From assembly GCF_001648555.1 (NCBI RefSeq), contig NZ_LQXM01000022.1, positions 62,001-126,000 of the forward strand: DNA of 64,000 nt, written 5' to 3'. Every line of letters starts with the position of its first letter. The first letter of the stretch is position 1. Positions 1 to 64,000 of the stretch are shown here, one piece after another. This DNA is from Rossellomorea aquimaris TF-12 (lineage in GTDB: Bacteria; Bacillota; Bacilli; Bacillales; Bacillaceae_B). The notes beneath the pieces are model-generated. The model was not told the DNA's origin. It was given only the letters and a program-made list of their open reading frames with translations, and searched no databases. The translations under genes and the position numbers were made by a program.

Positions 1-479
1 AAAGTATGATCCCAACTCTTAGCATTTTTAATGCTTTAAGTCCTGGGATTGTTGTAGGAGTTATGATTATCCCGATGATTGCTTCATTATCTGAGGATGC
101 TATGTCGTCTGTTCCAAATTCCATTCGTGAAGGTGCATTAGCTATTGGAGCGACTAAATTTGAGGTTTCAATGAAAGTTGTGCTTCCAGCGGCTGTTTCA
201 GGGATTGTGGCATCTGTTGTTCTCGCTATTTCACGTGCAATTGGTGAAACGATGATTGTAACGGTAGCGGCAGGGGCAACACCTAACTTAACTTGGGATG
301 TTACAGGATCGATTCAGACGATGACTGCTTACATTGTTCAAGTAAGTACAGGAGATGCTGGATATGGAACAACCATTTATTATAGTATCTATGCAGTTGG
401 TTTCACTCTTTTTGTCTTTACATTAGGAATGAACTTACTTGCTCAATACATCTCTAAGCGCTTCAGAGAGGAGTATTAA
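1..479 (+). CDS. pstC: Phosphate ABC transporter permease PstC (3' part; gene begins before the window)
   Basis: This is the C-terminal part of one of the two membrane permeases of the high-affinity phosphate transporter PstSCAB. Visible are the cytoplasmic EAA-type loop, EGALAIGATKFEVSMKVVLP, which docks onto the ATPase, and hydrophobic segments on both sides of it. The reading frame is open to the first base, so the true start is upstream and the ATG at 6 is internal. pstA begins one base after the stop, which indicates an operon. The identity is very safe because pstA, pstB and phoU follow in order. Confidence 0.95.
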   Translation, partial: SMIPTLSIFNALSPGIVVGVMIIPMIASLSEDAMSSVPNSIREGALAIGATKFEVSMKVVLPAAVSGIVASVVLAISRAIGETMIVTVAAGATPNLTWDVTGSIQTMTAYIVQVSTGDAGYGTTIYYSIYAVGFTLFVFTLGMNLLAQYISKRFREEY

Positions 480-480
480 T

Positions 481-1359
481 ATGAAGTATATTAATCAAGA
501 TATTGTCAATAAAAAGATGTCTTCAAGATTAAATATTAATATGGCATTTAAAGGGATATTTTTAGCTTCAACATTGTTTGGTCTTGTTGTACTGGCTGTA
601 TTACTTTATCGGGTATTCACTCAAGGAATTGGTTATCTGGATTTGGACTTCCTTATGAATATGGGCTCTAGATTTCCAGAAAAAGCAGGAATTTATGCAG
701 CCTTTATTGGATCACTATGGTTAATGGGTGTTATTGTTCCAGTTTCATTCATATTAGCTGTTGGAACGGCTATTTATTTGGAAGAGTATGCAAAGCAAAA
801 CAAAATTAATCAATTTATAAAGATAAATATTTCAAATCTTGCTGGAGTTCCTTCAGTCGTATTCGGTTTACTAGGTCTAACGATTTTTGCTAGAGCCTTT
901 CACTTAGGTCACAGTGTATTAGCAGCCGGGTTAACAATGAGTTTGTTAATCTTACCTGTCATCATTGTTGCTGCCCAAGAAGCCATTCGTTCTGTTCCGC
1001 GTGATCTTAGAGATGCTTCTTATGGAATGGGAGCAACCAAATGGCAAACCATTATTAGAGTTGTTTTGCCAGCCGCCATACCGGGTATCTTAACAGGAAG
1101 TATATTAGCGTTTTCTCGTGCAATTGGTGAAACCGCACCACTTGTTGTTATTGGTGTACCGACGATTTTATTATTTACACCTGGTTCTATCCTGGATACG
1201 TTTACGGCTCTTCCAATGCAGATTTATGATTGGACGAAGAGACCTCAAGAAGCGTTCCATCATGTAGCTGCTTCAGGAATTATCATCCTGTTAGTGTTAC
1301 TATTATTTATGAATTCAATTGCCGTATTAATTCGTAATAAATTTCAAAATAGATATTAA
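481..1359 (+). CDS. pstA: Phosphate ABC transporter permease PstA
   Basis: This is the second inner-membrane permease of the Pst phosphate importer, with about six hydrophobic segments. The EAA-like loop reads [20 protein letters not shown] (about residue 180), followed by the conserved [10 protein letters not shown] stretch. The chosen start at 481 has AGAGGAG seven bases upstream; an in-frame ATG at 439 would overlap pstC and has no good ribosome site. The 292-residue product is of normal family length. It is co-transcribed with pstC and pstB. In relatives the operon is PhoP-controlled, but its promoter is outside the window. Confidence 0.96.
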
Positions 1360-1397
1360 AGTGTAGAGGGTTTAAATGGATGAAGGAGGCTTTACTA

Positions 1398-2204
1398 ATG
1401 CAAACAACAGTAAAGAAAAACAATAGTACGGTTGACTTAAAAGGAAAAAAAGAACCAGTCTATCAAACGAAGCAACTAAATCTTTGGTATGGTACAAATC
1501 ATGCATTGAAAAATATTGATCTTGATATTATGGAAAATGAAGTTACTGCTATTATTGGACCATCAGGTTGTGGAAAATCGACTTATATTAAAACGTTAAA
1601 TCGAATGATTGAACTGATTCCATCAGTGAAAACTTCAGGAGATATCATCTACCGTGAACGAAATATTTTTGATCGAAACTATCGTGTAGAAGAATTACGT
1701 ACTAAAGTAGGAATGGTGTTCCAAAAACCTAACCCATTTCCTAAGTCGATATATGACAATATTGCATACGGACCACGTATTCATGGTATTAAAAACAAGA
1801 AGATACTTGATGAAATTGTTGAAAAAAGTCTACGTGGAGCAGCTATTTGGGACGAAGTGAAGGATCGATTAAACCAAAATGCTTATAGTCTTTCTGGTGG
1901 ACAGCAACAACGTATCTGTATTGCTCGTTGTCTTGCTATTGAACCTGACGTGATTTTAATGGATGAGCCTACTTCTGCGTTGGATCCTATTTCTACATTA
2001 AAAGTGGAAGAGTTAGTTCAAGAATTGAAAAAAAATTACAGTATTATTATCGTTACCCATAATATGCAACAGGCAGCACGAATTTCAGATCGTACAGCCT
2101 TCTTCCTTAACGGTGAAGTTATTGAATTCGATCAAACGGATAAAATTTTCTCAACTCCATCGGATTCGCGTACAGAGGACTATATTTCTGGACGATTCGG
2201 ATAA
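1398..2204 (+). CDS. pstB: Phosphate ABC transporter ATP-binding protein PstB
   Basis: This is the ATPase that powers phosphate import through PstC/PstA. It has Walker [11 protein letters not shown]-loop [15 protein letters not shown], the signature LSGGQQQR, Walker [14 protein letters not shown] and the H-loop THNM. The VFQKPNPFP stretch is typical of PstB rather than of other ABC ATPases. The start at 1398 follows AAGGAGG; an in-frame ATG at 1380 lies before that site. Only one pstB copy is present here, whereas B. subtilis has two (pstBA and pstBB). Confidence 0.97.
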
Positions 2205-2287
2205 TTGATCATTCAAAAAGATGAAATGCATTCAGTTAATTCATCTTGCTTTACTAAATACAGCTATATATTGGAAGGGGTATGGAT

Positions 2288-2947
2288 ATGTCAGTTAGAG
2301 GACATTTTGATGCAAATTTAAAAGTATTGCAAGACAAACTTATGGATCTTGGTAATAGTGCAAAGGTAGCGCTTGAAAGAAGTATTAAAGCATTAGAAGA
2401 AAAGGATATTGATACGGCTTTAGCGATTATTGAGGGAGATCAAAAAGCAGATGATTTAGAGGAAGAAATCAATGATTTAGCGATCCTTCTTATTGCTAAA
2501 CAGCAGCCGGTTGCAACAGATTTAAGAAGAATCATTGTTGCTATTAAAGTGGCAGCAGATCTAGAAAGAATTGCGGATTTTGCAGTGAATGTTGCCAAAT
2601 CAACCATTCGAATTGGAAATGAGCCTTTAATCAAGCCAATTCATCATATAAAGGAAATGCATGCCATAGCGTCTGAAATGATTCAGCTTACTCTAGAATC
2701 ATTTGTTGAAGAAGATGTTGCAAAAGCAAAGAAGATTGCGGATATGGATGATAAAGTGGATGATTTATACGGTGAAACGATCGTAGAATTGCTTACATTA
2801 AACAAAGAAAAGCCTGAATTCACGGCTCAAATCACACAGTTATCCTTTATCTGCCGTTATCTTGAAAGAGCAGCAGATCATGCAACAAACATTGCAGAAG
2901 GCGTCTTTTATTTAGTAAAAGGCCGTCGATACGATTTAAACGAATAG
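2288..2947 (+). CDS. phoU: Phosphate signalling regulator PhoU
   Basis: PhoU links Pst transporter activity to the PhoR/PhoP sensor system and to intracellular phosphate control. Two helical PhoU repeats are visible, each with the family pattern around EEEINDLAILLIAKQQPVATDLR and LLTLNKEKPEFTAQITQLSFICRYLERAADHATNI. The ATG at 2288 lies seven bases after GGAAGGGG. The in-frame ATG at 2282 lies only one base after it, so 2288 (219 residues) is preferred. It is the last gene of the pst operon and is followed by a strong terminator. Confidence 0.95.
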   Translation: MSVRGHFDANLKVLQDKLMDLGNSAKVALERSIKALEEKDIDTALAIIEGDQKADDLEEEINDLAILLIAKQQPVATDLRRIIVAIKVAADLERIADFAVNVAKSTIRIGNEPLIKPIHHIKEMHAIASEMIQLTLESFVEEDVAKAKKIADMDDKVDDLYGETIVELLTLNKEKPEFTAQITQLSFICRYLERAADHATNIAEGVFYLVKGRRYDLNE

Positions 2948-2958
2948 TGTGATAAAAC

Positions 2959-2993
2959 AAGAAAGCTTTCCCAATAATTGGGAAAGCTTTCTT
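2959..2993. terminator. Bidirectional terminator between phoU and yqzC
   Basis: A perfect inverted repeat with arms AAGAAAGCTTTCCCAAT lies between two convergent genes. A-rich and T-rich flanks let it serve both directions. Confidence 0.9.
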
Positions 2994-2999
2994 AATGTT

Positions 3000-3452
3000 T
3001 TATTTAGTAATAGTAGACGCTAATGCCTCTAAAGTCATTTGAGAATGAACAAGAAATTCACCGATTTGAATCTTATTAGCATAATCATTTTCTACAATAT
3101 ATTGTACGAAGGCTTCTTCATCTTGGATGATATTTGCTTGTTGCAACCTTTTAGCAATTTCTTCAGGTGTCATTCCAGATTCAATTACTAGAGTTAATTG
3201 GAATTTCTCACCTGCTTGTTTTTCTTCTTTTTTCTCTTTTGTAGATTCCTGTTGTTTCTGATTATTAAGTGTATCAATTTGATTTTGTAGGTCTTTTATT
3301 TGTCTTTTGTTTTCTTTCCAATCCTTTTCTTTAACAATGATATAGCCATCCTTAACAGGATTTTCTATTTCAATGAACTGCACCCCTATTAATAAAATGA
3401 CAGTTACGAAGAGAATACCGGAGGAAAACGCTCTGGTTGATTGTTTGTTCAT
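3000..3452 (-). CDS. yqzC: YqzC-like membrane-anchored protein with MltG/YceG-type C-terminal segment
   Basis: A 150-residue protein with one N-terminal hydrophobic anchor (about residues 11-28), then a charged coiled-coil region and a C-terminal domain. The C-terminal part, TLVIESGMTPEEIAKRLQQANI, resembles the small LysM-like subdomain of the MltG (YceG) endolytic transglycosylase, but the catalytic domain is absent. The location between phoU and yqzD, in the reverse direction, matches B. subtilis yqzC. The start has AAGGAG upstream. Exact function is unknown; a cell-wall role is an inference. Confidence 0.75.
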   Translation of the reverse strand: MNKQSTRAFSSGILFVTVILLIGVQFIEIENPVKDGYIIVKEKDWKENKRQIKDLQNQIDTLNNQKQQESTKEKKEEKQAGEKFQLTLVIESGMTPEEIAKRLQQANIIQDEEAFVQYIVENDYANKIQIGEFLVHSQMTLEALASTITK

Positions 3453-3467
3453 TAAATGACTCCTTAC

Positions 3468-3818
3468 TTAGTGCTTAGAAAGAATTTGTTTTACATCCGT
3501 AATGGAAAGTGCAGATTGCTTAGCGATTTGATCCAAACTGATACCTTGCTGATGTAGTGCAATTACTTGATTTTTAACCACTTCATGAATAGGCGCTTTC
3601 TTACTAGATGAAGATTTTTTCATCTGTATCCCCCCATCCATCATGAGTTCTTCTTCTAATATACGTAATCTCTTCTTAAGCTGGTAGTTTTCTTGTAAAA
3701 CATTCATAGATAACTCTTCCACTTCTTTTTCAATTGCAGCATAACGATCCTTCTGAAAAAAAGAAAGTACGAACAATAGAATTGAGATACCTAATAATCC
3801 TAGTAATAATAAATCCAT
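3468..3818 (-). CDS. yqzD: YqzD-like protein with membrane anchor, coiled coil and helix-turn-helix
   Basis: The 116-residue product starts with a hydrophobic anchor (MDLLLLGLLGISILLFVLSF), followed by a coiled coil and a C-terminal helix-turn-helix-like segment (VIALHQQGISLDQIAKQSAL, about residues 86-105). It lies 15 bases upstream of yqzC on the same strand, so the two are probably co-transcribed. Position and size match yqzD of B. subtilis. Function is unknown; the mix of membrane anchor and HTH is visible, but DNA binding is not shown. Confidence 0.75.
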   Translation of the reverse strand: MDLLLLGLLGISILLFVLSFFQKDRYAAIEKEVEELSMNVLQENYQLKKRLRILEEELMMDGGIQMKKSSSSKKAPIHEVVKNQVIALHQQGISLDQIAKQSALSITDVKQILSKH

Positions 3819-3965
3819 TTGATCACCCTCATGTTGTTTACTTCTCTTTAGTTATAGCATAGATAACAGTCTATCTCTAGACGAGGAAAGGAATATTTTG
3901 TTGAATAGCTGAAAAAAATGTAAAAAGTTATTTTATTGATGGACTAGAAAATTGTCGGAGAATAA

Positions 3966-3981
3966 ATGGAAACGCTTTAAA
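3966..3981. promoter_or_regulatory. Candidate CcpA catabolite-response element (cre)
   Basis: ATGGAAACGCTTTAAA fits the cre consensus WTGNAANCGNWWNCAW with one mismatch. It lies in the 350-base gap (3819-4170) upstream of the polysaccharide operon starting at 4171. The rest of the gap is AT-rich with no further gene. Carbon control of the operon is an inference from this site. Confidence 0.5.
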
Positions 3982-4170
3982 CGGGATTTTTCATTTAATT
4001 TTATAAAAATATGGTGTCATTAAGGTTGGTGTAGTCGTATGTAACAAGATACGACAAAATGCGTTTATTGTAGGTTCACTGATAGGGTGGTACGATTAAA
4101 TTAACGTTAATTGTCATAATATTTAGATGAATTCATATACTAATTGGTTGTTCTTTAGGAGGTATAAAAT

Positions 4171-4857
4171 ATGATTAAAGAAATTATTCAATTAAGAGAA
4201 CAAGGAATGTCCTTTCGGAACATTGCTAAGGAACTAAACTCTACTGTTGGAAAAGTACAGTATGCATGGGTGAAATTTCAGAAATCAAATCAAATACCTG
4301 CAGTGACAACTGAAACAAAAATACAAAAAAAACGGGTAGGGAAGTCTACAATTGGTCGCGTGTCTTCTACAAAACCTCTACTAACTAAGCCAATGACTAA
4401 TGAACTCACCATCACATATTCCACATCCTCCCGTATCTATTGTTATTGGAATATTTCCTTTACGTGGGTAAAAAAAGTGAAAGAACATTTTGATTTGGAT
4501 TCAACTCAGCCACTCGTTCTCCGCTTATACGATATTACTTCTATTTCTTTTAATGGTCACAATCAACATTTTCATATGGACTCACTCGTTCCACAAACAG
4601 AAAGTGACTGGTTTATAAATGGGCTTAAGGAAAATAGGAGCTACTGTCTGGACGTTGGCTTTAAGTTACAATCAGGAGATTTTATTGCCATCACTCGTTC
4701 AAATGTTCTTCATACACCTAGAACATCTAATTTTCAAGAACAACATAGTTTGAAAGAATTAAAGGAATTTGAACAAGGATTGAGCAAAGAACCTAAATGG
4801 GTAGAGCATGTTAGCACCTACTCTTATTATGTAATGAATCAGGAGGATAAGGCATGA
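4171..4857 (+). CDS. DUF4912 family protein with N-terminal helix-turn-helix
   Basis: A 228-residue protein. The N-terminus (IIQLREQGMSFRNIAKELN) looks like a short helix-turn-helix. The middle part, about residues 75-190, resembles DUF4912, an all-beta fold often encoded beside GH57/GT4 genes; the segment SSRIYCYWNISFTWVKKVKE is characteristic. It is preceded by AGGAGG and its stop overlaps the next start (ATGA), so it is translationally coupled to the GT4 gene. Its role is unknown; a carbohydrate-associated or regulatory function is inferred from context. Confidence 0.75.
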   Translation: MIKEIIQLREQGMSFRNIAKELNSTVGKVQYAWVKFQKSNQIPAVTTETKIQKKRVGKSTIGRVSSTKPLLTKPMTNELTITYSTSSRIYCYWNISFTWVKKVKEHFDLDSTQPLVLRLYDITSISFNGHNQHFHMDSLVPQTESDWFINGLKENRSYCLDVGFKLQSGDFIAITRSNVLHTPRTSNFQEQHSLKELKEFEQGLSKEPKWVEHVSTYSYYVMNQEDKA

Positions 4858-7193
4858 GCAAACATACATTAATGCTGTTCCCGGAATTTAATGAATCTCC
4901 TTTTAAGGAATTAGAAGGTGATCAAAGTTCAATAGATTACTTCTCATCCTTACTAATAGAAAACAGCCAGCTGATTCATTTTCTTCAGCGCAATAAAGGA
5001 CATGCAATTCCAGTAGTCTTAAATCCACTATTATTCTCATTGTGGACAAGTGAAAAATTTGTGAAGGAAGTTCAGTCTTTGATTGAATCAAAGCTTCTTC
5101 AGTCTCAGGAGAATGAACCAGTAAATTGGCAGTTAATCTATTCTGAATGGACGAAGTGGGATAGAAACCTGGTTAACGCTTATAAGGAATTAATGATGGA
5201 AGGGAAGGCTATCGTCATCCCTACAACCATTAACACATTCCCTTTGACTCATTTTCGTACCCCCCGAGGGATGGAAGCACAAATACGAATAAGCACTCTT
5301 TTGTATAAGGAATTTCTCCAAATGGCACCTAAGTTATTTTGGTTGCCACAGGCTGCATATGTTCCTGGGATAGATTTATACCTTTTACAACAAGGGATAG
5401 AGTACACCTTTATTTCTTCCTTTTCCTATGAACAGAGTGAAAAAGAGGAAAGCTTTAAGAAATTAGTAAGGAGTCCGAGGGGGTTGAAACTCCTCCCTGT
5501 TTCAGAGGCGACCGTGACTTCCATTCACACGTCAATTCATGGATTCAAAATGCTCCGTTTTCAAAAAAACATGGAATTAGATCAACTACTGGCTCAAAAT
5601 GTGAGTAATTGTTCATTGGTAGAATGGTTGGAATTTTCGTCGTCCTTATCAAGGGTTGGATTTGGGTATCTAGGAATGGAGAAACAAACACCAATTCTTA
5701 CTGATACTGAAATGAAGAGTATTCGTGCAATACACCGAATGGAAGAACAATTGGAGAATTTATATTCCTCCATCACAACTGAGACAAACCACTATGTTCA
5801 TCAACTCACCAGAGAATGGATGGTTTCTTTAGAAAGAAGAAATCAGGAGATTGATAAGATATCCACTCATTTTGACCAACTAAAAAACTCAATCTTGGAG
5901 GGGCATATCCAAGAACATTTGTACCTTCATCGAAAAAACATGGTGCCATATCCTACTGATGAAGTTCTTGAAAAGCTCTTTCCTGTAAAAGGAGAGAGCA
6001 GTGCACACGACAAAGCGGATTCTGTTCTGATCCTCTCCTGGGAATATCCACCTAATATTGTAGGAGGACTCTCTAGACATGTATTTGATTTAGCTAACAA
6101 TCTTGTGAAAAAAGGAAAGCATGTACACGTATTAACAACAAGGTCTCACAATGCCCTTCCACTTGAAAATATGGAAGGGGTCACAGTTCACCGGGTTCAC
6201 CCTTTGCACCCTTATGAAGAAGATTTTTTTAAATGGGTATTTGATTTAAATCAAGCATTTATTGACTACGCACATAGTTTAATCAAGGATGAAAAAATCA
6301 CTCTTATTCATGCCCATGATTGGATTGTTTCTACATCTGCCATAAAATTAAAAGAATATTACACAATTCCTCTAATTACAACGATACATGCAACTGAACA
6401 TGGTCGAAATCAAGGGATATATACTGAATTACAGCAAAAGATTCACCTTGAAGAACAGCTTCTTATCCAGGCATCTGACCACATTATTGTTTGTAGTGAA
6501 CATATGAAAGAGGAGGTTAATAGTTTATTTACGGTGAAATCACCAATGGTTGTTATTCCTAATGGAGTAGAGTTAGACCAACTTGATCAAATGACTGCAC
6601 TGTATTCCCATGAAAATATATCAGTACCTTACTTCTTCTCCATTGGAAGAATGGTACATGAAAAAGGGTTTGAAACGATTATTCGAGTAGCATCTTCATT
6701 GAAAGCCAGAGGGTACATGGTTTCATTTGTAATAGCAGGAAAGGGGCCGATGTTGGAACAGTATCGTCAGCTCGTTATAAATGAAAGAGTAGATGATATG
6801 GTAGAGTTCGTAGGATATATTTCTGATGAAAAGAGGAATAGCTACCTAAAAAATTGTCTTGCGGTTATCTTCCCAAGTCTGTATGAACCATTTGGAATTG
6901 TAGCTCTTGAAGCAATGGCATTTCGTAAAGGAGTAGTTGCCTCTAATATTGGTGGGCTAAAAAGCATTGTCAAACATGAGCAAACGGGGTTATTGTTTGA
7001 ACCAAATGAAGAGCAAGGCTTGTTAACTCAGCTCGTTTCCCTTTTGGAATACCCTGACAAATCATCTCAATTAGGTAAGAGAGGGTATAAAATGGCAAAG
7101 TCCATGTTTAGTTGGGATCGGATAGCTGATCAAACGAAACATGTTTACGAAGATGTTCTACTTCAGGCAAAAGTCGAAGGTATTAAAAGGTGA
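4854..7193 (+). CDS. Two-domain protein: GH57-like (DUF1957-type) N-terminus and GT4 glycosyltransferase C-terminus
   Basis: A 779-residue fusion. Residues ~1-330 resemble the GH57/DUF1957 fold (PRGMEAQIRISTLLYKEF, then FWLPQAAYVPGIDLYL). Residues ~385-779 form a GT-B glycosyltransferase of family GT4: EYPPNIVGGLSRHVFDLA at the N-lobe, IHAHDW, SIGRMVHEKGFE, and the nucleotide-sugar motif PSLYEPFGIVALEAMA. Such fusions are known in Firmicutes next to DUF4912 and nucleotidyltransferase genes. The likely job is making or remodelling an alpha-glucan or a spore/envelope polysaccharide; the substrate cannot be read from sequence. It overlaps both neighbours by four bases. Confidence 0.85.
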   Translation: MSKHTLMLFPEFNESPFKELEGDQSSIDYFSSLLIENSQLIHFLQRNKGHAIPVVLNPLLFSLWTSEKFVKEVQSLIESKLLQSQENEPVNWQLIYSEWTKWDRNLVNAYKELMMEGKAIVIPTTINTFPLTHFRTPRGMEAQIRISTLLYKEFLQMAPKLFWLPQAAYVPGIDLYLLQQGIEYTFISSFSYEQSEKEESFKKLVRSPRGLKLLPVSEATVTSIHTSIHGFKMLRFQKNMELDQLLAQNVSNCSLVEWLEFSSSLSRVGFGYLGMEKQTPILTDTEMKSIRAIHRMEEQLENLYSSITTETNHYVHQLTREWMVSLERRNQEIDKISTHFDQLKNSILEGHIQEHLYLHRKNMVPYPTDEVLEKLFPVKGESSAHDKADSVLILSWEYPPNIVGGLSRHVFDLANNLVKKGKHVHVLTTRSHNALPLENMEGVTVHRVHPLHPYEEDFFKWVFDLNQAFIDYAHSLIKDEKITLIHAHDWIVSTSAIKLKEYYTIPLITTIHATEHGRNQGIYTELQQKIHLEEQLLIQASDHIIVCSEHMKEEVNSLFTVKSPMVVIPNGVELDQLDQMTALYSHENISVPYFFSIGRMVHEKGFETIIRVASSLKARGYMVSFVIAGKGPMLEQYRQLVINERVDDMVEFVGYISDEKRNSYLKNCLAVIFPSLYEPFGIVALEAMAFRKGVVASNIGGLKSIVKHEQTGLLFEPNEEQGLLTQLVSLLEYPDKSSQLGKRGYKMAKSMFSWDRIADQTKHVYEDVLLQAKVEGIKR

Positions 7194-8203
7194 AGGGCGT
7201 AATATTGGCTGGGGGGATAGGGAAACGACTGAGGCCCTATACCATGTCGATTGCTAAGCCGATGGTTCCGATACTAAATAAGCCTATCATTGAGTACAGT
7301 ATCAATTTATTAAGAGCAAATGGAATTAAAGATATTTTCATCACAACCTATTATAAAAGTGAATCCATAAAAGAATATTTTGGAAATGGAAGAAAATTCA
7401 ATGTGAAGATTACGTACTTAGAAGAAGAAAGACCTCTTGGAACAGCAGGAGGGATATTCTTGGCTAGAAAGATGCTTCGCGAACCTTTTCTTGTACTAAG
7501 TGGAGATGCATTCACTAATATGCCGTTAGATCAAGTTATTCAATTTCATTATGATAAAAAAGCAATTATGACGGTTGTATCTAAAGATGTCGATAATCCA
7601 AAAGAATATGGCCTTTGTTATACGAATTCCAATAGAAAGTTGGTAGACTTTATTGAAAAACCAACAGAATGGACCGGAAATGAAGTGAACACTGGAGTGT
7701 ATATAGTAAATCCACTTCTTCTTGATAAATATATGTGTCAAGGAGCTTGTGATTTTAGTCAGGACCTCATTCCCAATCTGTTAAAAAATAATGAAGAGGT
7801 ATATGTGTATAAAACAAGTGCGTATTGGCGGGATATCGGAAATCCAGAAGAATACAAAAAGGCTCGTGAAGATGTCATAAAAGGGCTTATTACACAGGAT
7901 TCATGTAAAGTGAAACAAGAGCCTTCCGTGCAAATTAATTCTTTAGAACCGTTTATTACAAGAATTCAGGTGGCATGTCCTGATGTGAAAAAGCCGATTG
8001 TTTTTGCAAAGCTATTTGAAACCGTTCCTCCGTCAGTGAATAAAGATGAAATAATCATCGATCATAAGGATGGTGGACGGACAAAAATTATTAGCGATCC
8101 AAAACGAGGGTTTGTCATATATTCAAGTGCTGATAGAAGAAATCTCGCTAGAGAATTGGCTCGGTATTACGGAAAGAAAATAAAAATATGGCAAAAGGTG
8201 TAG
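7190..8203 (+). CDS. Sugar-phosphate nucleotidyltransferase (NDP-sugar pyrophosphorylase family)
   Basis: A 337-residue enzyme expected to make an NDP-sugar donor. The N-terminal Rossmann-like domain has the nucleotide-binding motif LAGGIGKRLRPYT, then KPMVPILNKPI, GTAGG and the metal-site region LVLSGDAF. The C-terminal ~90 residues lack the usual left-handed helix repeats and look like a small extra domain. Translation begins at GTG in a GTGA overlap with the GT4 gene, so this enzyme probably supplies that transferase. Which base and sugar are used is not evident. Confidence 0.85.
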   Translation: MKGVILAGGIGKRLRPYTMSIAKPMVPILNKPIIEYSINLLRANGIKDIFITTYYKSESIKEYFGNGRKFNVKITYLEEERPLGTAGGIFLARKMLREPFLVLSGDAFTNMPLDQVIQFHYDKKAIMTVVSKDVDNPKEYGLCYTNSNRKLVDFIEKPTEWTGNEVNTGVYIVNPLLLDKYMCQGACDFSQDLIPNLLKNNEEVYVYKTSAYWRDIGNPEEYKKAREDVIKGLITQDSCKVKQEPSVQINSLEPFITRIQVACPDVKKPIVFAKLFETVPPSVNKDEIIIDHKDGGRTKIISDPKRGFVIYSSADRRNLARELARYYGKKIKIWQKV

Positions 8204-8209
8204 AGGCTA

Positions 8210-8803
8210 ATGAGGGAGAATCGAGAATTAGAAAATAAAAAACAATTTTATATTCAAGGAATAGCCTGGAGTAAAAGCCATTCTTATATATCCCTACAGT
8301 CAGACCAAGTCAATGCAGTATCTAACATGAAGGTAATCGTTAAAGAAGGAAAGGAACCTTGGGGAGAATCCCTATCCTTTGAAATAGAGAATATCACAAA
8401 ATCAGAGCAGCGTTTAAAGGTTTTCTTTCTTATTGAATGGTTAGCCTGTAAGGAAGATACAATAGGTGTCCTTTCTTTGTATAAGGATACGTTTTGGAAT
8501 TATAGCGGAAATCAAGTAGCTGTTACGAATATTGTTTCGTGTGCAGAATCTGTTAAGAAGTCGATTTATCCAATGAATTTAAAAGGTCTAAAACTATGGA
8601 AGAAATCATTAAATAAAGGGAGTCTTTTTTATTATCCTATTACCAATGGTCTTAATATGATGGTCTATATGCTTGATTATCGATTTAAGCCTTTTGAAGT
8701 GAAACAAGGGAAGGTTTATGCCATAGAAGGTGGCATAAAAGAAGATGTTTTAAATTTAAGTAATAGAATAAAAAACGGACTAGCATTTCCCTCAAAAAAA
8801 TGA
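8210..8803 (+). CDS. Protein of unknown function, last gene of the polysaccharide operon
   Basis: A 197-residue protein that I do not recognise. It has no signal peptide or membrane segment and looks beta-rich with many aromatic residues. It begins six bases after the nucleotidyltransferase stop and is therefore in the same operon. A carbohydrate-binding or accessory role would fit the context but is unsupported by a motif. Confidence 0.65.
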   Translation: MRENRELENKKQFYIQGIAWSKSHSYISLQSDQVNAVSNMKVIVKEGKEPWGESLSFEIENITKSEQRLKVFFLIEWLACKEDTIGVLSLYKDTFWNYSGNQVAVTNIVSCAESVKKSIYPMNLKGLKLWKKSLNKGSLFYYPITNGLNMMVYMLDYRFKPFEVKQGKVYAIEGGIKEDVLNLSNRIKNGLAFPSKK

Positions 8804-8861
8804 TATTATAGAAAAGTCGTATGAATAGAACATGATAGTGAATGTTTGGAGGGAAATTATA

Positions 8862-9011
8862 ATGCGTGTAAACATAACTTTAGCTTGCACTGAAACTGGT
8901 GAGCGTAACTATATTACTACTAAGAACAAGCGTAACAACCCAGACCGTCTTGAGCTAAAAAAATATTGCCCGAAATTAAAACGTGTAACTCTACACCGCG
9001 AAACAAAGTAA
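8862..9011 (+). CDS. rpmG: 50S ribosomal protein L33
   Basis: A 49-residue L33: it starts [17 protein letters not shown], continues [18 protein letters not shown] and ends in LHRETK. Only two cysteines (9 and 36) are present. It therefore lacks the complete zinc-binding cysteine set and is a Cys-poor form. GGAGGGAAATTATA precedes the ATG. This is the rpmGA position of B. subtilis. Confidence 0.95.
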
Positions 9012-9041
9012 GCAGCCGGATTTTCTCCGCTGCTTTTTTTT
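9011..9041 (+). terminator. Terminator after rpmG
   Basis: Stem AGCAGCCGGA / TCCGCTGCT is followed by eight T residues, immediately after the L33 stop codon. Confidence 0.88.
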
Positions 9042-9116
9042 ATCTTTGATTTTAGCCTTTTTCGTAAGATTTCCTCGCAAAGTTTGTTGTTTTATTATAT
9101 GAGTTGATCCAATTTG

Positions 9117-9197
9117 ATGGTGAGAGGAGTTGCTTCGCTCCCTGGGTCTCGGCACACACGTAATTCCTCAGGTGTCTACGAAGTCCCTTCACCATCT
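9117..9197. repeat. Imperfect GC-richer inverted repeat of Bacillus type
   Basis: About 80 bases whose ends GATGGTGA / TCACCATC are exact inverted copies, with partial pairing inside. It is much GC-richer than its surroundings and resembles the small dispersed palindromic repeats common between Bacillaceae genes. It occupies most of the rpmG-yqgN gap. Confidence 0.6.
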
Positions 9198-9249
9198 ATA
9201 CATTTTCAAAATGAAGTATAATAAAAGTAGATAAGTGAGGTGGAAGCAA

Positions 9250-9816
9250 ATGTTAAAAAAAGATTTGAGAAATCGCCAGCTTCAAAAGTTAAATGATCTA
9301 TCTTCTTTATTATTCCAACAAAAAGTCTTTTACATAGAACAGCTTCTATATCATTCAAAAGAATGGATACATAGTAGTACAATTGCAATCACTGTTTCTA
9401 AGCACCCTGAAATCAATACATGGAATATTATAAAAAGAGGATGGGAGGAAGGGAAAACAATAGTGACTCCAAAGTGTTATCCAAAAAGTAGAGAATTGAA
9501 ATTTTTTGAGTTAACTCATTTCGGCCAATTGGAAAAAACCTATTATGATTTATATGAACCAAGTCCTACAGAAACGAAAATGATACCTCTTCAGCACATT
9601 GATCTTATGATTGTCCCAGGCATTGCCTTTACTAAAACAGGCTACCGTCTTGGATTTGGGGGAGGATATTATGATCGACTCTTAACAAAATTCAAAGGAA
9701 CAACTTTTTCCCTTGCCTTTAAAGAGCATATTGTAGAAGAACTTCCGATTGAATCATTTGATCTGCCTGTTGGCCAACTCCTAACAGATGGAGGAAGGAT
9801 TGATTGTGGGTGTTAA
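9250..9816 (+). CDS. yqgN: 5-formyltetrahydrofolate cyclo-ligase
   Basis: The enzyme converts 5-formyl-THF to 5,10-methenyl-THF using ATP. The C-terminal family motif is present (IVPGIAFTKTGYRLGFGGGYYDRLL, about residues 122-146 of 188). The ATG at 9250 is preceded by GTGAGGTGG; a GTG at 9235 is in frame but badly placed. It is the equivalent of B. subtilis yqgN. The downstream DUF92 gene overlaps or nearly overlaps it. Confidence 0.93.
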   Translation: MLKKDLRNRQLQKLNDLSSLLFQQKVFYIEQLLYHSKEWIHSSTIAITVSKHPEINTWNIIKRGWEEGKTIVTPKCYPKSRELKFFELTHFGQLEKTYYDLYEPSPTETKMIPLQHIDLMIVPGIAFTKTGYRLGFGGGYYDRLLTKFKGTTFSLAFKEHIVEELPIESFDLPVGQLLTDGGRIDCGC

Positions 9817-10591
9817 ACAAATTGGTTTACTAATATTCATTATCTTCATTTCCATTGGAGGGTGGAGGACAAAGAATCTAAGTTTGTCTGGAAGCTTGAT
9901 GGCCCTTTTGGTTGGATGTATGATTGGGTACTCATATGGTATGGAAGGGTTACTAATTTTAGGAGTGTTTTTTCTATCTTCAAGCATATGGTCCCATTTA
10001 TTCAAACAAGGGAAAATAGGAATGGAGGAAAGGCTGGCAAAATCATCAGTTAGAGATTGGCAGCAAGTTTTAGCGAATGGTGGACCGGCTGCCCTTTTCG
10101 CATTTTTATATAGTGTAACAGGAAATGATATTTGGACTTTTTCATTTGTTACTTCCATAGCTGCTGCGAATTCGGATACTTGGGCTTCTGAGATAGGGCC
10201 ACTGAGTAAAGGGGACCCACTATCCATTCGTACTTTTAAACGTGTCCCTAAAGGTACTTCTGGTGCTATTTCGTTCATTGGCACAGTGGGGGCTTTGTTA
10301 GGATCTGCCATTATTTCTTTCGTGTTTTTTTTCATCCTTTATCCTTTTGATAGCAAACTTTTTTTACTGATTTCTTGTGTTGGCTTTCTTGGTAATGTAA
10401 TTGATACATTATTAGGGGCATATTGGCAATTGGAAAACCAGTGCTGTGTTTGTCATCAACGAACAGAACGAAAGGAACATTGTCATCAACAAACTGCCCG
10501 AATCAAGGGGTACTCATGGTTGAATAATGAATGGGTTAATGCTTCTTCATGTTTAGTAGCAGGAGTCATCATCTTTTTCATATTAATTTAG
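9806..10591 (+). CDS. DUF92 family integral membrane protein
   Basis: A multi-spanning membrane protein of the DUF92 (TIGR00297) family. The diagnostic motif is AAANSDTWASEIGPLSKGDP (about residues 115-134), followed by RVPKGTSGAIS. A cysteine/histidine-rich loop (CCVCHQRTERKEHCHQ) near the C-terminus could bind metal. Possible starts are ATG 9788, TTG 9800 and GTG 9806. GGAGGAAGG (9789-9797) best suits 9806. The gene overlaps the end of yqgN. Some plant and archaeal relatives act on phytyl phosphate, but the bacterial role is unknown. Confidence 0.8.
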   Translation: MGVKQIGLLIFIIFISIGGWRTKNLSLSGSLMALLVGCMIGYSYGMEGLLILGVFFLSSSIWSHLFKQGKIGMEERLAKSSVRDWQQVLANGGPAALFAFLYSVTGNDIWTFSFVTSIAAANSDTWASEIGPLSKGDPLSIRTFKRVPKGTSGAISFIGTVGALLGSAIISFVFFFILYPFDSKLFLLISCVGFLGNVIDTLLGAYWQLENQCCVCHQRTERKEHCHQQTARIKGYSWLNNEWVNASSCLVAGVIIFFILI

Positions 10592-10723
10592 AAGGCTGAA
10601 TTCCTACTCAATGTTGATTGACAATAGGTTTAGTGAATAAACTTGTTTAAACTTATTTTATCTTTAACTTTTCTTGGATAAGGTTGTTCATTATAATCCA
10701 AACTATTAAAAGGAGGGATTGTA

Positions 10724-10900
10724 ATGAACGGATGGATAAAGATTGTCATCGTAGGCGTTTTGGTTCTCTTTCTTGTTCCAAATCGTTATAAGTTATTAAA
10801 TGTTCTTTTAGGTAATTTCCTCATTCGTAAATTTGTCGTACAGGCAGCTATGGGGATACCAGGGGTTCGTTCAAGATTTGTACAAAGTACATTTCGTTAA
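10724..10900 (+). CDS. yqgO: Small membrane protein, YqgO-like
   Basis: A 58-residue protein with one N-terminal hydrophobic segment (KIVIVGVLVLFLVP) and a basic tail. AGGAGGGATTGTA lies just before the ATG. Its size and place between yqgN and gluP match yqgO of B. subtilis. Function is unknown. Confidence 0.7.
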   Translation: MNGWIKIVIVGVLVLFLVPNRYKLLNVLLGNFLIRKFVVQAAMGIPGVRSRFVQSTFR

Positions 10901-10923
10901 GAAAGACATCATAATTTGATAGG

Positions 10924-10972
10924 AAAAGACTGTATCAGGAGGCTTATTCGATGCCAGGATACAGTCTTTTTA
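10924..10972 (+). terminator. Terminator after the yqgO-like gene
   Basis: AAAAGACTGTATC pairs with GATACAGTCTTTT across a 21-base loop and is followed by T residues. Confidence 0.8.
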
Positions 10973-11056
10973 GTTTACAGTATAAAAATAGGAAGGGTAT
11001 AGTAATAAGAAGAACTACTTTGTTTATCATTAAAATTGAAGAAAGTAGGAAATGAT

Positions 11057-12580
11057 TTGGATTTAAGATATAATTATTTATTTTGGAAAGTTGCCTATTA
11101 CCTTGTAGAGTCCAAGGGATATCGGATATTGAATATTTCTTCCAATCAACAAGAGATTTGGTTGGAGAATACTGTAGAAAAAGATGCGGGTGTCATCAGA
11201 ATCATTCAAAAAGACCTGGATTGGAGTAACTGGGTACGGCGTGATATTGAATTAACTTCCATGAACGGAGAAAAGATTCGAAAATCATTAGGTAAACGTC
11301 ATTTATCTGTGAAGAACATCTATATTTCAACATTTCCTCCAGTAGATGAACATCATACCCTTTTTGATTCGCCTGTTTCTTTTAAAAAAACAACTGTTCA
11401 ATCCCTCTTAGTACAAGGGGATAAAAGCTTTGAATCACTAAATGAAGATTCAGTATTCAAAAATGGGAAGTGGGAGCTTCCAGAAGAAGTAATGGAAGAA
11501 AACGTTGAATGGATAAAGGGGAGAGCACTCGCCTCTTCAGCAGATAAAATCCAAAAGGAAAAGCAATTATTTGAACGAGGAAAGCCTTTCTTTACATATC
11601 TCTTCATAGGTATTCAAATGCTGATGTTTATTCTATTAGAACTTAATGGAGGAAGTCAGAATCCCCAAACACTCATTAAATTCGGTGCAAAATATAATCC
11701 TCTTATCATTGAAGGAGAATGGTGGAGATTCATTACGCCTGTTTTTTTACATATTGGATTGTTGCATTTATTTATGAATACTTTGGCTCTCTTTTATTTA
11801 GGGACGGCAGTTGAAAAAATATTTGGGAGAACTCGATTTATTCTGCTGTATCTATTTTCAGGTGTAACAGGCTCTATTGCTAGCTTTGTGTTTACTCCAA
11901 ATTTGTCAGCGGGTGCTAGTGGAGCCATCTTTGGCTGCTTCGGTGCTTTATTGTATTTTGGTGTACTTTATCCGAAGGTGTTCTTCCGTACAATGGGGAT
12001 GAACATTATCACAGTCATTTTGTTGAATTTGATTTTAGGATTTACCATCCCTGGAATTGATAATGCTGGACATATTGGGGGACTCGTAGGTGGATTCCTT
12101 GCTGCTGGAATGATTAGTGTCCCAAATGTTTTTCGACCTATCAGGCAGTTTTTTATTTTAGTCATCACTGTCGTGGTTCTCTTATTAGTAGTATTAAAGG
12201 GATGGAATGTCGATCCTTCAAAGTGGGATATTCAAACAGTAAATGGTGTAGCACAAGCGAAAATTTCCAATGAGCAATGGGAAGAGGCAGAGAACATTTT
12301 AAATAAGGCCGTTGAAGAAGGATCTCCAAATGCAGAGACATATTTTTATTTATCTTATACTGAAATTAAGCTCCATAAGATAACTCGTGCACGAGAGCAC
12401 TTGAGCGTTGCCTTAAATGAAAATGGGGATTTTCATGAAGCTCACTATAATCTGGCGTTAATCTTAATTGATGCAGGAGAAAAAGAAAAAGCCCTTGAGC
12501 ATGCACAAAAAGCATATGAATTAAATAGGCAGAATGAACAATATGAAAAGCTGTTTAACGAATTGAAGAGGGGTTTCTAA
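11057..12580 (+). CDS. gluP: Rhomboid family intramembrane serine protease GluP with C-terminal TPR repeats
   Basis: A membrane protease that cleaves within transmembrane segments. A soluble N-terminal domain (~170 residues) precedes the rhomboid core. The core has WWRFITPVFLHIGLLHLFMN, the catalytic serine in GASGAIFG and the partner histidine in AGHIGGLVGG. Two or three TPR-like repeats follow. TTG at 11057 has GTAGGAA upstream and gives an N-terminus aligning with B. subtilis GluP; TTG at 11036 lacks a ribosome site. B. subtilis GluP/YqgP is linked to Mg/Mn transporter quality control (family knowledge). Confidence 0.9.
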   Translation: MDLRYNYLFWKVAYYLVESKGYRILNISSNQQEIWLENTVEKDAGVIRIIQKDLDWSNWVRRDIELTSMNGEKIRKSLGKRHLSVKNIYISTFPPVDEHHTLFDSPVSFKKTTVQSLLVQGDKSFESLNEDSVFKNGKWELPEEVMEENVEWIKGRALASSADKIQKEKQLFERGKPFFTYLFIGIQMLMFILLELNGGSQNPQTLIKFGAKYNPLIIEGEWWRFITPVFLHIGLLHLFMNTLALFYLGTAVEKIFGRTRFILLYLFSGVTGSIASFVFTPNLSAGASGAIFGCFGALLYFGVLYPKVFFRTMGMNIITVILLNLILGFTIPGIDNAGHIGGLVGGFLAAGMISVPNVFRPIRQFFILVITVVVLLLVVLKGWNVDPSKWDIQTVNGVAQAKISNEQWEEAENILNKAVEEGSPNAETYFYLSYTEIKLHKITRAREHLSVALNENGDFHEAHYNLALILIDAGEKEKALEHAQKAYELNRQNEQYEKLFNELKRGF

Positions 12581-13458
12581 GTAGAAGTAATTATTTGCTT
12601 TAACAACGATGCCTCTCCATTTTTATCTATTAAGAGAACTAAGAGTTCTGTTTTATCTTTTTTAATTAATAATAGGGGGATGGTGCTATCAATTGAGTCA
12701 ACAGTTGTGCCATCCTTCTTTTGAATTCCTAAATAATAGTTTTTATATAAACCTTCCCACAGGTTCCCAATCAGTTTATTCCACTCACTTTGATTAAACC
12801 CTTCTAAAGGTTTGTTTTCAATCTGTGGTAATTGTGTTAAGGGTATTGATACATAGTCGTTAATGGGAATATTCATGGAACGAATTCCAGATTCCCACCA
12901 ATAATCTAATTGCTGTGTGGTCACCTTATCAAGAATATTTTTCCATTCCTTTTCTTGACCTGTACTTGGATTGCGAAATGCATTTAACGGACTGAAATTA
13001 GAATCGATAACATATAAAGTGTCTTCAGACATTTTTTGAGCACTGGTATATTCTGAATCACTATCGTGTATTTCTGAGTAATGAAAAGACACTCCTTGAA
13101 GTAGACTGCTTTCTTTGCCTTTTAGAAGAGATTCCTCAACAATTTGATCTGTATTTTGTTCCCACTCGCTCATTTTTCCTTTTAACCTGCCATTAACATA
13201 TAAAAAACCTACATCTTGACGTAAATAAGCAGAAGAATCGAGCTTCGAGGAAATTTTCCAATTCACCTCATAATGATCGTCTTTCTTCTCAGGTTGCAAC
13301 ATGAGTAAGGTAGTGGCTGATTCATACTGTACATTTTCATTAATAGGAAAAAAAATAATGCTTTCTTTTGCTTGAGGATTGTATATGAATTGAATTCCAA
13401 GAGCTACTAATCCCATGATAATGAGAAAGGGATAGGCTTCTTTAAGCTTTTGCATCAT
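12577..13458 (-). CDS. Membrane-anchored protein of unknown function
   Basis: A ~293-residue protein with one N-terminal hydrophobic segment and a large, probably extracytoplasmic domain. I do not recognise the family. It converges on gluP with a four-base overlap and diverges from the spoVAF-like gene. A GTG at 13467 is an alternative start; GGAG sits eight bases before the ATG at 13458. Confidence 0.7.
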   Translation of the reverse strand: MMQKLKEAYPFLIIMGLVALGIQFIYNPQAKESIIFFPINENVQYESATTLLMLQPEKKDDHYEVNWKISSKLDSSAYLRQDVGFLYVNGRLKGKMSEWEQNTDQIVEESLLKGKESSLLQGVSFHYSEIHDSDSEYTSAQKMSEDTLYVIDSNFSPLNAFRNPSTGQEKEWKNILDKVTTQQLDYWWESGIRSMNIPINDYVSIPLTQLPQIENKPLEGFNQSEWNKLIGNLWEGLYKNYYLGIQKKDGTTVDSIDSTIPLLLIKKDKTELLVLLIDKNGEASLLKQIITST

Positions 13459-13602
13459 AACCTTCACTCCAGTGGTTTGTCCATTTTATTAGATAATATG
13501 AAAAGAATCATTTCATTATGTTAAGATGTATGATTTATCTTGAGATTGTCTAGGATGGTAAAGATGGAAATTCATGTCAAGTACATTAGGAGTGAAGGCT
13601 AA

Positions 13603-15063
13603 ATGCATGAGAAAGAGAAAAAGCCTGTCTCTACTCAAATAGAAGAAAATACAAATTATCTTAAAGACTCATTGGCTGTAGATAAAAGCTTTGACGTTAT
13701 TCAATTAGATTTAGAATATGCAGAGAGAAAAATGGCGATGTTCCTTGTTGATGGATTTGTTAAAGATGATATTATGCACTATCTCATGAAGCTTTTAGCA
13801 GGATTAAAAGCGGATCAATTAGAAGAAGATACACTCGAAAAACTTCTCAAAACCTACATACCTTATATTGAAATTGAGCAAGTAGACGATTTGAATCAAG
13901 TGATTGATTTAGTATTAGCTGGACCAACCGCATTGTTGGTGGACGGAATTGATAAGGTAATCATGATTGATGCAAGAACCTATCCTGTAAGAGGACCACA
14001 AGAACCAGATATTGAACGGGTGGTTAGAGGCTCCAGAGATGGATATGTTGAGACAATCGTATTTAATACTGCTTTAACGAGAAGAAGAGTACGTGATCGT
14101 TCATTGAGAATGGAATATATGCAGGTGGGAAGAAGATCGAAAACGGATATTGTCGTAAGTTATATTGAAGATATAGCAGACCCAGAACTGGTTCATAAAA
14201 TAAAAGATGCACTTTCTAAAATAGATACAGACGGTTTACCAATGGGGGAAAAGACATTAGAAGAATTTATTGCGGGGCGTCATTGGAATCCTTATCCCAT
14301 GGTTCGTTATACTGAAAGACCAGACACCGCTGCCGCGCATTTATATGAAGGTCATGTCATAATAATGGTTGATGGCTCTCCAAGCGTTCTCATAACTCCA
14401 ACAACCTTTTGGCATCATCTCCAACACGCAGAAGAATATCGAAACAAACCATCTGTGGGTGCATATTTAAGATTTGTACGTTTTATTGCTGTGTGGAGCT
14501 CCATTTTCTTATTACCTCTTTATTATTTATTTGCTGTTCAACCAGATTTATTGCCGGAACAATTTAGTTATATAGGTCCAAATGATACAGGGGAGGTCCC
14601 TTTATTTCTTCAATTTTTAATTATCGAAATAGGGATTGATATCCTAAGGATGGCCGCTATTCATACGCCATCTTCACTTGCCACAGCACTTGGGCTGGTA
14701 GCAGCCTTGATGATTGGGCAGGTGGCAGTAGAGGTAGGATTATTTATTAATGAAGTCATTCTATACTTGGCAATCGCAGCGATTGGTACGTTTGCGACAC
14801 CTAGTTATGAGATGAGCTTGGCCAATCGGTTAGTAAGGATCTTCTTATTAATGTCTACTGCATTATTTGGAGTTTATGGATTTGTAATAGCCGTTCTTCT
14901 ATGGTTGATTCTACTGTCTAAAATGAAATCCTTTGATATTCCTTATATGTGGCCATTCATACCATTTAACTTCAGAGCGTTTCGAGATGTTTTTCTGCGA
15001 TCTCCTATGCCACTTAAAAATAGAAGACCAAGGTTTTTGCATCCGAAAGATCCAGATCGTTAA
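13603..15063 (+). CDS. Spore germination protein of the SpoVAF / GerA A-subunit family
   Basis: A 486-residue membrane protein. The soluble N-terminal part carries the family stretches RTYPVRGPQEPDIERVVRGS and TALTRRRVRD, about residues 125-165, and three to five transmembrane segments lie between 290 and 460. It is close to SpoVAF, which acts with the SpoVA calcium-dipicolinate channel in germination. Here it stands alone, without B and C subunit genes or spoVA neighbours. This indicates an endospore former. AGGAGTGAAGG precedes the ATG. Confidence 0.88.
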   Translation: MHEKEKKPVSTQIEENTNYLKDSLAVDKSFDVIQLDLEYAERKMAMFLVDGFVKDDIMHYLMKLLAGLKADQLEEDTLEKLLKTYIPYIEIEQVDDLNQVIDLVLAGPTALLVDGIDKVIMIDARTYPVRGPQEPDIERVVRGSRDGYVETIVFNTALTRRRVRDRSLRMEYMQVGRRSKTDIVVSYIEDIADPELVHKIKDALSKIDTDGLPMGEKTLEEFIAGRHWNPYPMVRYTERPDTAAAHLYEGHVIIMVDGSPSVLITPTTFWHHLQHAEEYRNKPSVGAYLRFVRFIAVWSSIFLLPLYYLFAVQPDLLPEQFSYIGPNDTGEVPLFLQFLIIEIGIDILRMAAIHTPSSLATALGLVAALMIGQVAVEVGLFINEVILYLAIAAIGTFATPSYEMSLANRLVRIFLLMSTALFGVYGFVIAVLLWLILLSKMKSFDIPYMWPFIPFNFRAFRDVFLRSPMPLKNRRPRFLHPKDPDR

Positions 15064-15104
15064 TCTTATCAAGTTTTCTTAAAGCTCTTTACGTAAAGAT
15101 TGTT

Positions 15105-15315
15105 GCTATTTCGGATGAGAAAGTAGTAGTTGATTTCCGCTACATGGTGCTCGCTTTCCGCAGGGAAGGCGGTGAGCCTCCTCGTCGCTTGCTCTCCTGC
15201 GGGGTCTCACCTGTCTAGCTCCGGGGCTTAAGGGCTCGAGGTCATAAGCCCCGAAGCTTTTCAGACTGTCCCGCGATACCCACAGGAGTCTCGCACCTTT
15301 CGCTCCAACAACTCT
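15105..15315. repeat. Bacillaceae-type GC-rich dispersed repeat, with an inserted palindrome
   Basis: About 200 bases, far GC-richer than the flanks. Its start (GATTTCCGCTACATGGTGCTC) and end (CAGGAGTCTCGCACCTTTCG) are recognisable as the repeat found in many copies between Bacillus genes. Within it, at about 15221-15257, a second inverted repeat (CGGGGCTTA / TAAGCCCCG) interrupts the usual unit. The copy is therefore composite. The first 20 bases named here are an excerpt. Confidence 0.7.
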
Positions 15316-15648
15316 TTCAGTATGTTTTTTTATTTAATCAAAAACAAAGCATTTTGCAAGCAATATTTTAAAATTCTGTTTAGTATAATTTTATATAGTC
15401 ACTATTAAGCTCTGTCCCTCAACATCTTGCATATACAATGTTGAAAGAGCTATCGACAGAACAACTTATATAAAAAGCAACAATCAGTGAAAAAAATATC
15501 ACAAAAAAGACCTCTATATGAATTCATTTATCATATGGAGGTTATTTATTGTCCATTAAGCGATGCCTGTATTCTATTCTAGTAACTATTTATTGAGATG
15601 ACAGACAATTTATCATATACTTTAGGATGAATGGAAGAATGAGGTGTA
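15316..15648. other. Gap with two hairpins, no gene
   Basis: The gap upstream of yqgQ contains CAACATCTTGCATATACAATG-type dyad symmetry near 15421 and a hairpin at 15510-15553 (ACCTCTATATGA / TCATATGGAGGT). I see no open reading frame with a ribosome site. Confidence 0.5.
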
Positions 15649-15858
15649 ATGATGAAAACGATTTATGATATCCAACAATTATTAAAAAAATATGGAACCA
15701 TTATATATGTCGGTCAACGACTCTCAGATTTGCAACTAATGGAAGCGGAGTTAAAAGAGCTTTACCAATCTCAATTAATTGAAACGAAAGATTTTCAAAT
15801 GGCGTTATTCTTGTTGAGACATGAAATCCAAATAGAAAAAGAAAAACAAGAAAAGTAA
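15649..15858 (+). CDS. yqgQ: YqgQ family small protein
   Basis: A 69-residue helical protein (DUF910-like; [25 protein letters not shown] start). It lies directly before glcK, as in B. subtilis, and is likely co-transcribed with it. GAATGAGGTGTA precedes the start. Function is unknown. Confidence 0.88.
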
Positions 15859-15869
15859 GGGTGATAGAA

Positions 15870-16838
15870 ATGACAGAAAAATGGCTGGTCGGAGTAGACT
15901 TAGGAGGAACAACCACAAAAATTGCTTTTTTAAGTAAATATGGAGAATTGCTACATAAGTGGGAAATCCCAACGGATACATCAGATAACGGTAAAAATAT
16001 TATTGTGGACATTGCTAAAGCAATTGATTTCAAGCTGGAAGAATTGGATCAACCTAAGAATAAATTAGCTGGAATCGGAATGGGAGCTCCTGGACCTGTC
16101 GATATGGCGAAAGGGATCATCTACGAGGCAGTGAATTTAGGCTGGGATAAAAACACTCCATTAAAAGATTTACTTGAAGTAGAAACAGGATTACATGCCG
16201 TTATTGATAATGATGCCAATTGTGCTGCTTTAGGAGAAATGTGGAAAGGTGCTGGAGATGGTGCAAAGGATCTTGTTTGTGTCACTCTTGGTACTGGTGT
16301 TGGTGGCGGAGTCATTACGAATGGAGATGTAGTCCATGGCGTAAAAGGAGCAGGCGGAGAAATTGGACATATCACCGTGGTGCCAAGGGGTGGATTTCAA
16401 TGTAATTGCGGAAAAACTGGCTGTCTAGAAACAGTGGCTTCAGCGACAGGCGTTGTTCGCCTGGCAAATGAAGAACTAAATTCCACAACAACTGCCTCCA
16501 TACTTAGAGAAATTCGAGATCGAAACGACGTGATTAGCGCAAAAGATATTTTTGATGCGGCTAGGAAAAACGATGAAGTAGCAAAGAATGTAGTAGATCA
16601 GTTAGCATTTTTCCTGGGGTTATCACTAGCAAATCTGGGAAATGTATTGAATCCTGAAAAGATTGTTTTAGGTGGCGGAGTTTCTAAAGCTGGTGATATA
16701 TTACTTACTTCAGTAGTTGAGCATTTTGAGCGATTTGCATTTCCAACGGTCAGAACCTCAACAAGACTGAGCATTGCAAAGCTTGGAAATGATGCTGGAG
16801 TAATTGGGGCAGCTTGGCTTGTTAAAAATAAAATATGA
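15870..16838 (+). CDS. glcK: Glucokinase, ROK family
   Basis: Phosphorylates glucose to glucose-6-phosphate with ATP. The phosphate-binding motif [14 protein letters not shown] is at the N-terminus and [13 protein letters not shown] contains the catalytic aspartate. The ROK zinc motif appears as [25 protein letters not shown] (excerpted around residues 160-185). The ATG at 15870 lies after AAGGGTGATAGAA; GTG at 15861 is the alternative. It sits next to yqgQ as in B. subtilis. Confidence 0.95.
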
Positions 16839-16874
16839 TAAATGAGTATAGACGGAATACTGGATAATACTAAA

Positions 16875-16907
16875 AAAGAGCTTCCTTATAAAAAGGAAGC
16901 TCTTTTT
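16875..16907 (+). terminator. Terminator after glcK
   Basis: Inverted repeat AAAGAGCTTCCTT / AAGGAAGCTCTTT with a T run. Confidence 0.9.
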
Positions 16908-16960
16908 ATGGTTAATACCACTAGGGACGTTTGACTCATTTTAGGAAAATATAGTTATTT

Positions 16961-16988
16961 TGAAACTTTTAATAGTTTTAAACGTCTA
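16961..16988 (+). promoter_or_regulatory. Candidate ECF-sigma promoter upstream of the LTA-synthase-family gene
   Basis: TGAAAC (16961) and CGTCTA (16983) are separated by 16 bases. This is the layout recognised by the Bacillus envelope-stress sigma factors (M, W and X types). The start codon is about 190 bases downstream. A second possible promoter, vegetative in type, is TTGACG (17051) and TAAGAT (17074) with a 17-base spacer. Confidence 0.55.
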
Positions 16989-17176
16989 ATAGTATGGGTA
17001 AGAGAATAACATTAAAATATTCATTTTACAGAATGAGTGTAAATTTTGGTTTGACGTTTCGTTAAAAAAGTATTAAGATGATTGATGGTTGTAAAAATGA
17101 AATACATTTTTTTCCATTTTGATTATATGAAAGTGTTACATACGAAACAGCGTTTGTAGCAAGGAGGTAAGCATAA

Positions 17177-19048
17177 ATGAAAGTGAATAAAACACCCAAG
17201 GCTCCACTTATTGTGATTGCCGCATTCCTTCTTTGGGTTAAAACGTACATTGTATATAAAACAAGTTTTGATATAAAGATCGAAAATACAATACAAGAAC
17301 TTATCTTATTGATTAATCCCTTAAGCTTCCTTTTATTTGTTTTTGGAATTGGCCTGCTGCTGAAAAAAGATAAATCCCGTACTCGTTTTATTATTATGAC
17401 GAGCTTTATCCTTTCTTTTGTCTTGTATGGCAATGTGATTTTCTATCGATTCTTCGATGATTTCTTAACTCTACCTGTCTTATTTCAGACAAGTAACTTT
17501 TCTGATTTAGGTTCCAGTGCCAGTGCCATCACCGATTGGAAGGACCTTTTTTATTTTTCAGATGTCTTTTTATTAATTTTAATTATTAAATTAAAGCCCA
17601 CTTGGTTTTCCTTACAGAATTACAGCCGGGCAAATAGACGTGCCTACTTCTTAGTAGCAACTGCATTGGTATTCTTTAACCTCGGCTTAGCAGAATCTGA
17701 AAGACCACAATTATTAACGAGAACCTTTGACCGCGAAATGCTGGTAAAGAACATTGGAACGTATAACTACCATATTTACGATATTTTCTTGCAATCAAAG
17801 TCATCTGCTCAAAGAGCATTAGCAGATGGGAGTGAATTAGCTGGTATTGATAACTATATTAGAGCTAATTATATTCAACCGGATAACGAAATGTTTGGTA
17901 TTGCCGAAGACAAAAATTTAATTATCGTTTCTTTAGAATCACTACAAAATTTTGTGATTAACAGTGAAGTAAATGGACAAGAAATTACACCATTTCTAAA
18001 TGATTTTATAGGAGAAAGCTTCTATTTTAATCAGTTTTATCACCAAACCCAACAAGGGAAGACATCTGATTCTGAGTTTCTCTTAGATAATTCACTTTAC
18101 CCTCTAAATCGGGGAGCTGTATTCTTTACACACTCTGGAAATGAATTCCAATCTATGACAGAGCAACTTGGTGATAATGGATATTATACAGCGTCTATGC
18201 ACGCAAATAACAAAAGCTTCTGGAATAGAGACATCATGTATAATTCGTTAGGTTATGAGCGTTATTATTCATTACCTGATTACAATGTAACAGAAGAAAA
18301 TTCCGTTAACTGGGGAATGAAGGATATCCCCTTCTTTGAACAATCTGTTGAACATATGAAGGAAATGCCAAAGCCATTCAGTGCTAAGATGATAACATTA
18401 ACCAATCACTATCCTTTCACTTTAGATGAAGAGGATAAACTAATTGATCCATATACTTCTAATGATGGTACAGTTAATCGTTATTTCCAAACCGTTCGAT
18501 ATATGGATGAAGCCGTTAAAAACTTTATAGAAGATTTAAAGGAATCAGGGCTATATGAAAACTCTGTTATTGTGATGTACGGGGATCATTATGGAATTTC
18601 AGAAAATCACAATACAGCTATGAGTCAATACCTTGGTAAGGAAGTGACACCATTCGTTAGTACTCAACTGCAGCAAGTTCCTTTAATCATTCATATACCA
18701 GGGCAAGAAGGCAAGACGATTTCAAAAATTTCTGGTCAAATTGATTTAAAACCAACCATTATGCACCTATTAGGAATTGATACAAAGAAAGATATTCAAT
18801 TTGGGGCAGACATTTTCTCTAACGAACACGAAGATTTCACGATATTACGTGATGGGCGTTTTATTACAAAGGATTATGTTTACGCAGGTGATAAGTGTTG
18901 GAATAAAGAATCAGAAGAAGAGACTGAAATGGAGTACTGTGAGCCATTTAAAGAAAGAGCTATAGAAGAGCTTGATTACTCAGATAAAATTATCTATGGA
19001 GATCTTCTCCGTTTTTATAATAAAACGGAATATCGGGATAATGATTAA
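17177..19048 (+). CDS. yqgS: Lipoteichoic acid synthase-family phosphoglycerol transferase
   Basis: A 623-residue protein with five N-terminal membrane segments (to about residue 180) and an extracellular alkaline-phosphatase-like domain. Visible are NLIIVSLESLQNF (metal-binding glutamate), HQTQQGKTSDSEF with the nucleophile threonine, and MYGDHYG near the C-terminus. It matches the LtaS paralogue YqgS by context. These enzymes polymerise or prime glycerol phosphate on the outer membrane face. AAGGAGGTAAGCATAA precedes the ATG. An ECF-type promoter upstream suggests envelope-stress control. Confidence 0.92.
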   Translation: MKVNKTPKAPLIVIAAFLLWVKTYIVYKTSFDIKIENTIQELILLINPLSFLLFVFGIGLLLKKDKSRTRFIIMTSFILSFVLYGNVIFYRFFDDFLTLPVLFQTSNFSDLGSSASAITDWKDLFYFSDVFLLILIIKLKPTWFSLQNYSRANRRAYFLVATALVFFNLGLAESERPQLLTRTFDREMLVKNIGTYNYHIYDIFLQSKSSAQRALADGSELAGIDNYIRANYIQPDNEMFGIAEDKNLIIVSLESLQNFVINSEVNGQEITPFLNDFIGESFYFNQFYHQTQQGKTSDSEFLLDNSLYPLNRGAVFFTHSGNEFQSMTEQLGDNGYYTASMHANNKSFWNRDIMYNSLGYERYYSLPDYNVTEENSVNWGMKDIPFFEQSVEHMKEMPKPFSAKMITLTNHYPFTLDEEDKLIDPYTSNDGTVNRYFQTVRYMDEAVKNFIEDLKESGLYENSVIVMYGDHYGISENHNTAMSQYLGKEVTPFVSTQLQQVPLIIHIPGQEGKTISKISGQIDLKPTIMHLLGIDTKKDIQFGADIFSNEHEDFTILRDGRFITKDYVYAGDKCWNKESEEETEMEYCEPFKERAIEELDYSDKIIYGDLLRFYNKTEYRDND

Positions 19049-19055
19049 TATGTAG

Positions 19056-19092
19056 AAAAAAAGCTTGCGAAGCAATTCGCAAGCTTTTTTTG
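19056..19092 (+). terminator. Terminator after the LTA-synthase-family gene
   Basis: AAAAAGCTTGCGAA pairs with TTCGCAAGCTTTTT, followed by Ts. Confidence 0.92.
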
Positions 19093-19153
19093 TCATGATT
19101 TTTTTACCTTTTCATAAATGTAAGTAAGGACGGATAGAATAGGGGGACTCTAA

Positions 19154-20347
19154 ATGAAAGTAAAAGTACGAAACGGCGATTCATTCTGGTATTATAGCCA
19201 ATTGTTCTATATTCCTATTACACTAATCATAGATTCTAATCCCTCTTTTGAACCCAATGAGCTTAAAATTGGGGCAGAGGTCATGATACCTGGTTTTGTA
19301 GAGGAGAGGTATGTGATTCAGCAGGGAGATACCTTTTGGGCACTGGCTCAGAAACGAAACATTAGCGTAGATGCATTGTTATTATTGAATAGTCAGATCA
19401 ACCCCAATCAAATACAGATAGGTACTGAGATTTCACTTCCTTCTAGAGTCGTTGGTCCTATTGTAAAAGGAAAACAATCGTACAGTTCCAAAACTTTAGA
19501 GGAAGAAACGAAAAAGCTAAAGGAAATTTATCCATTCATTAAAATCAATAACATAGGAGAAAGTGTATTAGGAAAATCACTTATTGAATTAAAAGTAGGA
19601 AATGGGCCCAAAAAAGTGCATTTTAATGCTTCGTTTCACGCAAATGAATGGATTACAACACCTATACTAATGAGTTTCATCAATGAGTATCTCTTGTCAT
19701 TAACGAATGCCAATACCATTAGAGGAATTCAAACCTTACCAATCTACAGTACTGTATCAATATCTTTTGTTCCAATGGTGAACCCTGATGGAGTGGACCT
19801 AGTTCTAAATGGTCCTCCTTCAGATAGAAGAAAAGAATTAATAAAAATCAACAAAGGAAGTTCGGATTTTACAGGATGGAAAGCCAATATTAGAGGAGTG
19901 GACCTCAATAATCAGTTCCCAGCTAAATGGGAGCTGGAAAAAGAAAGAAAAGAAGAAAAAGAGCCAGCACCTCGTGATTTCCCAGGATATAAACCTCTTT
20001 CAGAGCCTGAAACAATAGCCATGGCAAAAATTGCACGACAAGAAAATTTTGAGCGAATGCTTGCTCTTCATACTCAAGGGAAAGAATTTTATTGGGGTTA
20101 TGAAGGGTTAGAGCCAAAAGAATCTGTTGCTCTGGCTCAGGACTTTGAAAGGGTAAGTGGATACAAATCAGTAAGGTATATAGACAGCTATGCAGGTTAT
20201 AAAGATTGGTTTATTCAAGAATTTAAAAAAGCAGGATTTACCATGGAGCTAGGGAAAGGTATTAATCCACTTCCTTTATCGCAATTTAACCCAATATATC
20301 AAGATGTGCTAGGGATATTTTTAGTAGCAATATATCGTTGGTATTAA
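19154..20347 (+). CDS. yqgT: LysM-M14 peptidase: gamma-D-glutamyl-L-diamino acid endopeptidase
   Basis: A 397-residue peptidoglycan hydrolase. Two LysM wall-binding modules lie at about residues 1-50 and 52-98 (YVIQQGDTFWALAQKRNI). A zinc carboxypeptidase M14 domain follows, with HANEW (first zinc ligands), NPDGVDL, GVDLNNQFPAKW, LALHTQG (third ligand) and the late catalytic glutamate in FTMELGKG. It corresponds to YqgT/endopeptidase I, which cuts gamma-D-Glu-diaminopimelate bonds in spore cortex or wall turnover. No signal peptide is visible. Confidence 0.92.
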   Translation: MKVKVRNGDSFWYYSQLFYIPITLIIDSNPSFEPNELKIGAEVMIPGFVEERYVIQQGDTFWALAQKRNISVDALLLLNSQINPNQIQIGTEISLPSRVVGPIVKGKQSYSSKTLEEETKKLKEIYPFIKINNIGESVLGKSLIELKVGNGPKKVHFNASFHANEWITTPILMSFINEYLLSLTNANTIRGIQTLPIYSTVSISFVPMVNPDGVDLVLNGPPSDRRKELIKINKGSSDFTGWKANIRGVDLNNQFPAKWELEKERKEEKEPAPRDFPGYKPLSEPETIAMAKIARQENFERMLALHTQGKEFYWGYEGLEPKESVALAQDFERVSGYKSVRYIDSYAGYKDWFIQEFKKAGFTMELGKGINPLPLSQFNPIYQDVLGIFLVAIYRWY

Positions 20348-20674
20348 CTTTTTGGCGTTTTTTTAGGAGTGAACCTCTTCGCTTTCAGCTGAGGATTCTC
20401 TCACTACAATCAACTACTCTTAAACTGCAATACCCTTTTAAAAGTGAGACTATTTTATTTAGTAAAATAGTCTTGTGATTTCCGTCGTACAGGAGTAAAA
20501 TAAATCATCAACCCATTTTAGGACTAGTGGTGACTTTTGCTGTCATGGTTTATCGTGACATTCAGAGTCATCACTTTTTGAATTTTTGTAATCTTTTTTT
20601 AATAATCTTGAAACAAATTCCTGTTTTAAACGTACTAATTACTATACATAGTTTTTGAGGAAGGAGAGAAGAAG
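20348..20674. other. Intergenic region with two hairpins
   Basis: Dyads at 20447-20473 (AGACTATTTTA / TAAAATAGTCT) and 20526-20579 (AGTGGTGACT / AGTCATCACT plus a T run) are visible. The second looks like the terminator of the M14 peptidase gene. No gene is seen. Confidence 0.6.
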
Positions 20675-21781
20675 TTGGTTAAGAGTATATGGAAATTATT
20701 TGTTCTTTTTTTTATAGGATTTATTTTATTGTCAGCTTGCCAATCTAAAGAAACAACCACTTCTCTCCCTCAAAAAAGTGAAGCACCTGTAATAAAAGAA
20801 GTGAAAATGGAGGGTCAGTCTTCAAAAGGGTTTATCGAAAATATTGATTGGGTATCTGAATCAGAAATCCTTACGGTTAAAAAAGAAGAAAACCAGACGG
20901 CCCTGTATATATATGATGTGTTTGAAGGAAGCAGCAGAAAAATATATGAAACATCTTCGTATGTTCTTTCTGCCGTTTCACCTGATAAGGAAAAGATCAT
21001 TATTCATTCAGCACCAACGACGTATTCGGCAGAGCTATCCATTATAGATCTAAATGGAACCATTTTATTTCAAGATGAAATTCCCTCTTATGAGTTAACC
21101 TACTCCTGGAGCAAGTATGATGAAAGCCGATTATTAATTACGAGTTTTGCAGAAGATTGGAGCTTTCAAGTCTTTTTGCTGGACTTACAGTCAAAAACAA
21201 TGGATTTATTACAAATAGATCAGCCTTTTTTACACTGGAGATCGGATGTAGAGGTATTGTTCCAAGACTGGAATGAAGAAGATATAAGTGTGTCTGCACC
21301 TTTAGTTTCAAAAAACATACTCGATAATGAAGAACAGTTGGTTGTAGAATCAAGTATCCATTTTAATGTGTTTAACAAGCAAATATTAGCGGTGGTTCCT
21401 ACCAATGAAGAGGATAGATTTACCTATCAGTTTATAACGCAGGATGGAAAAGTTGATTCGCATTTCGAGGTAAGCTTATTGAGTCGATACTCTGATTGGC
21501 TCATTCCTTATTATGATATGATAGAAGACAAGGATCAATTATTGACCTTTGTAGCAAATGAACCAGGAGTCTTTGACACCTATAATGGAACATTTTCTTT
21601 AAGAAGCTGGAATGCTAAAACCGGGGAAGAAACAATTCTTTATAAAGAGCTACCTTTAGAACCAATTAAATGTTCTCCCACAGGTACCTACTGTTTATAC
21701 GGGAATCAGCTTGAGAAAATAATTGATTTAAAAAATACTACTATCATTCAATTAGTTAAAGAGGAAGGGGCAAATATGTAA
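20675..21781 (+). CDS. yqgU: YqgU-like lipoprotein, predicted beta-propeller
   Basis: A 368-residue secreted lipoprotein: N-terminal signal and lipobox LLSACQS (Cys at about residue 22). The mature part is beta-rich with repeats such as WVSESEILTV, AVSPDKEKIIIHS and SWSKYDESRLLITS, suggesting a propeller. TTG start after AAGGAGAGAAGAAG. The stop overlaps the next ATG by one base. Position matches yqgU; function is unknown. Confidence 0.82.
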   Translation: MVKSIWKLFVLFFIGFILLSACQSKETTTSLPQKSEAPVIKEVKMEGQSSKGFIENIDWVSESEILTVKKEENQTALYIYDVFEGSSRKIYETSSYVLSAVSPDKEKIIIHSAPTTYSAELSIIDLNGTILFQDEIPSYELTYSWSKYDESRLLITSFAEDWSFQVFLLDLQSKTMDLLQIDQPFLHWRSDVEVLFQDWNEEDISVSAPLVSKNILDNEEQLVVESSIHFNVFNKQILAVVPTNEEDRFTYQFITQDGKVDSHFEVSLLSRYSDWLIPYYDMIEDKDQLLTFVANEPGVFDTYNGTFSLRSWNAKTGEETILYKELPLEPIKCSPTGTYCLYGNQLEKIIDLKNTTIIQLVKEEGANM

Positions 21782-22095
21782 TGGCAATCGTTGATGTTAC
21801 AGTTATTCCAATCGGAACAGAATCTCCTAGTGTTAGTTCATATGTAGCTGAGGTTCACCATATCCTAAAAAAATATGAAGAAGAAGGGGAAATACATTTT
21901 CAACTTACTCCTATGAACACGATTATTGAAGGTGAATTGTCGACTTTATTAAAAGTGATTCAAGAAATACATGAGTCACCTTTCCAAAAAGGAATTCAAA
22001 GAGTGGCCACTAACATAAGAATAGATGACCGCAGGGATAAAGTTAGCACCATGGAAGGAAAGTTATCTTCGGTTCAGAGTAAATTAAACAAATAA
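21781..22095 (+). CDS. yqgV: MTH1187 / YqgV family thiamine-binding protein
   Basis: A 104-residue ferredoxin-like protein of the UPF0045 (MTH1187) family: it starts MAIVDVTVIPIGTESPSVSSYVAEV. Family members bind thiamine-like ligands. The ATG overlaps the yqgU stop (ATGTAATGG), showing translational coupling. Confidence 0.9.
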   Translation: MAIVDVTVIPIGTESPSVSSYVAEVHHILKKYEEEGEIHFQLTPMNTIIEGELSTLLKVIQEIHESPFQKGIQRVATNIRIDDRRDKVSTMEGKLSSVQSKLNK

Positions 22096-22102
22096 AGTTT
22101 TA

Positions 22103-22133
22103 GGGTGGGTACCTAACATAGGTACCCACCCTT
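22103..22133 (+). terminator. Terminator after yqgV
   Basis: AGGGTGGGTACCT / AGGTACCCACCCT hairpin followed by TTATTATTTT. It faces the convergent hxlR-type gene. Confidence 0.85.
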
Positions 22134-22157
22134 ATTATTTTGAGAAAGGTATTTGAA

Positions 22158-22520
22158 CTATACATTCTCTAATTCATCGTTATCTAACAGCACTGCATTT
22201 TTATCGGGATACGTTTTTTCAATATGTTGCTCACCCCAAGCACATAGCATGTCTAATGGAGCTTTTAAGGACCATCCATACTCCGTTAATTCATATTCTA
22301 CTTTAGGGGGTACTTGATTATAAATGATTCTGTTGATTACTCCATCGCCTTCTAATTCTCTTAGCTGCTGAGTTAACATTTTCTGGGTAATTCCAGGCAT
22401 TAATTTTTTTAGTTCACTTGTTCTCCGTTTACTTTTAATTAAATGGCATAGAATAACAACCTTCCATTTTCCTCCTATTACTTCTAGAGAGGCTTCAACT
22501 GGTATATTATATTTTTTCAT
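22158..22520 (-). CDS. HxlR family winged-helix transcriptional regulator
   Basis: A 120-residue regulator. The family signature runs EVIGGKWKVVILCHL, then RRTSELKKLMPGITQKMLTQQLRELE and the wing VPPKVEYELTEYGWSL. GAGGAGG precedes the ATG at 22520. It is divergent from the MFS gene; matching palindromes lie between them, so it probably represses itself and the transporter. No cysteine lies near the N-terminus, unlike the thiol-sensing relatives (YodB, CatR), so the inducer is unclear. Confidence 0.9.
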   Translation of the reverse strand: MKKYNIPVEASLEVIGGKWKVVILCHLIKSKRRTSELKKLMPGITQKMLTQQLRELEGDGVINRIIYNQVPPKVEYELTEYGWSLKAPLDMLCAWGEQHIEKTYPDKNAVLLDNDELENV

Positions 22521-22731
22521 TATTAACCTCCTCAATCGTATATATAAGGTACTTTAACAAAAGTTAGTTGATTTCTTCGATGCAATTAACTAGTACTTTT
22601 TCTCTAAAATAAAAAAGTGAAAGAAGAGAGTATTATTTGGATGATACAGAAAACAATTGCAGAATGATAGGGAAACTCCTTTTATGATTTCCTTTTGTTG
22701 GATGGTTTATAAAGATTTATTGTTCATGAAA

Positions 22732-22747
22732 GGTACTTTTAAGTATC
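22732..22747. promoter_or_regulatory. Candidate HxlR-type operator, copy 1
   Basis: GGTACTTTTAAGTATC is a near copy of the perfect palindrome at 22862-22877. A related half site GGTACTTTAA is at 22548, next to the regulator's own start. A GGTACC palindrome is at 22761. Confidence 0.6.
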
Positions 22748-22861
22748 TATGGTACATGAAGGTACCTACTTCTCAAAGCAGTAAACCTCGTTTATCATTT
22801 GTTGCAGTTCTTTTAGCTTAATACAATTATATTTTATCGCACTCTACTAAAAGGTCCATAG

Positions 22862-22877
22862 GGTACTTTTAAGTACC
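22862..22877. promoter_or_regulatory. Candidate HxlR-type operator, copy 2 (perfect palindrome)
   Basis: GGTACTTTTAAGTACC has seven-base perfect arms around TT. It lies 125 bases before the transporter start. A half site AAAGTGCGTACT follows within 25 bases. Confidence 0.6.
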
Positions 22878-23001
22878 TATCGAACTTTAAAGTGCGTACT
22901 TCCATAAGATGTTGGTACCCTTCATACTGAGGTTCATGAGGAATGAAAGTAGGCGCCGATTTATTCCATCATCTGTTCTAACAACTAGGAGGTATTCTAT
23001 T

Positions 23002-24207
23002 ATGAGTTCTCATGAAAATACACTGAACCATTCTCAAGCTAAAGGAGGAACACCTGCGTTAATAGCACTTGCTATTAGTGCTTTTGGAATTGGAACGACA
23101 GAGTTCGTTCCCGTAGGATTACTGTCATCAATTGCAGATGATCTAAGCATATCCGTTACCCTTGCTGGCTTACTGATTTCTGGATACGCAATCGGGGTAG
23201 CAATTGGTGCCCCTGTTTTAACTGCTTTAACAAGTAAGATGAGTCGAAAATCACTTCTTATGTCTTTGATGATCATATTTATTATAGGTAATTCAGTAGC
23301 AGCTTTATCAACTAGTTTTGGGTTGTTACTTATTGCACGATTTATAACAGCTTTTTCTCACGGGATTTTCTTTTCAATCGGCTCTACCATTGCAGCAGAT
23401 CTCGTACCTGCTCATAGACGTGCTAGTGCCATAGCCTTTATGTTTACAGGACTAACCGTTGCCACTGTAACTGGTGTACCGTTAGGCACTTTTATTGGAC
23501 AAGCCTTTGGATGGAGAGCGACCTTTTGGGGAGTAGCTTTACTTGGAGTAATTGGTATTCTGGCAAGTAACATTCTTGTTCCTAAAAACTTGAAGGAAAC
23601 GGCACCAGCAAAGTTTAGTGAACAAATTAAGATTTTGCGTAACGGTAAATTATTGCTTGCTTTTGCTATTACTGCTCTTGGTTACGGAGGAACTTTTGTT
23701 GCTTTCACTTTTTTAGCTCCTCTTCTTGAAGATGTAACGGGCTTTAGCTCTGAATGGGTAAGTGTTATTCTTCTGGTTTATGGAATTGCTGTCGCATTGG
23801 GAAATGTGATTGGTGGAAAAGCCTCTAACCAAAACCCACTCAAAGCTTTATTTTGGATGTTTGTCTTACAGGCTATTACATTATTTGTCTTAACGTTCGC
23901 TGCGCCATTTAAGGTGGCTGGGTTGATTGCAATCTTCTTTATGGGGATGTTTGCTTTTATGAATGTACCTGGATTGCAAATTCTGGTTGTAAGTCTGGCT
24001 GAAAAATATGTTCCAACTGCTGTTAACGTAGCATCTGCTCTTAATATTGCAGCATTTAATGTGGGAATCGCTATCGGTTCCTTTGTAGGTGGTATTATCG
24101 TAGATAGTATCGGCTTAATCCACACACCTTGGATTGGAGCCATTATGGTACTAGGAGCGGTTATATTAACAGGATGGTTAAGTAAATTAGAGCGTAAATC
24201 AGTGTGA
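23002..24207 (+). CDS. MFS efflux transporter (AraJ / sugar-efflux or drug-efflux type)
   Basis: A 401-residue transporter with twelve predicted membrane segments. It has the MFS start FGIGTTEFVPVGLLSSIADD, the loop motif LTSKMSRKSLL and the sequence GVPLGTFIGQAFGWRATFWG typical of the AraJ/YdhP/PbuE group. AACTAGGAGG lies before the ATG at 23002; an in-frame ATG at 22909 lies within the operator region and is unlikely. Substrate is unknown. It is probably induced by release of the divergent HxlR regulator. Confidence 0.9.
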   Translation: MSSHENTLNHSQAKGGTPALIALAISAFGIGTTEFVPVGLLSSIADDLSISVTLAGLLISGYAIGVAIGAPVLTALTSKMSRKSLLMSLMIIFIIGNSVAALSTSFGLLLIARFITAFSHGIFFSIGSTIAADLVPAHRRASAIAFMFTGLTVATVTGVPLGTFIGQAFGWRATFWGVALLGVIGILASNILVPKNLKETAPAKFSEQIKILRNGKLLLAFAITALGYGGTFVAFTFLAPLLEDVTGFSSEWVSVILLVYGIAVALGNVIGGKASNQNPLKALFWMFVLQAITLFVLTFAAPFKVAGLIAIFFMGMFAFMNVPGLQILVVSLAEKYVPTAVNVASALNIAAFNVGIAIGSFVGGIIVDSIGLIHTPWIGAIMVLGAVILTGWLSKLERKSV

Positions 24208-24212
24208 AATAG

Positions 24213-24243
24213 AAAAAAGCCCTTCGGTTTGAAGGGCTTTTTT
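24213..24243. terminator. Terminator shared by MFS gene and yqgW
   Basis: AAAAAAGCCCTTC / GAAGGGCTTTTTT between convergent genes. Confidence 0.9.
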
Positions 24244-24256
24244 CTTAACCATTTAA

Positions 24257-24430
24257 TTAATGACCACCTGGGTATCCAGAGTGAAGGACAGTCATAATTG
24301 TAAACCATCCAAAAACGCCTAACGTTGCTAATGAAAAGAAAATTCCCATTAGGTTTTTGTTTTTGAATGTGCTTACTACTGCAAACAAAGCTAATAAAGA
24401 AACTAATGCTGTAATAATTACAAGACCCAT
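24257..24430 (-). CDS. yqgW: DUF2759 small membrane protein
   Basis: A 57-residue protein with two hydrophobic segments and a glycine-histidine tail (SGYPGGH). GAAAGGGG precedes the ATG at 24430. It corresponds to YqgW of B. subtilis; function is unknown. Confidence 0.82.
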   Translation of the reverse strand: MGLVIITALVSLLALFAVVSTFKNKNLMGIFFSLATLGVFGWFTIMTVLHSGYPGGH

Positions 24431-24699
24431 ATATATGACCCCTTTCATCAAAGTTCGTTTTGGATATCGTATGTACAAAAATGTACTCAATAACATTTTA
24501 TAGTTTTTTATTCTGTTTGTCGAGGTCAAAAGTTTGACACTTCTATGGCAAACAAATTCTAATCATTTTTTCTATTGGCGGAGACATTGATATTAATTTT
24601 TCATCCATACAAAAATATAACAATGTTTATCAAAAGCATTATTTTTAGAAAATAAATAGTTTTGATACAATAAATATATCTTAATTGGAGGTGCAGCAT

Positions 24700-25335
24700 A
24701 TGAATTGGAAACAAATGCCGTTAGGGCCCTTACAAACAAACTGTTATATCCTTTGGAGCAATCAAAAAAATTGTTTAATATTTGATCCAGGAGGTGAGGG
24801 TGAAAAGCTCATCCAATGGTTAGAGGAACAACAATTGACTCCGTTGGCGATCATCCTTACTCATGCTCATTTTGATCATATCGGGGCAGTCGATGTTCTA
24901 CGAGAAAGATATAGTATACCAGCTTATATTCATGAAAAAGAAGCTCAATGGTTATTAGATCCATCCTTAAATGGGTCACAGCTCTTTATGATGGGAGAAC
25001 TCATTCGTCTAAAACCTGCTGATTACATACTCACTACTGAAAAAGAACTAGTCCTTAATGAATTTTCTCTTCAATTATTTGAAACCCCGGGACATTCTCC
25101 AGGAAGTATTTCTTATTATGTACAAAAAGTTGGAATTGTATTAGCTGGGGATACATTATTTATGGGGAGTATTGGCCGTTCTGACCTGCCAGGTGGGGAT
25201 CATAAAGAATTACTGAAGAGTATTCATGATAAATTATTAACTTTACCAGAGGAAACATTGGTTTTACCTGGCCATGGACCACAAACTTCAGTAAGAGATG
25301 AAATGGATTCTAATCCTTTTTTGAATGGATTTTAG
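24700..25335 (+). CDS. yqgX: MBL-fold metallo-hydrolase (glyoxalase II-like)
   Basis: A 211-residue metallo-beta-lactamase fold protein with THAHFDHIGA (metal motif), TPGHSPGS, GDTLF and a final LPGHGP. These are the ligands of the two-metal site in glyoxalase II and persulfide-dioxygenase-like enzymes. The ATG at 24700 follows GGAGGTGCAGC. It is the YqgX equivalent. The substrate, either S-lactoyl-bacillithiol-like or another thioester, is not determined. Confidence 0.92.
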   Translation: MNWKQMPLGPLQTNCYILWSNQKNCLIFDPGGEGEKLIQWLEEQQLTPLAIILTHAHFDHIGAVDVLRERYSIPAYIHEKEAQWLLDPSLNGSQLFMMGELIRLKPADYILTTEKELVLNEFSLQLFETPGHSPGSISYYVQKVGIVLAGDTLFMGSIGRSDLPGGDHKELLKSIHDKLLTLPEETLVLPGHGPQTSVRDEMDSNPFLNGF

Positions 25336-25344
25336 GAAGTGGAT

Positions 25345-25384
25345 AAAAAAATTCCCTTTAGCTCTGCTAAAGGGAATTTTTTTT
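25345..25384. terminator. Bidirectional terminator between yqgX and yqgY
   Basis: AAAAAATTCCCTTTAGC / GCTAAAGGGAATTTTTT between convergent genes. Confidence 0.9.
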
Positions 25385-25628
25385 AGTGTCCTCCTGCACC
25401 CGGAGTCATCATAAAGGTCGTCCAGTAAGTAAATCCAGCAAAGAACACTGTTAGATAGGCACCGAAAATATATATATACATACGTTCGGATAGTTTTAAA
25501 TAGCTTAACATAATGAAGAATCCTGTTTGGCCTAAAAAGATTAATGATGTCGTTGGCATATGACCAAGATAAAACATAACAGCAAAAATTCCAGTCCAAA
25601 ATCCAAGAACTCTGAACATACGATCCAT
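25383..25628 (-). CDS. yqgY: DUF2626 family membrane protein
   Basis: An 81-residue protein with three hydrophobic segments, starting MDRMFRVLGFWTGIFAVMF and ending in the glycine-rich TPGAGGH. It is the YqgY/DUF2626 protein conserved in Bacillaceae. GGAGGG is upstream of the start. Function is unknown. Confidence 0.85.
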   Translation of the reverse strand: MDRMFRVLGFWTGIFAVMFYLGHMPTTSLIFLGQTGFFIMLSYLKLSERMYIYIFGAYLTVFFAGFTYWTTFMMTPGAGGH

Positions 25629-25708
25629 ATGTAACCCTCCTTTGCACCCTAGTCCATCATTCAATATTATAAATGAAGAGTGTACTAAAAGTAAATATCC
25701 GTTTGTTG

Positions 25709-26419
25709 CTAGTTTGTGACGATTACGTGATAACTACATGTAGAGCACTGATTTAACATGCTTTCTTCTTGTTTAAATTCTTCCACATTAAACAGGATTT
25801 CAAACCCGCCCTTTAATATAGAATTATGCAATCCGCATACAAAGGCAGGCTCAATAAGCGCTGTTTCCTTAAAGGGGCAGTGATGATATTGAAACGAAAA
25901 TTGATTTGATTGTAGGTCCATTGAGTTAAATTCCAATGAATTGGCTAGCTCTAAAATCATTTTTAGTTTCTCAGCTTTTGTTAAAATACTCAACTCTAAA
26001 CGGTGGCTTTGAAGATATTCCTTCACCATTTCTTGTCCGTATTCGTACCCAGTCTCTACGAGTATATTATAACCTGTTTGACCTAATTTCATGAGAGATC
26101 TGATGGCCACTTCACTTAAAGCGGCAAAATCTCTTTTTGGAAAAGACAATTGTACGACTTCATCAGAAGAAAAATAAAGCTTTCCAGGTCTTCCTCCTTT
26201 ACCCGTTTTCTTGAGTTCAGAATGAAGAACGCGTATCTCTTCAAGCTTCGATAAGTGTAATCGTGCTACATTGGGATGAAGATCGAATTCATCAGCAATA
26301 TTTTGCACAGACACCTCACGCTTCGTTTCACAAACGTACTGGTAGATAGAATACCTTGTTGGATCAGAAAGAACACCTGTAATCTTAAGTGTAGGATCCA
26401 TCTTCGGGAAACACCCCAT
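25709..26419 (-). CDS. HTH transcriptional regulator with V4R-like cysteine-rich C-terminus
   Basis: A 236-residue regulator: an ArsR/DeoR-type winged helix (about residues 8-80; TRYSIYQYVCETKREVSVQN, NVARLHLSKLEE), then a domain with four cysteines near its end (CPFKE, VCGLHN, CSTCSYH). The arrangement resembles SufR/DtxR-like or V4R regulators that bind an Fe-S cluster or small ligand. GGAGGTAATTACTAATAA lies before the ATG at 26419. It is divergent from mgsR. Target genes are unknown. Confidence 0.8.
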   Translation of the reverse strand: MGCFPKMDPTLKITGVLSDPTRYSIYQYVCETKREVSVQNIADEFDLHPNVARLHLSKLEEIRVLHSELKKTGKGGRPGKLYFSSDEVVQLSFPKRDFAALSEVAIRSLMKLGQTGYNILVETGYEYGQEMVKEYLQSHRLELSILTKAEKLKMILELANSLEFNSMDLQSNQFSFQYHHCPFKETALIEPAFVCGLHNSILKGGFEILFNVEEFKQEESMLNQCSTCSYHVIVTN

Positions 26420-26617
26420 TTATTAGTAATTACCTCCATTATAAATCACATTAAATCCTCTGAACACACTCGTAGAGGCAATTCATTTCGAGAAATGTCA
26501 GTGTTAAAAAAAAGTTCACAAATATCGAGAGAAAATACTGTACAATAGTTATACAAATGATATACAATGTGTTTAACGATTAACGAATAGTAAAATTATT
26601 GAAGGAGGTTACTGAAA

Positions 26618-26998
26618 ATGAGCAATGTAACATTTTTCACCTACCCAAGCTGCACTTCTTGTCGAAAAGCAAAGAAATGGTTAAATGCAAATTCCGTGGA
26701 TTTTAGTGAGAGACACCTCTTTAGAGAAACACCGACACATGAAGAATTAGTTCAATTGTTATCCTTGACCACAGAGGGCATGGATGAAATATTAGCAACA
26801 AGAAGTCAAACCTTTAAACAGTTAGGAAAAGACGTTAATGATTTACCTCTTTCCGAAGTCATCGATCTCATCATTCAAGATCCGAAGCTACTAAGAAGAC
26901 CACTACTTACGGACGGAAAAAAATTAGTGGTTGGCTACAACCCTGACGGATTGCAAAGTCTTGCTAATAAAAAGAGTATTTTAAAGAAAAGCAGCTAA
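26618..26998 (+). CDS. mgsR: Spx/MgsR family transcriptional regulator
   Basis: A 126-residue ArsC-fold protein that binds RNA polymerase alpha rather than DNA alone. The redox CXXC is present (CTSC, residues 13-16), followed by KAKKWLNANSVDFSERHLF, and RRPLLTDGKKLVVGYNPD near the end. Its location after yqgY matches YqgZ/MgsR, which modulates part of the general stress response in B. subtilis. GGAGGTTACTGAAA precedes the ATG. Confidence 0.9.
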   Translation: MSNVTFFTYPSCTSCRKAKKWLNANSVDFSERHLFRETPTHEELVQLLSLTTEGMDEILATRSQTFKQLGKDVNDLPLSEVIDLIIQDPKLLRRPLLTDGKKLVVGYNPDGLQSLANKKSILKKSS

Positions 26999-27013
26999 AG
27001 CTAATTAGATTTG

Positions 27014-27048
27014 AAAAGGCAAACATTCTATGAATGTTTGCCTTTTTT
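27014..27048 (+). terminator. Terminator after mgsR
   Basis: AAAAGGCAAACATTC / GAATGTTTGCCTTTT with a T run. Confidence 0.9.
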
Positions 27049-27221
27049 GAATGGGGATAGGGTATGTGGCCATTTACTAGGATATTTGCGAAATTTAAAT
27101 TTTATCGTGCGGAATTTGGAATATATTTACGATTCAGTTTATGTGCGAGCTACGGATTAATCTTTAAATCTTGGCAATATTAGGAGAGCTATTTGAATGT
27201 AGTTGCTTATATTTAGTGGGA

Positions 27222-27375
27222 GTTGATAATATTTTGTTGAAGTTGATTAAATGAGGATAAGGATAAAAATAAATTATAGAAAATAATGATAGTTGATAAT
27301 AAAGTCTGGATTGTTGAAAATAAACTTCGAAATGTTGATAATAAAAGTTCGATTTTCGATAATAAATATTAAAAA
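27222..27375. repeat. Degenerate short tandem repeats (GTTGATAATAAA type)
   Basis: In the 580-base gap between mgsR and the tRNA gene, GTTGATAATA(AA) recurs at about 20-24-base spacing (27222, 27292, 27314, 27333, 27356) with decay between copies. No gene is visible in this gap. The rest is AT-rich. Confidence 0.55.
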
Positions 27376-27532
27376 TATCCTTTGCTAAGATAGAATTCTT
27401 ACAAATTCATGTTATTCTCATTTAATTTAGAAGTTAGATCTTATAAATTGACCACTCATTTGATGAATAAATGCCTAACTGAGCTATAAATTTTTAAAAA
27501 TCACCATTAGTACATAATGAAGAGAACAAAAG

Positions 27533-27560
27533 AAACCCCGACAAGAATCTTGTCGGGGCT
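27533..27560 (-). terminator. Terminator of the tRNA-Gln gene
   Basis: CCCCGACAAGA / TCTTGTCGGGG; read on the minus strand it follows the tRNA and ends in a T-rich stretch. Confidence 0.85.
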
Positions 27561-27582
27561 CATTTTGCATGTCGACTTCTTA

Positions 27583-27654
27583 CTGGGCTAGCTGGATTCG
27601 AACCAACGCATGACGGAGTCAAAGTCCGTTGCCTTACCGCTTGGCTATAGCCCA
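27583..27654 (-). tRNA. tRNA-Gln (anticodon TTG)
   Basis: On the minus strand a complete cloverleaf can be drawn. The acceptor stem is TGGGCTA / TAGCCCA with discriminator G. The anticodon stem ACGGA / TCCGT surrounds loop CTTTGAC, and the T-loop is GTTCGAATC. CCA is not encoded. The gene stands alone with its own terminator. Confidence 0.93.
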
Positions 27655-27781
27655 ATGAATGATTACAAATAATAGTATAACAAAATTGAAAATATCTATT
27701 CATTTTAAAAACAAAAAGAAGGAATTTGGCATTTTTTGTCGTATACCTTAAGTAACTGAAAAAGAAAGGCGGTGTGGATGT

Positions 27782-28855
27782 ATATTTCTTTCAGTAGAAT
27801 CCCTTTCAGAAGCAATGATTAGAGAAGCATTTGCCAGTGATGCAACGGATATTCACTTCATTCCAAGAACAAAGGATTACTTGATTCAGTTTAGAAAGAT
27901 TGGTGTATTAGTACCTTATCAAACGATAGAACAAGATCAGGCTGAGAGAGTAATCGCTCATCTGAAATTTATGGCGTCAATGGACATTGGTGAAAAACGA
28001 AAGCCTCAAAGTGGTTCATTCAATTTGACCATTCGAAACTCTCCTATTTCTCTTAGAATCTCTACTTTACCCACCACTCATTTAAAAGAAAGTCTTGTTA
28101 TTCGCATTCTTCCACAAAAATATCAAATCCCGATTGAACAGTTATCCCTATACCCCTCATCCGCAAAAAAATTACTTGCTCTTCTTATGTATTCTCATGG
28201 TTTACTGATTTTTACAGGACCAACTGGTTCAGGAAAAACCACAACATTATATTCCCTTGTTCATCATTGTTCCGTTGAGCTAAATCGAAATGTGATTACC
28301 CTTGAAGACCCGGTGGAAAAGCAATATGAAGATTTAGTTCAAATTCAAGTCAATGAAAAAGCGGGTATTACGTACTCAACTGGACTGAAAGCAATCTTAC
28401 GGCACGATCCAGATATTATAATGGTTGGAGAAATACGAGATAAAGAGACAGCCGAAATTGCAATTAGAGCGGCTCTTACAGGTCACTTAGTATTGACCAC
28501 AATGCACACCAAGGATGCAAGAGGTGCTGTTTATCGATTAATGGAACTTGGTATTCAGTGGCATGAAATTCAACAAACTTTAATAGGCGTTTCCGCACAA
28601 AGATTACTGAAGTTATTATGTCCAGTGTGTCGAATCGGTTGTAAAGGAATTTGCTATTGTGATGAAAGTGTAACAAGAGCATCAGTATATGAGATTGTAA
28701 CAGGCAGTGCCCTTGCAAATGTTTTAAAGGAAGCAAAGGGAGAGGAAGCGATTTATCATTATCAAACCCTTCAGAGTTTAATAAATAAGGGGGTGGCATT
28801 AGGATTTGTTGAAGAGTCTGAATATAAAAAATGGATTTATGAAGAGAAGGGATGA
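27782..28855 (+). CDS. comGA: Competence pseudopilus assembly ATPase ComGA, apparent ATA start
   Basis: The type II/IV secretion-type ATPase that drives assembly of the competence pseudopilus. Walker A GPTGSGKTT, the ILRHDPDIIMVGEIRD Asp/Walker B region and GHLVLTTMHTKD are present. The zinc-binding C-terminal cysteines are in CPVCRIGCKGICYC. The first ATG in frame (27815) has no ribosome site and would lose eleven residues, IFLSVESLSEA, that align with relatives. AAGGCGGTG at 27767 lies nine bases before an ATA codon at 27782. That start gives 357 residues, about the usual ComGA length. The upstream frame has no ATG, GTG or TTG. Confidence 0.9.
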   Translation: MFLSVESLSEAMIREAFASDATDIHFIPRTKDYLIQFRKIGVLVPYQTIEQDQAERVIAHLKFMASMDIGEKRKPQSGSFNLTIRNSPISLRISTLPTTHLKESLVIRILPQKYQIPIEQLSLYPSSAKKLLALLMYSHGLLIFTGPTGSGKTTTLYSLVHHCSVELNRNVITLEDPVEKQYEDLVQIQVNEKAGITYSTGLKAILRHDPDIIMVGEIRDKETAEIAIRAALTGHLVLTTMHTKDARGAVYRLMELGIQWHEIQQTLIGVSAQRLLKLLCPVCRIGCKGICYCDESVTRASVYEIVTGSALANVLKEAKGEEAIYHYQTLQSLINKGVALGFVEESEYKKWIYEEKG

Positions 28856-29861
28856 GCAGGCTTTATTTCTTCAGAGGATGGGAGAACTCATTCAAAAAGG
28901 ATACTCTTTCTCTGAAGCCATTGATTTTTTATTGTTACCAAGAGATAAAAGCAGTGAGAAACTAAAAAGGAGGATACTCAGTTCATTACAAGAAGGAGAA
29001 CCAATCTCTTCAATTATTAAACATCAGTTTAACGTTCCAAGTCATGTATGTGCTCAAATCTTTTTCGCGGAGCATCATGGTCAAATGGGAATCACATTGG
29101 CAGAAGCCGGCAAATATCTTGTGAAGAGAAGAAAGAATCAACAAAAAATAAAGCAAGTCATTCAATATCCCATTTTGTTAATTTTCCTGGCCATTTTTAT
29201 GATGATACTCCTTAGAAAAATTCTATTTCCTCGTTTTCAAATGTTATACACGTCCATCGGTTATGAACCTTCTACTAAACTTCAAAAATTATTAACCTTT
29301 ATTGAAATCTTTCCAACCCTATTCCTCATCTTCTTCCTTATGGTGCTTGCCATAGGTTTCATCCTGTATTTGTTTGAAAAGAAAATTTCTCCGGTGAAAG
29401 TTTTAATTTTTTTAATGAAAATCCCCTATGTATCGTTTTTCTTGAAACTTGCCCATACCCATTTTTTTGCTAGAGAATTTAGCTTTTTACTAAAAAGCGG
29501 GGTTTCCATTACAGAATCACTACTCATTATAGAAAAACAGCCTTTTCGTCCAATGCTGGTTTATATTTCTAGAATCCTAATATCAGATTTGAAGGAAGGA
29601 AAGAAATTTCATGAATGTATTTCCTCCATTCCTGTTTTTCAACAGGAACTATCATTTGTCATTCATCACGGACAATCCAATGGGAGATTGGCAGAAGAAT
29701 TAAGGTTGTATAGCGAGATGTGTTTTCAGGAGCTGGAAGAGAAAAGTGATCATTTAGTCAAATATATTCAGCCGGCCATCTTCAGCTTTGTAGGAATTTT
29801 CATTATGGTCATCTACTTTTCCATCATGATACCCCTATTCCAAATGATGCAAGGGATATAG
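28839..29861 (+). CDS. comGB: Competence pseudopilus membrane platform protein ComGB
   Basis: A GspF-family polytopic protein that forms the inner-membrane platform for the pseudopilus. Two T2SS-F domains are seen: FLQRMGELIQKGYSFSEAIDFL with FFAEHHGQMG, then FFAREFSFLLKSGVSITESL with FVIHHGQSNG. Three strong hydrophobic segments are present. It overlaps comGA by 17 bases. The downstream comGC is broken, so this gene is probably no longer part of a functional transformation operon. Confidence 0.93.
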   Translation: MKRRDEQALFLQRMGELIQKGYSFSEAIDFLLLPRDKSSEKLKRRILSSLQEGEPISSIIKHQFNVPSHVCAQIFFAEHHGQMGITLAEAGKYLVKRRKNQQKIKQVIQYPILLIFLAIFMMILLRKILFPRFQMLYTSIGYEPSTKLQKLLTFIEIFPTLFLIFFLMVLAIGFILYLFEKKISPVKVLIFLMKIPYVSFFLKLAHTHFFAREFSFLLKSGVSITESLLIIEKQPFRPMLVYISRILISDLKEGKKFHECISSIPVFQQELSFVIHHGQSNGRLAEELRLYSEMCFQELEEKSDHLVKYIQPAIFSFVGIFIMVIYFSIMIPLFQMMQGI

Positions 29862-29981
29862 ATGGAGATTGTTCCCTAGAATTACCTTAACAATGAAAGT
29901 CAGTTAGTAAAGTACCCTTTGAAATAATGAAATCATATGAAGGCAATCGAAAGTAACATGGCATTTAATAGGAGGAGAACC

Positions 29982-30080
29982 ATGCTAAAAAACGAAAAAG
30001 GATTTACATTAATTGAAATAAATAGGTGTAAGAACCTTTATTTATTCCTTAAAGTCACCCTTTTTTCTCTACTTGAGTAA
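29982..30080 (+). pseudogene. comGC: comGC truncated by insertion of a mobile element
   Basis: GGAGGAGAACC precedes an ATG coding MLKNEKGFTLIE, the prepilin leader and processing site of the major pseudopilin ComGC. After codon 12 the sequence (INRCKNLYLFLK, then stop) no longer resembles a pilin, and the long hydrophobic helix is missing. The new sequence from about 30018 recurs at 42291, so the break is the left junction of an inserted element. The remaining comGC and comGD-comGG are not in the window. Confidence 0.9.
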
Positions 30081-30135
30081 ATAAACCTATACGAAAAGAA
30101 TGGGAGGAATTTATCGGCCTATTAGGTACATCATA
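30018..30135 (+). repeat. Left-end (att-like) repeat, copy 1
   Basis: Starts GGTGTAAGAACCTTTATTTA and ends in TATCGGCCTATTAGGT. It is about 80% identical to 42294-42415 with one short gap. The flanking ATTGAAATAAAT is similar to ATTGAGATGAAT before the second copy, so GA(A/G)AT may belong to the crossover core. Internal AACCTTTATTTA and AAATAAACC form a partial inverted repeat, as expected for a recombinase-binding site. Confidence 0.75.
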
Positions 30136-30220
30136 TTTGTGGTAAATATACAAAAAATATAAACAACAATTCGATATTTTCTGTTTTGATTTAATATAAA
30201 TATTTCAGACTTTGTGATTT

Positions 30221-30250
30221 TTCTTACTTAAACTAACGGCAGGTTAGGGG
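30221..30250. repeat. Dispersed short motif, copy a
   Basis: CTTACTTAAACTAACGGCAGG; relatives lie near 42452, 48161, 54451, 55389 and 56611, always between genes. Confidence 0.5.
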
Positions 30251-30266
30251 AAAAATCCATAAAAAT

Positions 30267-30305
30267 AAAGGGACAGAACCTGATATTTTAGGTTCTGTCC
30301 CTTTT
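30267..30305. terminator. Strong hairpin terminator at the left end of element A
   Basis: AAAGGGACAGAACCT / AGGTTCTGTCCCTTT. The 490-base gap 30081-30567 also holds the left-end repeat and motif copy a; nothing else is recognisable. Confidence 0.8.
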
Positions 30306-30567
30306 GTTATTTTTCCTCTTTGAAAAAGCTACCCAAGGGTTGAACACCAAATTCAATTAAACAGTTTCTAAAACAGAGTCAATAGCCACCATAAAAAGCT
30401 ACGTCCTACATACCTGTTTGTTTCTTACCATTGTTCATGAACCTGGTGATTTAAGAAAAGTAAATTTATTGCTGGTAGTTTTTTACTATCTAGAACTGAA
30501 AAAGTGAGAATATTAACTAGTGTAAAGCATAAATATGGAGTAATTCAACTGAATTAGGAGGGGAAAA

Positions 30568-31461
30568 ATGGATAGTAAACAACTTATAAAGAGATGGGTG
30601 GACTCGGTAGATAATATGCGTAACGGAAAGCTCGAAAAAATTATAGGGGAGTATTTGGATGAGGCTGAAAATTACTCGAAAAGTTATTCGCCAAACGATA
30701 TTCCTACTTTGTTAACTGAAAAGGTCATTAGTGGCTTAGCTTCAGAACTGAATATCGATGAAGAATCAGCTTTGACTATTATTTCATATGGAATTTATTT
30801 AATGGGGGAAGATGCAATCTCTGTGGTACATAAGTGTTTATCTAATGGAAACCCCTTTTCATTGAATAGTCTAGTATTCTTTGGAAGAAAGGCAGAAACA
30901 TATTTACCAGAAATAAGGATGGAATTATTAGAACAATACGCTGAAACAGATATAGAATTTATTGAGGAGTATTTGTTAATTTTAGCTTGGATTGGTACTA
31001 CTGATCAAAAAGAATTTGAATTCTTTGTCAAGTATTTAGATTTTCCTAATGAAGAAATCAGAAGTCAAGCAGTCACTACGCTATATATGATTTGCTTTAG
31101 TGAATACGGCATAAAGAAAGCATTAGATATGGCTATAAATGATGAATCTGAATTAGTGCGAAAAAATGCAGTTTCAGTTTTAAATAGCTATAAAAGATGT
31201 GGTGGAGAAGCAAAAGAGGTTGTTATCAAGTCATTAATTGGAAAAATTAAGAATGGAAATTTAGATATTGCTGAATCAGCTGCTTCTATTATTGTTGAGA
31301 AACTTTACTACTCAAGAGAAGATACTTCCTTGGAATTCTGCCCATATTTAAATCATATTATTGACCCAAAAAATAATTATCCCCATAAAACAAAGGAGAT
31401 AGCAAATAGGGTTCGGGAAGAAATATCATATCAAATTCTTAAGGCTTACCGTGGGGAATAA
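30568..31461 (+). CDS. HEAT-repeat-like protein, first gene of a helicase-nuclease operon
   Basis: A 297-residue, all-helical acidic protein. Degenerate HEAT repeats are visible (LDFPNEEIRSQAVTTLYMI, INDESELVRKNAVSVLNSY, NGNLDIAESAASIIVEKL), giving a probable scaffold or target-recognition surface. TTAGGAGGGGAAAA precedes the ATG. The next gene begins at its stop codon, so the two proteins are probably made together and may form a complex. I do not know a named family for it. Confidence 0.75.
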   Translation: MDSKQLIKRWVDSVDNMRNGKLEKIIGEYLDEAENYSKSYSPNDIPTLLTEKVISGLASELNIDEESALTIISYGIYLMGEDAISVVHKCLSNGNPFSLNSLVFFGRKAETYLPEIRMELLEQYAETDIEFIEEYLLILAWIGTTDQKEFEFFVKYLDFPNEEIRSQAVTTLYMICFSEYGIKKALDMAINDESELVRKNAVSVLNSYKRCGGEAKEVVIKSLIGKIKNGNLDIAESAASIIVEKLYYSREDTSLEFCPYLNHIIDPKNNYPHKTKEIANRVREEISYQILKAYRGE

Positions 31462-31462
31462 C

Positions 31463-34400
31463 ATGGAGGAGTTAGAAAAAGTGAATTATTATATTTCTGC
31501 ATCTAAAATTGCATCATTTTTTAAAACTGATTGTGAAAGACAACTATTATATTATGCTTCAAATAAGGCTAGTCCTGTCCAACAAGAAAACAATCTGTTT
31601 GTTGATCGAGGGAAGGATTGGGAAAAAAGGGTAAGAGAAACAATTAGTGAAAAGAACCAACTATTATCTGAAGAAGGCTGGAGTAAGGATAGCACAAAAA
31701 AATTAGTAGAGGTATTAACACATGTTGTAAAAGAGAGAAAAGTTAAATCCTATTTGTTTGACTCTGTTTTTACCATTCCTGAGTCATTCTACGATGAACT
31801 TGGATGTGATTCAAAGGTCTATACATTAAAGAGTATCATGCCTGATTTGGTTGAATTTGATTACAATATTACTGGTTCAGAAGTTAAGGTTAAGTTAATT
31901 GACATAAAGTCAACAGAGGAGTCTAAAATATCACATAAAGTACAAGTTGTTTTATATTCCATTATCTTAAATTCAATTATAAATATCATAAAATTGCCCT
32001 TAAAGACCACTTTAGATGTGGATGTATATTTAGATGATAGAGGAGGAGTATGGACTTACGAAGCAGAAGACTATGAAACATTTGAACTTCAAATATTTAA
32101 GGAATTCCTTATAAGTTTCTTAAAAAAAGATTTACCACATCTCTTAGAGAAAAATAGCAATGAAGTTATGTATCATGTAGACAAATCTTGCTCGGGTTGT
32201 CCCTTTCTTAAAGAATGCCAAAACGAAGCTTTAGAGAGTGAACATATATCTATTATTCCAGATATACCTAAAAGTATTACTTCATATTTAAATAAACGTG
32301 GATACTCCCCAACAATTCCTAATTTAAAGGAATTATTATCCAAGGAGGGAGAATCTTTAAAGAATACCTACTTATTTAAAAATCAAATAGATAAATTGCA
32401 TTATTATTGTAATGATTTCAACATAAAAGAAATTTCGATGAGAAACAGAGACTATTATCCTTTTCCAGAAGAGCAAGATCTCTCTGTCATTTTATATATT
32501 CAAAGAGATCCATTAACAAAAAAATTCTTTGCATTTGGCATTCTACCATACAATAAGGAGAATACTGAAGTAAACAATCCTATAACTTGGGTTGTAACAA
32601 CAAAAACAGAACAAGAAAAAGCTGGTCAGGAGTTCATTATATCTCTTCTTAAGGTTATGGAGGAAAATAGCGGAAAGAAGATTCATTTCTACTTTTACCA
32701 TTACTCTCATTATGAACAGTTAATGGAATTCTTTAAAGAAGTAGCAATCACAAGTGATAATAATCAGGAAATTAATCAGGTTACTCAATTACTATTGTGT
32801 TTTACATCTGATAAAAGTCTTGCATCCCCTTCATCTGTTTCAGATGATACAAAAATTAACAACACATACACAATTATTACTAATGTTATTCGAGAATCGT
32901 TAGTAATCTTCACTTCATTTGATTATCCAATAGATCAAGTATGCCAGTTTTTATATAGGGCTGGTACTGAGTTTGATGTTATTCACGAAACTACTATGTG
33001 TAAACCCTTTGAGTGGGAAATCCCATACAGTGAGCCATTTAGCCATAATATAGGTTCTCAGTTTTTTTTAATTCTAAATCAAAATAAAAATAGCAATGAG
33101 AAGGATAGAATTATTAATAAGACAAGTTCATTTATAGAATCTTATCTTAAAGGTGTTAACTTTGTCGCTCAAAATATTCCTATTCTAATTCGAGCGCAGG
33201 AGGGAGATGCGCTTTTTACAGAAGCGCAAAAAATGATGCTTCCAGCCGTTGAAACATATAATAAAGAGTTAATCGCCAGGCTGATTTTCTTTACTCACCA
33301 TGAATCAATGTTAAAATATAATGAAAAATTGAAGGAAAGAAGCTCTACATGGAACACACAAATAGAAGAGGGTAAAGCTCTTGAGGTGGAGTATGTAGGA
33401 AATGGAAAATTCAAAATTTGTAATTCAGAGCACACTGAACTAATCTTTCCAGGTACTTCTTGGTTTCTCACCACCCTAGACTCAGCTGGATGGTATGCAT
33501 TAAATGTAGTTGATGATTTTAAATCAAATAAAAAAGCGTCAGTCTTTGAGTTTAATTATAATGAGAAACCAACCACTATAATAGATTTAAATATACTTTC
33601 ATTAGATAAGATGTCACATGAAATTTTTATTGATTTAAATCAAGATACAGTAAAGAACCCTTTTCTATGGTTAAATACGCAAAAATATAAACTGTTAGAG
33701 GATACTCTAAATCCTACTAAAGGAGAGAGGTATGTCTTAGCTCCTAAATACATTGACTATACGATTAGCAAGATAATAAACCGATTAAAAGAATTAGATA
33801 AAGAGAATAATTGGAGTATTTCATTTGCTCAAGGAGATACGAGTCAACTTTACAATAAAATTTCCGACAGATCATTTTCAGATTCGTTAGATAATTTGGA
33901 TTTGCTTTTACATCAGATTTTTAAAGGTAATTTTTATCAAAAACAGGCTTTTAAACGTTTTGTTGATAAAAATTATAATTTGCTAATTGGCCCACCCGGT
34001 ACAGGGAAAACACATTTTATTGCTCATTGCATATTAACTTTTTGTAAGTTATTAATAAAAAATAACCAGATGTCTCATACGATAGTTGTTTCTGCGGCAA
34101 CTAATGAAGCTATTGAAGGCTGCCTTCAAAAGCTACTAGAATTTATTGAAGATAAAGAAAACGAAAATTTCTATTCTTCAATAAAAGAGCAGCTGAACAT
34201 ACTAAAATTCGCAAAATTTAAAACTCATGTACTAATTACTAAAAGTCAACTTTCAAATATTTATATACTAGATAGAAAAGAAGATTATGAATCATTTTTT
34301 AACAAAGTCTCTAGAGAGAAGATAACAATTGTTTTTACTACTCCTTACACTTTACAAAAGGCATATGCGGATAATGCTATCCCCCCTGATTTTCAATTTC

Positions 34401-35401
34401 AGACTCTGATTGTTGATGAGGCATCCCAATGTAAAATTCCAGATGCACTCATGTTATTTTCTCGCTTAGAACAAGAAAAAGAAAGAATCCTTCTTGTAGG
34501 AGATCATGAACAATTACCACCTGTAATAAAAGGGGAGTATGAAGATCCTTGGGGAATAACTAAATCTATTTTTGAACTTCTCATTAATCGGGATCAACAA
34601 AAAAAAATAACAACCCAATTAAATCAAAATTTTAGATCCAATAATATTATCTTGAGACATTCAGCAAATCTGATTTATGGAAAGCATTATTTGTCTAAAG
34701 GAGAAACAGCTACCCAGACTTTAGAGCTTCAAGAAAAACTAGAAAGGGTGGAAGAGAGCGATAGCAACTTATTTATTAAACAGATACTTTCGGATGTTTC
34801 ACCCTTAGTTATGTGTGAGTTAAAGGACTTTGAAGATAATGAGTATATAGCAAATCGAAAAAGTGATTTAGAATCTCTCCTCATCTATTTAACTGTTTCA
34901 GAGTTAGCTTCACATGCCAACTTAAATCAAAAGGAAATTCAACAAAAAATATTCATTATCTGTCCTCATAAGGCACAGATAACAAGTATTCGTAAGGTTT
35001 TTTCAAAGAAAGGATTAACATGCCCAACTATAGGTACAGTAGATAAGATGCAAGGACAACAAGCTGAAATTGTAATTATTAGTTATGCTGTTGCAGATAG
35101 TCACTTAATTGAGGATGAAGCCTCATTTATTTATAGTCGTAATAGATTAAATGTTGCCCTTACACGAGGAAAGAAAAAAGTGATTTTATTTTTATCAGAA
35201 AAACTTTTTCAACCCAATTATTTAGTGAAACTTGATCCACAACATCAGAAAAATATTGAATTTTTTATACGTTTAAAGCCAAGTTTTCAGGAAACTTTGC
35301 CTATGGTAATTAATGATTTTCCCGATTGGGATATAGAAAATTTTGAGCTACCTGAGGGTTCAGTAGGAATAGATGTTTATTCTAATTGGAATGATTCTTA
35401 A
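31463..35401 (+). CDS. Cas4-like nuclease / RNase H-like / SF1 helicase fusion (TM0106-type)
   Basis: A 1312-residue protein. The N-terminus is a RecB/Cas4-type nuclease: ISASKIASFF, P127-D128, D147-I-K149, and cysteines 24, 243, 246 and 252 spaced as for a 4Fe-4S cluster. Residues ~330-460 resemble the RNase H-like segment of TM0106-family proteins (HFYFYHYSHYEQL), but the expected acidic residue is not evident in ILYIQRDP. The C-terminal ~500 residues form a Dna2/Upf1-like SF1 helicase: GPPGTGKT (843-850), IVDEAS (983-988), GDHEQLPP, NQNFRS, and NVALTRGKKK near the end. GTG at 31451 is an alternative start. The likely role is DNA processing in phage or plasmid defence (inference). Confidence 0.88.
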   Translation: MEELEKVNYYISASKIASFFKTDCERQLLYYASNKASPVQQENNLFVDRGKDWEKRVRETISEKNQLLSEEGWSKDSTKKLVEVLTHVVKERKVKSYLFDSVFTIPESFYDELGCDSKVYTLKSIMPDLVEFDYNITGSEVKVKLIDIKSTEESKISHKVQVVLYSIILNSIINIIKLPLKTTLDVDVYLDDRGGVWTYEAEDYETFELQIFKEFLISFLKKDLPHLLEKNSNEVMYHVDKSCSGCPFLKECQNEALESEHISIIPDIPKSITSYLNKRGYSPTIPNLKELLSKEGESLKNTYLFKNQIDKLHYYCNDFNIKEISMRNRDYYPFPEEQDLSVILYIQRDPLTKKFFAFGILPYNKENTEVNNPITWVVTTKTEQEKAGQEFIISLLKVMEENSGKKIHFYFYHYSHYEQLMEFFKEVAITSDNNQEINQVTQLLLCFTSDKSLASPSSVSDDTKINNTYTIITNVIRESLVIFTSFDYPIDQVCQFLYRAGTEFDVIHETTMCKPFEWEIPYSEPFSHNIGSQFFLILNQNKNSNEKDRIINKTSSFIESYLKGVNFVAQNIPILIRAQEGDALFTEAQKMMLPAVETYNKELIARLIFFTHHESMLKYNEKLKERSSTWNTQIEEGKALEVEYVGNGKFKICNSEHTELIFPGTSWFLTTLDSAGWYALNVVDDFKSNKKASVFEFNYNEKPTTIIDLNILSLDKMSHEIFIDLNQDTVKNPFLWLNTQKYKLLEDTLNPTKGERYVLAPKYIDYTISKIINRLKELDKENNWSISFAQGDTSQLYNKISDRSFSDSLDNLDLLLHQIFKGNFYQKQAFKRFVDKNYNLLIGPPGTGKTHFIAHCILTFCKLLIKNNQMSHTIVVSAATNEAIEGCLQKLLEFIEDKENENFYSSIKEQLNILKFAKFKTHVLITKSQLSNIYILDRKEDYESFFNKVSREKITIVFTTPYTLQKAYADNAIPPDFQFQTLIVDEASQCKIPDALMLFSRLEQEKERILLVGDHEQLPPVIKGEYEDPWGITKSIFELLINRDQQKKITTQLNQNFRSNNIILRHSANLIYGKHYLSKGETATQTLELQEKLERVEESDSNLFIKQILSDVSPLVMCELKDFEDNEYIANRKSDLESLLIYLTVSELASHANLNQKEIQQKIFIICPHKAQITSIRKVFSKKGLTCPTIGTVDKMQGQQAEIVIISYAVADSHLIEDEASFIYSRNRLNVALTRGKKKVILFLSEKLFQPNYLVKLDPQHQKNIEFFIRLKPSFQETLPMVINDFPDWDIENFELPEGSVGIDVYSNWNDS

Positions 35402-35414
35402 GGAGGGGGATAGG

Positions 35415-35915
35415 ATGATTCAGGAGCTTAAAAACAACTTTTATTTATTAAATGTCCCTACTAATAGCCCAGAAATATATGAAAAGATACAAAACTCCAT
35501 TGAATTAGTACACACTAAACAAGGATTAGGTACTTTATCTAAAGTTAATACACTTGATATTTGGGCCAACAATGTTTTTGTAAGTACTAGTAGGGATATT
35601 ACAAATTCAATTCCTGAATATGAAGGTACTTTCGATTCTGTAGTAATTGCAATAACCTTGGACAGCAACATTACTATTTTGATGGCTATCCCCCATCAGG
35701 AAGAAAAATATAATAGTGTAAGGAAAATTAATCATTTTTTAGATACATTTTTTACCGAAGGTTGTTTTGCGAGACGTTTATTGGAAATATTAGAAATAAA
35801 GAATAAAAAATTCACTGAAGAATCACTATATTCTGGAAAGTCGATTCATAGAGTATGCATTGGGGAAAATCAAGTTAGTTTTCATTACGTTAATGGTGAG
35901 CTTAAGTTAATTTAG
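35415..35915 (+). CDS. Small protein of unknown function, third gene of the helicase-nuclease operon
   Basis: A 166-residue soluble, probably alpha/beta protein that I do not recognise. AGGAGGGGGATAGG lies between the helicase stop and the ATG at 35415, 14 bases downstream. It is followed by a strong terminator, so it closes a three-gene operon. A regulatory, inhibitor or substrate-binding subunit role is possible but not shown. Confidence 0.7.
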   Translation: MIQELKNNFYLLNVPTNSPEIYEKIQNSIELVHTKQGLGTLSKVNTLDIWANNVFVSTSRDITNSIPEYEGTFDSVVIAITLDSNITILMAIPHQEEKYNSVRKINHFLDTFFTEGCFARRLLEILEIKNKKFTEESLYSGKSIHRVCIGENQVSFHYVNGELKLI

Positions 35916-35979
35916 CGTATATTCAAAGTAAAGAGGGAAAAAACTTTAATATTCACATATTCAATTGCTGCCAAAGAAG

Positions 35980-36017
35980 CTCACAAATGTTGTTCAATTA
36001 ACATTTGTGAGTTTTTT
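35980..36017 (+). terminator. Terminator of the helicase-nuclease operon
   Basis: CTCACAAATGT / ACATTTGTGAG with TTTTTT. Confidence 0.9.
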
Positions 36018-36106
36018 AAAGTTGGAGAAATCATGTGAAAAGCCGTACACTAAAAAATTGCTTTTGTATAAAGAAGTGTAAACAATATGCGATTTACCAT
36101 TCATGA

Positions 36107-36520
36107 AAAAGTGAAATCCCTTCAGGTGGAAGTGGGGATGAGATCAATTCAATCATGGATCAGTTAGATCTGTTTAATCATTCACAAATAGTGGGTTTTA
36201 CGATGAATAACGTGGTGTCCATAGAAGAGATTTATACTGATATTGAGCACATAAAAAGCACTTTCTTGAAATCAAATCATAGGGAAGAAATCTATAAGAA
36301 ACTTGAAAATTACTTTGATTATGAATTACCTTTAGAGGATTCTTTTTAGAAGACTGTCCCATATTGGAATGATTATAAGAAAACGATAGACTATTTCGAA
36401 GAATTTAGCAGAATTGCAAATGAGAAACAAATAAAGATCTATGGAAATTTCGATTTCAAAGTGCAGTTACTAAGCGACAAGAAGTTTTGGAACATTAACC
36501 AAATTAAAAAGGGATGCTAG
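36107..36520 (+). pseudogene. Remnant reading frame interrupted by an in-frame TAG
   Basis: From 36107 the frame is open and protein-like through DQLDLFNHSQIVGFTMNN to LPLEDSF and a TAG at 36347. The same frame then continues for 56 codons (KTVPYWNDYKKTIDYFEEF to NQIKKGC) before a second TAG at 36518. No promoter or good start is seen. It looks like the C-terminal part of an unknown gene carrying a nonsense mutation. Confidence 0.55.
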
Positions 36521-36555
36521 GCCAGCTATCCCTTAAATCTCTCTCCAATGAGTTT

Positions 36556-36729
36556 CTATATGAGCTCATTTTTGTCGATCAAGTCCCTAATAAGAACTAT
36601 CCCTGAGATAATTAACTTTAATGTAGCATTTTGCTCTTTGAAGTCCATTTCAAAGTTATTAATCATGTTAATAATCCCTGTAATTTTTTCAGCCTATGCT
36701 AATGCATGCATGCTCTCTAGATTATTCAT
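36556..36729 (-). pseudogene. Small decayed frame with internal TAG
   Basis: On the minus strand the frame reads MNNLESMHALA, a TAG, then AEKITGIINMINNFEMDFKE and on to DLIDKNELI and a TAG. The coding-like helical pattern argues for a degraded gene rather than chance. The rest of 36521-37020 shows only more fragments (for example QERKKNENTKSAQKK on the same strand, other frame). Confidence 0.45.
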
Positions 36730-37020
36730 GAATATTTATTATTTTTTTTGTGCAGATTTGGTATTTTCATTTTTTTCTTTCCTTTCCTGATAATTGTCTT
36801 TATCTAACTCTTCCTCAAAATACAGGTCTAACACTTTTTAAACTTCTTTCTTCTTGAGCTATAACAGCCTTTATTATTCCAAGAGTGTTTGCCGACCCTA
36901 TGTGTTCGGTGAATAAGGTGCCTTTACAACTAAGAGAACATATCTATAATTAGAAACATTCTCAGTAAACAAGAAAGTCGCGTGTTAAAGTTGTTTGTCA
37001 GTTTACAACATGCACCAATC

Positions 37021-39120
37021 CTAAATCTTGCATGAACAAGAATTTATTTTCATTTTATTGATCCTTTGTTCAAAGTCTTTACCGCATGTACACAACCACC
37101 AAGCATTCCGAGTAGTTGTACTTGTTACATCCTTTGGAGTAGTAAGGTTATTTTTTGTTGGGTGCCATAGCAATGCTATTTGGGGTTTGATTGCTGCTAA
37201 GCTGTTTCCTTCGTATGCTCGATAATTATTACAATACGGGCATCCTTTTTTCTTTGACATACGATATATAGGCTCTCGCCATTGCTGCCTACAAATAAAG
37301 CAACACCAGTGTGCGTCTTTTCCGGAAGAAGCCGTAACCTCTTGAGGACAAAAATCATTTTTTGTTATATCCCATAGCTTTGCTATATCCGGTCTGATGG
37401 TAGCTAAACAATTCCCTGCATAAACGCGCGAGCCATCACAATATGGACAACCTTTTTTGCTTGTTCGACGACCGATTGGTTCTTTCCAGTCCTGTTTACA
37501 CTTTGAGCAAAACCACCATGCCTCTACCTTAGATCCAGGAAAGACTTGGTTTGGAGTGAGGGAACCATTTTTAGATGGGTGCCACATTGATGCCATTAAA
37601 GGATTATCACTTTTGAGTGAACGAACATGTCCAGCTTTATTTCCTGAGCAGAAGGGGCATGTTTGACCGTTTACTCTTTTGTTGACAATCGCATCCCATT
37701 CCTCAGAGCAATCGCTACATTTCCAATGAACACGTAGCACTGAACCTGGTAAGACATTCGTGGCGGATAAACCCCCATTTTTTTCCTCATCCCACTCCTT
37801 GGCGATATGTGGATAAAGATGAGCTAAACTTCTTTCTTTATGTTGCTTAATTGTTGAAGTCTGTATAGTAAGGGCATCCCTTTTTACATTTATGTCCATG
37901 ACTGCTAAAGCTGCCTCGACATCTAACGTACCAATTGTCTCTAAAATCCTTTTCATAACAAGCGCTATATCTATTTGTTTATTAGCATTGCATTGAAACT
38001 CAGTAGAACCATAAGTTTTAATAGTAGGCAATTTCTTATTGGGACCATTATTTTCTCGAATGCGGATAAGTTTTAATAGGTGTTGAAGTTCTTTATTTTT
38101 TTGCTCATCTTTTTTTCCTCTTTCCAAATGACTGAAGTATCCATCATATTCAATACCAAAATTATCATTTAGGTATAAATCCACTTCAACTTTTTTTCCA
38201 TCAATCCGCATTTTAAATTTGTTTTTACAGTTAGGGAAAATTTTCGATAGATAATAAAAGAAACACTGTTCTTGAAAGGATGTGCCATGCCCATAGTTGC
38301 ATTTAGGGCACGCTCTCCCTTTTTTTCTATTGTCAATACTGGCTTCCCATTCATGAGTACATACCTGACACTTCCACCATACTTTCTTTCCTGAGACAGG
38401 AGAAATTTTACTTGGGTCAATGGATTGGTTCTTTAAAGGATGCCACTCAATCATAAGTTCAGGGCTCATGGTCTTAAAGTTATATTTCTCTGATACCTTT
38501 TGCGGTGAAACTCGAGGATAACAAACACTGCACCTATTGCCAGTAACTCTAGCGCAAACCTTATCTTCCCACTCACAACCTTTTTCACATATCCACCAAA
38601 CCTTTTTATTAGACATTAGTGTAACATCATTGGGAGTTAGTGACCCATTCTGCTTGAAATTCCACTCTTTTGCTAATTCGGACCTTAAGGTGTTTAAGCA
38701 ATTTTCTTCTGTAGCTTTTTTCCCTGAGCAATATGGACATTTATCACCTCTTCTTGTTCGGTTTGCTACACTGGCCCTCCACTGATGTTTCTTTTTTTTA
38801 CAAATCCACCAATAGACCTTCGTAGTTGCTTTGGAAACTTCCTCTGGTTTTATGTTATTTTTCTCATAATTCCATTCTTCCGCAACATTAGGATGATTAA
38901 AAGCAAGGCTATTTTCAAGGGCTAAAAGGAAACCAGAACAATAAGGACAATTTGAACCTCTCTCCCTGTGATCTAATCTTGCTTCCCATTCATGACCTTG
39001 TTCACATAACCACCATAATTTTGCTTTAGCTAATACATCTAAATCATGAGGATTCAATCCAACATTTTTTTCCCAATTCCATTCTTTAATTAGGTTTTTG
39101 CTAAGTTTTTTTCGGACCAT
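37021..39120 (-). CDS. Zinc-ribbon-repeat protein with embedded Vsr/PD-(D/E)XK-like nuclease
   Basis: A 699-residue protein made of eight zinc-ribbon modules of the DUF4379 type. Each has EW(N/D/H)..KN, a WWxC..xCxxxW core and a closing CPYC pair. Four modules lie before and four after a central nuclease domain. The nuclease (about residues 270-350) has SFQEQCFFYYL, EVDLYLNDNFGIEYDG and IRIREN, the arrangement of Vsr-like restriction-fold enzymes. AGAGGTGG lies six bases before the ATG at 39120; GTG at 39129 is also in frame. A DNA-recognition and cleavage role in defence is inferred. It is transcribed opposite to its neighbours. Confidence 0.85.
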   Translation of the reverse strand: MVRKKLSKNLIKEWNWEKNVGLNPHDLDVLAKAKLWWLCEQGHEWEARLDHRERGSNCPYCSGFLLALENSLAFNHPNVAEEWNYEKNNIKPEEVSKATTKVYWWICKKKKHQWRASVANRTRRGDKCPYCSGKKATEENCLNTLRSELAKEWNFKQNGSLTPNDVTLMSNKKVWWICEKGCEWEDKVCARVTGNRCSVCYPRVSPQKVSEKYNFKTMSPELMIEWHPLKNQSIDPSKISPVSGKKVWWKCQVCTHEWEASIDNRKKGRACPKCNYGHGTSFQEQCFFYYLSKIFPNCKNKFKMRIDGKKVEVDLYLNDNFGIEYDGYFSHLERGKKDEQKNKELQHLLKLIRIRENNGPNKKLPTIKTYGSTEFQCNANKQIDIALVMKRILETIGTLDVEAALAVMDINVKRDALTIQTSTIKQHKERSLAHLYPHIAKEWDEEKNGGLSATNVLPGSVLRVHWKCSDCSEEWDAIVNKRVNGQTCPFCSGNKAGHVRSLKSDNPLMASMWHPSKNGSLTPNQVFPGSKVEAWWFCSKCKQDWKEPIGRRTSKKGCPYCDGSRVYAGNCLATIRPDIAKLWDITKNDFCPQEVTASSGKDAHWCCFICRQQWREPIYRMSKKKGCPYCNNYRAYEGNSLAAIKPQIALLWHPTKNNLTTPKDVTSTTTRNAWWLCTCGKDFEQRINKMKINSCSCKI

Positions 39121-39454
39121 ATATACCACCTCTTATTGAGAGGATTTGCATATATTTGAAAGAATATGTACTTCTACTAGAGGGAGAAAATATAAGATAC
39201 AGCCAACTAAACTTGCGAAATCTCTTTATTCATCAATCGAGGAGCTTAATTTCACTATGACAGATTTCTTATATTGTGTAATTTGTTTAATTAGTGGGGT
39301 AAGGGAGACGTTCTGGAAAACTCCTAGTTACTATCATTAATCATCTAATTAAACCAAAATTAATGAAATGAATATACTAAGAACTCTTATGTATTTCTTA
39401 TTTTTATAATACCAATTAGAGTAGCCCTACCTATGTTTTAGCATTTTTTACTTA

Positions 39455-39685
39455 TTGAGCAATTTAAAACCTTTACGAAAAAAACCAAAAAGAGGACTAA
39501 AAATCATTGGAGAGGTTGTGATAATTCCTTTAGCTTTTATAAAAATTCGAACTTGCATTGATGTAAGCATTACTACTTTGTTAAATACTAAAAAATTTTG
39601 GTTAATATTTGATATAATAGAACAATCTGGAAAGTTAAAGGAAGGAAAGGAATATGGTGAACAGATTTGGAAGAACATAAAGTGA
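39455..39685 (+). CDS. Possible small protein coupled to the OLD nuclease gene
   Basis: A 76-residue basic frame (LRKKPKRGLKIIGEVVIIPLAF and KKFWLIFDIIEQSGKL). Its stop overlaps the GTG start of the OLD gene (GTGA), which suggests coupling. Start at TTG 39455 has no clear ribosome site, so the true start may differ. No family recognised. The gap 39121-39454 holds nothing else that I can support. Confidence 0.4.
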   Translation: MSNLKPLRKKPKRGLKIIGEVVIIPLAFIKIRTCIDVSITTLLNTKKFWLIFDIIEQSGKLKEGKEYGEQIWKNIK

Positions 39686-41598
39686 AGCTCAAAAGAATTG
39701 CTGTAAAAAACTTTAGATGCTTTGACGGTAATGGAGTCATCTTAGATTTATCAGATAGGTTAACAGCTCTTATTGGTCCAAATAGTGTAGGTAAAACAAC
39801 TATATTTGAAGCGCTATTAAAAGTGTTTTCAAAAAATCCTATCGAACGTGTTTTTGGACCAGAAGATTTTTTTAGCAATTCATTAGAATTAAATATTGAA
39901 GTATTGCTTGAACTTCCTGATTGTAGTTTAGATTTAGATTGTATTTTTTATGAAGATACCAAAAATTATATCCTAGTAGATGTATTTGCTTTTCGTCTTA
40001 CTGAGTATGATGAAGTAACTTCAACATTTACTTACTACGGTAGTCTTAATAAGAAAGAGAAACTAACCATACATGTAGATGGCCATTCTCTAAAAGACGA
40101 GGAATTAAAAAATGTTGATTTTAGGAAGATAGATAATAACGGTAAGAACTTGAGGGGAATTTTAGAGATTTTTAAGTTATCTACTGAACGCTTTTCACTT
40201 AAGGATATTTCTCAACAAGGGGAATCATTACACGAAAATCTAACCAAGTTTTTAAAGGGAAAATTTAGTCATGAAGACAAAAAAAGGTTACAAGCTGAAA
40301 TTACTAAAAATGCTGAAAAAATCAACTCAGATATTAATAAAGTTTCTTTTATTGAAGAATTCTTAGAGGAATCAAGTAAAATATGGGAGGAGTTAAAAGC
40401 AAGCTCAAGTATTGACTTTAGATATACTCCTACCACCCTTGATGACTATCTGGAATATTTAAAAATAACATTAGATGGTAAGCAAATCGACGAATTAGGT
40501 GATGGTGAAAAATCACTAATTGCAATTTTATTAATGGCAACACTTCTAGAGTTCCATTCAAAATATCTATTATCTGAAGGGTATTGCAATTTAGTGCTAA
40601 TAGAGGAACCAGAAAACCATGTATCTCCTCAAGTTTTAGGGAGAATAGTTCAAACTTTAGAAAAAATTGGTGAAAAGCCAAATGTCCAAGTTGTATTAAC
40701 TACACATTCACCATCTATTATAAAACGTATATCACCGTTATCAATTAGGGTTATGGGTAACAAAAAGGCAGTTAAAAGGATCACTGAAACTGAGGTAGAT
40801 TTGAAGTATGTTAGAGGTGCTATACAAAAATATCCAGAATTATACTTTTCAAGACTAATAGTACTAGTTGAAGGAGATAGTGAGGAAGAAATTCTTCCCG
40901 ATTTCTTTAAGGAGCATAAAATTGATATTGATTTATATAATATATCAGTTGTCCCCTTAGGGGGGAGACATGTTAATCACCTGTGGAGATTAATGGAGGC
41001 ATTGGAATGTAATTACATAACTCTCTTGGATTTAGATCTTGGTAAATCAACAGGAGGGTGGTCAAGGTTAGAATCTGTTGTAAAAGATATTAAAAGGTAT
41101 AAGAAATTTCCTCCATATAAGAGACGAAGTGGGCATGAAAACTTAGATAGATTATTAAAGGAAATTCATTCTTATAAAATAAAAGAAGTGAAAGGGAGAA
41201 GAAATCAAGCTAAAACTTTTAGTAATATGATAAACATAATGAAAAGACTGGAGAAATATAATATTTACTTCTCTTCTCCTTTAGATTTCGATTTTCATAT
41301 GTTAGAGAGGTTTGAAAAGGAATATAAAACAACTATCAATGGAGAACCCAAGTTGTCAAGCAAACAGGCAATTAATAAGATTTTTAATTTAAAGACAGGA
41401 AAAATATTAAATTATACTTGTAACCAACAAGAATTATTTAATTGGTATAATTACTTATTTCTAGGGGAAAAAGGGAAACCGACTATACACAGGCTTGCAA
41501 TTGAAGAAATTAAAAAACACAACGGGTGGCACAACAAGCTACTTTCCCCTTTTGATCAACTCGTAGAAAATATTAAAAAGACTGTTAATATAAAATGA
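39682..41598 (+). CDS. OLD-family ATP-dependent endonuclease (AAA ATPase + TOPRIM)
   Basis: A ~638-residue protein. The ABC/SMC-like ATPase has FRCFDGNG, Walker A IGPNSVGKTT, signature-like LGDGEKSLIAIL, Walker B LVLIEEPENHVSPQ and LTTHSPSII. The C-terminal TOPRIM domain has LVEGDSEEEILPDFF with the metal-binding glutamate and LLDLDLG with paired aspartates. These are the hallmarks of OLD nucleases (P2 Old, GajA). No UvrD-like GajB gene is adjacent, so it is a solitary class 1-like OLD rather than Gabija. TTG at 39667 is an alternative start. Confidence 0.88.
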   Translation: MKLKRIAVKNFRCFDGNGVILDLSDRLTALIGPNSVGKTTIFEALLKVFSKNPIERVFGPEDFFSNSLELNIEVLLELPDCSLDLDCIFYEDTKNYILVDVFAFRLTEYDEVTSTFTYYGSLNKKEKLTIHVDGHSLKDEELKNVDFRKIDNNGKNLRGILEIFKLSTERFSLKDISQQGESLHENLTKFLKGKFSHEDKKRLQAEITKNAEKINSDINKVSFIEEFLEESSKIWEELKASSSIDFRYTPTTLDDYLEYLKITLDGKQIDELGDGEKSLIAILLMATLLEFHSKYLLSEGYCNLVLIEEPENHVSPQVLGRIVQTLEKIGEKPNVQVVLTTHSPSIIKRISPLSIRVMGNKKAVKRITETEVDLKYVRGAIQKYPELYFSRLIVLVEGDSEEEILPDFFKEHKIDIDLYNISVVPLGGRHVNHLWRLMEALECNYITLLDLDLGKSTGGWSRLESVVKDIKRYKKFPPYKRRSGHENLDRLLKEIHSYKIKEVKGRRNQAKTFSNMINIMKRLEKYNIYFSSPLDFDFHMLERFEKEYKTTINGEPKLSSKQAINKIFNLKTGKILNYTCNQQELFNWYNYLFLGEKGKPTIHRLAIEEIKKHNGWHNKLLSPFDQLVENIKKTVNIK

Positions 41599-41628
41599 GT
41601 TAAGGTCACTAATAAAATAAAAAATAGG

Positions 41629-41706
41629 AATCACCTGGAGCAAAGAAGATTCGAACTTAGATTATTTCTAATGTCGAAATCGTTTTTGTCCGGGTGCTTT
41701 TTGTGC
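41629..41706 (+). promoter_or_regulatory. Decayed long hairpin upstream of the broken recombinase (module copy 1)
   Basis: Imperfect pairing of TCACCTGGAGCAAAGAAGAT with the downstream arm AATCGTTTTTGTCCGGGTGC, and a small inner stem TTAGA / TCTAA. A T-run follows. It is clearly homologous to the intact hairpin at 57776. See the findings. Confidence 0.6.
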
Positions 41707-41825
41707 CCCTAAGATTGAACCCCATAGTCAGACAGCAATGGATAGACTCAGATTCCACAAACTCATATCCATAGAATAATAATTTTTGATTGCTAGTTTA
41801 AACATTTGAAAAGGGGCTGAATTAA

Positions 41826-41990
41826 GTGAATGCAGTATTGAACCATTATGAATCCTATATTGAAGTAGAAAGAAACTCTTTATTAAATGAAGATGAAAAG
41901 AGTACTGAAGAAACTCAGAAATTGATTGTAGCGATCCAGAACCAATTATTAAAAAAGAGAGAAAAATTTTACTTCAAGGAGAATTATTAA
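41826..41990 (+). CDS. Short frame before the recombinase remnant
   Basis: GTG start, 54 residues, acidic then basic (MNAVLNHYESYIEVERNSLL, ending KKREKFYFKENY). The tail partly resembles the recombinase linker KNLIARREKRAVVKR. It may be a small gene fused to recombinase debris. Function is unknown; it may be non-functional. Confidence 0.35.
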   Translation: MNAVLNHYESYIEVERNSLLNEDEKSTEETQKLIVAIQNQLLKKREKFYFKENY

Positions 41991-42296
41991 AGGATTACGT
42001 AACCGGATGGAGAGGGGGAGGGGATGGGGGAAGCCACCGTTGGCTATACCTTTAATCGTGAAACTAAGGCTTTTGAAATTGATGAATTGTTCGCATGGGT
42101 GATACCAGCTATTGATAAGATGTATCTTCAAGGCATGGGAATGAAGGCAATTGCTGATAGGTTAAACGAATTATCTCCAATACCAGATATGAAATGCTGG
42201 AATGCAAGCTTTGTAGACAGGAGGTTAACATCAAAGGCTTTTCATGGAGTAATGGCAGTAACATTTAGGGATGGAAAGACTTCTCTATTGAGATGA
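41991..42296 (+). pseudogene. Remnant of a large serine recombinase (recombinase domain only)
   Basis: The fragment aligns with residues ~140-245 of the intact recombinase at 58319: GWGKPPLG (first frame), then YTFNRETKAFEIDELFAWVI, MGMKAIADRLNELS and RLTSKAFHGVM. One base is missing near 42040, so the first part is in another frame. The catalytic resolvase domain, zinc ribbon and coiled coil are lost. It ends exactly where the left-end repeat starts again. Confidence 0.85.
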
Positions 42297-42415
42297 ATTG
42301 GTGTAAGAACCTTTATTTATTTTTCACGTGCAATAATTACATGGAGTATCCTTTCTCTTCTTGAGTGAATAAACCTAAACGAGAAGAATGAGAGGGAATT
42401 ATCGGCCTTTTAGGA
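42294..42415 (+). repeat. Left-end (att-like) repeat, copy 2
   Basis: GGTGTAAGAACCTTTATTTA to TATCGGCCTTTTAGGAGC; matches 30018-30135. It marks the start of the second element. Confidence 0.75.
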
Positions 42416-42429
42416 GCATATGAGGGGGC

Positions 42430-42453
42430 TTTAGACCTTTAGACCTTTAGACC
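42430..42453. repeat. Three tandem copies of TTTAGACC
   Basis: Exact 8-base unit three times, followed by dispersed-motif copy f (42452-42480, TTAAAGGGCCAAATTATTGA). The remaining gap to 42633 is AT-rich leader sequence for the next gene. Confidence 0.8.
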
Positions 42454-42633
42454 TTCCGTTAAAGGGCCAAATTATTGAATACCATTCGCAATGCTCCTTT
42501 ACAATGTAAAAACCAATACAAATACCTTTTATCCAATAATAAATTTATTCCGATATCTACTTCGTGTAAAATACATAAGGTGTTATGGTAGAATATGTCT
42601 ATATTAATTTTTGTGTAGGAAGAAGGTCCTGAG

Positions 42634-43215
42634 ATGGCAAAGAAATATTATAAAAATGTTGAAGCATTAAAATCTGTAGATGAATTACTGTCAGCAGCAG
42701 ACCGTTCGTTAAGTACTTCAAGAGTTATTTTTACACCAGCTTCTACAGTACCACCAACATTAAAAAAATCCTTAATCGCAGTAGCAGGTACAGGAGCATT
42801 CGCAGCTGCTAGTGCTGGTACGATTGGTGCTACCGGGGCAGGGGTCGCAAGTCTTACTGGAGCAGGACTTGCATCCGGTGGACTAGGTACAGTTGGGGCG
42901 ATAGGTGCGGGCGCATTACTAGCACCAATGGTAATACCGGCAGCTATATTAAGTGGATTTGGTTATTTATTTTTTAAAAACAAAAAAAATAAAGAGCTTC
43001 GTGAAAAAATGGAGTATCGTTTGAAAAGGGCAGTGACAAAACAAAATGAAATCATTCTAAAATTAAAACTATATATTCGGAAACTTGAAGAAGCGACTGC
43101 TGATCTTTTAGAAGAAAATATGAAGCTCCGTCAAAAAATTGATGAATTAACTGCTGTAAATGAAGCATTAATGAGTGAAATTAATAAAATGATGAGTGAT
43201 TTATCAGCAGCATAA
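42634..43215 (+). CDS. Glycine-rich membrane-hairpin protein with C-terminal coiled coil
   Basis: A 193-residue protein. Residues ~45-115 form a Gly/Ala-rich hydrophobic stretch with glycine-zipper spacing (GTGAFAAASAGTIGATGAG, GAGALLAPMVIPAAILSGFG), able to make one or two membrane hairpins. Residues ~118-190 form a strong coiled coil. AGGAAGAAGGTCCTGAG precedes the ATG. The downstream gene starts 11 bases after its stop, so they form a two-gene unit. Family not recognised. Pore or membrane-effector function is speculation. Confidence 0.75.
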   Translation: MAKKYYKNVEALKSVDELLSAADRSLSTSRVIFTPASTVPPTLKKSLIAVAGTGAFAAASAGTIGATGAGVASLTGAGLASGGLGTVGAIGAGALLAPMVIPAAILSGFGYLFFKNKKNKELREKMEYRLKRAVTKQNEIILKLKLYIRKLEEATADLLEENMKLRQKIDELTAVNEALMSEINKMMSDLSAA

Positions 43216-43226
43216 GGCGGGATAAC

Positions 43227-44576
43227 ATGAATAAGGACCAACAAGAAATTTTAGATGTTTTAAATCATAATCGTAATCAATCTGAAAAGTTGTTAGATGA
43301 AATGAAATCTAATGTAATTACATTATCAAAAGAGGCTATGCAAGATAACGAACGCTCTAAGGCTTCCATATCTTCAACAGAAGATGTGATTCAACGCTCA
43401 TTACAAATTCTCTCAAGTCGTGGGATATCAGTAGATTTACCAATAACTCAGTTTGAAGGGAAAGTTCCTAAACAATCAAATAAAGAATATTATAAACGTG
43501 ATTGGAAAGAGATAGTTAAAGAGGCGCATACAAATGGATTTCAAGATACAACAATAGAAGACTTATTAACTCCACAAGAAATCACCGAGGCTGATTTAGA
43601 GTATATAGAAGTGAAAAAAGCATTTAGTCAAAAGACGCGCCTAAATAAAACTGACATATCGTTTTTACTTTTAGCAGTTGCGCTACAATGTGTTAGACAA
43701 TATATTTTCGCTAACGATAAATTTCGCTTTAACACTGCTAAGGATGCTGATAAAGCTATTAAAAGGCCATTAAAAAATATCACTCCTAATGAATGGAAAG
43801 AATTCTTACTGGGACCTGTACCATATGATGCGGTAACAAGACTTGATCCCTATTCTAATAGTACTGGACTAAGTGCAAATACACATCGTTATCGCACTCT
43901 AGGACATGATCCTATACTTGGATGGGTGTTTGGACCAGTTAATATTTTATCTCGATCTTTAACTAAAACTGATATTATTTCTACTTATGAAATAATAGGT
44001 GGTAAAATAGGTCCACTATATAATGGGATGACAATGGGGGCAATGCAAGCCGCCATTAAAAAGGCTGGAGAGGGAAAATACAATCTTCCTGCGGCTGTTG
44101 TTAAACAAGCAATTCATTTTGGCTCAGACTATTTTACAAAACAAGGTTTGCCATTGCCATTTGTTAGTTCTCTTGACAATAATCTCTCTCAAAAGCTAAT
44201 ACAACAATATAGTCTAGATACTTATTGTTTGACACGTGGTGCGTCTATGTCAATGTTTATTAACTCCCTAATGGGGCTTATTCACCAACTGTTTTATAAT
44301 GAGAAAAAACATGGTTCAAAGGAGCTTTATGAAGTAAGAACGCGTAAAGTTTTACTTATTGCCAATACAATAGCATCATCAAGCAATATAATATATGTGG
44401 CACTGTCGAAAGAGTTGAAAAAGCTAGATTTAGGAGGAATACTTGTGACAATTTACCGTATCATTTCCGATCTATCATTTATCAGCAGAATAAAGAAGGA
44501 ATTTATGCTTGAGCAGTTTGATAAAAGTATTTCAAAGGAACTAGATATTTTAGATAGTGAGCTTAGTAAAGTGTAA
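43227..44576 (+). CDS. 449-residue protein of unknown function, partner of the membrane-hairpin protein
   Basis: N-terminal ~75 residues are helical coiled coil (NRNQSEKLLDEMKSNV). A globular part follows with conserved-looking segments RPLKNITPNEWKEFLLGPVP, TGLSANTHRYRTLGHDPILGWVFG, and a hydrophobic C-terminal third. AAGGCGGGATAAC precedes the ATG. I do not recognise a family or an active site, although the THRYR...GHDP stretch contains possible catalytic or metal residues. Tight pairing with the upstream gene suggests a joint function. Confidence 0.75.
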   Translation: MNKDQQEILDVLNHNRNQSEKLLDEMKSNVITLSKEAMQDNERSKASISSTEDVIQRSLQILSSRGISVDLPITQFEGKVPKQSNKEYYKRDWKEIVKEAHTNGFQDTTIEDLLTPQEITEADLEYIEVKKAFSQKTRLNKTDISFLLLAVALQCVRQYIFANDKFRFNTAKDADKAIKRPLKNITPNEWKEFLLGPVPYDAVTRLDPYSNSTGLSANTHRYRTLGHDPILGWVFGPVNILSRSLTKTDIISTYEIIGGKIGPLYNGMTMGAMQAAIKKAGEGKYNLPAAVVKQAIHFGSDYFTKQGLPLPFVSSLDNNLSQKLIQQYSLDTYCLTRGASMSMFINSLMGLIHQLFYNEKKHGSKELYEVRTRKVLLIANTIASSSNIIYVALSKELKKLDLGGILVTIYRIISDLSFISRIKKEFMLEQFDKSISKELDILDSELSKV

Positions 44577-44774
44577 TAGTGATAACTAGAATAGATATTA
44601 TAGCACTCTAACATGAGAAGAAGTCTTATTAACAAAAGGGTGCATTATTTGAATAAGAATAATTAGCAAATGTAACAATGAGCAGAAAATATAATGATTA
44701 TTGAATAAAAGGAAAATATCGTAATTAATGTATATTATGGTTTTAATATAATAAATTGGAGGGAGGTGCTCTAA

Positions 44775-45188
44775 ATACTAATATACGAGATAAACAAATT
44801 TATTCAAACACATCAAATAGTATCGTTTATTATTTTTGTTATTATTTTATATCTGCTTAAAAAGAGATTTTGGTCAAGTAATCAAAAAGTGGACGAAATC
44901 ATTTATTGTATTCTTAACAATAGTACAGATGGGGCAATACGTTGTTTAGAGACTAATAAAGGTGGAATTTGGTCAAAATCTCAAACAGGTGAGACTGCAA
45001 TGGAATTAGCGATACTAAAAAATAATAAATATATTGTTGCCTATTTAATTAAATATGGTTCAATCCCTAATGCAAAAGAAATGAAAACTGCTATTAACAA
45101 TGAAAATGAAGTAATTATTGAAATGGTGAGGACTGGAAAGCATTTAAATATTATAAAGGAATATGAGTTGAATAAGGGAGTTGTATGA
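44775..45188 (+). CDS. Membrane-anchored ankyrin-repeat-like protein, apparent ATA start
   Basis: A 137-residue protein if started at ATA 44775, eight bases after GGAGG. It then has an N-terminal membrane segment (IVSFIIFVIILYLLKKRF) followed by about two ankyrin-like repeats (GETAMELAILKNNKYIVAYL and IKYGSIPNAKEMKTAINNEN). The first standard start, GTG at 44889, would delete the membrane segment and has no ribosome site. The frame has no ATG, GTG or TTG between the stop at 44772 and 44889. Function unknown. Confidence 0.65.
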   Translation: MLIYEINKFIQTHQIVSFIIFVIILYLLKKRFWSSNQKVDEIIYCILNNSTDGAIRCLETNKGGIWSKSQTGETAMELAILKNNKYIVAYLIKYGSIPNAKEMKTAINNENEVIIEMVRTGKHLNIIKEYELNKGVV

Positions 45189-45376
45189 ATAGAAGTACCT
45201 GAATTTTGGGTGCTTTTTATTTTGCAGTACTCTAAGTCAATCTTATTCTTACTTCATGAAATGGAAATGATAATCGTCTTACTGATCATATCCATTTTGC
45301 TTTTCATTTCCATCCCGAATGTGCTTTATTACAAAAATATCCAATTTTGCAGAAGTTTGAGATATAATAATACTAA

Positions 45377-45619
45377 ATGGTTGAAGGGGTGAATGAAATA
45401 AGAAAACTAGAGGGTTTGAGAGTTTGCTGGCTTATTCTAGACGGAAGAAAAATTGAAATTGATTATTATGATAAAAAAGGTTACATTTTGGCATTTGCAA
45501 GTACATACGAGGAAGATGGAGATAAGGATCGCACTACAATGGGAAAATCCAAAAGTAGAAAGAGAGCAATTCATTCAGCCGTCACTACACTAATCAAGGA
45601 AATTGAAAGGGATGACTGA
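45377..45619 (+). CDS. Small protein of unknown function (first of a pair)
   Basis: An 80-residue beta/alpha protein (LEGLRVCWLILDGRKIEIDY, then MGKSKSRKRAIHSAVTTLI). The next small gene begins four bases after the stop. A decayed copy of the pair is at 47792-48105. A hairpin (45191-45217) precedes it. Family not recognised. Confidence 0.6.
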   Translation: MVEGVNEIRKLEGLRVCWLILDGRKIEIDYYDKKGYILAFASTYEEDGDKDRTTMGKSKSRKRAIHSAVTTLIKEIERDD

Positions 45620-45622
45620 TCT

Positions 45623-45805
45623 ATGACTGAAACTGAGAAGGCCCTCGTTGCACTTTTAAGAAGAGATGAGAAGTGGGAAAATATATTCGCTTTTATAGTG
45701 GAGCTAGAAAACGAAAGTCCGAGAAGAGCAAAGCTTCTTTCTAATCTATTCGATGAGTTAATTGATTTTGCTAAGAGCTTAGACGAGGATGAAAGTGCAA
45801 ATTAA
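45623..45805 (+). CDS. Small acidic protein (second of the pair)
   Basis: 60 residues, helical and acidic (MTETEKALVALLRRDEKWEN to KSLDEDESAN). AAGGGATGACTGATCT precedes the ATG. It is coupled to the previous gene. Its paralogue at 47929 carries frameshifts, while this copy is intact. Confidence 0.6.
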   Translation: MTETEKALVALLRRDEKWENIFAFIVELENESPRRAKLLSNLFDELIDFAKSLDEDESAN

Positions 45806-45929
45806 ATAATCTGGTGTTGTTTTACTATGAATTAGTTCCTACCAACCTGAGTACAGTTCCCTATTTATTTGAACATGAAAGAGACAGCATGCGTTCATTA
45901 TTAAAGAGTTATAAATTAGGAGTGATGAA

Positions 45930-46769
45930 GTGGGTCTCTTTTTATACCAGGGGCAAGAAGAGGATCATTACACTCATTTATTAATGTGCATACTTGATTT
46001 TGATCATAACTCTTTAATACAGTTCCTTCAATTATTAATACCACAATCTAAAGATTTCAAATTCGAAGACCTATCCATACATACTCGAAGAAAAAAATGC
46101 CCTCATCTCCCTAAGGCACACGAATATATCATAGGAATAGCTCCATATCAGAGTGGACTACCCAACAACATACTTGAAGATAATTCAGGATCAATTCCAG
46201 ATGCCTGGATCTGTGGAGAGAACTTTAATTTATTGTTTGAGTTCAAAATCAGAGGGACATTGGATGAAGGACAAATAGCAGCTCATAAAAAATTATTAAG
46301 CAAAGATGAAGTAGAAGTCCTAAAGTTAACGTGGGATGACGTAATGAATTGTTTAAACGCAGTAGATGCAAAAGACCCTATTCAGAAATACTTAATTGAT
46401 AATTTTCTAATTTTAGAGAGTAATTTTAAGTCGAAAAGACGCTCATCCGGTATGCCTAGAGAAATAATAAGTAATAAAAAGAGAGAGAACGAACTCTTTT
46501 TTACAATCACCGGCAGCAAGAATCACAAACCTTACATCATTGAACAGCACTATAAGGGACAAAAGGTAAAAATTAATGATCAATGTTTAGGCATACAAGA
46601 GGCTAGAAGGTTTATTGCTGAATACGTTATTAAAAACTTTGAAGCCCTTCCATTAAGAAAAATAGATGCCTTTACCGAAATCAGCGATTTTTGTATTGCT
46701 CCTGGGAGAACAGAAAATAAAAATCAATGGAACCAGTGGCGATTAGGAGCCTTTGCTCAACTACCTTGA
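45930..46769 (+). CDS. PD-(D/E)XK-family nuclease-like protein
   Basis: 279 residues, GTG start after TAGGAGTGATGAA. The N-terminus has EEDHYTHLLMCILDF, as in several stand-alone restriction-fold nucleases. The putative active site is IPDAWI (D91), LLFEFKIRG (E104, K106) and Q115 in DEGQIAAHKK. The C-terminal half is of unknown fold. Single gene; probably a DNase with a defence role (inference). Confidence 0.75.
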   Translation: MGLFLYQGQEEDHYTHLLMCILDFDHNSLIQFLQLLIPQSKDFKFEDLSIHTRRKKCPHLPKAHEYIIGIAPYQSGLPNNILEDNSGSIPDAWICGENFNLLFEFKIRGTLDEGQIAAHKKLLSKDEVEVLKLTWDDVMNCLNAVDAKDPIQKYLIDNFLILESNFKSKRRSSGMPREIISNKKRENELFFTITGSKNHKPYIIEQHYKGQKVKINDQCLGIQEARRFIAEYVIKNFEALPLRKIDAFTEISDFCIAPGRTENKNQWNQWRLGAFAQLP

Positions 46770-47152
46770 AAGTAGTATTGGAGTTTATAGATATGTGAGA
46801 AGTGAAATTCAATTGTAACGAAACTTTAAATTTGTTATCAGTTAGAGATGGTAAAGAAGATTGGATGTATAAAGAACTAAATGAAGAGCGAGCAAGATTT
46901 TTTTGAGTGACTTCTTTAAGTCTTGAAAAATTCCAAGATGAAATTTAGAGTTTTAGCTTTAATGAATAGTAAATGCAGAAGTAATACATTAAGCTCTATC
47001 CGATCACAATTGGGAACGAATAGAGCTTTCATTAATGAATTACAATTCAAAAAAAATTAAACATTTTGAACTGGTTTTTTACGTCACTATTTTCGATAAT
47101 CTTTTCAACTTACAATTATTGAAAACTTACAAACAATAACTCAAAAAATCAG
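46770..47152. other. Gap with gene debris and a hairpin
   Basis: A short protein-like fragment (VRDGKEDWMYKELNEERARF, about 46845-46905) ends in a stop. A hairpin AAGCTCTAT / ATAGAGCTT lies at about 46990-47030. Nothing intact. Confidence 0.45.
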
Positions 47153-47398
47153 TCATCCAATCATACCGTTTGCATACATCCCAGCAAAGATGTAAAGCGT
47201 ATTTAGAATAATACCAGTAATACCCATCCACCTACCGGATTCATTTTGAGGGTCATATTTTCCCAAGCCAATGATACTTAGAATAAGACCTAAAAATGGA
47301 ATAAAAAGAAAAATAGAAAAGAAAACCGAAATAATACCTACAATAAACCCCCATTTACAGAAACCGTTTCTAGGTAGTTTAACTGAATTTTTTGTCAT
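47153..47398 (-). CDS. DUF4190-like small membrane protein
   Basis: 81 residues with two hydrophobic segments in the DUF4190 style: GFIVGIISVFFSIFLFIPF, then GLILSIIGLGKYDP and a second helix with GITGIILNTLYIFAGMY. Function unknown. Confidence 0.7.
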   Translation of the reverse strand: MTKNSVKLPRNGFCKWGFIVGIISVFFSIFLFIPFLGLILSIIGLGKYDPQNESGRWMGITGIILNTLYIFAGMYANGMIG

Positions 47399-47536
47399 AT
47401 TTTATCACCCCGAATTTATTATCCTTATAAATGCATGGGGTGTAAATAGAAAAAAGTAAATATTCAATTGGTAAATTATAAAATCAAAAGAATTAAAAAA
47501 TATCCAAGAAACAAATCAAAGGGAAAACGTAATTAA

Positions 47537-47740
47537 GCCATAAGTGAAAAATTCCATCCTACCAATCTAATAGATTGTCAAAACAAATGGGCATTCTGGA
47601 CATCAACTGCGGCCAATTTAAGTGCCCAGGTCACGGTAAGTACTGGTACGACTATGAATCTTTATTTCCTTATCCATTACGATATTAATAATGTTGCTAA
47701 TTTAGCCACCGATCAAATTGTAATGTTATTTGATAACTGA
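47537..47740 (+). pseudogene. C-terminal fragment of an unknown protein
   Basis: A 67-codon open frame without a start codon near its beginning: SEKFHPTNLIDCQNKWAFWT, then STGTTMNLYFLIHYDI and ending MLFDN. It reads like a beta-rich C-terminus. Followed by a small GAATTC-type dyad. Confidence 0.4.
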
Positions 47741-47791
47741 ATTCTTTTTATCGTAAATAAGAATTCAATTTTATTGATAAGAAAGGTTGAA

Positions 47792-48105
47792 TTCTATCCA
47801 TTGCAAGTACATACGAGGAAGACGGGGAAAAGGAATGTACCATGATGGGCAAGTCAAAAAGTAGAAAGAAAGCAATTCATTTAGCCGTCACCTCACTGAT
47901 AAATGAAATTGAGAGGGATGAATGATCTATGAATGAAACTGAGAAGGCCTCATTACACTTATGAGAAAAGATGAGCAATGGGAAAGTATTTTTACCTTTA
48001 TTGTCGAGCTAGAAAAAGGAAGTCCGAAAAGAGGAAAGCTGCTTTCTAACCTATGATGAATTAATTGATTTCATTAATGACTTAGATGAGGTGGACCCAA
48101 TAAAT
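47792..48105 (+). pseudogene. Decayed duplicate of the 45377/45623 small gene pair
   Basis: First part: SIASTYEEDGEKE, MMGKSKSRKKAIHLAVTSLI, lacking the N-terminal half. Second part: MNETEKA, then frameshift, MRKDEQWESIFTFIVELEKG, frameshift, DELIDFINDLDEVD. It aligns with the intact pair at roughly 75-80% by eye. The rest of the gap to 48241 contains dispersed-motif copy b. Confidence 0.8.
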
Positions 48106-48160
48106 CTCCTTACGTTTGAGGTTGTAATAGTTTTTTCGCACAAAGGGCTGCTTTTCTATT

Positions 48161-48190
48161 ATTCAATTATCGGGCAGTTTAATGTAATAA
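48161..48190. repeat. Dispersed short motif, copy b
   Basis: TTCAATTATCGGGCAGTTTA followed by ATG. Closest to copy d at 55389. Confidence 0.55.
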
Positions 48191-48241
48191 GATTTCATGC
48201 ATATTGATATTTTTCACGAGTTCCTCATTATTCTATGCTAT

Positions 48242-48799
48242 TTATTTAATAAATGGAATAAACCCCCAGGTGTTTTCTTTATAATGTTTATATTCATTAC
48301 TAAACGTTTGTAGTAAAATCTCTTCTTCAACCTTAGTTCTATACATGTAGATAAAAATTATTCCTAACGGAAAAATAAATAAAGAGTAAATATTATTCAT
48401 AGATAGCCCTATCCCAAGATATGCAATCACAGACCCAAAGTAACTTGGGTGCCTAAAGTATTTATAAGGACCTGCTTTTATCAGTCTGTGATTTTCCTTT
48501 ATTCTGATATTTCCATTGAAAAATTCACCTAAGATATAAATTGAATAATGTCTAAATATTACTCCTGATAATGTTATAACCAGACCAGTTAAACTAATGA
48601 ATGGAATATCAATGTAGCCGTAACCATTTATTATTAAAAAGAAAGAAACTAAAAAAAATAAAATCGTACCAGCATCTAACAATAATGAAGAGCCCCTATT
48701 ATTAACTGGCCCATCTTTTTTGGAATGGTTTAAAAAGACTAAACCCTCTCCAATAAGCCAAAAAAATATAGATATGATTAATGGAATATTATGAAACAT
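48242..48799 (-). CDS. Isoprenylcysteine carboxyl methyltransferase (ICMT)-like membrane protein
   Basis: 185 residues, four to five membrane segments. The C-terminal methyltransferase motif is present: LIKAGPYKYFRHPSYFGSVI, followed by FIYMYRTKVEEEILLQTFSNEY. This fold uses S-adenosylmethionine to methylate lipid-linked or small substrates. The ATG at 48799 lies six bases after AGGAGG. It begins 11 bases after the GNAT gene on the same strand, so they are one operon. Confidence 0.85.
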   Translation of the reverse strand: MFHNIPLIISIFFWLIGEGLVFLNHSKKDGPVNNRGSSLLLDAGTILFFLVSFFLIINGYGYIDIPFISLTGLVITLSGVIFRHYSIYILGEFFNGNIRIKENHRLIKAGPYKYFRHPSYFGSVIAYLGIGLSMNNIYSLFIFPLGIIFIYMYRTKVEEEILLQTFSNEYKHYKENTWGFIPFIK

Positions 48800-48809
48800 A
48801 TTCATCCTC

Positions 48810-49355
48810 CTAGCTAAATAACTTAAATCCAAGCTTTTTTGAAGCCCATTCAAACCTTCTAAAGTGCGAAGAAGCAGTATTCGCATCAATTAAAACGGGA
48901 ATTATTTTTCTTTTACCGAAAGTTACCTCCTCTGCTAATATTATAGGTTTAAAACCCATAACTTTTAGTTTTTTTAAGAGTCTGGTATCTATATTACCGA
49001 GATAATAATCAGGATTATGCCTTTTATAATGGTCATAGATACCGAGTAAAATATCTTTAAAGAAGTTCTTACCACGATATTCATTTATAATAACGATCTT
49101 TCCTATTTGGAAAATCCTTTTATTAAGAAGCTTGTTCATTTTTGGTAGTTTCACATAAGAGAAGTGTAGTTCTTCTGATTGCTTAAACAAGGAACACTCA
49201 AATCCTCCAATTGGAGTTTTATTATCAGAATACAAAATATATATTTCAGCATTTTCTTTATAAATTGAAGTAGGTACTTCAATTTCTCTGTGCACTTCTG
49301 CAACGATATTTTTAAATAAATTTATCTCTTCTTTCGTCCTCGCTACTATAAACAG
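48810..49355 (-). CDS. GNAT-fold acyltransferase-like protein, apparent CTG start
   Basis: A ~181-residue protein with a GNAT core: IGGFECSLFKQ, IFQIGKIVIINEYRGKNFFKDILLGIYDHY (acyl-CoA loop region about residue 95), and a C-terminal LIDANTASSHFRRFEWA similar to the end of the protein at 50083. TTAGGAGG lies seven bases before CTG 49355, just ahead of the conserved part. The longer frame from 49454 starts upstream of this ribosome site. It is co-transcribed with the ICMT gene. Confidence 0.65.
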   Translation of the reverse strand: MFIVARTKEEINLFKNIVAEVHREIEVPTSIYKENAEIYILYSDNKTPIGGFECSLFKQSEELHFSYVKLPKMNKLLNKRIFQIGKIVIINEYRGKNFFKDILLGIYDHYKRHNPDYYLGNIDTRLLKKLKVMGFKPIILAEEVTFGKRKIIPVLIDANTASSHFRRFEWASKKLGFKLFS

Positions 49356-49554
49356 TGTAATTCCTCCTAAATATTGTTCAAGTTTCAATACAAACAACCA
49401 ATTAAAAATACTTTCAAATCGAGATCTACAACTCTTTTGTTTCTGCCTAAACAACCAATTTCTGTTGAGAAAAGGTCTACGTATCCATATCAGTTAAAAT
49501 GACATGATATAAATAACAATCAATAGAATGAGTAATTCGATCTGGACTTATCTA

Positions 49555-49881
49555 CTATTGAATCTCTCTTTTTCTCTTCAGCCATACTTTAATTGATTTG
49601 TCGATAATTATTAAATACTTATTGCAAATGGTAATTCCGAAAATTAATAATAAAATAACGCATAAAGTGAATATCTGTAATTTTCCATGTTCAAGATAAT
49701 CCAATATCCCAAGTAGAACATGTGGAATGTATCCTGTAATTACCGCTATCGCACCTGATATAATTACTTGTAGCTTTGATTCAAGCCAATATCTAGCGTA
49801 TGCCATATATATAGTTGCTACCCAGGCTAGGGTTTCTGAAATGAGTAATATCAACCATTTGTATTCCATTAGTAGAGTCAT
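49555..49881 (-). CDS. Small membrane protein of unknown function
   Basis: 108 residues, three hydrophobic segments and a basic tail (VWLKRKREIQ). The last helices and charged end are holin-like in size, but no family is recognised. AGGAAATATC precedes the ATG. Same strand as the GNAT/ICMT genes. Confidence 0.55.
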   Translation of the reverse strand: MTLLMEYKWLILLISETLAWVATIYMAYARYWLESKLQVIISGAIAVITGYIPHVLLGILDYLEHGKLQIFTLCVILLLIFGITICNKYLIIIDKSIKVWLKRKREIQ

Positions 49882-50082
49882 GATATTTCCTGGGTTGAGT
49901 TTTCTTCAAGCGTTTTTTTATTATTAATCGTCCAATTTTGAAGAGTTATTTTGAAACAATTAAAACATATCTTCCTATTGAAGTTGTTAAATCTTTTCTC
50001 AACAGATTTTTGACTCCAAGTTACTAATTTTGGAGATTGTATCGAACAGGATTCGCATATATTTATTTTGAATTTCCCCTTC

Positions 50083-50658
50083 CTATGTATCTGCTTTTGT
50101 TTGTAAATATAATGTTTCTTTATTTGTTGGATAGAATTTTTCTAACTGGTTGTATATAGAGATATTAGAGATAGCGTTTTGAACATCAACAATAATAGGG
50201 ACCAATGATGTATTTTTATATTTTATTGTGCTCCCTAACTTAAATACAGTTGAGGGTGAGACCTTCTGTATAACATGGCAAAATACAGAGTCAATTACAG
50301 CTATGTAGTATTTGCAATGATTATTTCTTGCAAGTTCTAGAATAGTTAACATCATCAATTGCAAGTTCTTAATTCCACGATATTTTTTAGCAATTGCGAA
50401 CTTTTCAATCTCAATCACATATCCACTGTTTCCTTTAATCATATTGATTTCACGAAACTTAAAAACATCATCAATTGTAGAGTCATTATTATAAGGTCTC
50501 AAAGATAAAGTCCCTATATATTCTTTATAATTGCTTATTAGGAATCGTTCCACTTGCCCTAATTGACATTCTAATTCAAAACCTTTTTCTTGCCAGGCGG
50601 GTATCCAAATAGAATCAAATATTCGCATTTCTTCATTTGTTTCAACTTTTTTATACAT
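50083..50658 (-). CDS. GNAT-fold protein resembling autoinducer (LuxI-type) synthases
   Basis: 191 residues. The order of segments is as in acyl-homoserine-lactone-synthase-like GNATs: FDSIWIPAWQEKGFE, YIGTLSLRPY, GYVIEIEKFAIAKKYRGIKN (core with acidic residue and basic turn), LARNNHCKYYIAVID, then VPIIVDVQNAI. GGAGGTATT precedes the ATG. The C-terminus resembles that of the GNAT at 48810. A signal-molecule synthase is possible, but ordinary acyltransferase activity is equally compatible. Confidence 0.6.
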   Translation of the reverse strand: MYKKVETNEEMRIFDSIWIPAWQEKGFELECQLGQVERFLISNYKEYIGTLSLRPYNNDSTIDDVFKFREINMIKGNSGYVIEIEKFAIAKKYRGIKNLQLMMLTILELARNNHCKYYIAVIDSVFCHVIQKVSPSTVFKLGSTIKYKNTSLVPIIVDVQNAISNISIYNQLEKFYPTNKETLYLQTKADT

Positions 50659-51035
50659 AATACCTCCACAAAAAGTAATGGTTATATTTTACTATAAATA
50701 CCCAATATTTAGAATTTTTAGTTTTAGACATATTTCGCTAAAAAATATGTTTCTAAGAAATTTTTAATGTTATATTCTTTTTTTTATATGATATTTTCAC
50801 ATGATAGAACAAATGACATAAGGAGTAGATGAATTTATCATTACTTCAAAAGAAAACTTAATAAAATTGTATAGGGTGAGTTGTTAATAAGAATGGGAGC
50901 AGCAATGAAGCTACAGCTGAAAGTGAAGAATAGTGCTAAATAAATTGAATTTGTTTTTTTAATAAGAATATTGTTGAAATAAGATATTCAAAAATAAAAT
51001 ATAGAACTCATTACGAGTAAACGAAAATATAATTA

Positions 51036-51079
51036 AACCCACAAAGTTGATGTGTATGCTTCAACTTTGTGGGTCATTT
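51036..51079 (-). terminator. Terminator after the membrane protein gene at 51116
   Basis: CCCACAAAGTTGA / TCAACTTTGTGGG. On the minus strand it is followed by a T-rich stretch. Confidence 0.8.
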
Positions 51080-51115
51080 ATCTCAATATTAAAATTCGTT
51101 TTCATGTGTGTAAGT

Positions 51116-51853
51116 TTAGGTATTACTTAAGTTTTTTTCTCGATAATTAGCAATCAAATAGCATATTAAACAAGTAACTAGAAATGGAACAAAGAAAGCT
51201 GTAACAGCTAAATGTACAAAAGGTACGGTATCACTATGTGCAAATACTTGTGTAATTTCCTCATTTTCAAATATTTCAGTAACAAAATCCAATGCTAATA
51301 TATCGACTGATATATAGATACCTACAAGTAATATAGTCAAGGATGCTCCTACATATTTCATTGTACTTTTAAATATAGTGGCTTTAGCATAAAGAGCCAT
51401 ATATAGCCAGGCAATAGGAAATACGATAAATGGGATCCACCACTTTGCATTACTTAGAAATTGCTCAGTAGCTACTCCAAAAATTAATGGAACCAATAGT
51501 AGCCATAAGAATAACGCCTTTTTATCTTTTTTTGAAACCCTAGTAAATTCCAAGAGAAACAAAGCTCCCATAGGATAAATAATAAATTCAGCAACAGAAT
51601 GAGATATAGGAAGCCACTTTAGTAAGGTCAATGATAATAAAAAGGTAATAATGCATATGCCTATTAACTTTCTTATTGAGTTCTCATAGCTAACATTTAT
51701 CCAAACAAATAAACAACCAAGAATGATTAATAAAGGTTCAGAAAGTGTGTTTAGCGAAGAAAATTGTTGTGCCAATAGACCAACGGTGATCAATAGACCA
51801 AAGATAACTGTAAACAACTGTTTATCAAAACTAAGCTTTCTAAAACTCTCCAA
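51116..51853 (-). CDS. Polytopic membrane protein of unknown function
   Basis: 245 residues with about seven hydrophobic segments and short loops. TTG start; GGGGAGG lies ten bases upstream. Monocistronic with its own terminator. I see no catalytic motif. Confidence 0.65.
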   Translation of the reverse strand: MESFRKLSFDKQLFTVIFGLLITVGLLAQQFSSLNTLSEPLLIILGCLFVWINVSYENSIRKLIGICIITFLLSLTLLKWLPISHSVAEFIIYPMGALFLLEFTRVSKKDKKALFLWLLLVPLIFGVATEQFLSNAKWWIPFIVFPIAWLYMALYAKATIFKSTMKYVGASLTILLVGIYISVDILALDFVTEIFENEEITQVFAHSDTVPFVHLAVTAFFVPFLVTCLICYLIANYREKNLSNT

Positions 51854-52042
51854 AACATTGATTCCTCCCCGTTAGGTAATTTTTACTAATATATGCTTGG
51901 CAACATCTTTAATGTTTATTTTTCAGGAAAAAAGTAATGAAAGTAATAAGAAACTTTAATGAAGGATACAAAAGTTAATTACTTCTCTGGTGACGATTAT
52001 GTCATTTCTAATATAGTAGCTTTTGGGGAAGTTGTATAAAAA

Positions 52043-52282
52043 ATAGGAATGACGAGAAGAATAGAGCCCCTAAATCGTATGTAAGAATTAATCTGCGCCT
52101 CTATCCTTATGATGTTCACGCAATGATCTTCTCGGAAAATGCTCTTGCCTTATAACAACAAAGTAAATAATCGAAAAGAATTCTTTCGTGTTTCTTTAAA
52201 GGAAATAGAAAAGGTTGTGTGCGAGCATTACAATATACCAGTCGAAATCACAAAGCTCGGAATAGCTAGCTCAAGAATATAG
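52043..52282 (+). pseudogene. Remnant of a GIY-YIG (T5orf172 / DUF4041-type) nuclease gene
   Basis: Frames join to read IGMTRRIEPLNRM, then YDVHAMIFSENALAL, then NNKVNNRKEFFRVSLKEIEK and VVCEHYNIPVEI. This is the end of the T5orf172 domain found in phage-related DUF4041 proteins. At least two frameshifts and an internal deletion are present. The rest of the 51854-52537 gap shows nothing intact. Confidence 0.75.
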
Positions 52283-52537
52283 TGAAACTATTTTGATTGA
52301 AAGAAAGTCCCAGGAACAAACTGCATCAAACAGAGATGTATCTTTACTTCTTTTTGTATTTCTGAATATGTACGTACTAATAATCCGTATGGAATCATCA
52401 AGTTTATAACTTCCTTTTTTCTATAATTCTACAATATATGATAAATATCAGTTATATTTTAGAATGCTAACATAAAAACGAGAATTTTAATGGTAGAATT
52501 AACCTATATAGTATTTACATAGTGAGGTGTTCCCATT

Positions 52538-53764
52538 ATGTTTGTAGATTATTACAAACTTTTAGGTATTGATAAAGTTGCTTGTGAAAAGGAAATTAAA
52601 AAGGCTTATAGACAAAAATCAAAAATATACCACCCTGATTCCGGAGGAGATGAAAGGGACTTTATATCATTAACAAAAGCATACGAAACCTTAATGGATG
52701 CTTCCTTGAGAAGATCTTATGATCTTGCCTATACCAGTTATTATTCACATTCATCAGCAAAACAAAAAGAACAAACTAGGTCAAACGAAAGCGAACAAAA
52801 ATCAAATAATAACAACCACTACAGTAAATCTGCAAATAGTTCTCGCTCCTCGAAATCTCAGGATTCCTATAACAATCAGCAAGCAGAGAATAAAAAAAGC
52901 CAGTCGAATACTAACAATCGCACCAAGGAAGATTTTTCAGAACGTTTTTCCAATTCGGCTAACACTGATCCTACTAATAACAACAAACAAGAGAAAGGTA
53001 ATAAAGAGAAAAATCATAAATATAGATGGGGATTCTGGACCTTTGCTGCGGCCAATCTCGTCTTAGTTTTAGGAATCATTTTCCTAATAAATATTTTAAA
53101 CTCCCAGGATACAAGGATTTTTAGCTTAATTAATACTATAGAAGAATTGGAATCTGACCAAGAATCGCTAATATTGGAAAGAGATGAATTAGTTACTAAT
53201 CTTAAAGCGGCCAACTCGTATGTCCAAGAGGAGTTATCAAAATTACAGGAAGAACAACAGGATAGAGACGTAGCTCCAATTGTTGAAGAAAGAGAACCTG
53301 AAACAGCATTGGAGGAAGAAGGAGCGAGTGACTCAAGTGAAGGAGTAAGCACAGAAGTAATTGCAGAAGTAACCGAACAAATCGGAACGGAAGAGACTTC
53401 ACAAGAACTAGCGGAATACTTTACCTTAGGCTCAGTTATTAATGAAGTAAAAATGGCTATGGGTAGCCCACCTGATGGATTAAGTGATTATTCACTTTCT
53501 TATGACTTATCTAGAATTTCTATTGAGGACGGGGTTGTCACTGGATGGAATAATATTAGCGATAATTTAAGAGTTCACATGCCCAAAACGCAAGAAAGTG
53601 ACTATTTCGGACAAGGTAGTACGATTCAGGAAGTTATAAATGCGATGGGCACTCCAACAGGATATAGTGATTATTCACTTTCCTATGACTTATCTAGAGT
53701 TTCTATAGAGGATGGGATTGTCACTGGATGGAATAATATAAGTGATAACTTAAAAGTTCGATAG
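52538..53764 (+). CDS. Membrane-anchored J-domain protein with duplicated C-terminal repeats
   Basis: 408 residues. An N-terminal DnaJ domain (1-65) includes the HPD motif (IYHPDSGGDERDF). A long Ser/Asn/Lys/Gln-rich linker follows, then one transmembrane segment (about 170-190), a coiled coil and an acidic stretch. Two near-identical ~50-residue repeats close the protein (SDYSLSYDLSR, VTGWNNISDNL), coded by 53484-53576 and 53664-53759. The J-domain should recruit cytoplasmic Hsp70 while the repeats face outside. Function unknown. Confidence 0.85.
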   Translation: MFVDYYKLLGIDKVACEKEIKKAYRQKSKIYHPDSGGDERDFISLTKAYETLMDASLRRSYDLAYTSYYSHSSAKQKEQTRSNESEQKSNNNNHYSKSANSSRSSKSQDSYNNQQAENKKSQSNTNNRTKEDFSERFSNSANTDPTNNNKQEKGNKEKNHKYRWGFWTFAAANLVLVLGIIFLINILNSQDTRIFSLINTIEELESDQESLILERDELVTNLKAANSYVQEELSKLQEEQQDRDVAPIVEEREPETALEEEGASDSSEGVSTEVIAEVTEQIGTEETSQELAEYFTLGSVINEVKMAMGSPPDGLSDYSLSYDLSRISIEDGVVTGWNNISDNLRVHMPKTQESDYFGQGSTIQEVINAMGTPTGYSDYSLSYDLSRVSIEDGIVTGWNNISDNLKVR

Positions 53765-53780
53765 ATTAAGGAGATTTAAT

Positions 53781-54212
53781 TTGAAGAAAATAACTTTATT
53801 CTCGGTATTCTTTTTATTTTTATTTTTGGGTTCTACTACATCTGCCCATAGTGGAAGGACTGATAGCAGAGGAGGACACAATAAAACGGCTAATGGAACT
53901 TATCACTGCCATAGTGGAGAATGCTTAGAAAACGCAAAAGAAGAAGCATTTAATGTATGCTACCCCCTGGGAAGAAAAGATGGGCCTCAGAGAATAGATC
54001 ACTCCAATGAGTTAGAGCAGAAAATTAATAAAAAATATGATAGTGACAATGCTGAATACTTAGTACCTTTTTGTTTAGATGCCTATGAGCAGGGATATGA
54101 AGAGACCTATATCCCGACATTTTGGGAGAAATATTATTGGATTTTCATTTTGGCTTCATTTGTTTCTATTTGTATTGGGGTTTTTATCAATCATAAAAAA
54201 AGGACAACTTAA
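53781..54212 (+). CDS. Secreted/membrane YHYH-domain protein
   Basis: 143 residues with a signal peptide (MKKITLFSVFFLFLFLGSTT). The His-rich YHYH-like motif is SGRTDSRGGHNKTANGTYHCHSG. A C-terminal membrane segment with a basic end completes it. TTG start; AAGGAGATTTAA precedes it. It is 16 bases after the J-domain gene and may form a unit with it. Metal binding by His/Cys is plausible. Confidence 0.75.
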   Translation: MKKITLFSVFFLFLFLGSTTSAHSGRTDSRGGHNKTANGTYHCHSGECLENAKEEAFNVCYPLGRKDGPQRIDHSNELEQKINKKYDSDNAEYLVPFCLDAYEQGYEETYIPTFWEKYYWIFILASFVSICIGVFINHKKRTT

Positions 54213-54232
54213 TTCAAGCTGTCCCTTCTTCA
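54199..54232 (+). terminator. Terminator after the YHYH gene
   Basis: AAGGACAACTT / AAGCTGTCCCTT hairpin overlapping the stop codon. The gap 54213-54595 otherwise holds dispersed-motif copy c (54451-54490) and no gene. Confidence 0.65.
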
Positions 54233-54450
54233 TATGCTTTTCATCATTCCACAGTTACGACATTCTCTAAGAATTTGACAGCGGAAGTAATAACATTGCC
54301 TCCAGTTGGGATGGAGACTATTTGATATTTATGCAATGGAATGCTGTGCGTTTATCTTATATATCCTATTTTTCATTCAACATAATTAACGTTATATGAA
54401 TTAAGCGGGAGTTTCTAAATCCGCTTTTTAAAATTTATGGATGAAGATCT

Positions 54451-54490
54451 TTATTGTTATTTAACTAAAGGGCCATTTAATGGAATAAGA
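54451..54490. repeat. Dispersed short motif, copy c
   Basis: TTAACTAAAGGGCCATTTAA followed by TGGAATAAGA. Confidence 0.5.
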
Positions 54491-54595
54491 GTATTGCTCA
54501 AAACTTCATAATTTGAAATAATTGGTATTAAGAAAAAGGATGGAAATGTGGGAAAAATACTATGTTAAATTCCTTCCTTTTTAGGGGGGATATTC

Positions 54596-55294
54596 ATAAA
54601 GAAAAATATTGTCTATTTTACATATGAAATTGTAGTGGCAAGTTTAATCATTTATTCATTATTTGTTAAGCTGCCTAATGACCAGGAGGAGGTATTGTCT
54701 TGGTTTGTCTGGGGATTATTTTTAGTTGATTACACTGTCCGCTTAGTAGTTAGCAAAGATAAGTGGGAGTATGTAAAGAAACATCCATTAGAATTGCTGG
54801 CAATCATACCTTTCGATCAGGTATTTAGGGCATTAAGGTTGGTACGAATTATCAGATTACTAAGACTTGTAGTTTTGTTGAAAAGAAAAGATTCTTTTCT
54901 CGAGGTTTTAACACAAAAATACAAAGTAGATCGAATATTTGTAATTGTAATTGCTTTATTGTTTTTAAGTGCGATTTCAATGTACTGGATAGAACCGAGT
55001 TTTAACACGTTTGCAGATGCTCTTTGGTGGTCAATTGTGACCACTACGACTGTTGGGTATGGAGACTTGTATCCTGAGACAGCTGTGGGTAGGATAATTG
55101 CTTCTTTTTTAATGTTTGTAGGAATTGGGTTGATTGGTACAATCACCGGAATGGCGGCCTCTTTCTTTTCACAGAACAAGGAACTTCCAGAAGAACTAAG
55201 ATATGTTAGAGAAAGAATTGATAATTATTCTTCACTTAGTAATGAAGAAATCGATTTGATAATCAGAAAGTTGGAAAACTTGAAAGTGAAATAG
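54596..55294 (+). CDS. Two-pore-type potassium channel with truncated voltage-sensor-like region, apparent ATA start
   Basis: About 232 residues. An S4-like arginine-rich segment (FRALRLVRIIRLLRLVVLL) precedes a pore module with selectivity filter TTVGYGD and a following inner helix. A charged cytoplasmic tail ends the protein. AGGGGGGA lies five bases before ATA 54596, which would give IKKNIVYFTYEIVVASL. The first standard start, GTG 54635, lies inside this hydrophobic stretch and lacks a ribosome site. The channel probably passes K+. Confidence 0.8.
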   Translation: MKKNIVYFTYEIVVASLIIYSLFVKLPNDQEEVLSWFVWGLFLVDYTVRLVVSKDKWEYVKKHPLELLAIIPFDQVFRALRLVRIIRLLRLVVLLKRKDSFLEVLTQKYKVDRIFVIVIALLFLSAISMYWIEPSFNTFADALWWSIVTTTTVGYGDLYPETAVGRIIASFLMFVGIGLIGTITGMAASFFSQNKELPEELRYVRERIDNYSSLSNEEIDLIIRKLENLKVK

Positions 55295-55388
55295 TGTTTA
55301 ATTACTTTTGTTGGTATAGGGTTTCTCTTCGGTTTAAATATTGAGGAATTAAGATGTTAAGGATCAATAAATCGATCTGGCTTTTGCC

Positions 55389-55420
55389 CTTCTTCAATTA
55401 TTGGGCAGTTTAATTGAATA
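55389..55420. repeat. Dispersed short motif, copy d
   Basis: TTCTTCAATTATTGGGCAGT then TTAATTGAATAG. Confidence 0.55.
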
Positions 55421-55485
55421 GGTATCAAATGTTTATTAAACAAATTTTGGTAATCTTTATGAAACTATTATAGGAGAGTCCTAAA

Positions 55486-56424
55486 ATGAAAAAGAAAATA
55501 AACTATTTAATCTTACTTTTAACGACCATCTTTATGGTCGGTTGTACCAACTTAGAAGATGCACCCATTACAGATAAAGAAACAGATCCACAAGTAGTAA
55601 CCACAGTTAATACAAATAAGAATAGTGAAAAGGAGGAAGCTACCACTACGGTTGTTGATGAACCAGTAGTAGAGGAAGCCTCAACTGAAACAAATAATGA
55701 CCCGTTCTCAGGGTACAAACTTATTGAAGTTGATGGTGGTGATTTGTCTGGATATCGTGAATCTAATGTCGCTGTTGACATTGGTTATGGGGATCGTAAA
55801 TATTGGGCATTTACTAATGAATATGGGCAACTCGTACGTGTCATTGCAGACGAAATCATTTTACAAGATGACCGTAACGAACCTGTATTATCGTCTGGCA
55901 GATACTACTCTGATGAGGCAAAGGTTCCTGGTGTAGAAAGTGACGTTTTAGATGAAGGACATATTATTGCTGATTCTCTCGGAGGGGTATCGAATGCTTA
56001 TAATATTACCCCACAAGAAAGTACGCTCAACCGATATGGTGATCAAGCTTATATGGAAGACGCAATCCGCAAGGCAGGCGGAGCCACTAATTTTGAAGCC
56101 ATTATCACTTATCCAAATACGGAAACGCAGATTCCTTCAAGTTATCAGTATACCTATACTTTAATGGGGAATGAAATCGTCGATACATTTGACAATGTGA
56201 ACCCTGATGAAGTAAACGAATCACTTGGTTTAACAGATAGTGAGCCTTCCAATTCAACGAGTTCTAATACAAATGGTGATATTTCTAGCATTGATACCAA
56301 CGGTAATGGACAGGTGACCATTAAAGAAGCAAAAGCAGCTGGTTTCAGTATGCCAATAACGAGTGATCACTGGCTCTATAAATATATGGACGATCGAGAT
56401 GGTGATGGACTAGTAGGTGAGTGA
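55486..56424 (+). CDS. Secreted lipoprotein with DNA/RNA non-specific endonuclease domain and EF-hand-like tail
   Basis: 312 residues. Lipoprotein signal with Cys at about 20 (TTIFMVGC), then a Thr/Glu-rich linker. The nuclease domain (about 70-240) carries EGHIIADSLGG with the catalytic histidine and NITPQESTLNRYGDQAYME, the beta-beta-alpha-Me pattern of NucA/EndA-type enzymes. The C-terminus has two calcium-loop-like motifs (DTNGNGQVT, DDRDGDGLVG), as in Excalibur/EF-hand tails. GGAGAGTCC precedes the ATG. Likely an extracellular nuclease. Confidence 0.87.
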   Translation: MKKKINYLILLLTTIFMVGCTNLEDAPITDKETDPQVVTTVNTNKNSEKEEATTTVVDEPVVEEASTETNNDPFSGYKLIEVDGGDLSGYRESNVAVDIGYGDRKYWAFTNEYGQLVRVIADEIILQDDRNEPVLSSGRYYSDEAKVPGVESDVLDEGHIIADSLGGVSNAYNITPQESTLNRYGDQAYMEDAIRKAGGATNFEAIITYPNTETQIPSSYQYTYTLMGNEIVDTFDNVNPDEVNESLGLTDSEPSNSTSSNTNGDISSIDTNGNGQVTIKEAKAAGFSMPITSDHWLYKYMDDRDGDGLVGE

Positions 56425-56464
56425 ACATTTGCTGCGTAGTAAAAATATAATGTTGAAAAATTAC

Positions 56465-56494
56465 GGAGACGATTGCTTAATAAGTAATCGTCTC
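56465..56494 (+). terminator. Terminator after the nuclease lipoprotein gene
   Basis: GAGACGATT / AATCGTCTC hairpin with TTCTTC tail. Confidence 0.8.
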
Positions 56495-56610
56495 TTCTTC
56501 ATATATAACTAAATAATGTGCAGCAACTATTACTATAATTTTAGAAAATATTACTAACAATTCGTTCTCTTCTATTATGATTTAGTTAGAAGATATGTGA
56601 TATTGTGAAG

Positions 56611-56646
56611 CTTCTTACTTAAACTAAAGGCAGTTTAGTAGTGAAA
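56611..56646. repeat. Dispersed short motif, copy e
   Basis: CTTACTTAAACTAAAGGCAG followed by TTTAG; nearly identical to copy a at 30221. Confidence 0.55.
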
Positions 56647-56663
56647 GATGCACTTGGTGATGT

Positions 56664-57260
56664 TTAATTACAAGCGATTCCATCTTTATTATAATCCAAA
56701 CGATGATCTCCAAATCCAGCCGCTTTGGAAGCTTTCATAAAATTGGTTGCTTCTGTTGAATTGCTAAAATCACTACAATCCTTGTCTTCACTAAAGTCAT
56801 AGATAGAAGTGCTTTTCCTTTCTTTATTTGTTTCTTTGGTGTCGTTTTTGTTTTTGGATTCTTTATCCTTTTCACGTTCTTCGTTAATTTTATCTTGGAG
56901 TTCCTTGTTTTCTTTCTCCTGATTCTCCATTCTTTTTTGTGCTTCCATCTCTTGTTGTTTAAGGTCTTCTTCTGATTCATTTACTATGTCTAAATGTGTT
57001 TCCCAAAGACAAGGGAAGACATTCCATATTAAAATTAGCGAGAGGATGAGAGCTAAAATGATTCCTATTGTAGAGTGTCTTTCTTTTGTTTTTCTTAAAA
57101 ATGACCATACTATTATGCATAGGATAAGTAAAAAGACTAAGATGTTAAACCAAGAATGGATGATACATTGGAATAGTAAAAATAGTAGATAAAGAGCCAA
57201 GATAAAAACCATAAGCCTTTTAGAGTGTTTCTCTTCCTTGCTGGTGCTTTCTGTTGCCAT
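56664..57260 (-). CDS. Membrane protein with C-terminal Excalibur calcium-binding domain
   Basis: 198 residues. Three hydrophobic helices lie within residues 12-85, followed by a highly charged Glu/Lys coiled coil and an Excalibur motif (DCSDFSNSTEATNFMKASKA, then DYNKDGIACN). It converges with the nuclease lipoprotein gene, which also ends in a calcium-loop motif. Function unknown. Confidence 0.8.
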   Translation of the reverse strand: MATESTSKEEKHSKRLMVFILALYLLFLLFQCIIHSWFNILVFLLILCIIVWSFLRKTKERHSTIGIILALILSLILIWNVFPCLWETHLDIVNESEEDLKQQEMEAQKRMENQEKENKELQDKINEEREKDKESKNKNDTKETNKERKSTSIYDFSEDKDCSDFSNSTEATNFMKASKAAGFGDHRLDYNKDGIACN

Positions 57261-57775
57261 TTATGTTGTTCCCCCGACCATCTTTTAATTCACGCTACTC
57301 TATTTTACTCTGTAAACGGACAAGGTTAAAGTAATAATGTAGAACCGGATGAATTGTTCCGTGTATATGCTTTATATGTTCTAGAGATTAACGATCTAAT
57401 TGAAACTGTTTTTTGATTTTTGTAGTGCAATTCTTATTGATTAGCTCAGAAGGGCATTAGGGAGACTGTTTCTCCACTTGGCCACTTAGATGGAACAGAG
57501 AGAACCTTTTTTGTCTTTATTAGGGAAAAAGCTGAGATGTGAATTGGAATAATCAACACCTGATTTGAGTGCAGTATGACCATGTAGATTGAACAAGGTG
57601 TTAAAAGGGGAGAATTTCCTAAAAAGTGTTGTTTTTGCCCTCCAAAATAATTTGTTTGTATTTGTACTTGCAACTATTTTTCTGTTGTGATAATTTAATA
57701 TTATCAAAGAAAAATACTATCAATTTAGCGAACTATAACTTAAAAGCTAATTAATTACATATAAATGCTTTCAGG
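57261..57775. other. Gap with gene debris
   Basis: A protein-like frame NVEPDELFRVYALYVLEIND ends at about 57415 without a start. The minus strand around 57450-57700 has short overlapping frames without ribosome sites. No intact gene is supported. Confidence 0.4.
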
Positions 57776-57853
57776 AAGCACCTGGAACAAATAAGATTCC
57801 AAATTAGATTTATTCTAATTTACTGAATCTTGTTTGTTCTAGGTGCTTTTTTT
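57776..57853 (+). promoter_or_regulatory. Long hairpin with T run upstream of the recombinase (module copy 2)
   Basis: Outer stem AAGCACCTGGAACAAATAAG with its complement ending TTGTTCTAGGTGCTT, about 23 pairs. Inner stem AAATTAGA / TCTAATTT, then TTTTTTT. The structure is of terminator type but has an unusual two-level stem. It lies 47 bases before the small gene at 57901. Confidence 0.75.
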
Positions 57854-57900
57854 GTTCTGCTAATGAAGATTGTATTAATCCATCTTATAGGAGTGTTGTT

Positions 57901-58089
57901 ATGAACAAGCATCAGCTTCCAATTTGCCGAGATACATTACGAAAACGTCAAGCAATACCAATGAAATTAGCTCAGTTATCTTACACAAAACCCGATGCTG
58001 CAATTTCCTTCTTGAGATTATGGGGAGAGAAGAAAATCCCGATTTCACCTCTTTACGAGGAAATATTAACTCATTTAGAGAGTGAATAA
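57901..58089 (+). CDS. Small basic protein before the recombinase
   Basis: 62 residues (ICRDTLRKRQAIPMKLAQLS, then FLRLWGEKKIPI). ATAGGAGTGTTGTT precedes the ATG. Its position between the hairpin and recombinase recalls recombination directionality factors or regulators. I do not recognise a family. Confidence 0.55.
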   Translation: MNKHQLPICRDTLRKRQAIPMKLAQLSYTKPDAAISFLRLWGEKKIPISPLYEEILTHLESE

Positions 58090-58101
58090 CATAGCAATTA
58101 G

Positions 58102-58131
58102 CAATCATGAAACTTATAAGTTTCATGATTG
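58102..58131 (+). terminator. Hairpin after the small gene
   Basis: CAATCATGAAACT / AGTTTCATGATTG; only a short T run follows. Confidence 0.6.
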
Positions 58132-58318
58132 GTTTTCTATAAAATTAATTAGGAGCTGAAAATTAAAGGTGAAAGTAAGCGAAGAATAGATTTATAGATT
58201 AAAGCTTTAAATGCCCTGATTCATCTTATTTAGTACAACTATACAGAATGATAAAGAATGTTTAATAAAAAATATAAGTTGTAATAATGAATATAAATAA
58301 TGTTAAGGGGGCCTAAGG

Positions 58319-59869
58319 TTGAGTGAAATTTTAAATGCAATTTTAAGAGTGATTATTTATATCCGCGTATCTACAAAGCTACAGGAGACTAAGTACTCTC
58401 TCTCTGCACAGAAAGAGGAATTGACTAAGTATGCTAAAGACCAGGGTTGGAATATTGTAGCAACATACAGAGACATTGAAAGTGGAGGGAAATTAGAAAA
58501 AGAAGGAATGGACCAACTCCTGAATGATGTTGAAGAAGGAAAAACTGATGTAGTTTTGGTTATGGATCAGGATCGACTTTCGAGACTTGATGTAGCAGAA
58601 TGGGAATTTCTTAAGTCAACTTTACGAGATAATAAAGTGAAAATTGCAGAGCCAGGGAATATGGTCGATTTGGATAATGAGGATGACGAATTTATTTCCG
58701 ACATCAAAAATTTAATTGCTAGAAGAGAAAAGCGAGCAGTTGTTAAAAGAATGATGAGGGGAAAGCGCCAACGAATGAGAGATGGAAAGGGGTGGGGAAA
58801 AGCTCCACTTGGATACATCTTTAATAAAGAAACTAAAGTATATGAAATTGATGATGATTGGGCATGGGTGATCCCAACTATTGATGAAATGTATCTGGAG
58901 AAAAATATGGGGATGAAGGCTATTGCTGATAAATTGAATGAAGTTTCTAAGACCCCTTCAGGGACTCATTGGAATGAAACGTTGGTATACAGAAGACTGG
59001 TATCAAAAGCCTTTCATGGAGTAATGGAGAAGAATTTTGCAAATGGTGAAACGATTGCTATTTCAGATATCTATCCAAAGTTGAGAACAGTAGAAACCTG
59101 GGAGGAAATTCAGGAAGAAAGAGAAAAGAGGGCAAAAGTATATAAAGCTGATCAAAGACAAAATGATAATATCCACATGTTAAGAAAGACGTATATTAAA
59201 TGCGGTATGTGTAATCGGAAGATCCATGTAGCAAACCATGGTGGTAAAACAACACCAAGATATTACTTGAAACATGGGAGAAAGTTATGTCTAAAAGATA
59301 GATCAGTATGTAACATATCAATAAATACAATAAGACTTGATGATAATATTATCCGTGCTGTTAAAGAGATTTTGACAAATGAAGAGCTGGCTAAGAAATA
59401 CATTATGATAGACATAGATGAAGAAGAAATTCCAAAGTTAAAGTCTCAAATTAAGAAAAGCCAAAAAGTCATATCTCAAATAGAAGAAAAACAAGATAGA
59501 CTTTTAGACCTTTATCTAAATGGGGTACATTCGAAAGAAAAATTAGCAGAGAAAGATGAAGAATTTAAAAGGCAATTAGATCATCAGAAAAAAATATATA
59601 ATCAACAAAAAGCCAAGCTGGAGACACTTGAAAAACAAGAATGGAATTATGATTTGCTCTATCAGTATTTAGAGATTGCAGAATCAATGGAATATGAACT
59701 AACACCAAACGAACGTGTTCAGATGATTGGTGATTTGTTCCCTGAAGCAATATTGTATGAAGATAGAATTGTTTTAATTGCTGAACTTCATTTGGGTTTT
59801 CCAATTGAAATAGAGGTGAAAATTGATGAAGACCCATATTTGTGGCACCATACGAAAGAGATGAGTTAG
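58319..59869 (+). CDS. Large serine recombinase 1
   Basis: 516 residues. N-terminal resolvase domain with catalytic serine 18 (YIRVSTKLQETKYSLSAQ) and DQDRLSRLD. The recombinase domain is about 155-260 (GWGKAPLGYIFNKETK, KAFHGVM). The zinc ribbon has IKCGMCNRKI and the later cysteines LCLKDRSVC. A coiled coil spans about 375-450. TTG start, AAGGGGGCC upstream. It is the intact relative of the remnant at 41991, so it is the likely integrase of the comGC-site elements. Confidence 0.93.
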   Translation: MSEILNAILRVIIYIRVSTKLQETKYSLSAQKEELTKYAKDQGWNIVATYRDIESGGKLEKEGMDQLLNDVEEGKTDVVLVMDQDRLSRLDVAEWEFLKSTLRDNKVKIAEPGNMVDLDNEDDEFISDIKNLIARREKRAVVKRMMRGKRQRMRDGKGWGKAPLGYIFNKETKVYEIDDDWAWVIPTIDEMYLEKNMGMKAIADKLNEVSKTPSGTHWNETLVYRRLVSKAFHGVMEKNFANGETIAISDIYPKLRTVETWEEIQEEREKRAKVYKADQRQNDNIHMLRKTYIKCGMCNRKIHVANHGGKTTPRYYLKHGRKLCLKDRSVCNISINTIRLDDNIIRAVKEILTNEELAKKYIMIDIDEEEIPKLKSQIKKSQKVISQIEEKQDRLLDLYLNGVHSKEKLAEKDEEFKRQLDHQKKIYNQQKAKLETLEKQEWNYDLLYQYLEIAESMEYELTPNERVQMIGDLFPEAILYEDRIVLIAELHLGFPIEIEVKIDEDPYLWHHTKEMS

Positions 59870-60033
59870 AGGTACCCTGAAAACCAAGTTTTAATGGTAG
59901 TATTTCATAAGCAAATTTTTATAATTATTTTGGGGAATAAGGCCCGCAAATATAGAAAAAGGAAGCACCGATTCTATATAAAGTTAAGCCTACCTACAAA
60001 TATTAGCTAATAAATTAAAGTAAAACATAAGAA

Positions 60034-60107
60034 GAAGCACTTCTTGACGTTTGAGTTGTTACAGGTTTATTTCCTGTTTCAATTCTGGCGGCAAGAAGTG
60101 CTTTTTG
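60034..60107 (+). promoter_or_regulatory. Long hairpin with T run upstream of the recombinase pair (module copy 3)
   Basis: Outer stem AAGCACTTCTTG / CAAGAAGTGCTT, inner stem ACAGG / CCTGT, then TTTTTG. The sequence differs from copies 1 and 2, but the architecture and distance to a small gene are the same. Confidence 0.65.
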
Positions 60108-60127
60108 CTTTATAAGGGAGAGGCGTA

Positions 60128-60307
60128 ATGCGAAAAGTACTGGAACACAAAAATCAACCTCAAATTATGGAGAAAGAGGAAATTATTAAAGAGGACATTG
60201 CTGCAAATCATCCTTGGGTGCTTGATGTCCTTTCCAATTGTGAAGAATGTGAGATTCCTATCTTCACAATTCAAAGATTTATTAAATATTATTTGGGGAA
60301 AGAGTAG
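60128..60307 (+). CDS. Small protein before the recombinase pair (a)
   Basis: 59 residues (MRKVLEHKNQPQIMEKEEII, then NHPWVLDVLSNCEECEIPIF). AAGGGAGAGGCGTA precedes the ATG. It begins 21 bases after hairpin copy 3. No family recognised. Confidence 0.55.
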   Translation: MRKVLEHKNQPQIMEKEEIIKEDIAANHPWVLDVLSNCEECEIPIFTIQRFIKYYLGKE

Positions 60308-60317
60308 GCGAATTAAG

Positions 60318-60467
60318 ATGATACCATTATTCAGACTCTTAAGAGAGATCGAAGTGGAAATTGATTCGGGAATTACAGCGGTGTCCCGTAATCAGGAAGA
60401 TCATAATAATAGTGAAGTTTGTGAATACCAGGCAGAGCTTGATTTTGAGGAACTGCAGTCGTCCTAA
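60318..60467 (+). CDS. Small acidic protein before the recombinase pair (b)
   Basis: 49 residues (MIPLFRLLREIEVEIDSGIT). It begins ten bases after the stop of (a), with GGCGAATTAAG upstream. Probably translated with (a). Function unknown. Confidence 0.45.
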   Translation: MIPLFRLLREIEVEIDSGITAVSRNQEDHNNSEVCEYQAELDFEELQSS

Positions 60468-60543
60468 TCAAACTAATTGGTATAAAACTTTCCTTCTCTG
60501 TACATCATGTTATTACCAATTATGTACATAGGAGGAAATCTTT

Positions 60544-60726
60544 ATGAGTAAAGTGAGGGTCGTAAGGTCTTCATATAATGAGCACTTGCAAAAAGAATCC
60601 TATTTATTTTTACAAAGATTAATTGAAAAGGCTTTATTAGATGAGCTTAACCTTAATCCAATTCAAAAAGGAGTGTTATTGGAGAGTACTGATAAGAAGG
60701 AGGAATTTAAACATTTTGGGAATTGA
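60544..60726 (+). CDS. Small protein coupled to the recombinase pair (c)
   Basis: 60 residues (MSKVRVVRSSYNEHLQKESY). AGGAGGAAATCTTT precedes the ATG. The recombinase ATG at 60728 lies directly after its stop codon (TGATATG), so the two are coupled. Confidence 0.6.
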   Translation: MSKVRVVRSSYNEHLQKESYLFLQRLIEKALLDELNLNPIQKGVLLESTDKKEEFKHFGN

Positions 60727-60727
60727 T

Positions 60728-62137
60728 ATGTCATTATTAAAGCGCATGAATCAATTATATGAAGATTTTGTTTATACCTATGCAAGAGTTAGTACAGCTT
60801 CGCAAGATATAGAGCAACAGACTATCAAAATCAAACAATATCTGAAGCGTAATAATATCCCCTTAGATAAAGTTAAGTTTTTAAAAGATAATGATATTTC
60901 TGCGAATAAACTCTCTTTAGATAAAAGACCAGGTTTAGAGGAACTTCGAATGCTCATAAAGCAAGGGAAGGTAAAAACGTTAATTGTGTATCATCGGGAT
61001 CGACTCGCAAGGAATTTTTATGAATACGCTCTTCTTGTAAAAGAATTATATAAATACAATGTTGAAGTAATCTTTGTAGCAACTAATCATCCTGCTTTTT
61101 CAAAGGACTTTTTCACGGAAGCGGTTCATGGAATGTTAGCACAAAATAATGGTTTAACAATCAGTAGCCGAACTCTGGATGCTATGGAACAGTTTCCCGC
61201 AACACCCTGGTTAGGATATAGCAGAAAAGGTAAAAAATCAGAAACAAAATACTTTCCTGACCCCAAAAAGGCCCCTCAAATCAAGGGATTCTTTCATGAA
61301 GTGGCTAAAATTAAAACTGCTGAAGAATTAATCGAACTACTTTCTGAAAAAAAAACAGTGTTTCACGGTAAAAGATTTGATGAAATACTGAATTATTTAT
61401 GCAACCCTTTTTATTGCGGCCATATAAGAAAAGGCGATCACTATTATAAACTTGACCACGTAGAGCCTATTATTGACTTGAATATATTTTTGAAGGTGGC
61501 TTCTAATTTAGAGAAGGTAAAGAGAAGAGTTCTAGATGCAATTAATGCTTCACTTGAACGTTCGAGCATCACACCAGTTTGCTCAAAATGCAAAACGCAA
61601 ATGAAATTTAGGACCGGAAAATTAGGAAATAGTGGGTACTACGTTTGTTCAAACAAACACTATCAAATTAAGATTCAAGTTGATGAACTTAATGGAGATT
61701 TTGAGAAACATTTTAAAGAAATTATGCCTCGTCTTGACCTAGACCTATTAAGAAAAGAAATCAGAGTTATTCTAAATAGAAAAAAAGAAACATTAAAAAA
61801 TAAATTCCAGAGCATAGAAAAAGTGATAAATAAACTTAATGATGATTTAGGTCTTTTATCACCTACTGAATCTGATCAAATTAAGTATTTATTTAATCGC
61901 ATTGATATATTGAAGGATGAACTGGAACAAGTACATTCTTCCTTGACTAGAATAGATGATGCCTTTAGTGAGTTAAAACAGCTTTCTGTTCTGATAAAAA
62001 ACTATTTAGTTGAGGAATTAGAGCAGTATGAACTCTATTATATGTACCAGTCTTTCATTGAAAAAATTGAGGTGGATCGAGATAAGATTATATATTTTAA
62101 CCCATTTGCAAGATTTTTTCGGGAGGAGTTAGAATAG
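60728..62137 (+). CDS. Large serine recombinase 2 (first of a tandem pair)
   Basis: 469 residues. Resolvase domain with catalytic serine 22 (TYARVSTASQDIEQQ) and VYHRDRLARN. The following region is short and unusual (MLAQNNGLTISSRTLDAMEQ). Zinc ribbon CSKCKTQMKF with YYVCSNKHY; coiled coil about 340-430. The frame extends upstream to 60641, but the ATG at 60728 with AAGGAGG-like sequence upstream is preferred. Its paralogue follows after one base, a layout like ccrA-ccrB of staphylococcal cassettes. Confidence 0.9.
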   Translation: MSLLKRMNQLYEDFVYTYARVSTASQDIEQQTIKIKQYLKRNNIPLDKVKFLKDNDISANKLSLDKRPGLEELRMLIKQGKVKTLIVYHRDRLARNFYEYALLVKELYKYNVEVIFVATNHPAFSKDFFTEAVHGMLAQNNGLTISSRTLDAMEQFPATPWLGYSRKGKKSETKYFPDPKKAPQIKGFFHEVAKIKTAEELIELLSEKKTVFHGKRFDEILNYLCNPFYCGHIRKGDHYYKLDHVEPIIDLNIFLKVASNLEKVKRRVLDAINASLERSSITPVCSKCKTQMKFRTGKLGNSGYYVCSNKHYQIKIQVDELNGDFEKHFKEIMPRLDLDLLRKEIRVILNRKKETLKNKFQSIEKVINKLNDDLGLLSPTESDQIKYLFNRIDILKDELEQVHSSLTRIDDAFSELKQLSVLIKNYLVEELEQYELYYMYQSFIEKIEVDRDKIIYFNPFARFFREELE

Positions 62138-62138
62138 G

Positions 62139-63779
62139 ATGAACAATTATTATAGAGTTGAAGATATCTATCTCATTTCAAGTTGCACTGAACTGAAAGG
62201 GATAAAAATTGACCATGTACCCTTTAATATCTTCAAAGACCCAATCAGAATTACTGTCGCATATATTCGTTGGTCAACTGCAGGACAAACCGATAAACAT
62301 ACTTTAAGTATTCAACAGAATGCTATCATATTAAAAGCTCGCTCATTAGGCTACAAAGTAATCGTTTTCTTTGTGGAAAAGCAAACATCTGCCTATCATG
62401 TAGAAGCTTCTAAGAGGAAAGAAATGAAGGCTTTAAAAAAGTTTGTTATTAGTAATTCTAACATAGAAAGTATTATTTTCTGGAAAGATAGTCGGGTTTC
62501 TAGGCTGATTTTTGATTTTCCTCTGGATATCTTGGCTCCGATAAAAAATGAACATCCGAACATAAAAGTTTATTCAACTGACATGGATGGAGAATGGGAT
62601 GAAAAGAATCCACTCGTTCAATTACAACTAACCATGAGTAATCAGGAATCAGAAAAGAAATCTAATGAATCCAGACAATACCAAGAATCGAAACTTGAAA
62701 ATCATGAAAGACCAGAAGGAAGACCTCCATACGGATATGATTTTAAAGATGGTAGAATGGTAAGGAATAAGTACAGTTCTGTTGTAAGGTTTATTTTTTA
62801 TCTTTATAGTTTTGGGTATAGGGAAAAGAAAATTTGCGACATTCTTAACAAGACAGAAATTCCTACTCCTGATGAATATCTTGACCAAAAGAACAATAAG
62901 GATGATGTTAAATCATATAAATGGAATGAAAAGTCTATTGCTTATATTTTACAAAATGCCTGGTATGTTGGTGACTTTTTATTCTTTTCACGCATGAGTA
63001 GAGATAATAGTAAGAAGAAACCCCGTGAAGAAATAGAATTATTTAAAGTAGAATATGAAGCAATTATTCCCCTGTACTTGTGGGAAATCGTCACTTATTT
63101 GAGAAAAATAAAAGGTGATAAACGTAACAAAAGGAAATTATCTACTGATTTTATTTTGGAGGGTCTATTAAAATGCAAGAGCTGTGATAGTCCGTTGAAA
63201 ACTAGAAACTCTACTCCATCCAATTCAAAAAGGGATTATAAGTATTATTTTTGTCCAAATTGTAAGAAAAAGTTAGACATCAAGGTAATCCATGCAGAAG
63301 TCCTTACTGACTTTAAAAAGAAATGGTCTCGCTCAATTCAGCAACACTCAAAAGAATCTTTGAAATTCTCAAAAAGTTGGATTAAAAAGCTGAAGATAAA
63401 AAAAGAAGAGATTAAGCAACAGATCCAAATAATTAAATATAACGAGAATATGCTTCATCAAATAGAGAGCGAATTTGAGAAAAAATTGAAACAAACCTAT
63501 AAGTTACAGGTTCGAAACAAAAATAACCAGATATCAGAGATTCAGTTATTAATTGATCGAATAGAAAAGACTTTGACTCAAAACACTGATGAGTTGATAG
63601 AACGTTTTGTGCAGAATTTCGAGTCGTATTCGAACGAAGAATTGACTTCCACATTATTACTTTCTATTCAAGAAATCTTAGCAGACTTTGAGCAAGAAAC
63701 TCCCGAGCTCTATATAGATTACCGATTAACCCCTTATGTTGAACTTGAGAACCAGTCGAATTATTACAATTCAATATAG
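62139..63779 (+). CDS. Large serine recombinase 3 (second of the tandem pair)
   Basis: 546 residues. A ~35-residue N-terminal extension precedes the resolvase domain. The catalytic serine is at 46 in AYIRWSTAGQTDKHTLSIQQ; FWKDSRVSRL replaces the usual R.DR.SR. Recombinase domain with EGRPPYGYDFKDGRM and NAWYVGDFLF, zinc ribbon CKSCDSPL with YYFCPNCKKK, and a long coiled coil. GGGAGGAG precedes the ATG. It is probably co-translated with recombinase 2 and may form hetero-oligomers with it. Confidence 0.9.
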   Translation: MNNYYRVEDIYLISSCTELKGIKIDHVPFNIFKDPIRITVAYIRWSTAGQTDKHTLSIQQNAIILKARSLGYKVIVFFVEKQTSAYHVEASKRKEMKALKKFVISNSNIESIIFWKDSRVSRLIFDFPLDILAPIKNEHPNIKVYSTDMDGEWDEKNPLVQLQLTMSNQESEKKSNESRQYQESKLENHERPEGRPPYGYDFKDGRMVRNKYSSVVRFIFYLYSFGYREKKICDILNKTEIPTPDEYLDQKNNKDDVKSYKWNEKSIAYILQNAWYVGDFLFFSRMSRDNSKKKPREEIELFKVEYEAIIPLYLWEIVTYLRKIKGDKRNKRKLSTDFILEGLLKCKSCDSPLKTRNSTPSNSKRDYKYYFCPNCKKKLDIKVIHAEVLTDFKKKWSRSIQQHSKESLKFSKSWIKKLKIKKEEIKQQIQIIKYNENMLHQIESEFEKKLKQTYKLQVRNKNNQISEIQLLIDRIEKTLTQNTDELIERFVQNFESYSNEELTSTLLLSIQEILADFEQETPELYIDYRLTPYVELENQSNYYNSI

Positions 63780-63786
63780 TACATTA

Positions 63787-63818
63787 AAAGCTATTGTTCT
63801 TAGGAATGATAGCTTTTT
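63787..63818 (+). terminator. Terminator after the recombinase pair
   Basis: AAAAGCTAT / ATAGCTTTT with T tail. Confidence 0.8.
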
Positions 63819-63981
63819 ATTTTCCCGCATATTTGGGGTGTGATTACAATACCGAAATAATTTTTAAGTAACTACCTATAACACCGAAGCTTTACTTTAA
63901 TTATGTTTTAGAGAAAATATTGGTTTTTGCAAATCCCTTGATATCAAGGCTTTTCTTGGTTTTTTCTTAGGTATTATAAGT

Positions 63982-63999
63982 ATCTAGCGATCGCTAGAT
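63982..63999. other. Perfect 18-base palindrome
   Basis: ATCTAGCGATCGCTAGAT reads the same on both strands. It lies at the window edge about 200 bases after the last recombinase. It may be a protein-binding site, for example for a recombinase or repressor. Confidence 0.7.
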
Positions 64000-64000
64000 G

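What the first reader, a model, noticed from the sequence alone, without database searches (positions are those of the whole stretch)
30568..35915. Three-gene operon: HEAT-repeat protein, Cas4-like/SF1 helicase fusion, small unknown protein
The sequence shows three tightly spaced genes ending in a terminator inside a mobile element. The large protein combines a Cas4-type Fe-S nuclease (C24, C243, C246, C252; D147-x-K149), an RNase H-like segment and a complete SF1 helicase. TM0106-type nuclease/helicase fusions are known, but I do not recall a named defence system with this HEAT partner plus this 166-residue third gene. Its location with two other nuclease genes suggests anti-phage or anti-plasmid function (inference).
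Basis: partly seen in the sequence, partly recalled or inferred. Interest (0 to 1): 0.75.

Follow-up and report, generated by a model that had tools for sequence, protein, structure and literature searches.

The report
Orphan Dna2-like nuclease-helicase operon in comGC
A mobile island inserted in a competence gene carries a three-gene operon built around a large enzyme predicted to unwind and cut DNA; the enzyme belongs to a widespread unnamed family that in several genomes sits beside anti-phage genes, but its two partner genes were not found elsewhere, so a three-part defence system is plausible and unproven.

Summary
Three intact genes lie head to tail: HEAT protein (297 aa), 1312-aa enzyme, 166-aa orphan, with gaps of 1 and 13 nt, ribosome-binding sites and a strong hairpin with a T-run behind. 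The enzyme has a Cas4/Dna2-type Fe-S nuclease (C24, D128, D147-x-K149, Q161, Y165, C243, C246, C252; identical in 27 of 27 aligned sequences), a polymerase-B-like exonuclease domain whose first catalytic motif is lost, and a complete UPF1/DNA2-type SF1 helicase. No library family covers its length. Relatives come in two forms: one fused protein (Bacillota, Planctomycetota, Myxococcota, Chloroflexota, Archaea), in some Geobacillus beside Zorya or a type III methylase; and a split pair whose helicase half is DpdJ in the one record tested. The window protein is a very divergent fused member (about 25% identity at most over the N-terminal part). The enzyme is a credible DNA-targeting defence nuclease; the trio is so far a unique combination with two unexplained genes. 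The island splits comGC and runs past the window (about 44.7 kb).

The parts
30568..31461 (+). P1, HEAT-repeat protein, 297 aa; RBS AGGAGGGG upstream
   Evidence: HEAT_2 3.8e-7; RBS; no match in plasmids, none confirmed in viral contigs, 1 of 398 class genomes = own
31463..35401 (+). P2, 1312-aa Fe-S nuclease / pseudo-exonuclease / SF1 helicase (ATG start preferred; GTG 31451 also open)
31463..32350 (+). P2 residues 1-~296: Cas4/Dna2-type Fe-S PD-(D/E)XK nuclease (C24, D128, D147-x-K149, Q161xxxY165, C243xxC246x5C252)
   Evidence: invariant in 27 of 27; model matches Cas4 7mi5_A over residues 6-267, Z 13.8, 196 residues, 3.2 A
32471..33238 (+). P2 residues 337-592: DNA-polymerase-B-like exonuclease fold with the first acidic motif lost (Y345-x-Q347)
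33917..35227 (+). P2 residues ~819-1255: UPF1/DNA2-type SF1 helicase
   Evidence: AAA_11/AAA_12; DNA2 5eax E 1.4e-19; motifs
35415..35915 (+). P3, 166-aa orphan protein, no family
   Evidence: no Pfam, PADLOC, NCBIfam or PHROGs match; no confident relative; AlphaFold pLDDT 39, unusable
35980..36017 (+). hairpin plus T-run, likely terminator of the operon
   Evidence: the scan lists it on the - strand only
30012..30019 (+). left island junction inside comGC: core ATTGAAAT, shared with the right junction at G000:C21:136717

Best explanation
A mobile-island operon whose working enzyme is a Dna2-like nuclease-helicase aimed at foreign DNA. P2 probably loads on single-stranded or ended DNA with its UPF1/DNA2-type helicase motor, moves by ATP hydrolysis, feeds the strand to the Fe-S-stabilised Cas4-type nuclease and cuts it; the exonuclease-like middle domain, with its first catalytic motif gone, is probably a DNA-holding scaffold. 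P1 (HEAT solenoid) and P3 would be lineage-specific accessories that recruit, license or restrain the nuclease, a role taken elsewhere in this family by other neighbours (a type III methylase, the Dpd machinery) or by none. Shown: gene layout, domain content, invariant catalytic and cysteine residues, lost exonuclease motif, defence-gene neighbours of some relatives. Inferred: DNA as substrate, polarity, the roles of P1 and P3, and defence itself.
For: Operon geometry and hairpin. Nuclease residues identical in 27 of 27, helicase motifs nearly so in 18 aligned proteins. Cas4 fold for residues 6-267; best PDB sequence match DNA2 over the helicase. In Geobacillus L020 the family gene is followed by ZorA, ZorB, ZorC and ZorD (ZorD cut by the end of the locus) and in L019 by ZorA and the same gene clusters; type III methylases are 3 of 124 neighbour proteins (one of them singly). 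In L017/L038 the gene is followed by a 321-aa protein with MTase_I-type matches, a ZacC-like SNF2 protein (639 bits) and a protein with weak SIR2-type matches. In 25 of 49 loci it is split, with a ~2100-aa second ORF (my count); in the phage record L005 that ORF is DpdJ at 1819 bits. The window island also holds GajA-like and BnzB-like genes.
Against: P1 and P3 co-occur with no relative of P2 and were not credibly found in other class genomes. Some relatives lie next to genes that look like housekeeping (L024, L025), and five of ten neighbours scanned singly matched no defence model. The most frequent Pfam families among 124 neighbours are iron-transport ones (FecCD, ABC_tran). No activity data. 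UPF1-like helicases also act on RNA (passages of PMC11090510).
Confidence: 0.55

Rival explanations
1. P2 alone is the functional unit, as it may be in relatives without a fixed partner; P1 and P3 are unrelated passengers that happen to be co-transcribed.
For: Of 19 fused-protein loci (my count) none carries a P1 or P3 relative, and no neighbour is shared across the family; L024 and L025 lie next to genes that look like housekeeping.
Against: Gaps of 1 and 13 nt, own ribosome-binding sites and a shared hairpin argue that the three are made together.
Confidence: 0.25
2. The operon serves repair or replication of the mobile island itself (end processing, fork restart), like AddAB or Dna2, and not defence.
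For: Domain order and best solved-structure match are those of Dna2, a replication and repair enzyme.
Against: Relatives sit beside Zorya genes, a type III methylase or a DpdJ-type helicase; mobility genes were not systematically tested among their neighbours.
Confidence: 0.15
3. An RNA-directed system, as proposed for the UPF1-like helicases of CoCoNuT systems.
For: The helicase also scores against SEN1, NAM7/UPF1 and SMUBP-2; passages of PMC11090510 describe UPF1-like helicases in predicted RNA-targeting systems.
Against: DNA2 is the best match, 1.4e-19 against 1.5e-12 for the next, and Cas4/Dna2-type Fe-S nucleases act on DNA (family knowledge; background passage of PMC5704561).
Confidence: 0.08

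Closest known systems
Dna2 (eukaryotic nuclease-helicase)
   Same: N-terminal Fe-S Cas4-type nuclease with one Cys before and three after the catalytic core (Dna2 layout recalled), then an SF1 UPF1-type helicase; DNA2 is the best PDB sequence match, over residues 818-1245
   Different: An extra polymerase-B-like pseudo-exonuclease domain between the two; no sequence match to the DNA2 nuclease part; bacterial operon with HEAT and orphan partners
TM0106 / TIGR03491 RecB-like nucleases, some fused to helicases
   Same: Nuclease and RNase H-like part; weak match 6.8e-9, residues 224-423; several plasmid proteins so named match the P2 helicase
   Different: 35.2 bits against a cut-off of 97.45
DpdJ with the nuclease gene in front of it
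   Same: Both halves of P2 are homologous to the pair: a ~750-aa nuclease/pseudo-exonuclease, then positions 51-457 of the DpdJ model
   Different: P2 is one protein and lacks the rest of the 2112-position DpdJ model; no Dpd modification gene matched among the 8 window proteins scanned
UvrD-Cas4 fusions (PMC5704561, passages)
   Same: Cas4-like nuclease fused to an SF1 helicase, proposed there for defence
   Different: Helicase is UvrD-type there and UPF1/DNA2-type here
Mokosh (MkoA/MkoC)
   Same: SF1 helicase module, E 3e-37
   Different: Only the helicase end aligns (residues 742-1246, profile 540-1072 of 1112)

Membership tests
Cas4/Dna2-type Fe-S nuclease | four Cys bracketing a PD-(D/E)XK core with D, D-x-K and QxxxY | tested here: met
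   all present and identical in 27 of 27; Cas4 fold
Cas4/Dna2-type Fe-S nuclease | bound [4Fe-4S] cluster and nuclease activity | not testable with these tools
   needs purified protein
SF1 UPF1/DNA2-type helicase | AAA_11/AAA_12 with motifs I, II, III, V, VI | tested here: met
active DEDD exonuclease | D-x-E in the first strand (D141/E143 of archaeal polymerases, recalled) | tested here: not met
   position 345 is Y or T and 347 is Q in 18 of 18 fused proteins; 0 of 27 have D-x-E there. That 345/347 correspond to 141/143 is inferred from the first aligned residues 339/135
TM0106 family (TIGR03491) | score above the curated cut-off 97.45 | tested here: not met
   35.2 bits, residues 224-423 only
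DpdJ | match over the 2112-position DpdJ model | tested here: not met
   profile positions 51-457 only
Mokosh | match over the whole MkoA or MkoC models | tested here: not met
   helicase end only: MkoA 540-1072 of 1112 and 1296-1571 of 1607, MkoC best stretch 851-949 of 1136
a named defence system that contains P1 and P3 | PADLOC or NCBIfam models for P1 and P3 | tested here: not met
   P3 none, P1 only HEAT-ARM_XIII at E 0.03; neither has an NCBIfam match. PADLOC copy is of 2023, so later systems are untested
conserved three-gene system | P1 and P3 next to P2 relatives elsewhere | tested here: not met
   0 of 61 loci hold a P1 or P3 relative at E < 1; no HEAT family among the 25 Pfam families listed first for 124 neighbours (one search found 124 families, those with a single member mostly unlisted)

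The most novel reading that the evidence does not exclude
A new three-component anti-DNA defence system in which a HEAT protein and an orphan 166-aa protein direct or gate a Dna2-like nuclease-helicase, one of several independent recruitments of an unnamed helicase-nuclease family that also supplies, in split form, a nuclease and the first motor of Dpd systems.
Probability: 0.35. Interest if true: 0.62.

Novelty: new variant of a known kind. Interest (0 to 1): 0.48.

Why it matters
The finding points to a family that none of the libraries used here names over its length: Dna2-like architecture, a probably dead polymerase-type exonuclease inside, and recruitment beside different defence machineries, DpdJ among them. 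That makes testable whether one helicase-nuclease core is re-used with different target-discriminating partners, and gives a candidate nuclease for Dpd systems. The trio itself would matter only if P1 and P3 prove to be needed.

Tried and rejected
TM0106, DpdJ and Mokosh membership were considered and fail. L024 looked like a second trio (243-aa gene before, 160-aa gene after the P2 relative), but Pfam calls the flanking genes a uracil-DNA-glycosylase-like protein and a deaminase, and they do not match P1 or P3. Weak P3 matches in 5 other genomes (E 6e-4 to 9e-3) are, by my reading of their sequences, FolP-like and CbiZ-like proteins and about what chance gives in 398 genomes. P3 fold: pLDDT 39, not searched further. 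Two PDB rows for P3 at E 0.13 and 0.7 were taken as chance; P1's one PDB row is a synthetic fusion protein, 8.8e-6. P2 against plasmids: 121 records match, mostly the helicase third, and none covers 80% of it; against phages 3 records. Single-protein pattern scans of genome contigs and viral contigs found no relative; the alignment A1 of the N-terminal part did. Tree of the N-terminal part: P2 joins the fused clade, but on a branch of 3.05 with the program's warning that long branches meet, so its place is unsure. No Dna2 chain is in the two lists of 50 fold matches; that says nothing either way. Papers: full-text searches for Azaca+Bunzi+Mokosh (3 papers), dpdJ+dpdI+helicase (64, none), TM0106+helicase (65, none), HEAT repeat/defence system/Cas4-like/helicase (66, 17 papers), comGC+serine recombinase, Dna2-like+anti-phage+bacteria, HEAT repeat+antiphage+helicase+nuclease. 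In the listings, and in the passages seen of PMC5704561, PMC7600539 and PMC11090510, I saw no description of this family or trio; most subscription papers are not held, so this is no proof of absence from print.

Full report
What is there. Three + strand genes fill 30568-35915. P1 ends at 31461, P2 starts best at ATG 31463, P2 ends at 35401 and P3 starts best at ATG 35415, each behind a good ribosome-binding site, with gaps of 1 and 13 nt. A hairpin at 35980-36011 followed by TTTTTT closes the unit (stretch 35970-36025: -23 kcal/mol, z -6.6), although the pattern scan lists it on the - strand only. G+C is 31.1% against 35.6% for window 1-29900.

The island. The genes to the left are comGA- and comGB-like (T2SSE and T2SSF); comGC is broken after the codons for GFTLIE. 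The missing comGC remainder, followed by a comGD-like ORF and further on a gcvT-like one (my reading of the sequences), begins at about G000:C21:136723, some 44.7 kb on. Left and right junctions share the 8-bp core ATTGAAAT (window 30012-30019 and C21:136717). A second, diverged piece of comGC (window about 45256-45322) sits inside, so the island is probably two elements in tandem: one of about 15 kb that holds the operon, and one of about 29 kb with three large serine recombinases at 58319, 60641 and 62139. That is inference. comGC is a known prophage site in pneumococcus (passages of PMC7600539). The genome is flagged 9.56% contaminated, but this contig has competence genes on both sides of the island.

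The enzyme. An alignment of about the first 820 residues of 27 proteins leaves C24, D128, D147, K149, Q161, Y165, C243, C246 and C252 without exception, the signature of Cas4/AddB/Dna2-type Fe-S nucleases (family knowledge). The AlphaFold model of residues 1-819 (pLDDT 75.5, 27 sequences) puts residues 6-267 on Cas4 (7mi5_A, Z 13.8, 196 residues, 3.2 A) and residues 338-589 on the exonuclease domain of family-B DNA polymerases (5iud_D, Z 11.9, 173 residues, 3.0 A); Foldseek itself gives one match with E <= 0.001, Cas4 8d3l_I at 4.2e-4. In this second domain the first catalytic motif is gone: position 345 is T or Y and 347 is Q in 18 of 18 fused proteins, and none of 27 has D-x-E there. It is most likely a dead exonuclease, as in DNA polymerase alpha (recalled). 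Residues 819-1255 are a complete SF1 helicase, closest by sequence among solved structures to DNA2 (E 1.4e-19).

Relatives. In the window's family P2 was found in 1 of 36 genomes at E <= 1e-10, its own; in the class in 2 of 398 at E <= 1e-20 (own and G282, 29% identity); in the phylum 10 of 398 matched at E <= 1e-15, of which two are full-length, the own one and G576, while the other eight match the helicase only. In plasmids 121 records match but none covers 80% of P2, and in phages 3; the best of each (L004, L005) match both halves, as two ORFs. The alignment-based scan of 84,980 species gave 82 pattern matches and 49 confirmed loci. By my count: 19 of 49 hold both halves in one ORF (three cut by contig ends); 25 hold them as two ORFs, the second about 2100 aa (two cut short); 3 hold the first half only (two at contig ends; L037 a 330-aa ORF); L057 is in pieces; in L067 only the second half scored. 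In the phage record L005 the second ORF is DpdJ (1819 bits) and the first matches no Dpd model; the second ORFs of the 25 loci were not tested against DpdJ. In the tree of the N-terminal part the window protein joins the fused clade (100/100) on a branch of 3.05, so its exact place is unsure.

Neighbours. The 19 fused loci gave 124 neighbour ORFs, up to four each side. Pfam's most frequent hits are iron-transport families, FecCD and ABC_tran in 4 members each, probably from the site that several Geobacillus loci share. PADLOC finds mad3-like ATPases in 4, type III methylases in 3, and ZorA and ZorD in 2 each (25 of 128 families listed). L020 carries ZorA, ZorB, ZorC and ZorD behind the P2 relative, the first after 336 nt; L029 has the methylase 8 nt behind it. 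Of ten neighbours scanned singly, five matched defence models and five none. L017 has, behind the P2 relative, a 321-aa protein with MTase_I-type matches, a ZacC-like protein and one with weak SIR2-type matches. L024 and L025 lie next to genes that look like housekeeping, and L031 next to a transposase. So the family lies with defence genes in several loci but has no fixed partner.

The two partners. P1 and P3 match nothing at E < 1 among 3032 ORFs of 61 loci. P1 occurs in 1 of 398 class genomes at E <= 1e-5, the own one; P3 in the own one plus 5 chance-level rows. Plasmids gave no match for either, viral contigs none confirmed. P3 has no family in four libraries and no usable model. The trio is therefore, so far, unique to this island.

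Reading. The best-supported account is a mobile defence-type operon with a Dna2-like nuclease-helicase as its working part; the roles of P1 and P3 are open.

Noticed in passing
window 30012 to beyond 64000 (G000:C21:92012-136724): A roughly 44.7-kb island splits comGC, with an 8-bp shared core ATTGAAAT at both ends; competence should be lost in this strain (inference).
   Followed up: partly
45256-45322: A diverged internal piece of comGC, which suggests two elements in tandem or an imported attachment site.
   Followed up: partly
58319-63779: Three large serine recombinases in the same direction; a relative of the second occurs at E <= 1e-40 in 4 of 36 family genomes, own included.
   Followed up: partly
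42024-42296: A 90-aa remnant that resembles, by eye, the middle of the serine recombinase at 58319.
   Followed up: no
39667-41598: GajA-like OLD nuclease (PADLOC 6.7e-125) with no further ORF of 200 aa or more directly behind it to be GajB.
   Followed up: no
42634-44576: BnzB-like protein of Bunzi (1.6e-29) behind a 193-aa protein that looks membrane-bound by eye and may be its partner.
   Followed up: no
37021-39129: Eight DUF4379 zinc-finger stretches with an inserted part that looks by eye like a Vsr/DUF559-type nuclease, on the - strand.
   Followed up: no
L019, L020 against L018/L027, L022, L029: In Geobacillus the P2 relative is followed either by Zorya genes or by a type III methylase, in part at what looks like the same chromosomal site.
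   Followed up: partly
L005:9986-12247, and 25 loci with the split form: The ~750-aa Cas4-like nuclease gene in front of the DpdJ-type helicase matched no Dpd model in PADLOC where tested (L005); it is the split form of the P2 N-terminal half.
   Followed up: partly
30267-30304: A long palindrome with T-rich tails on both strands, probably a bidirectional terminator between the comGC stump and P1.
   Followed up: no
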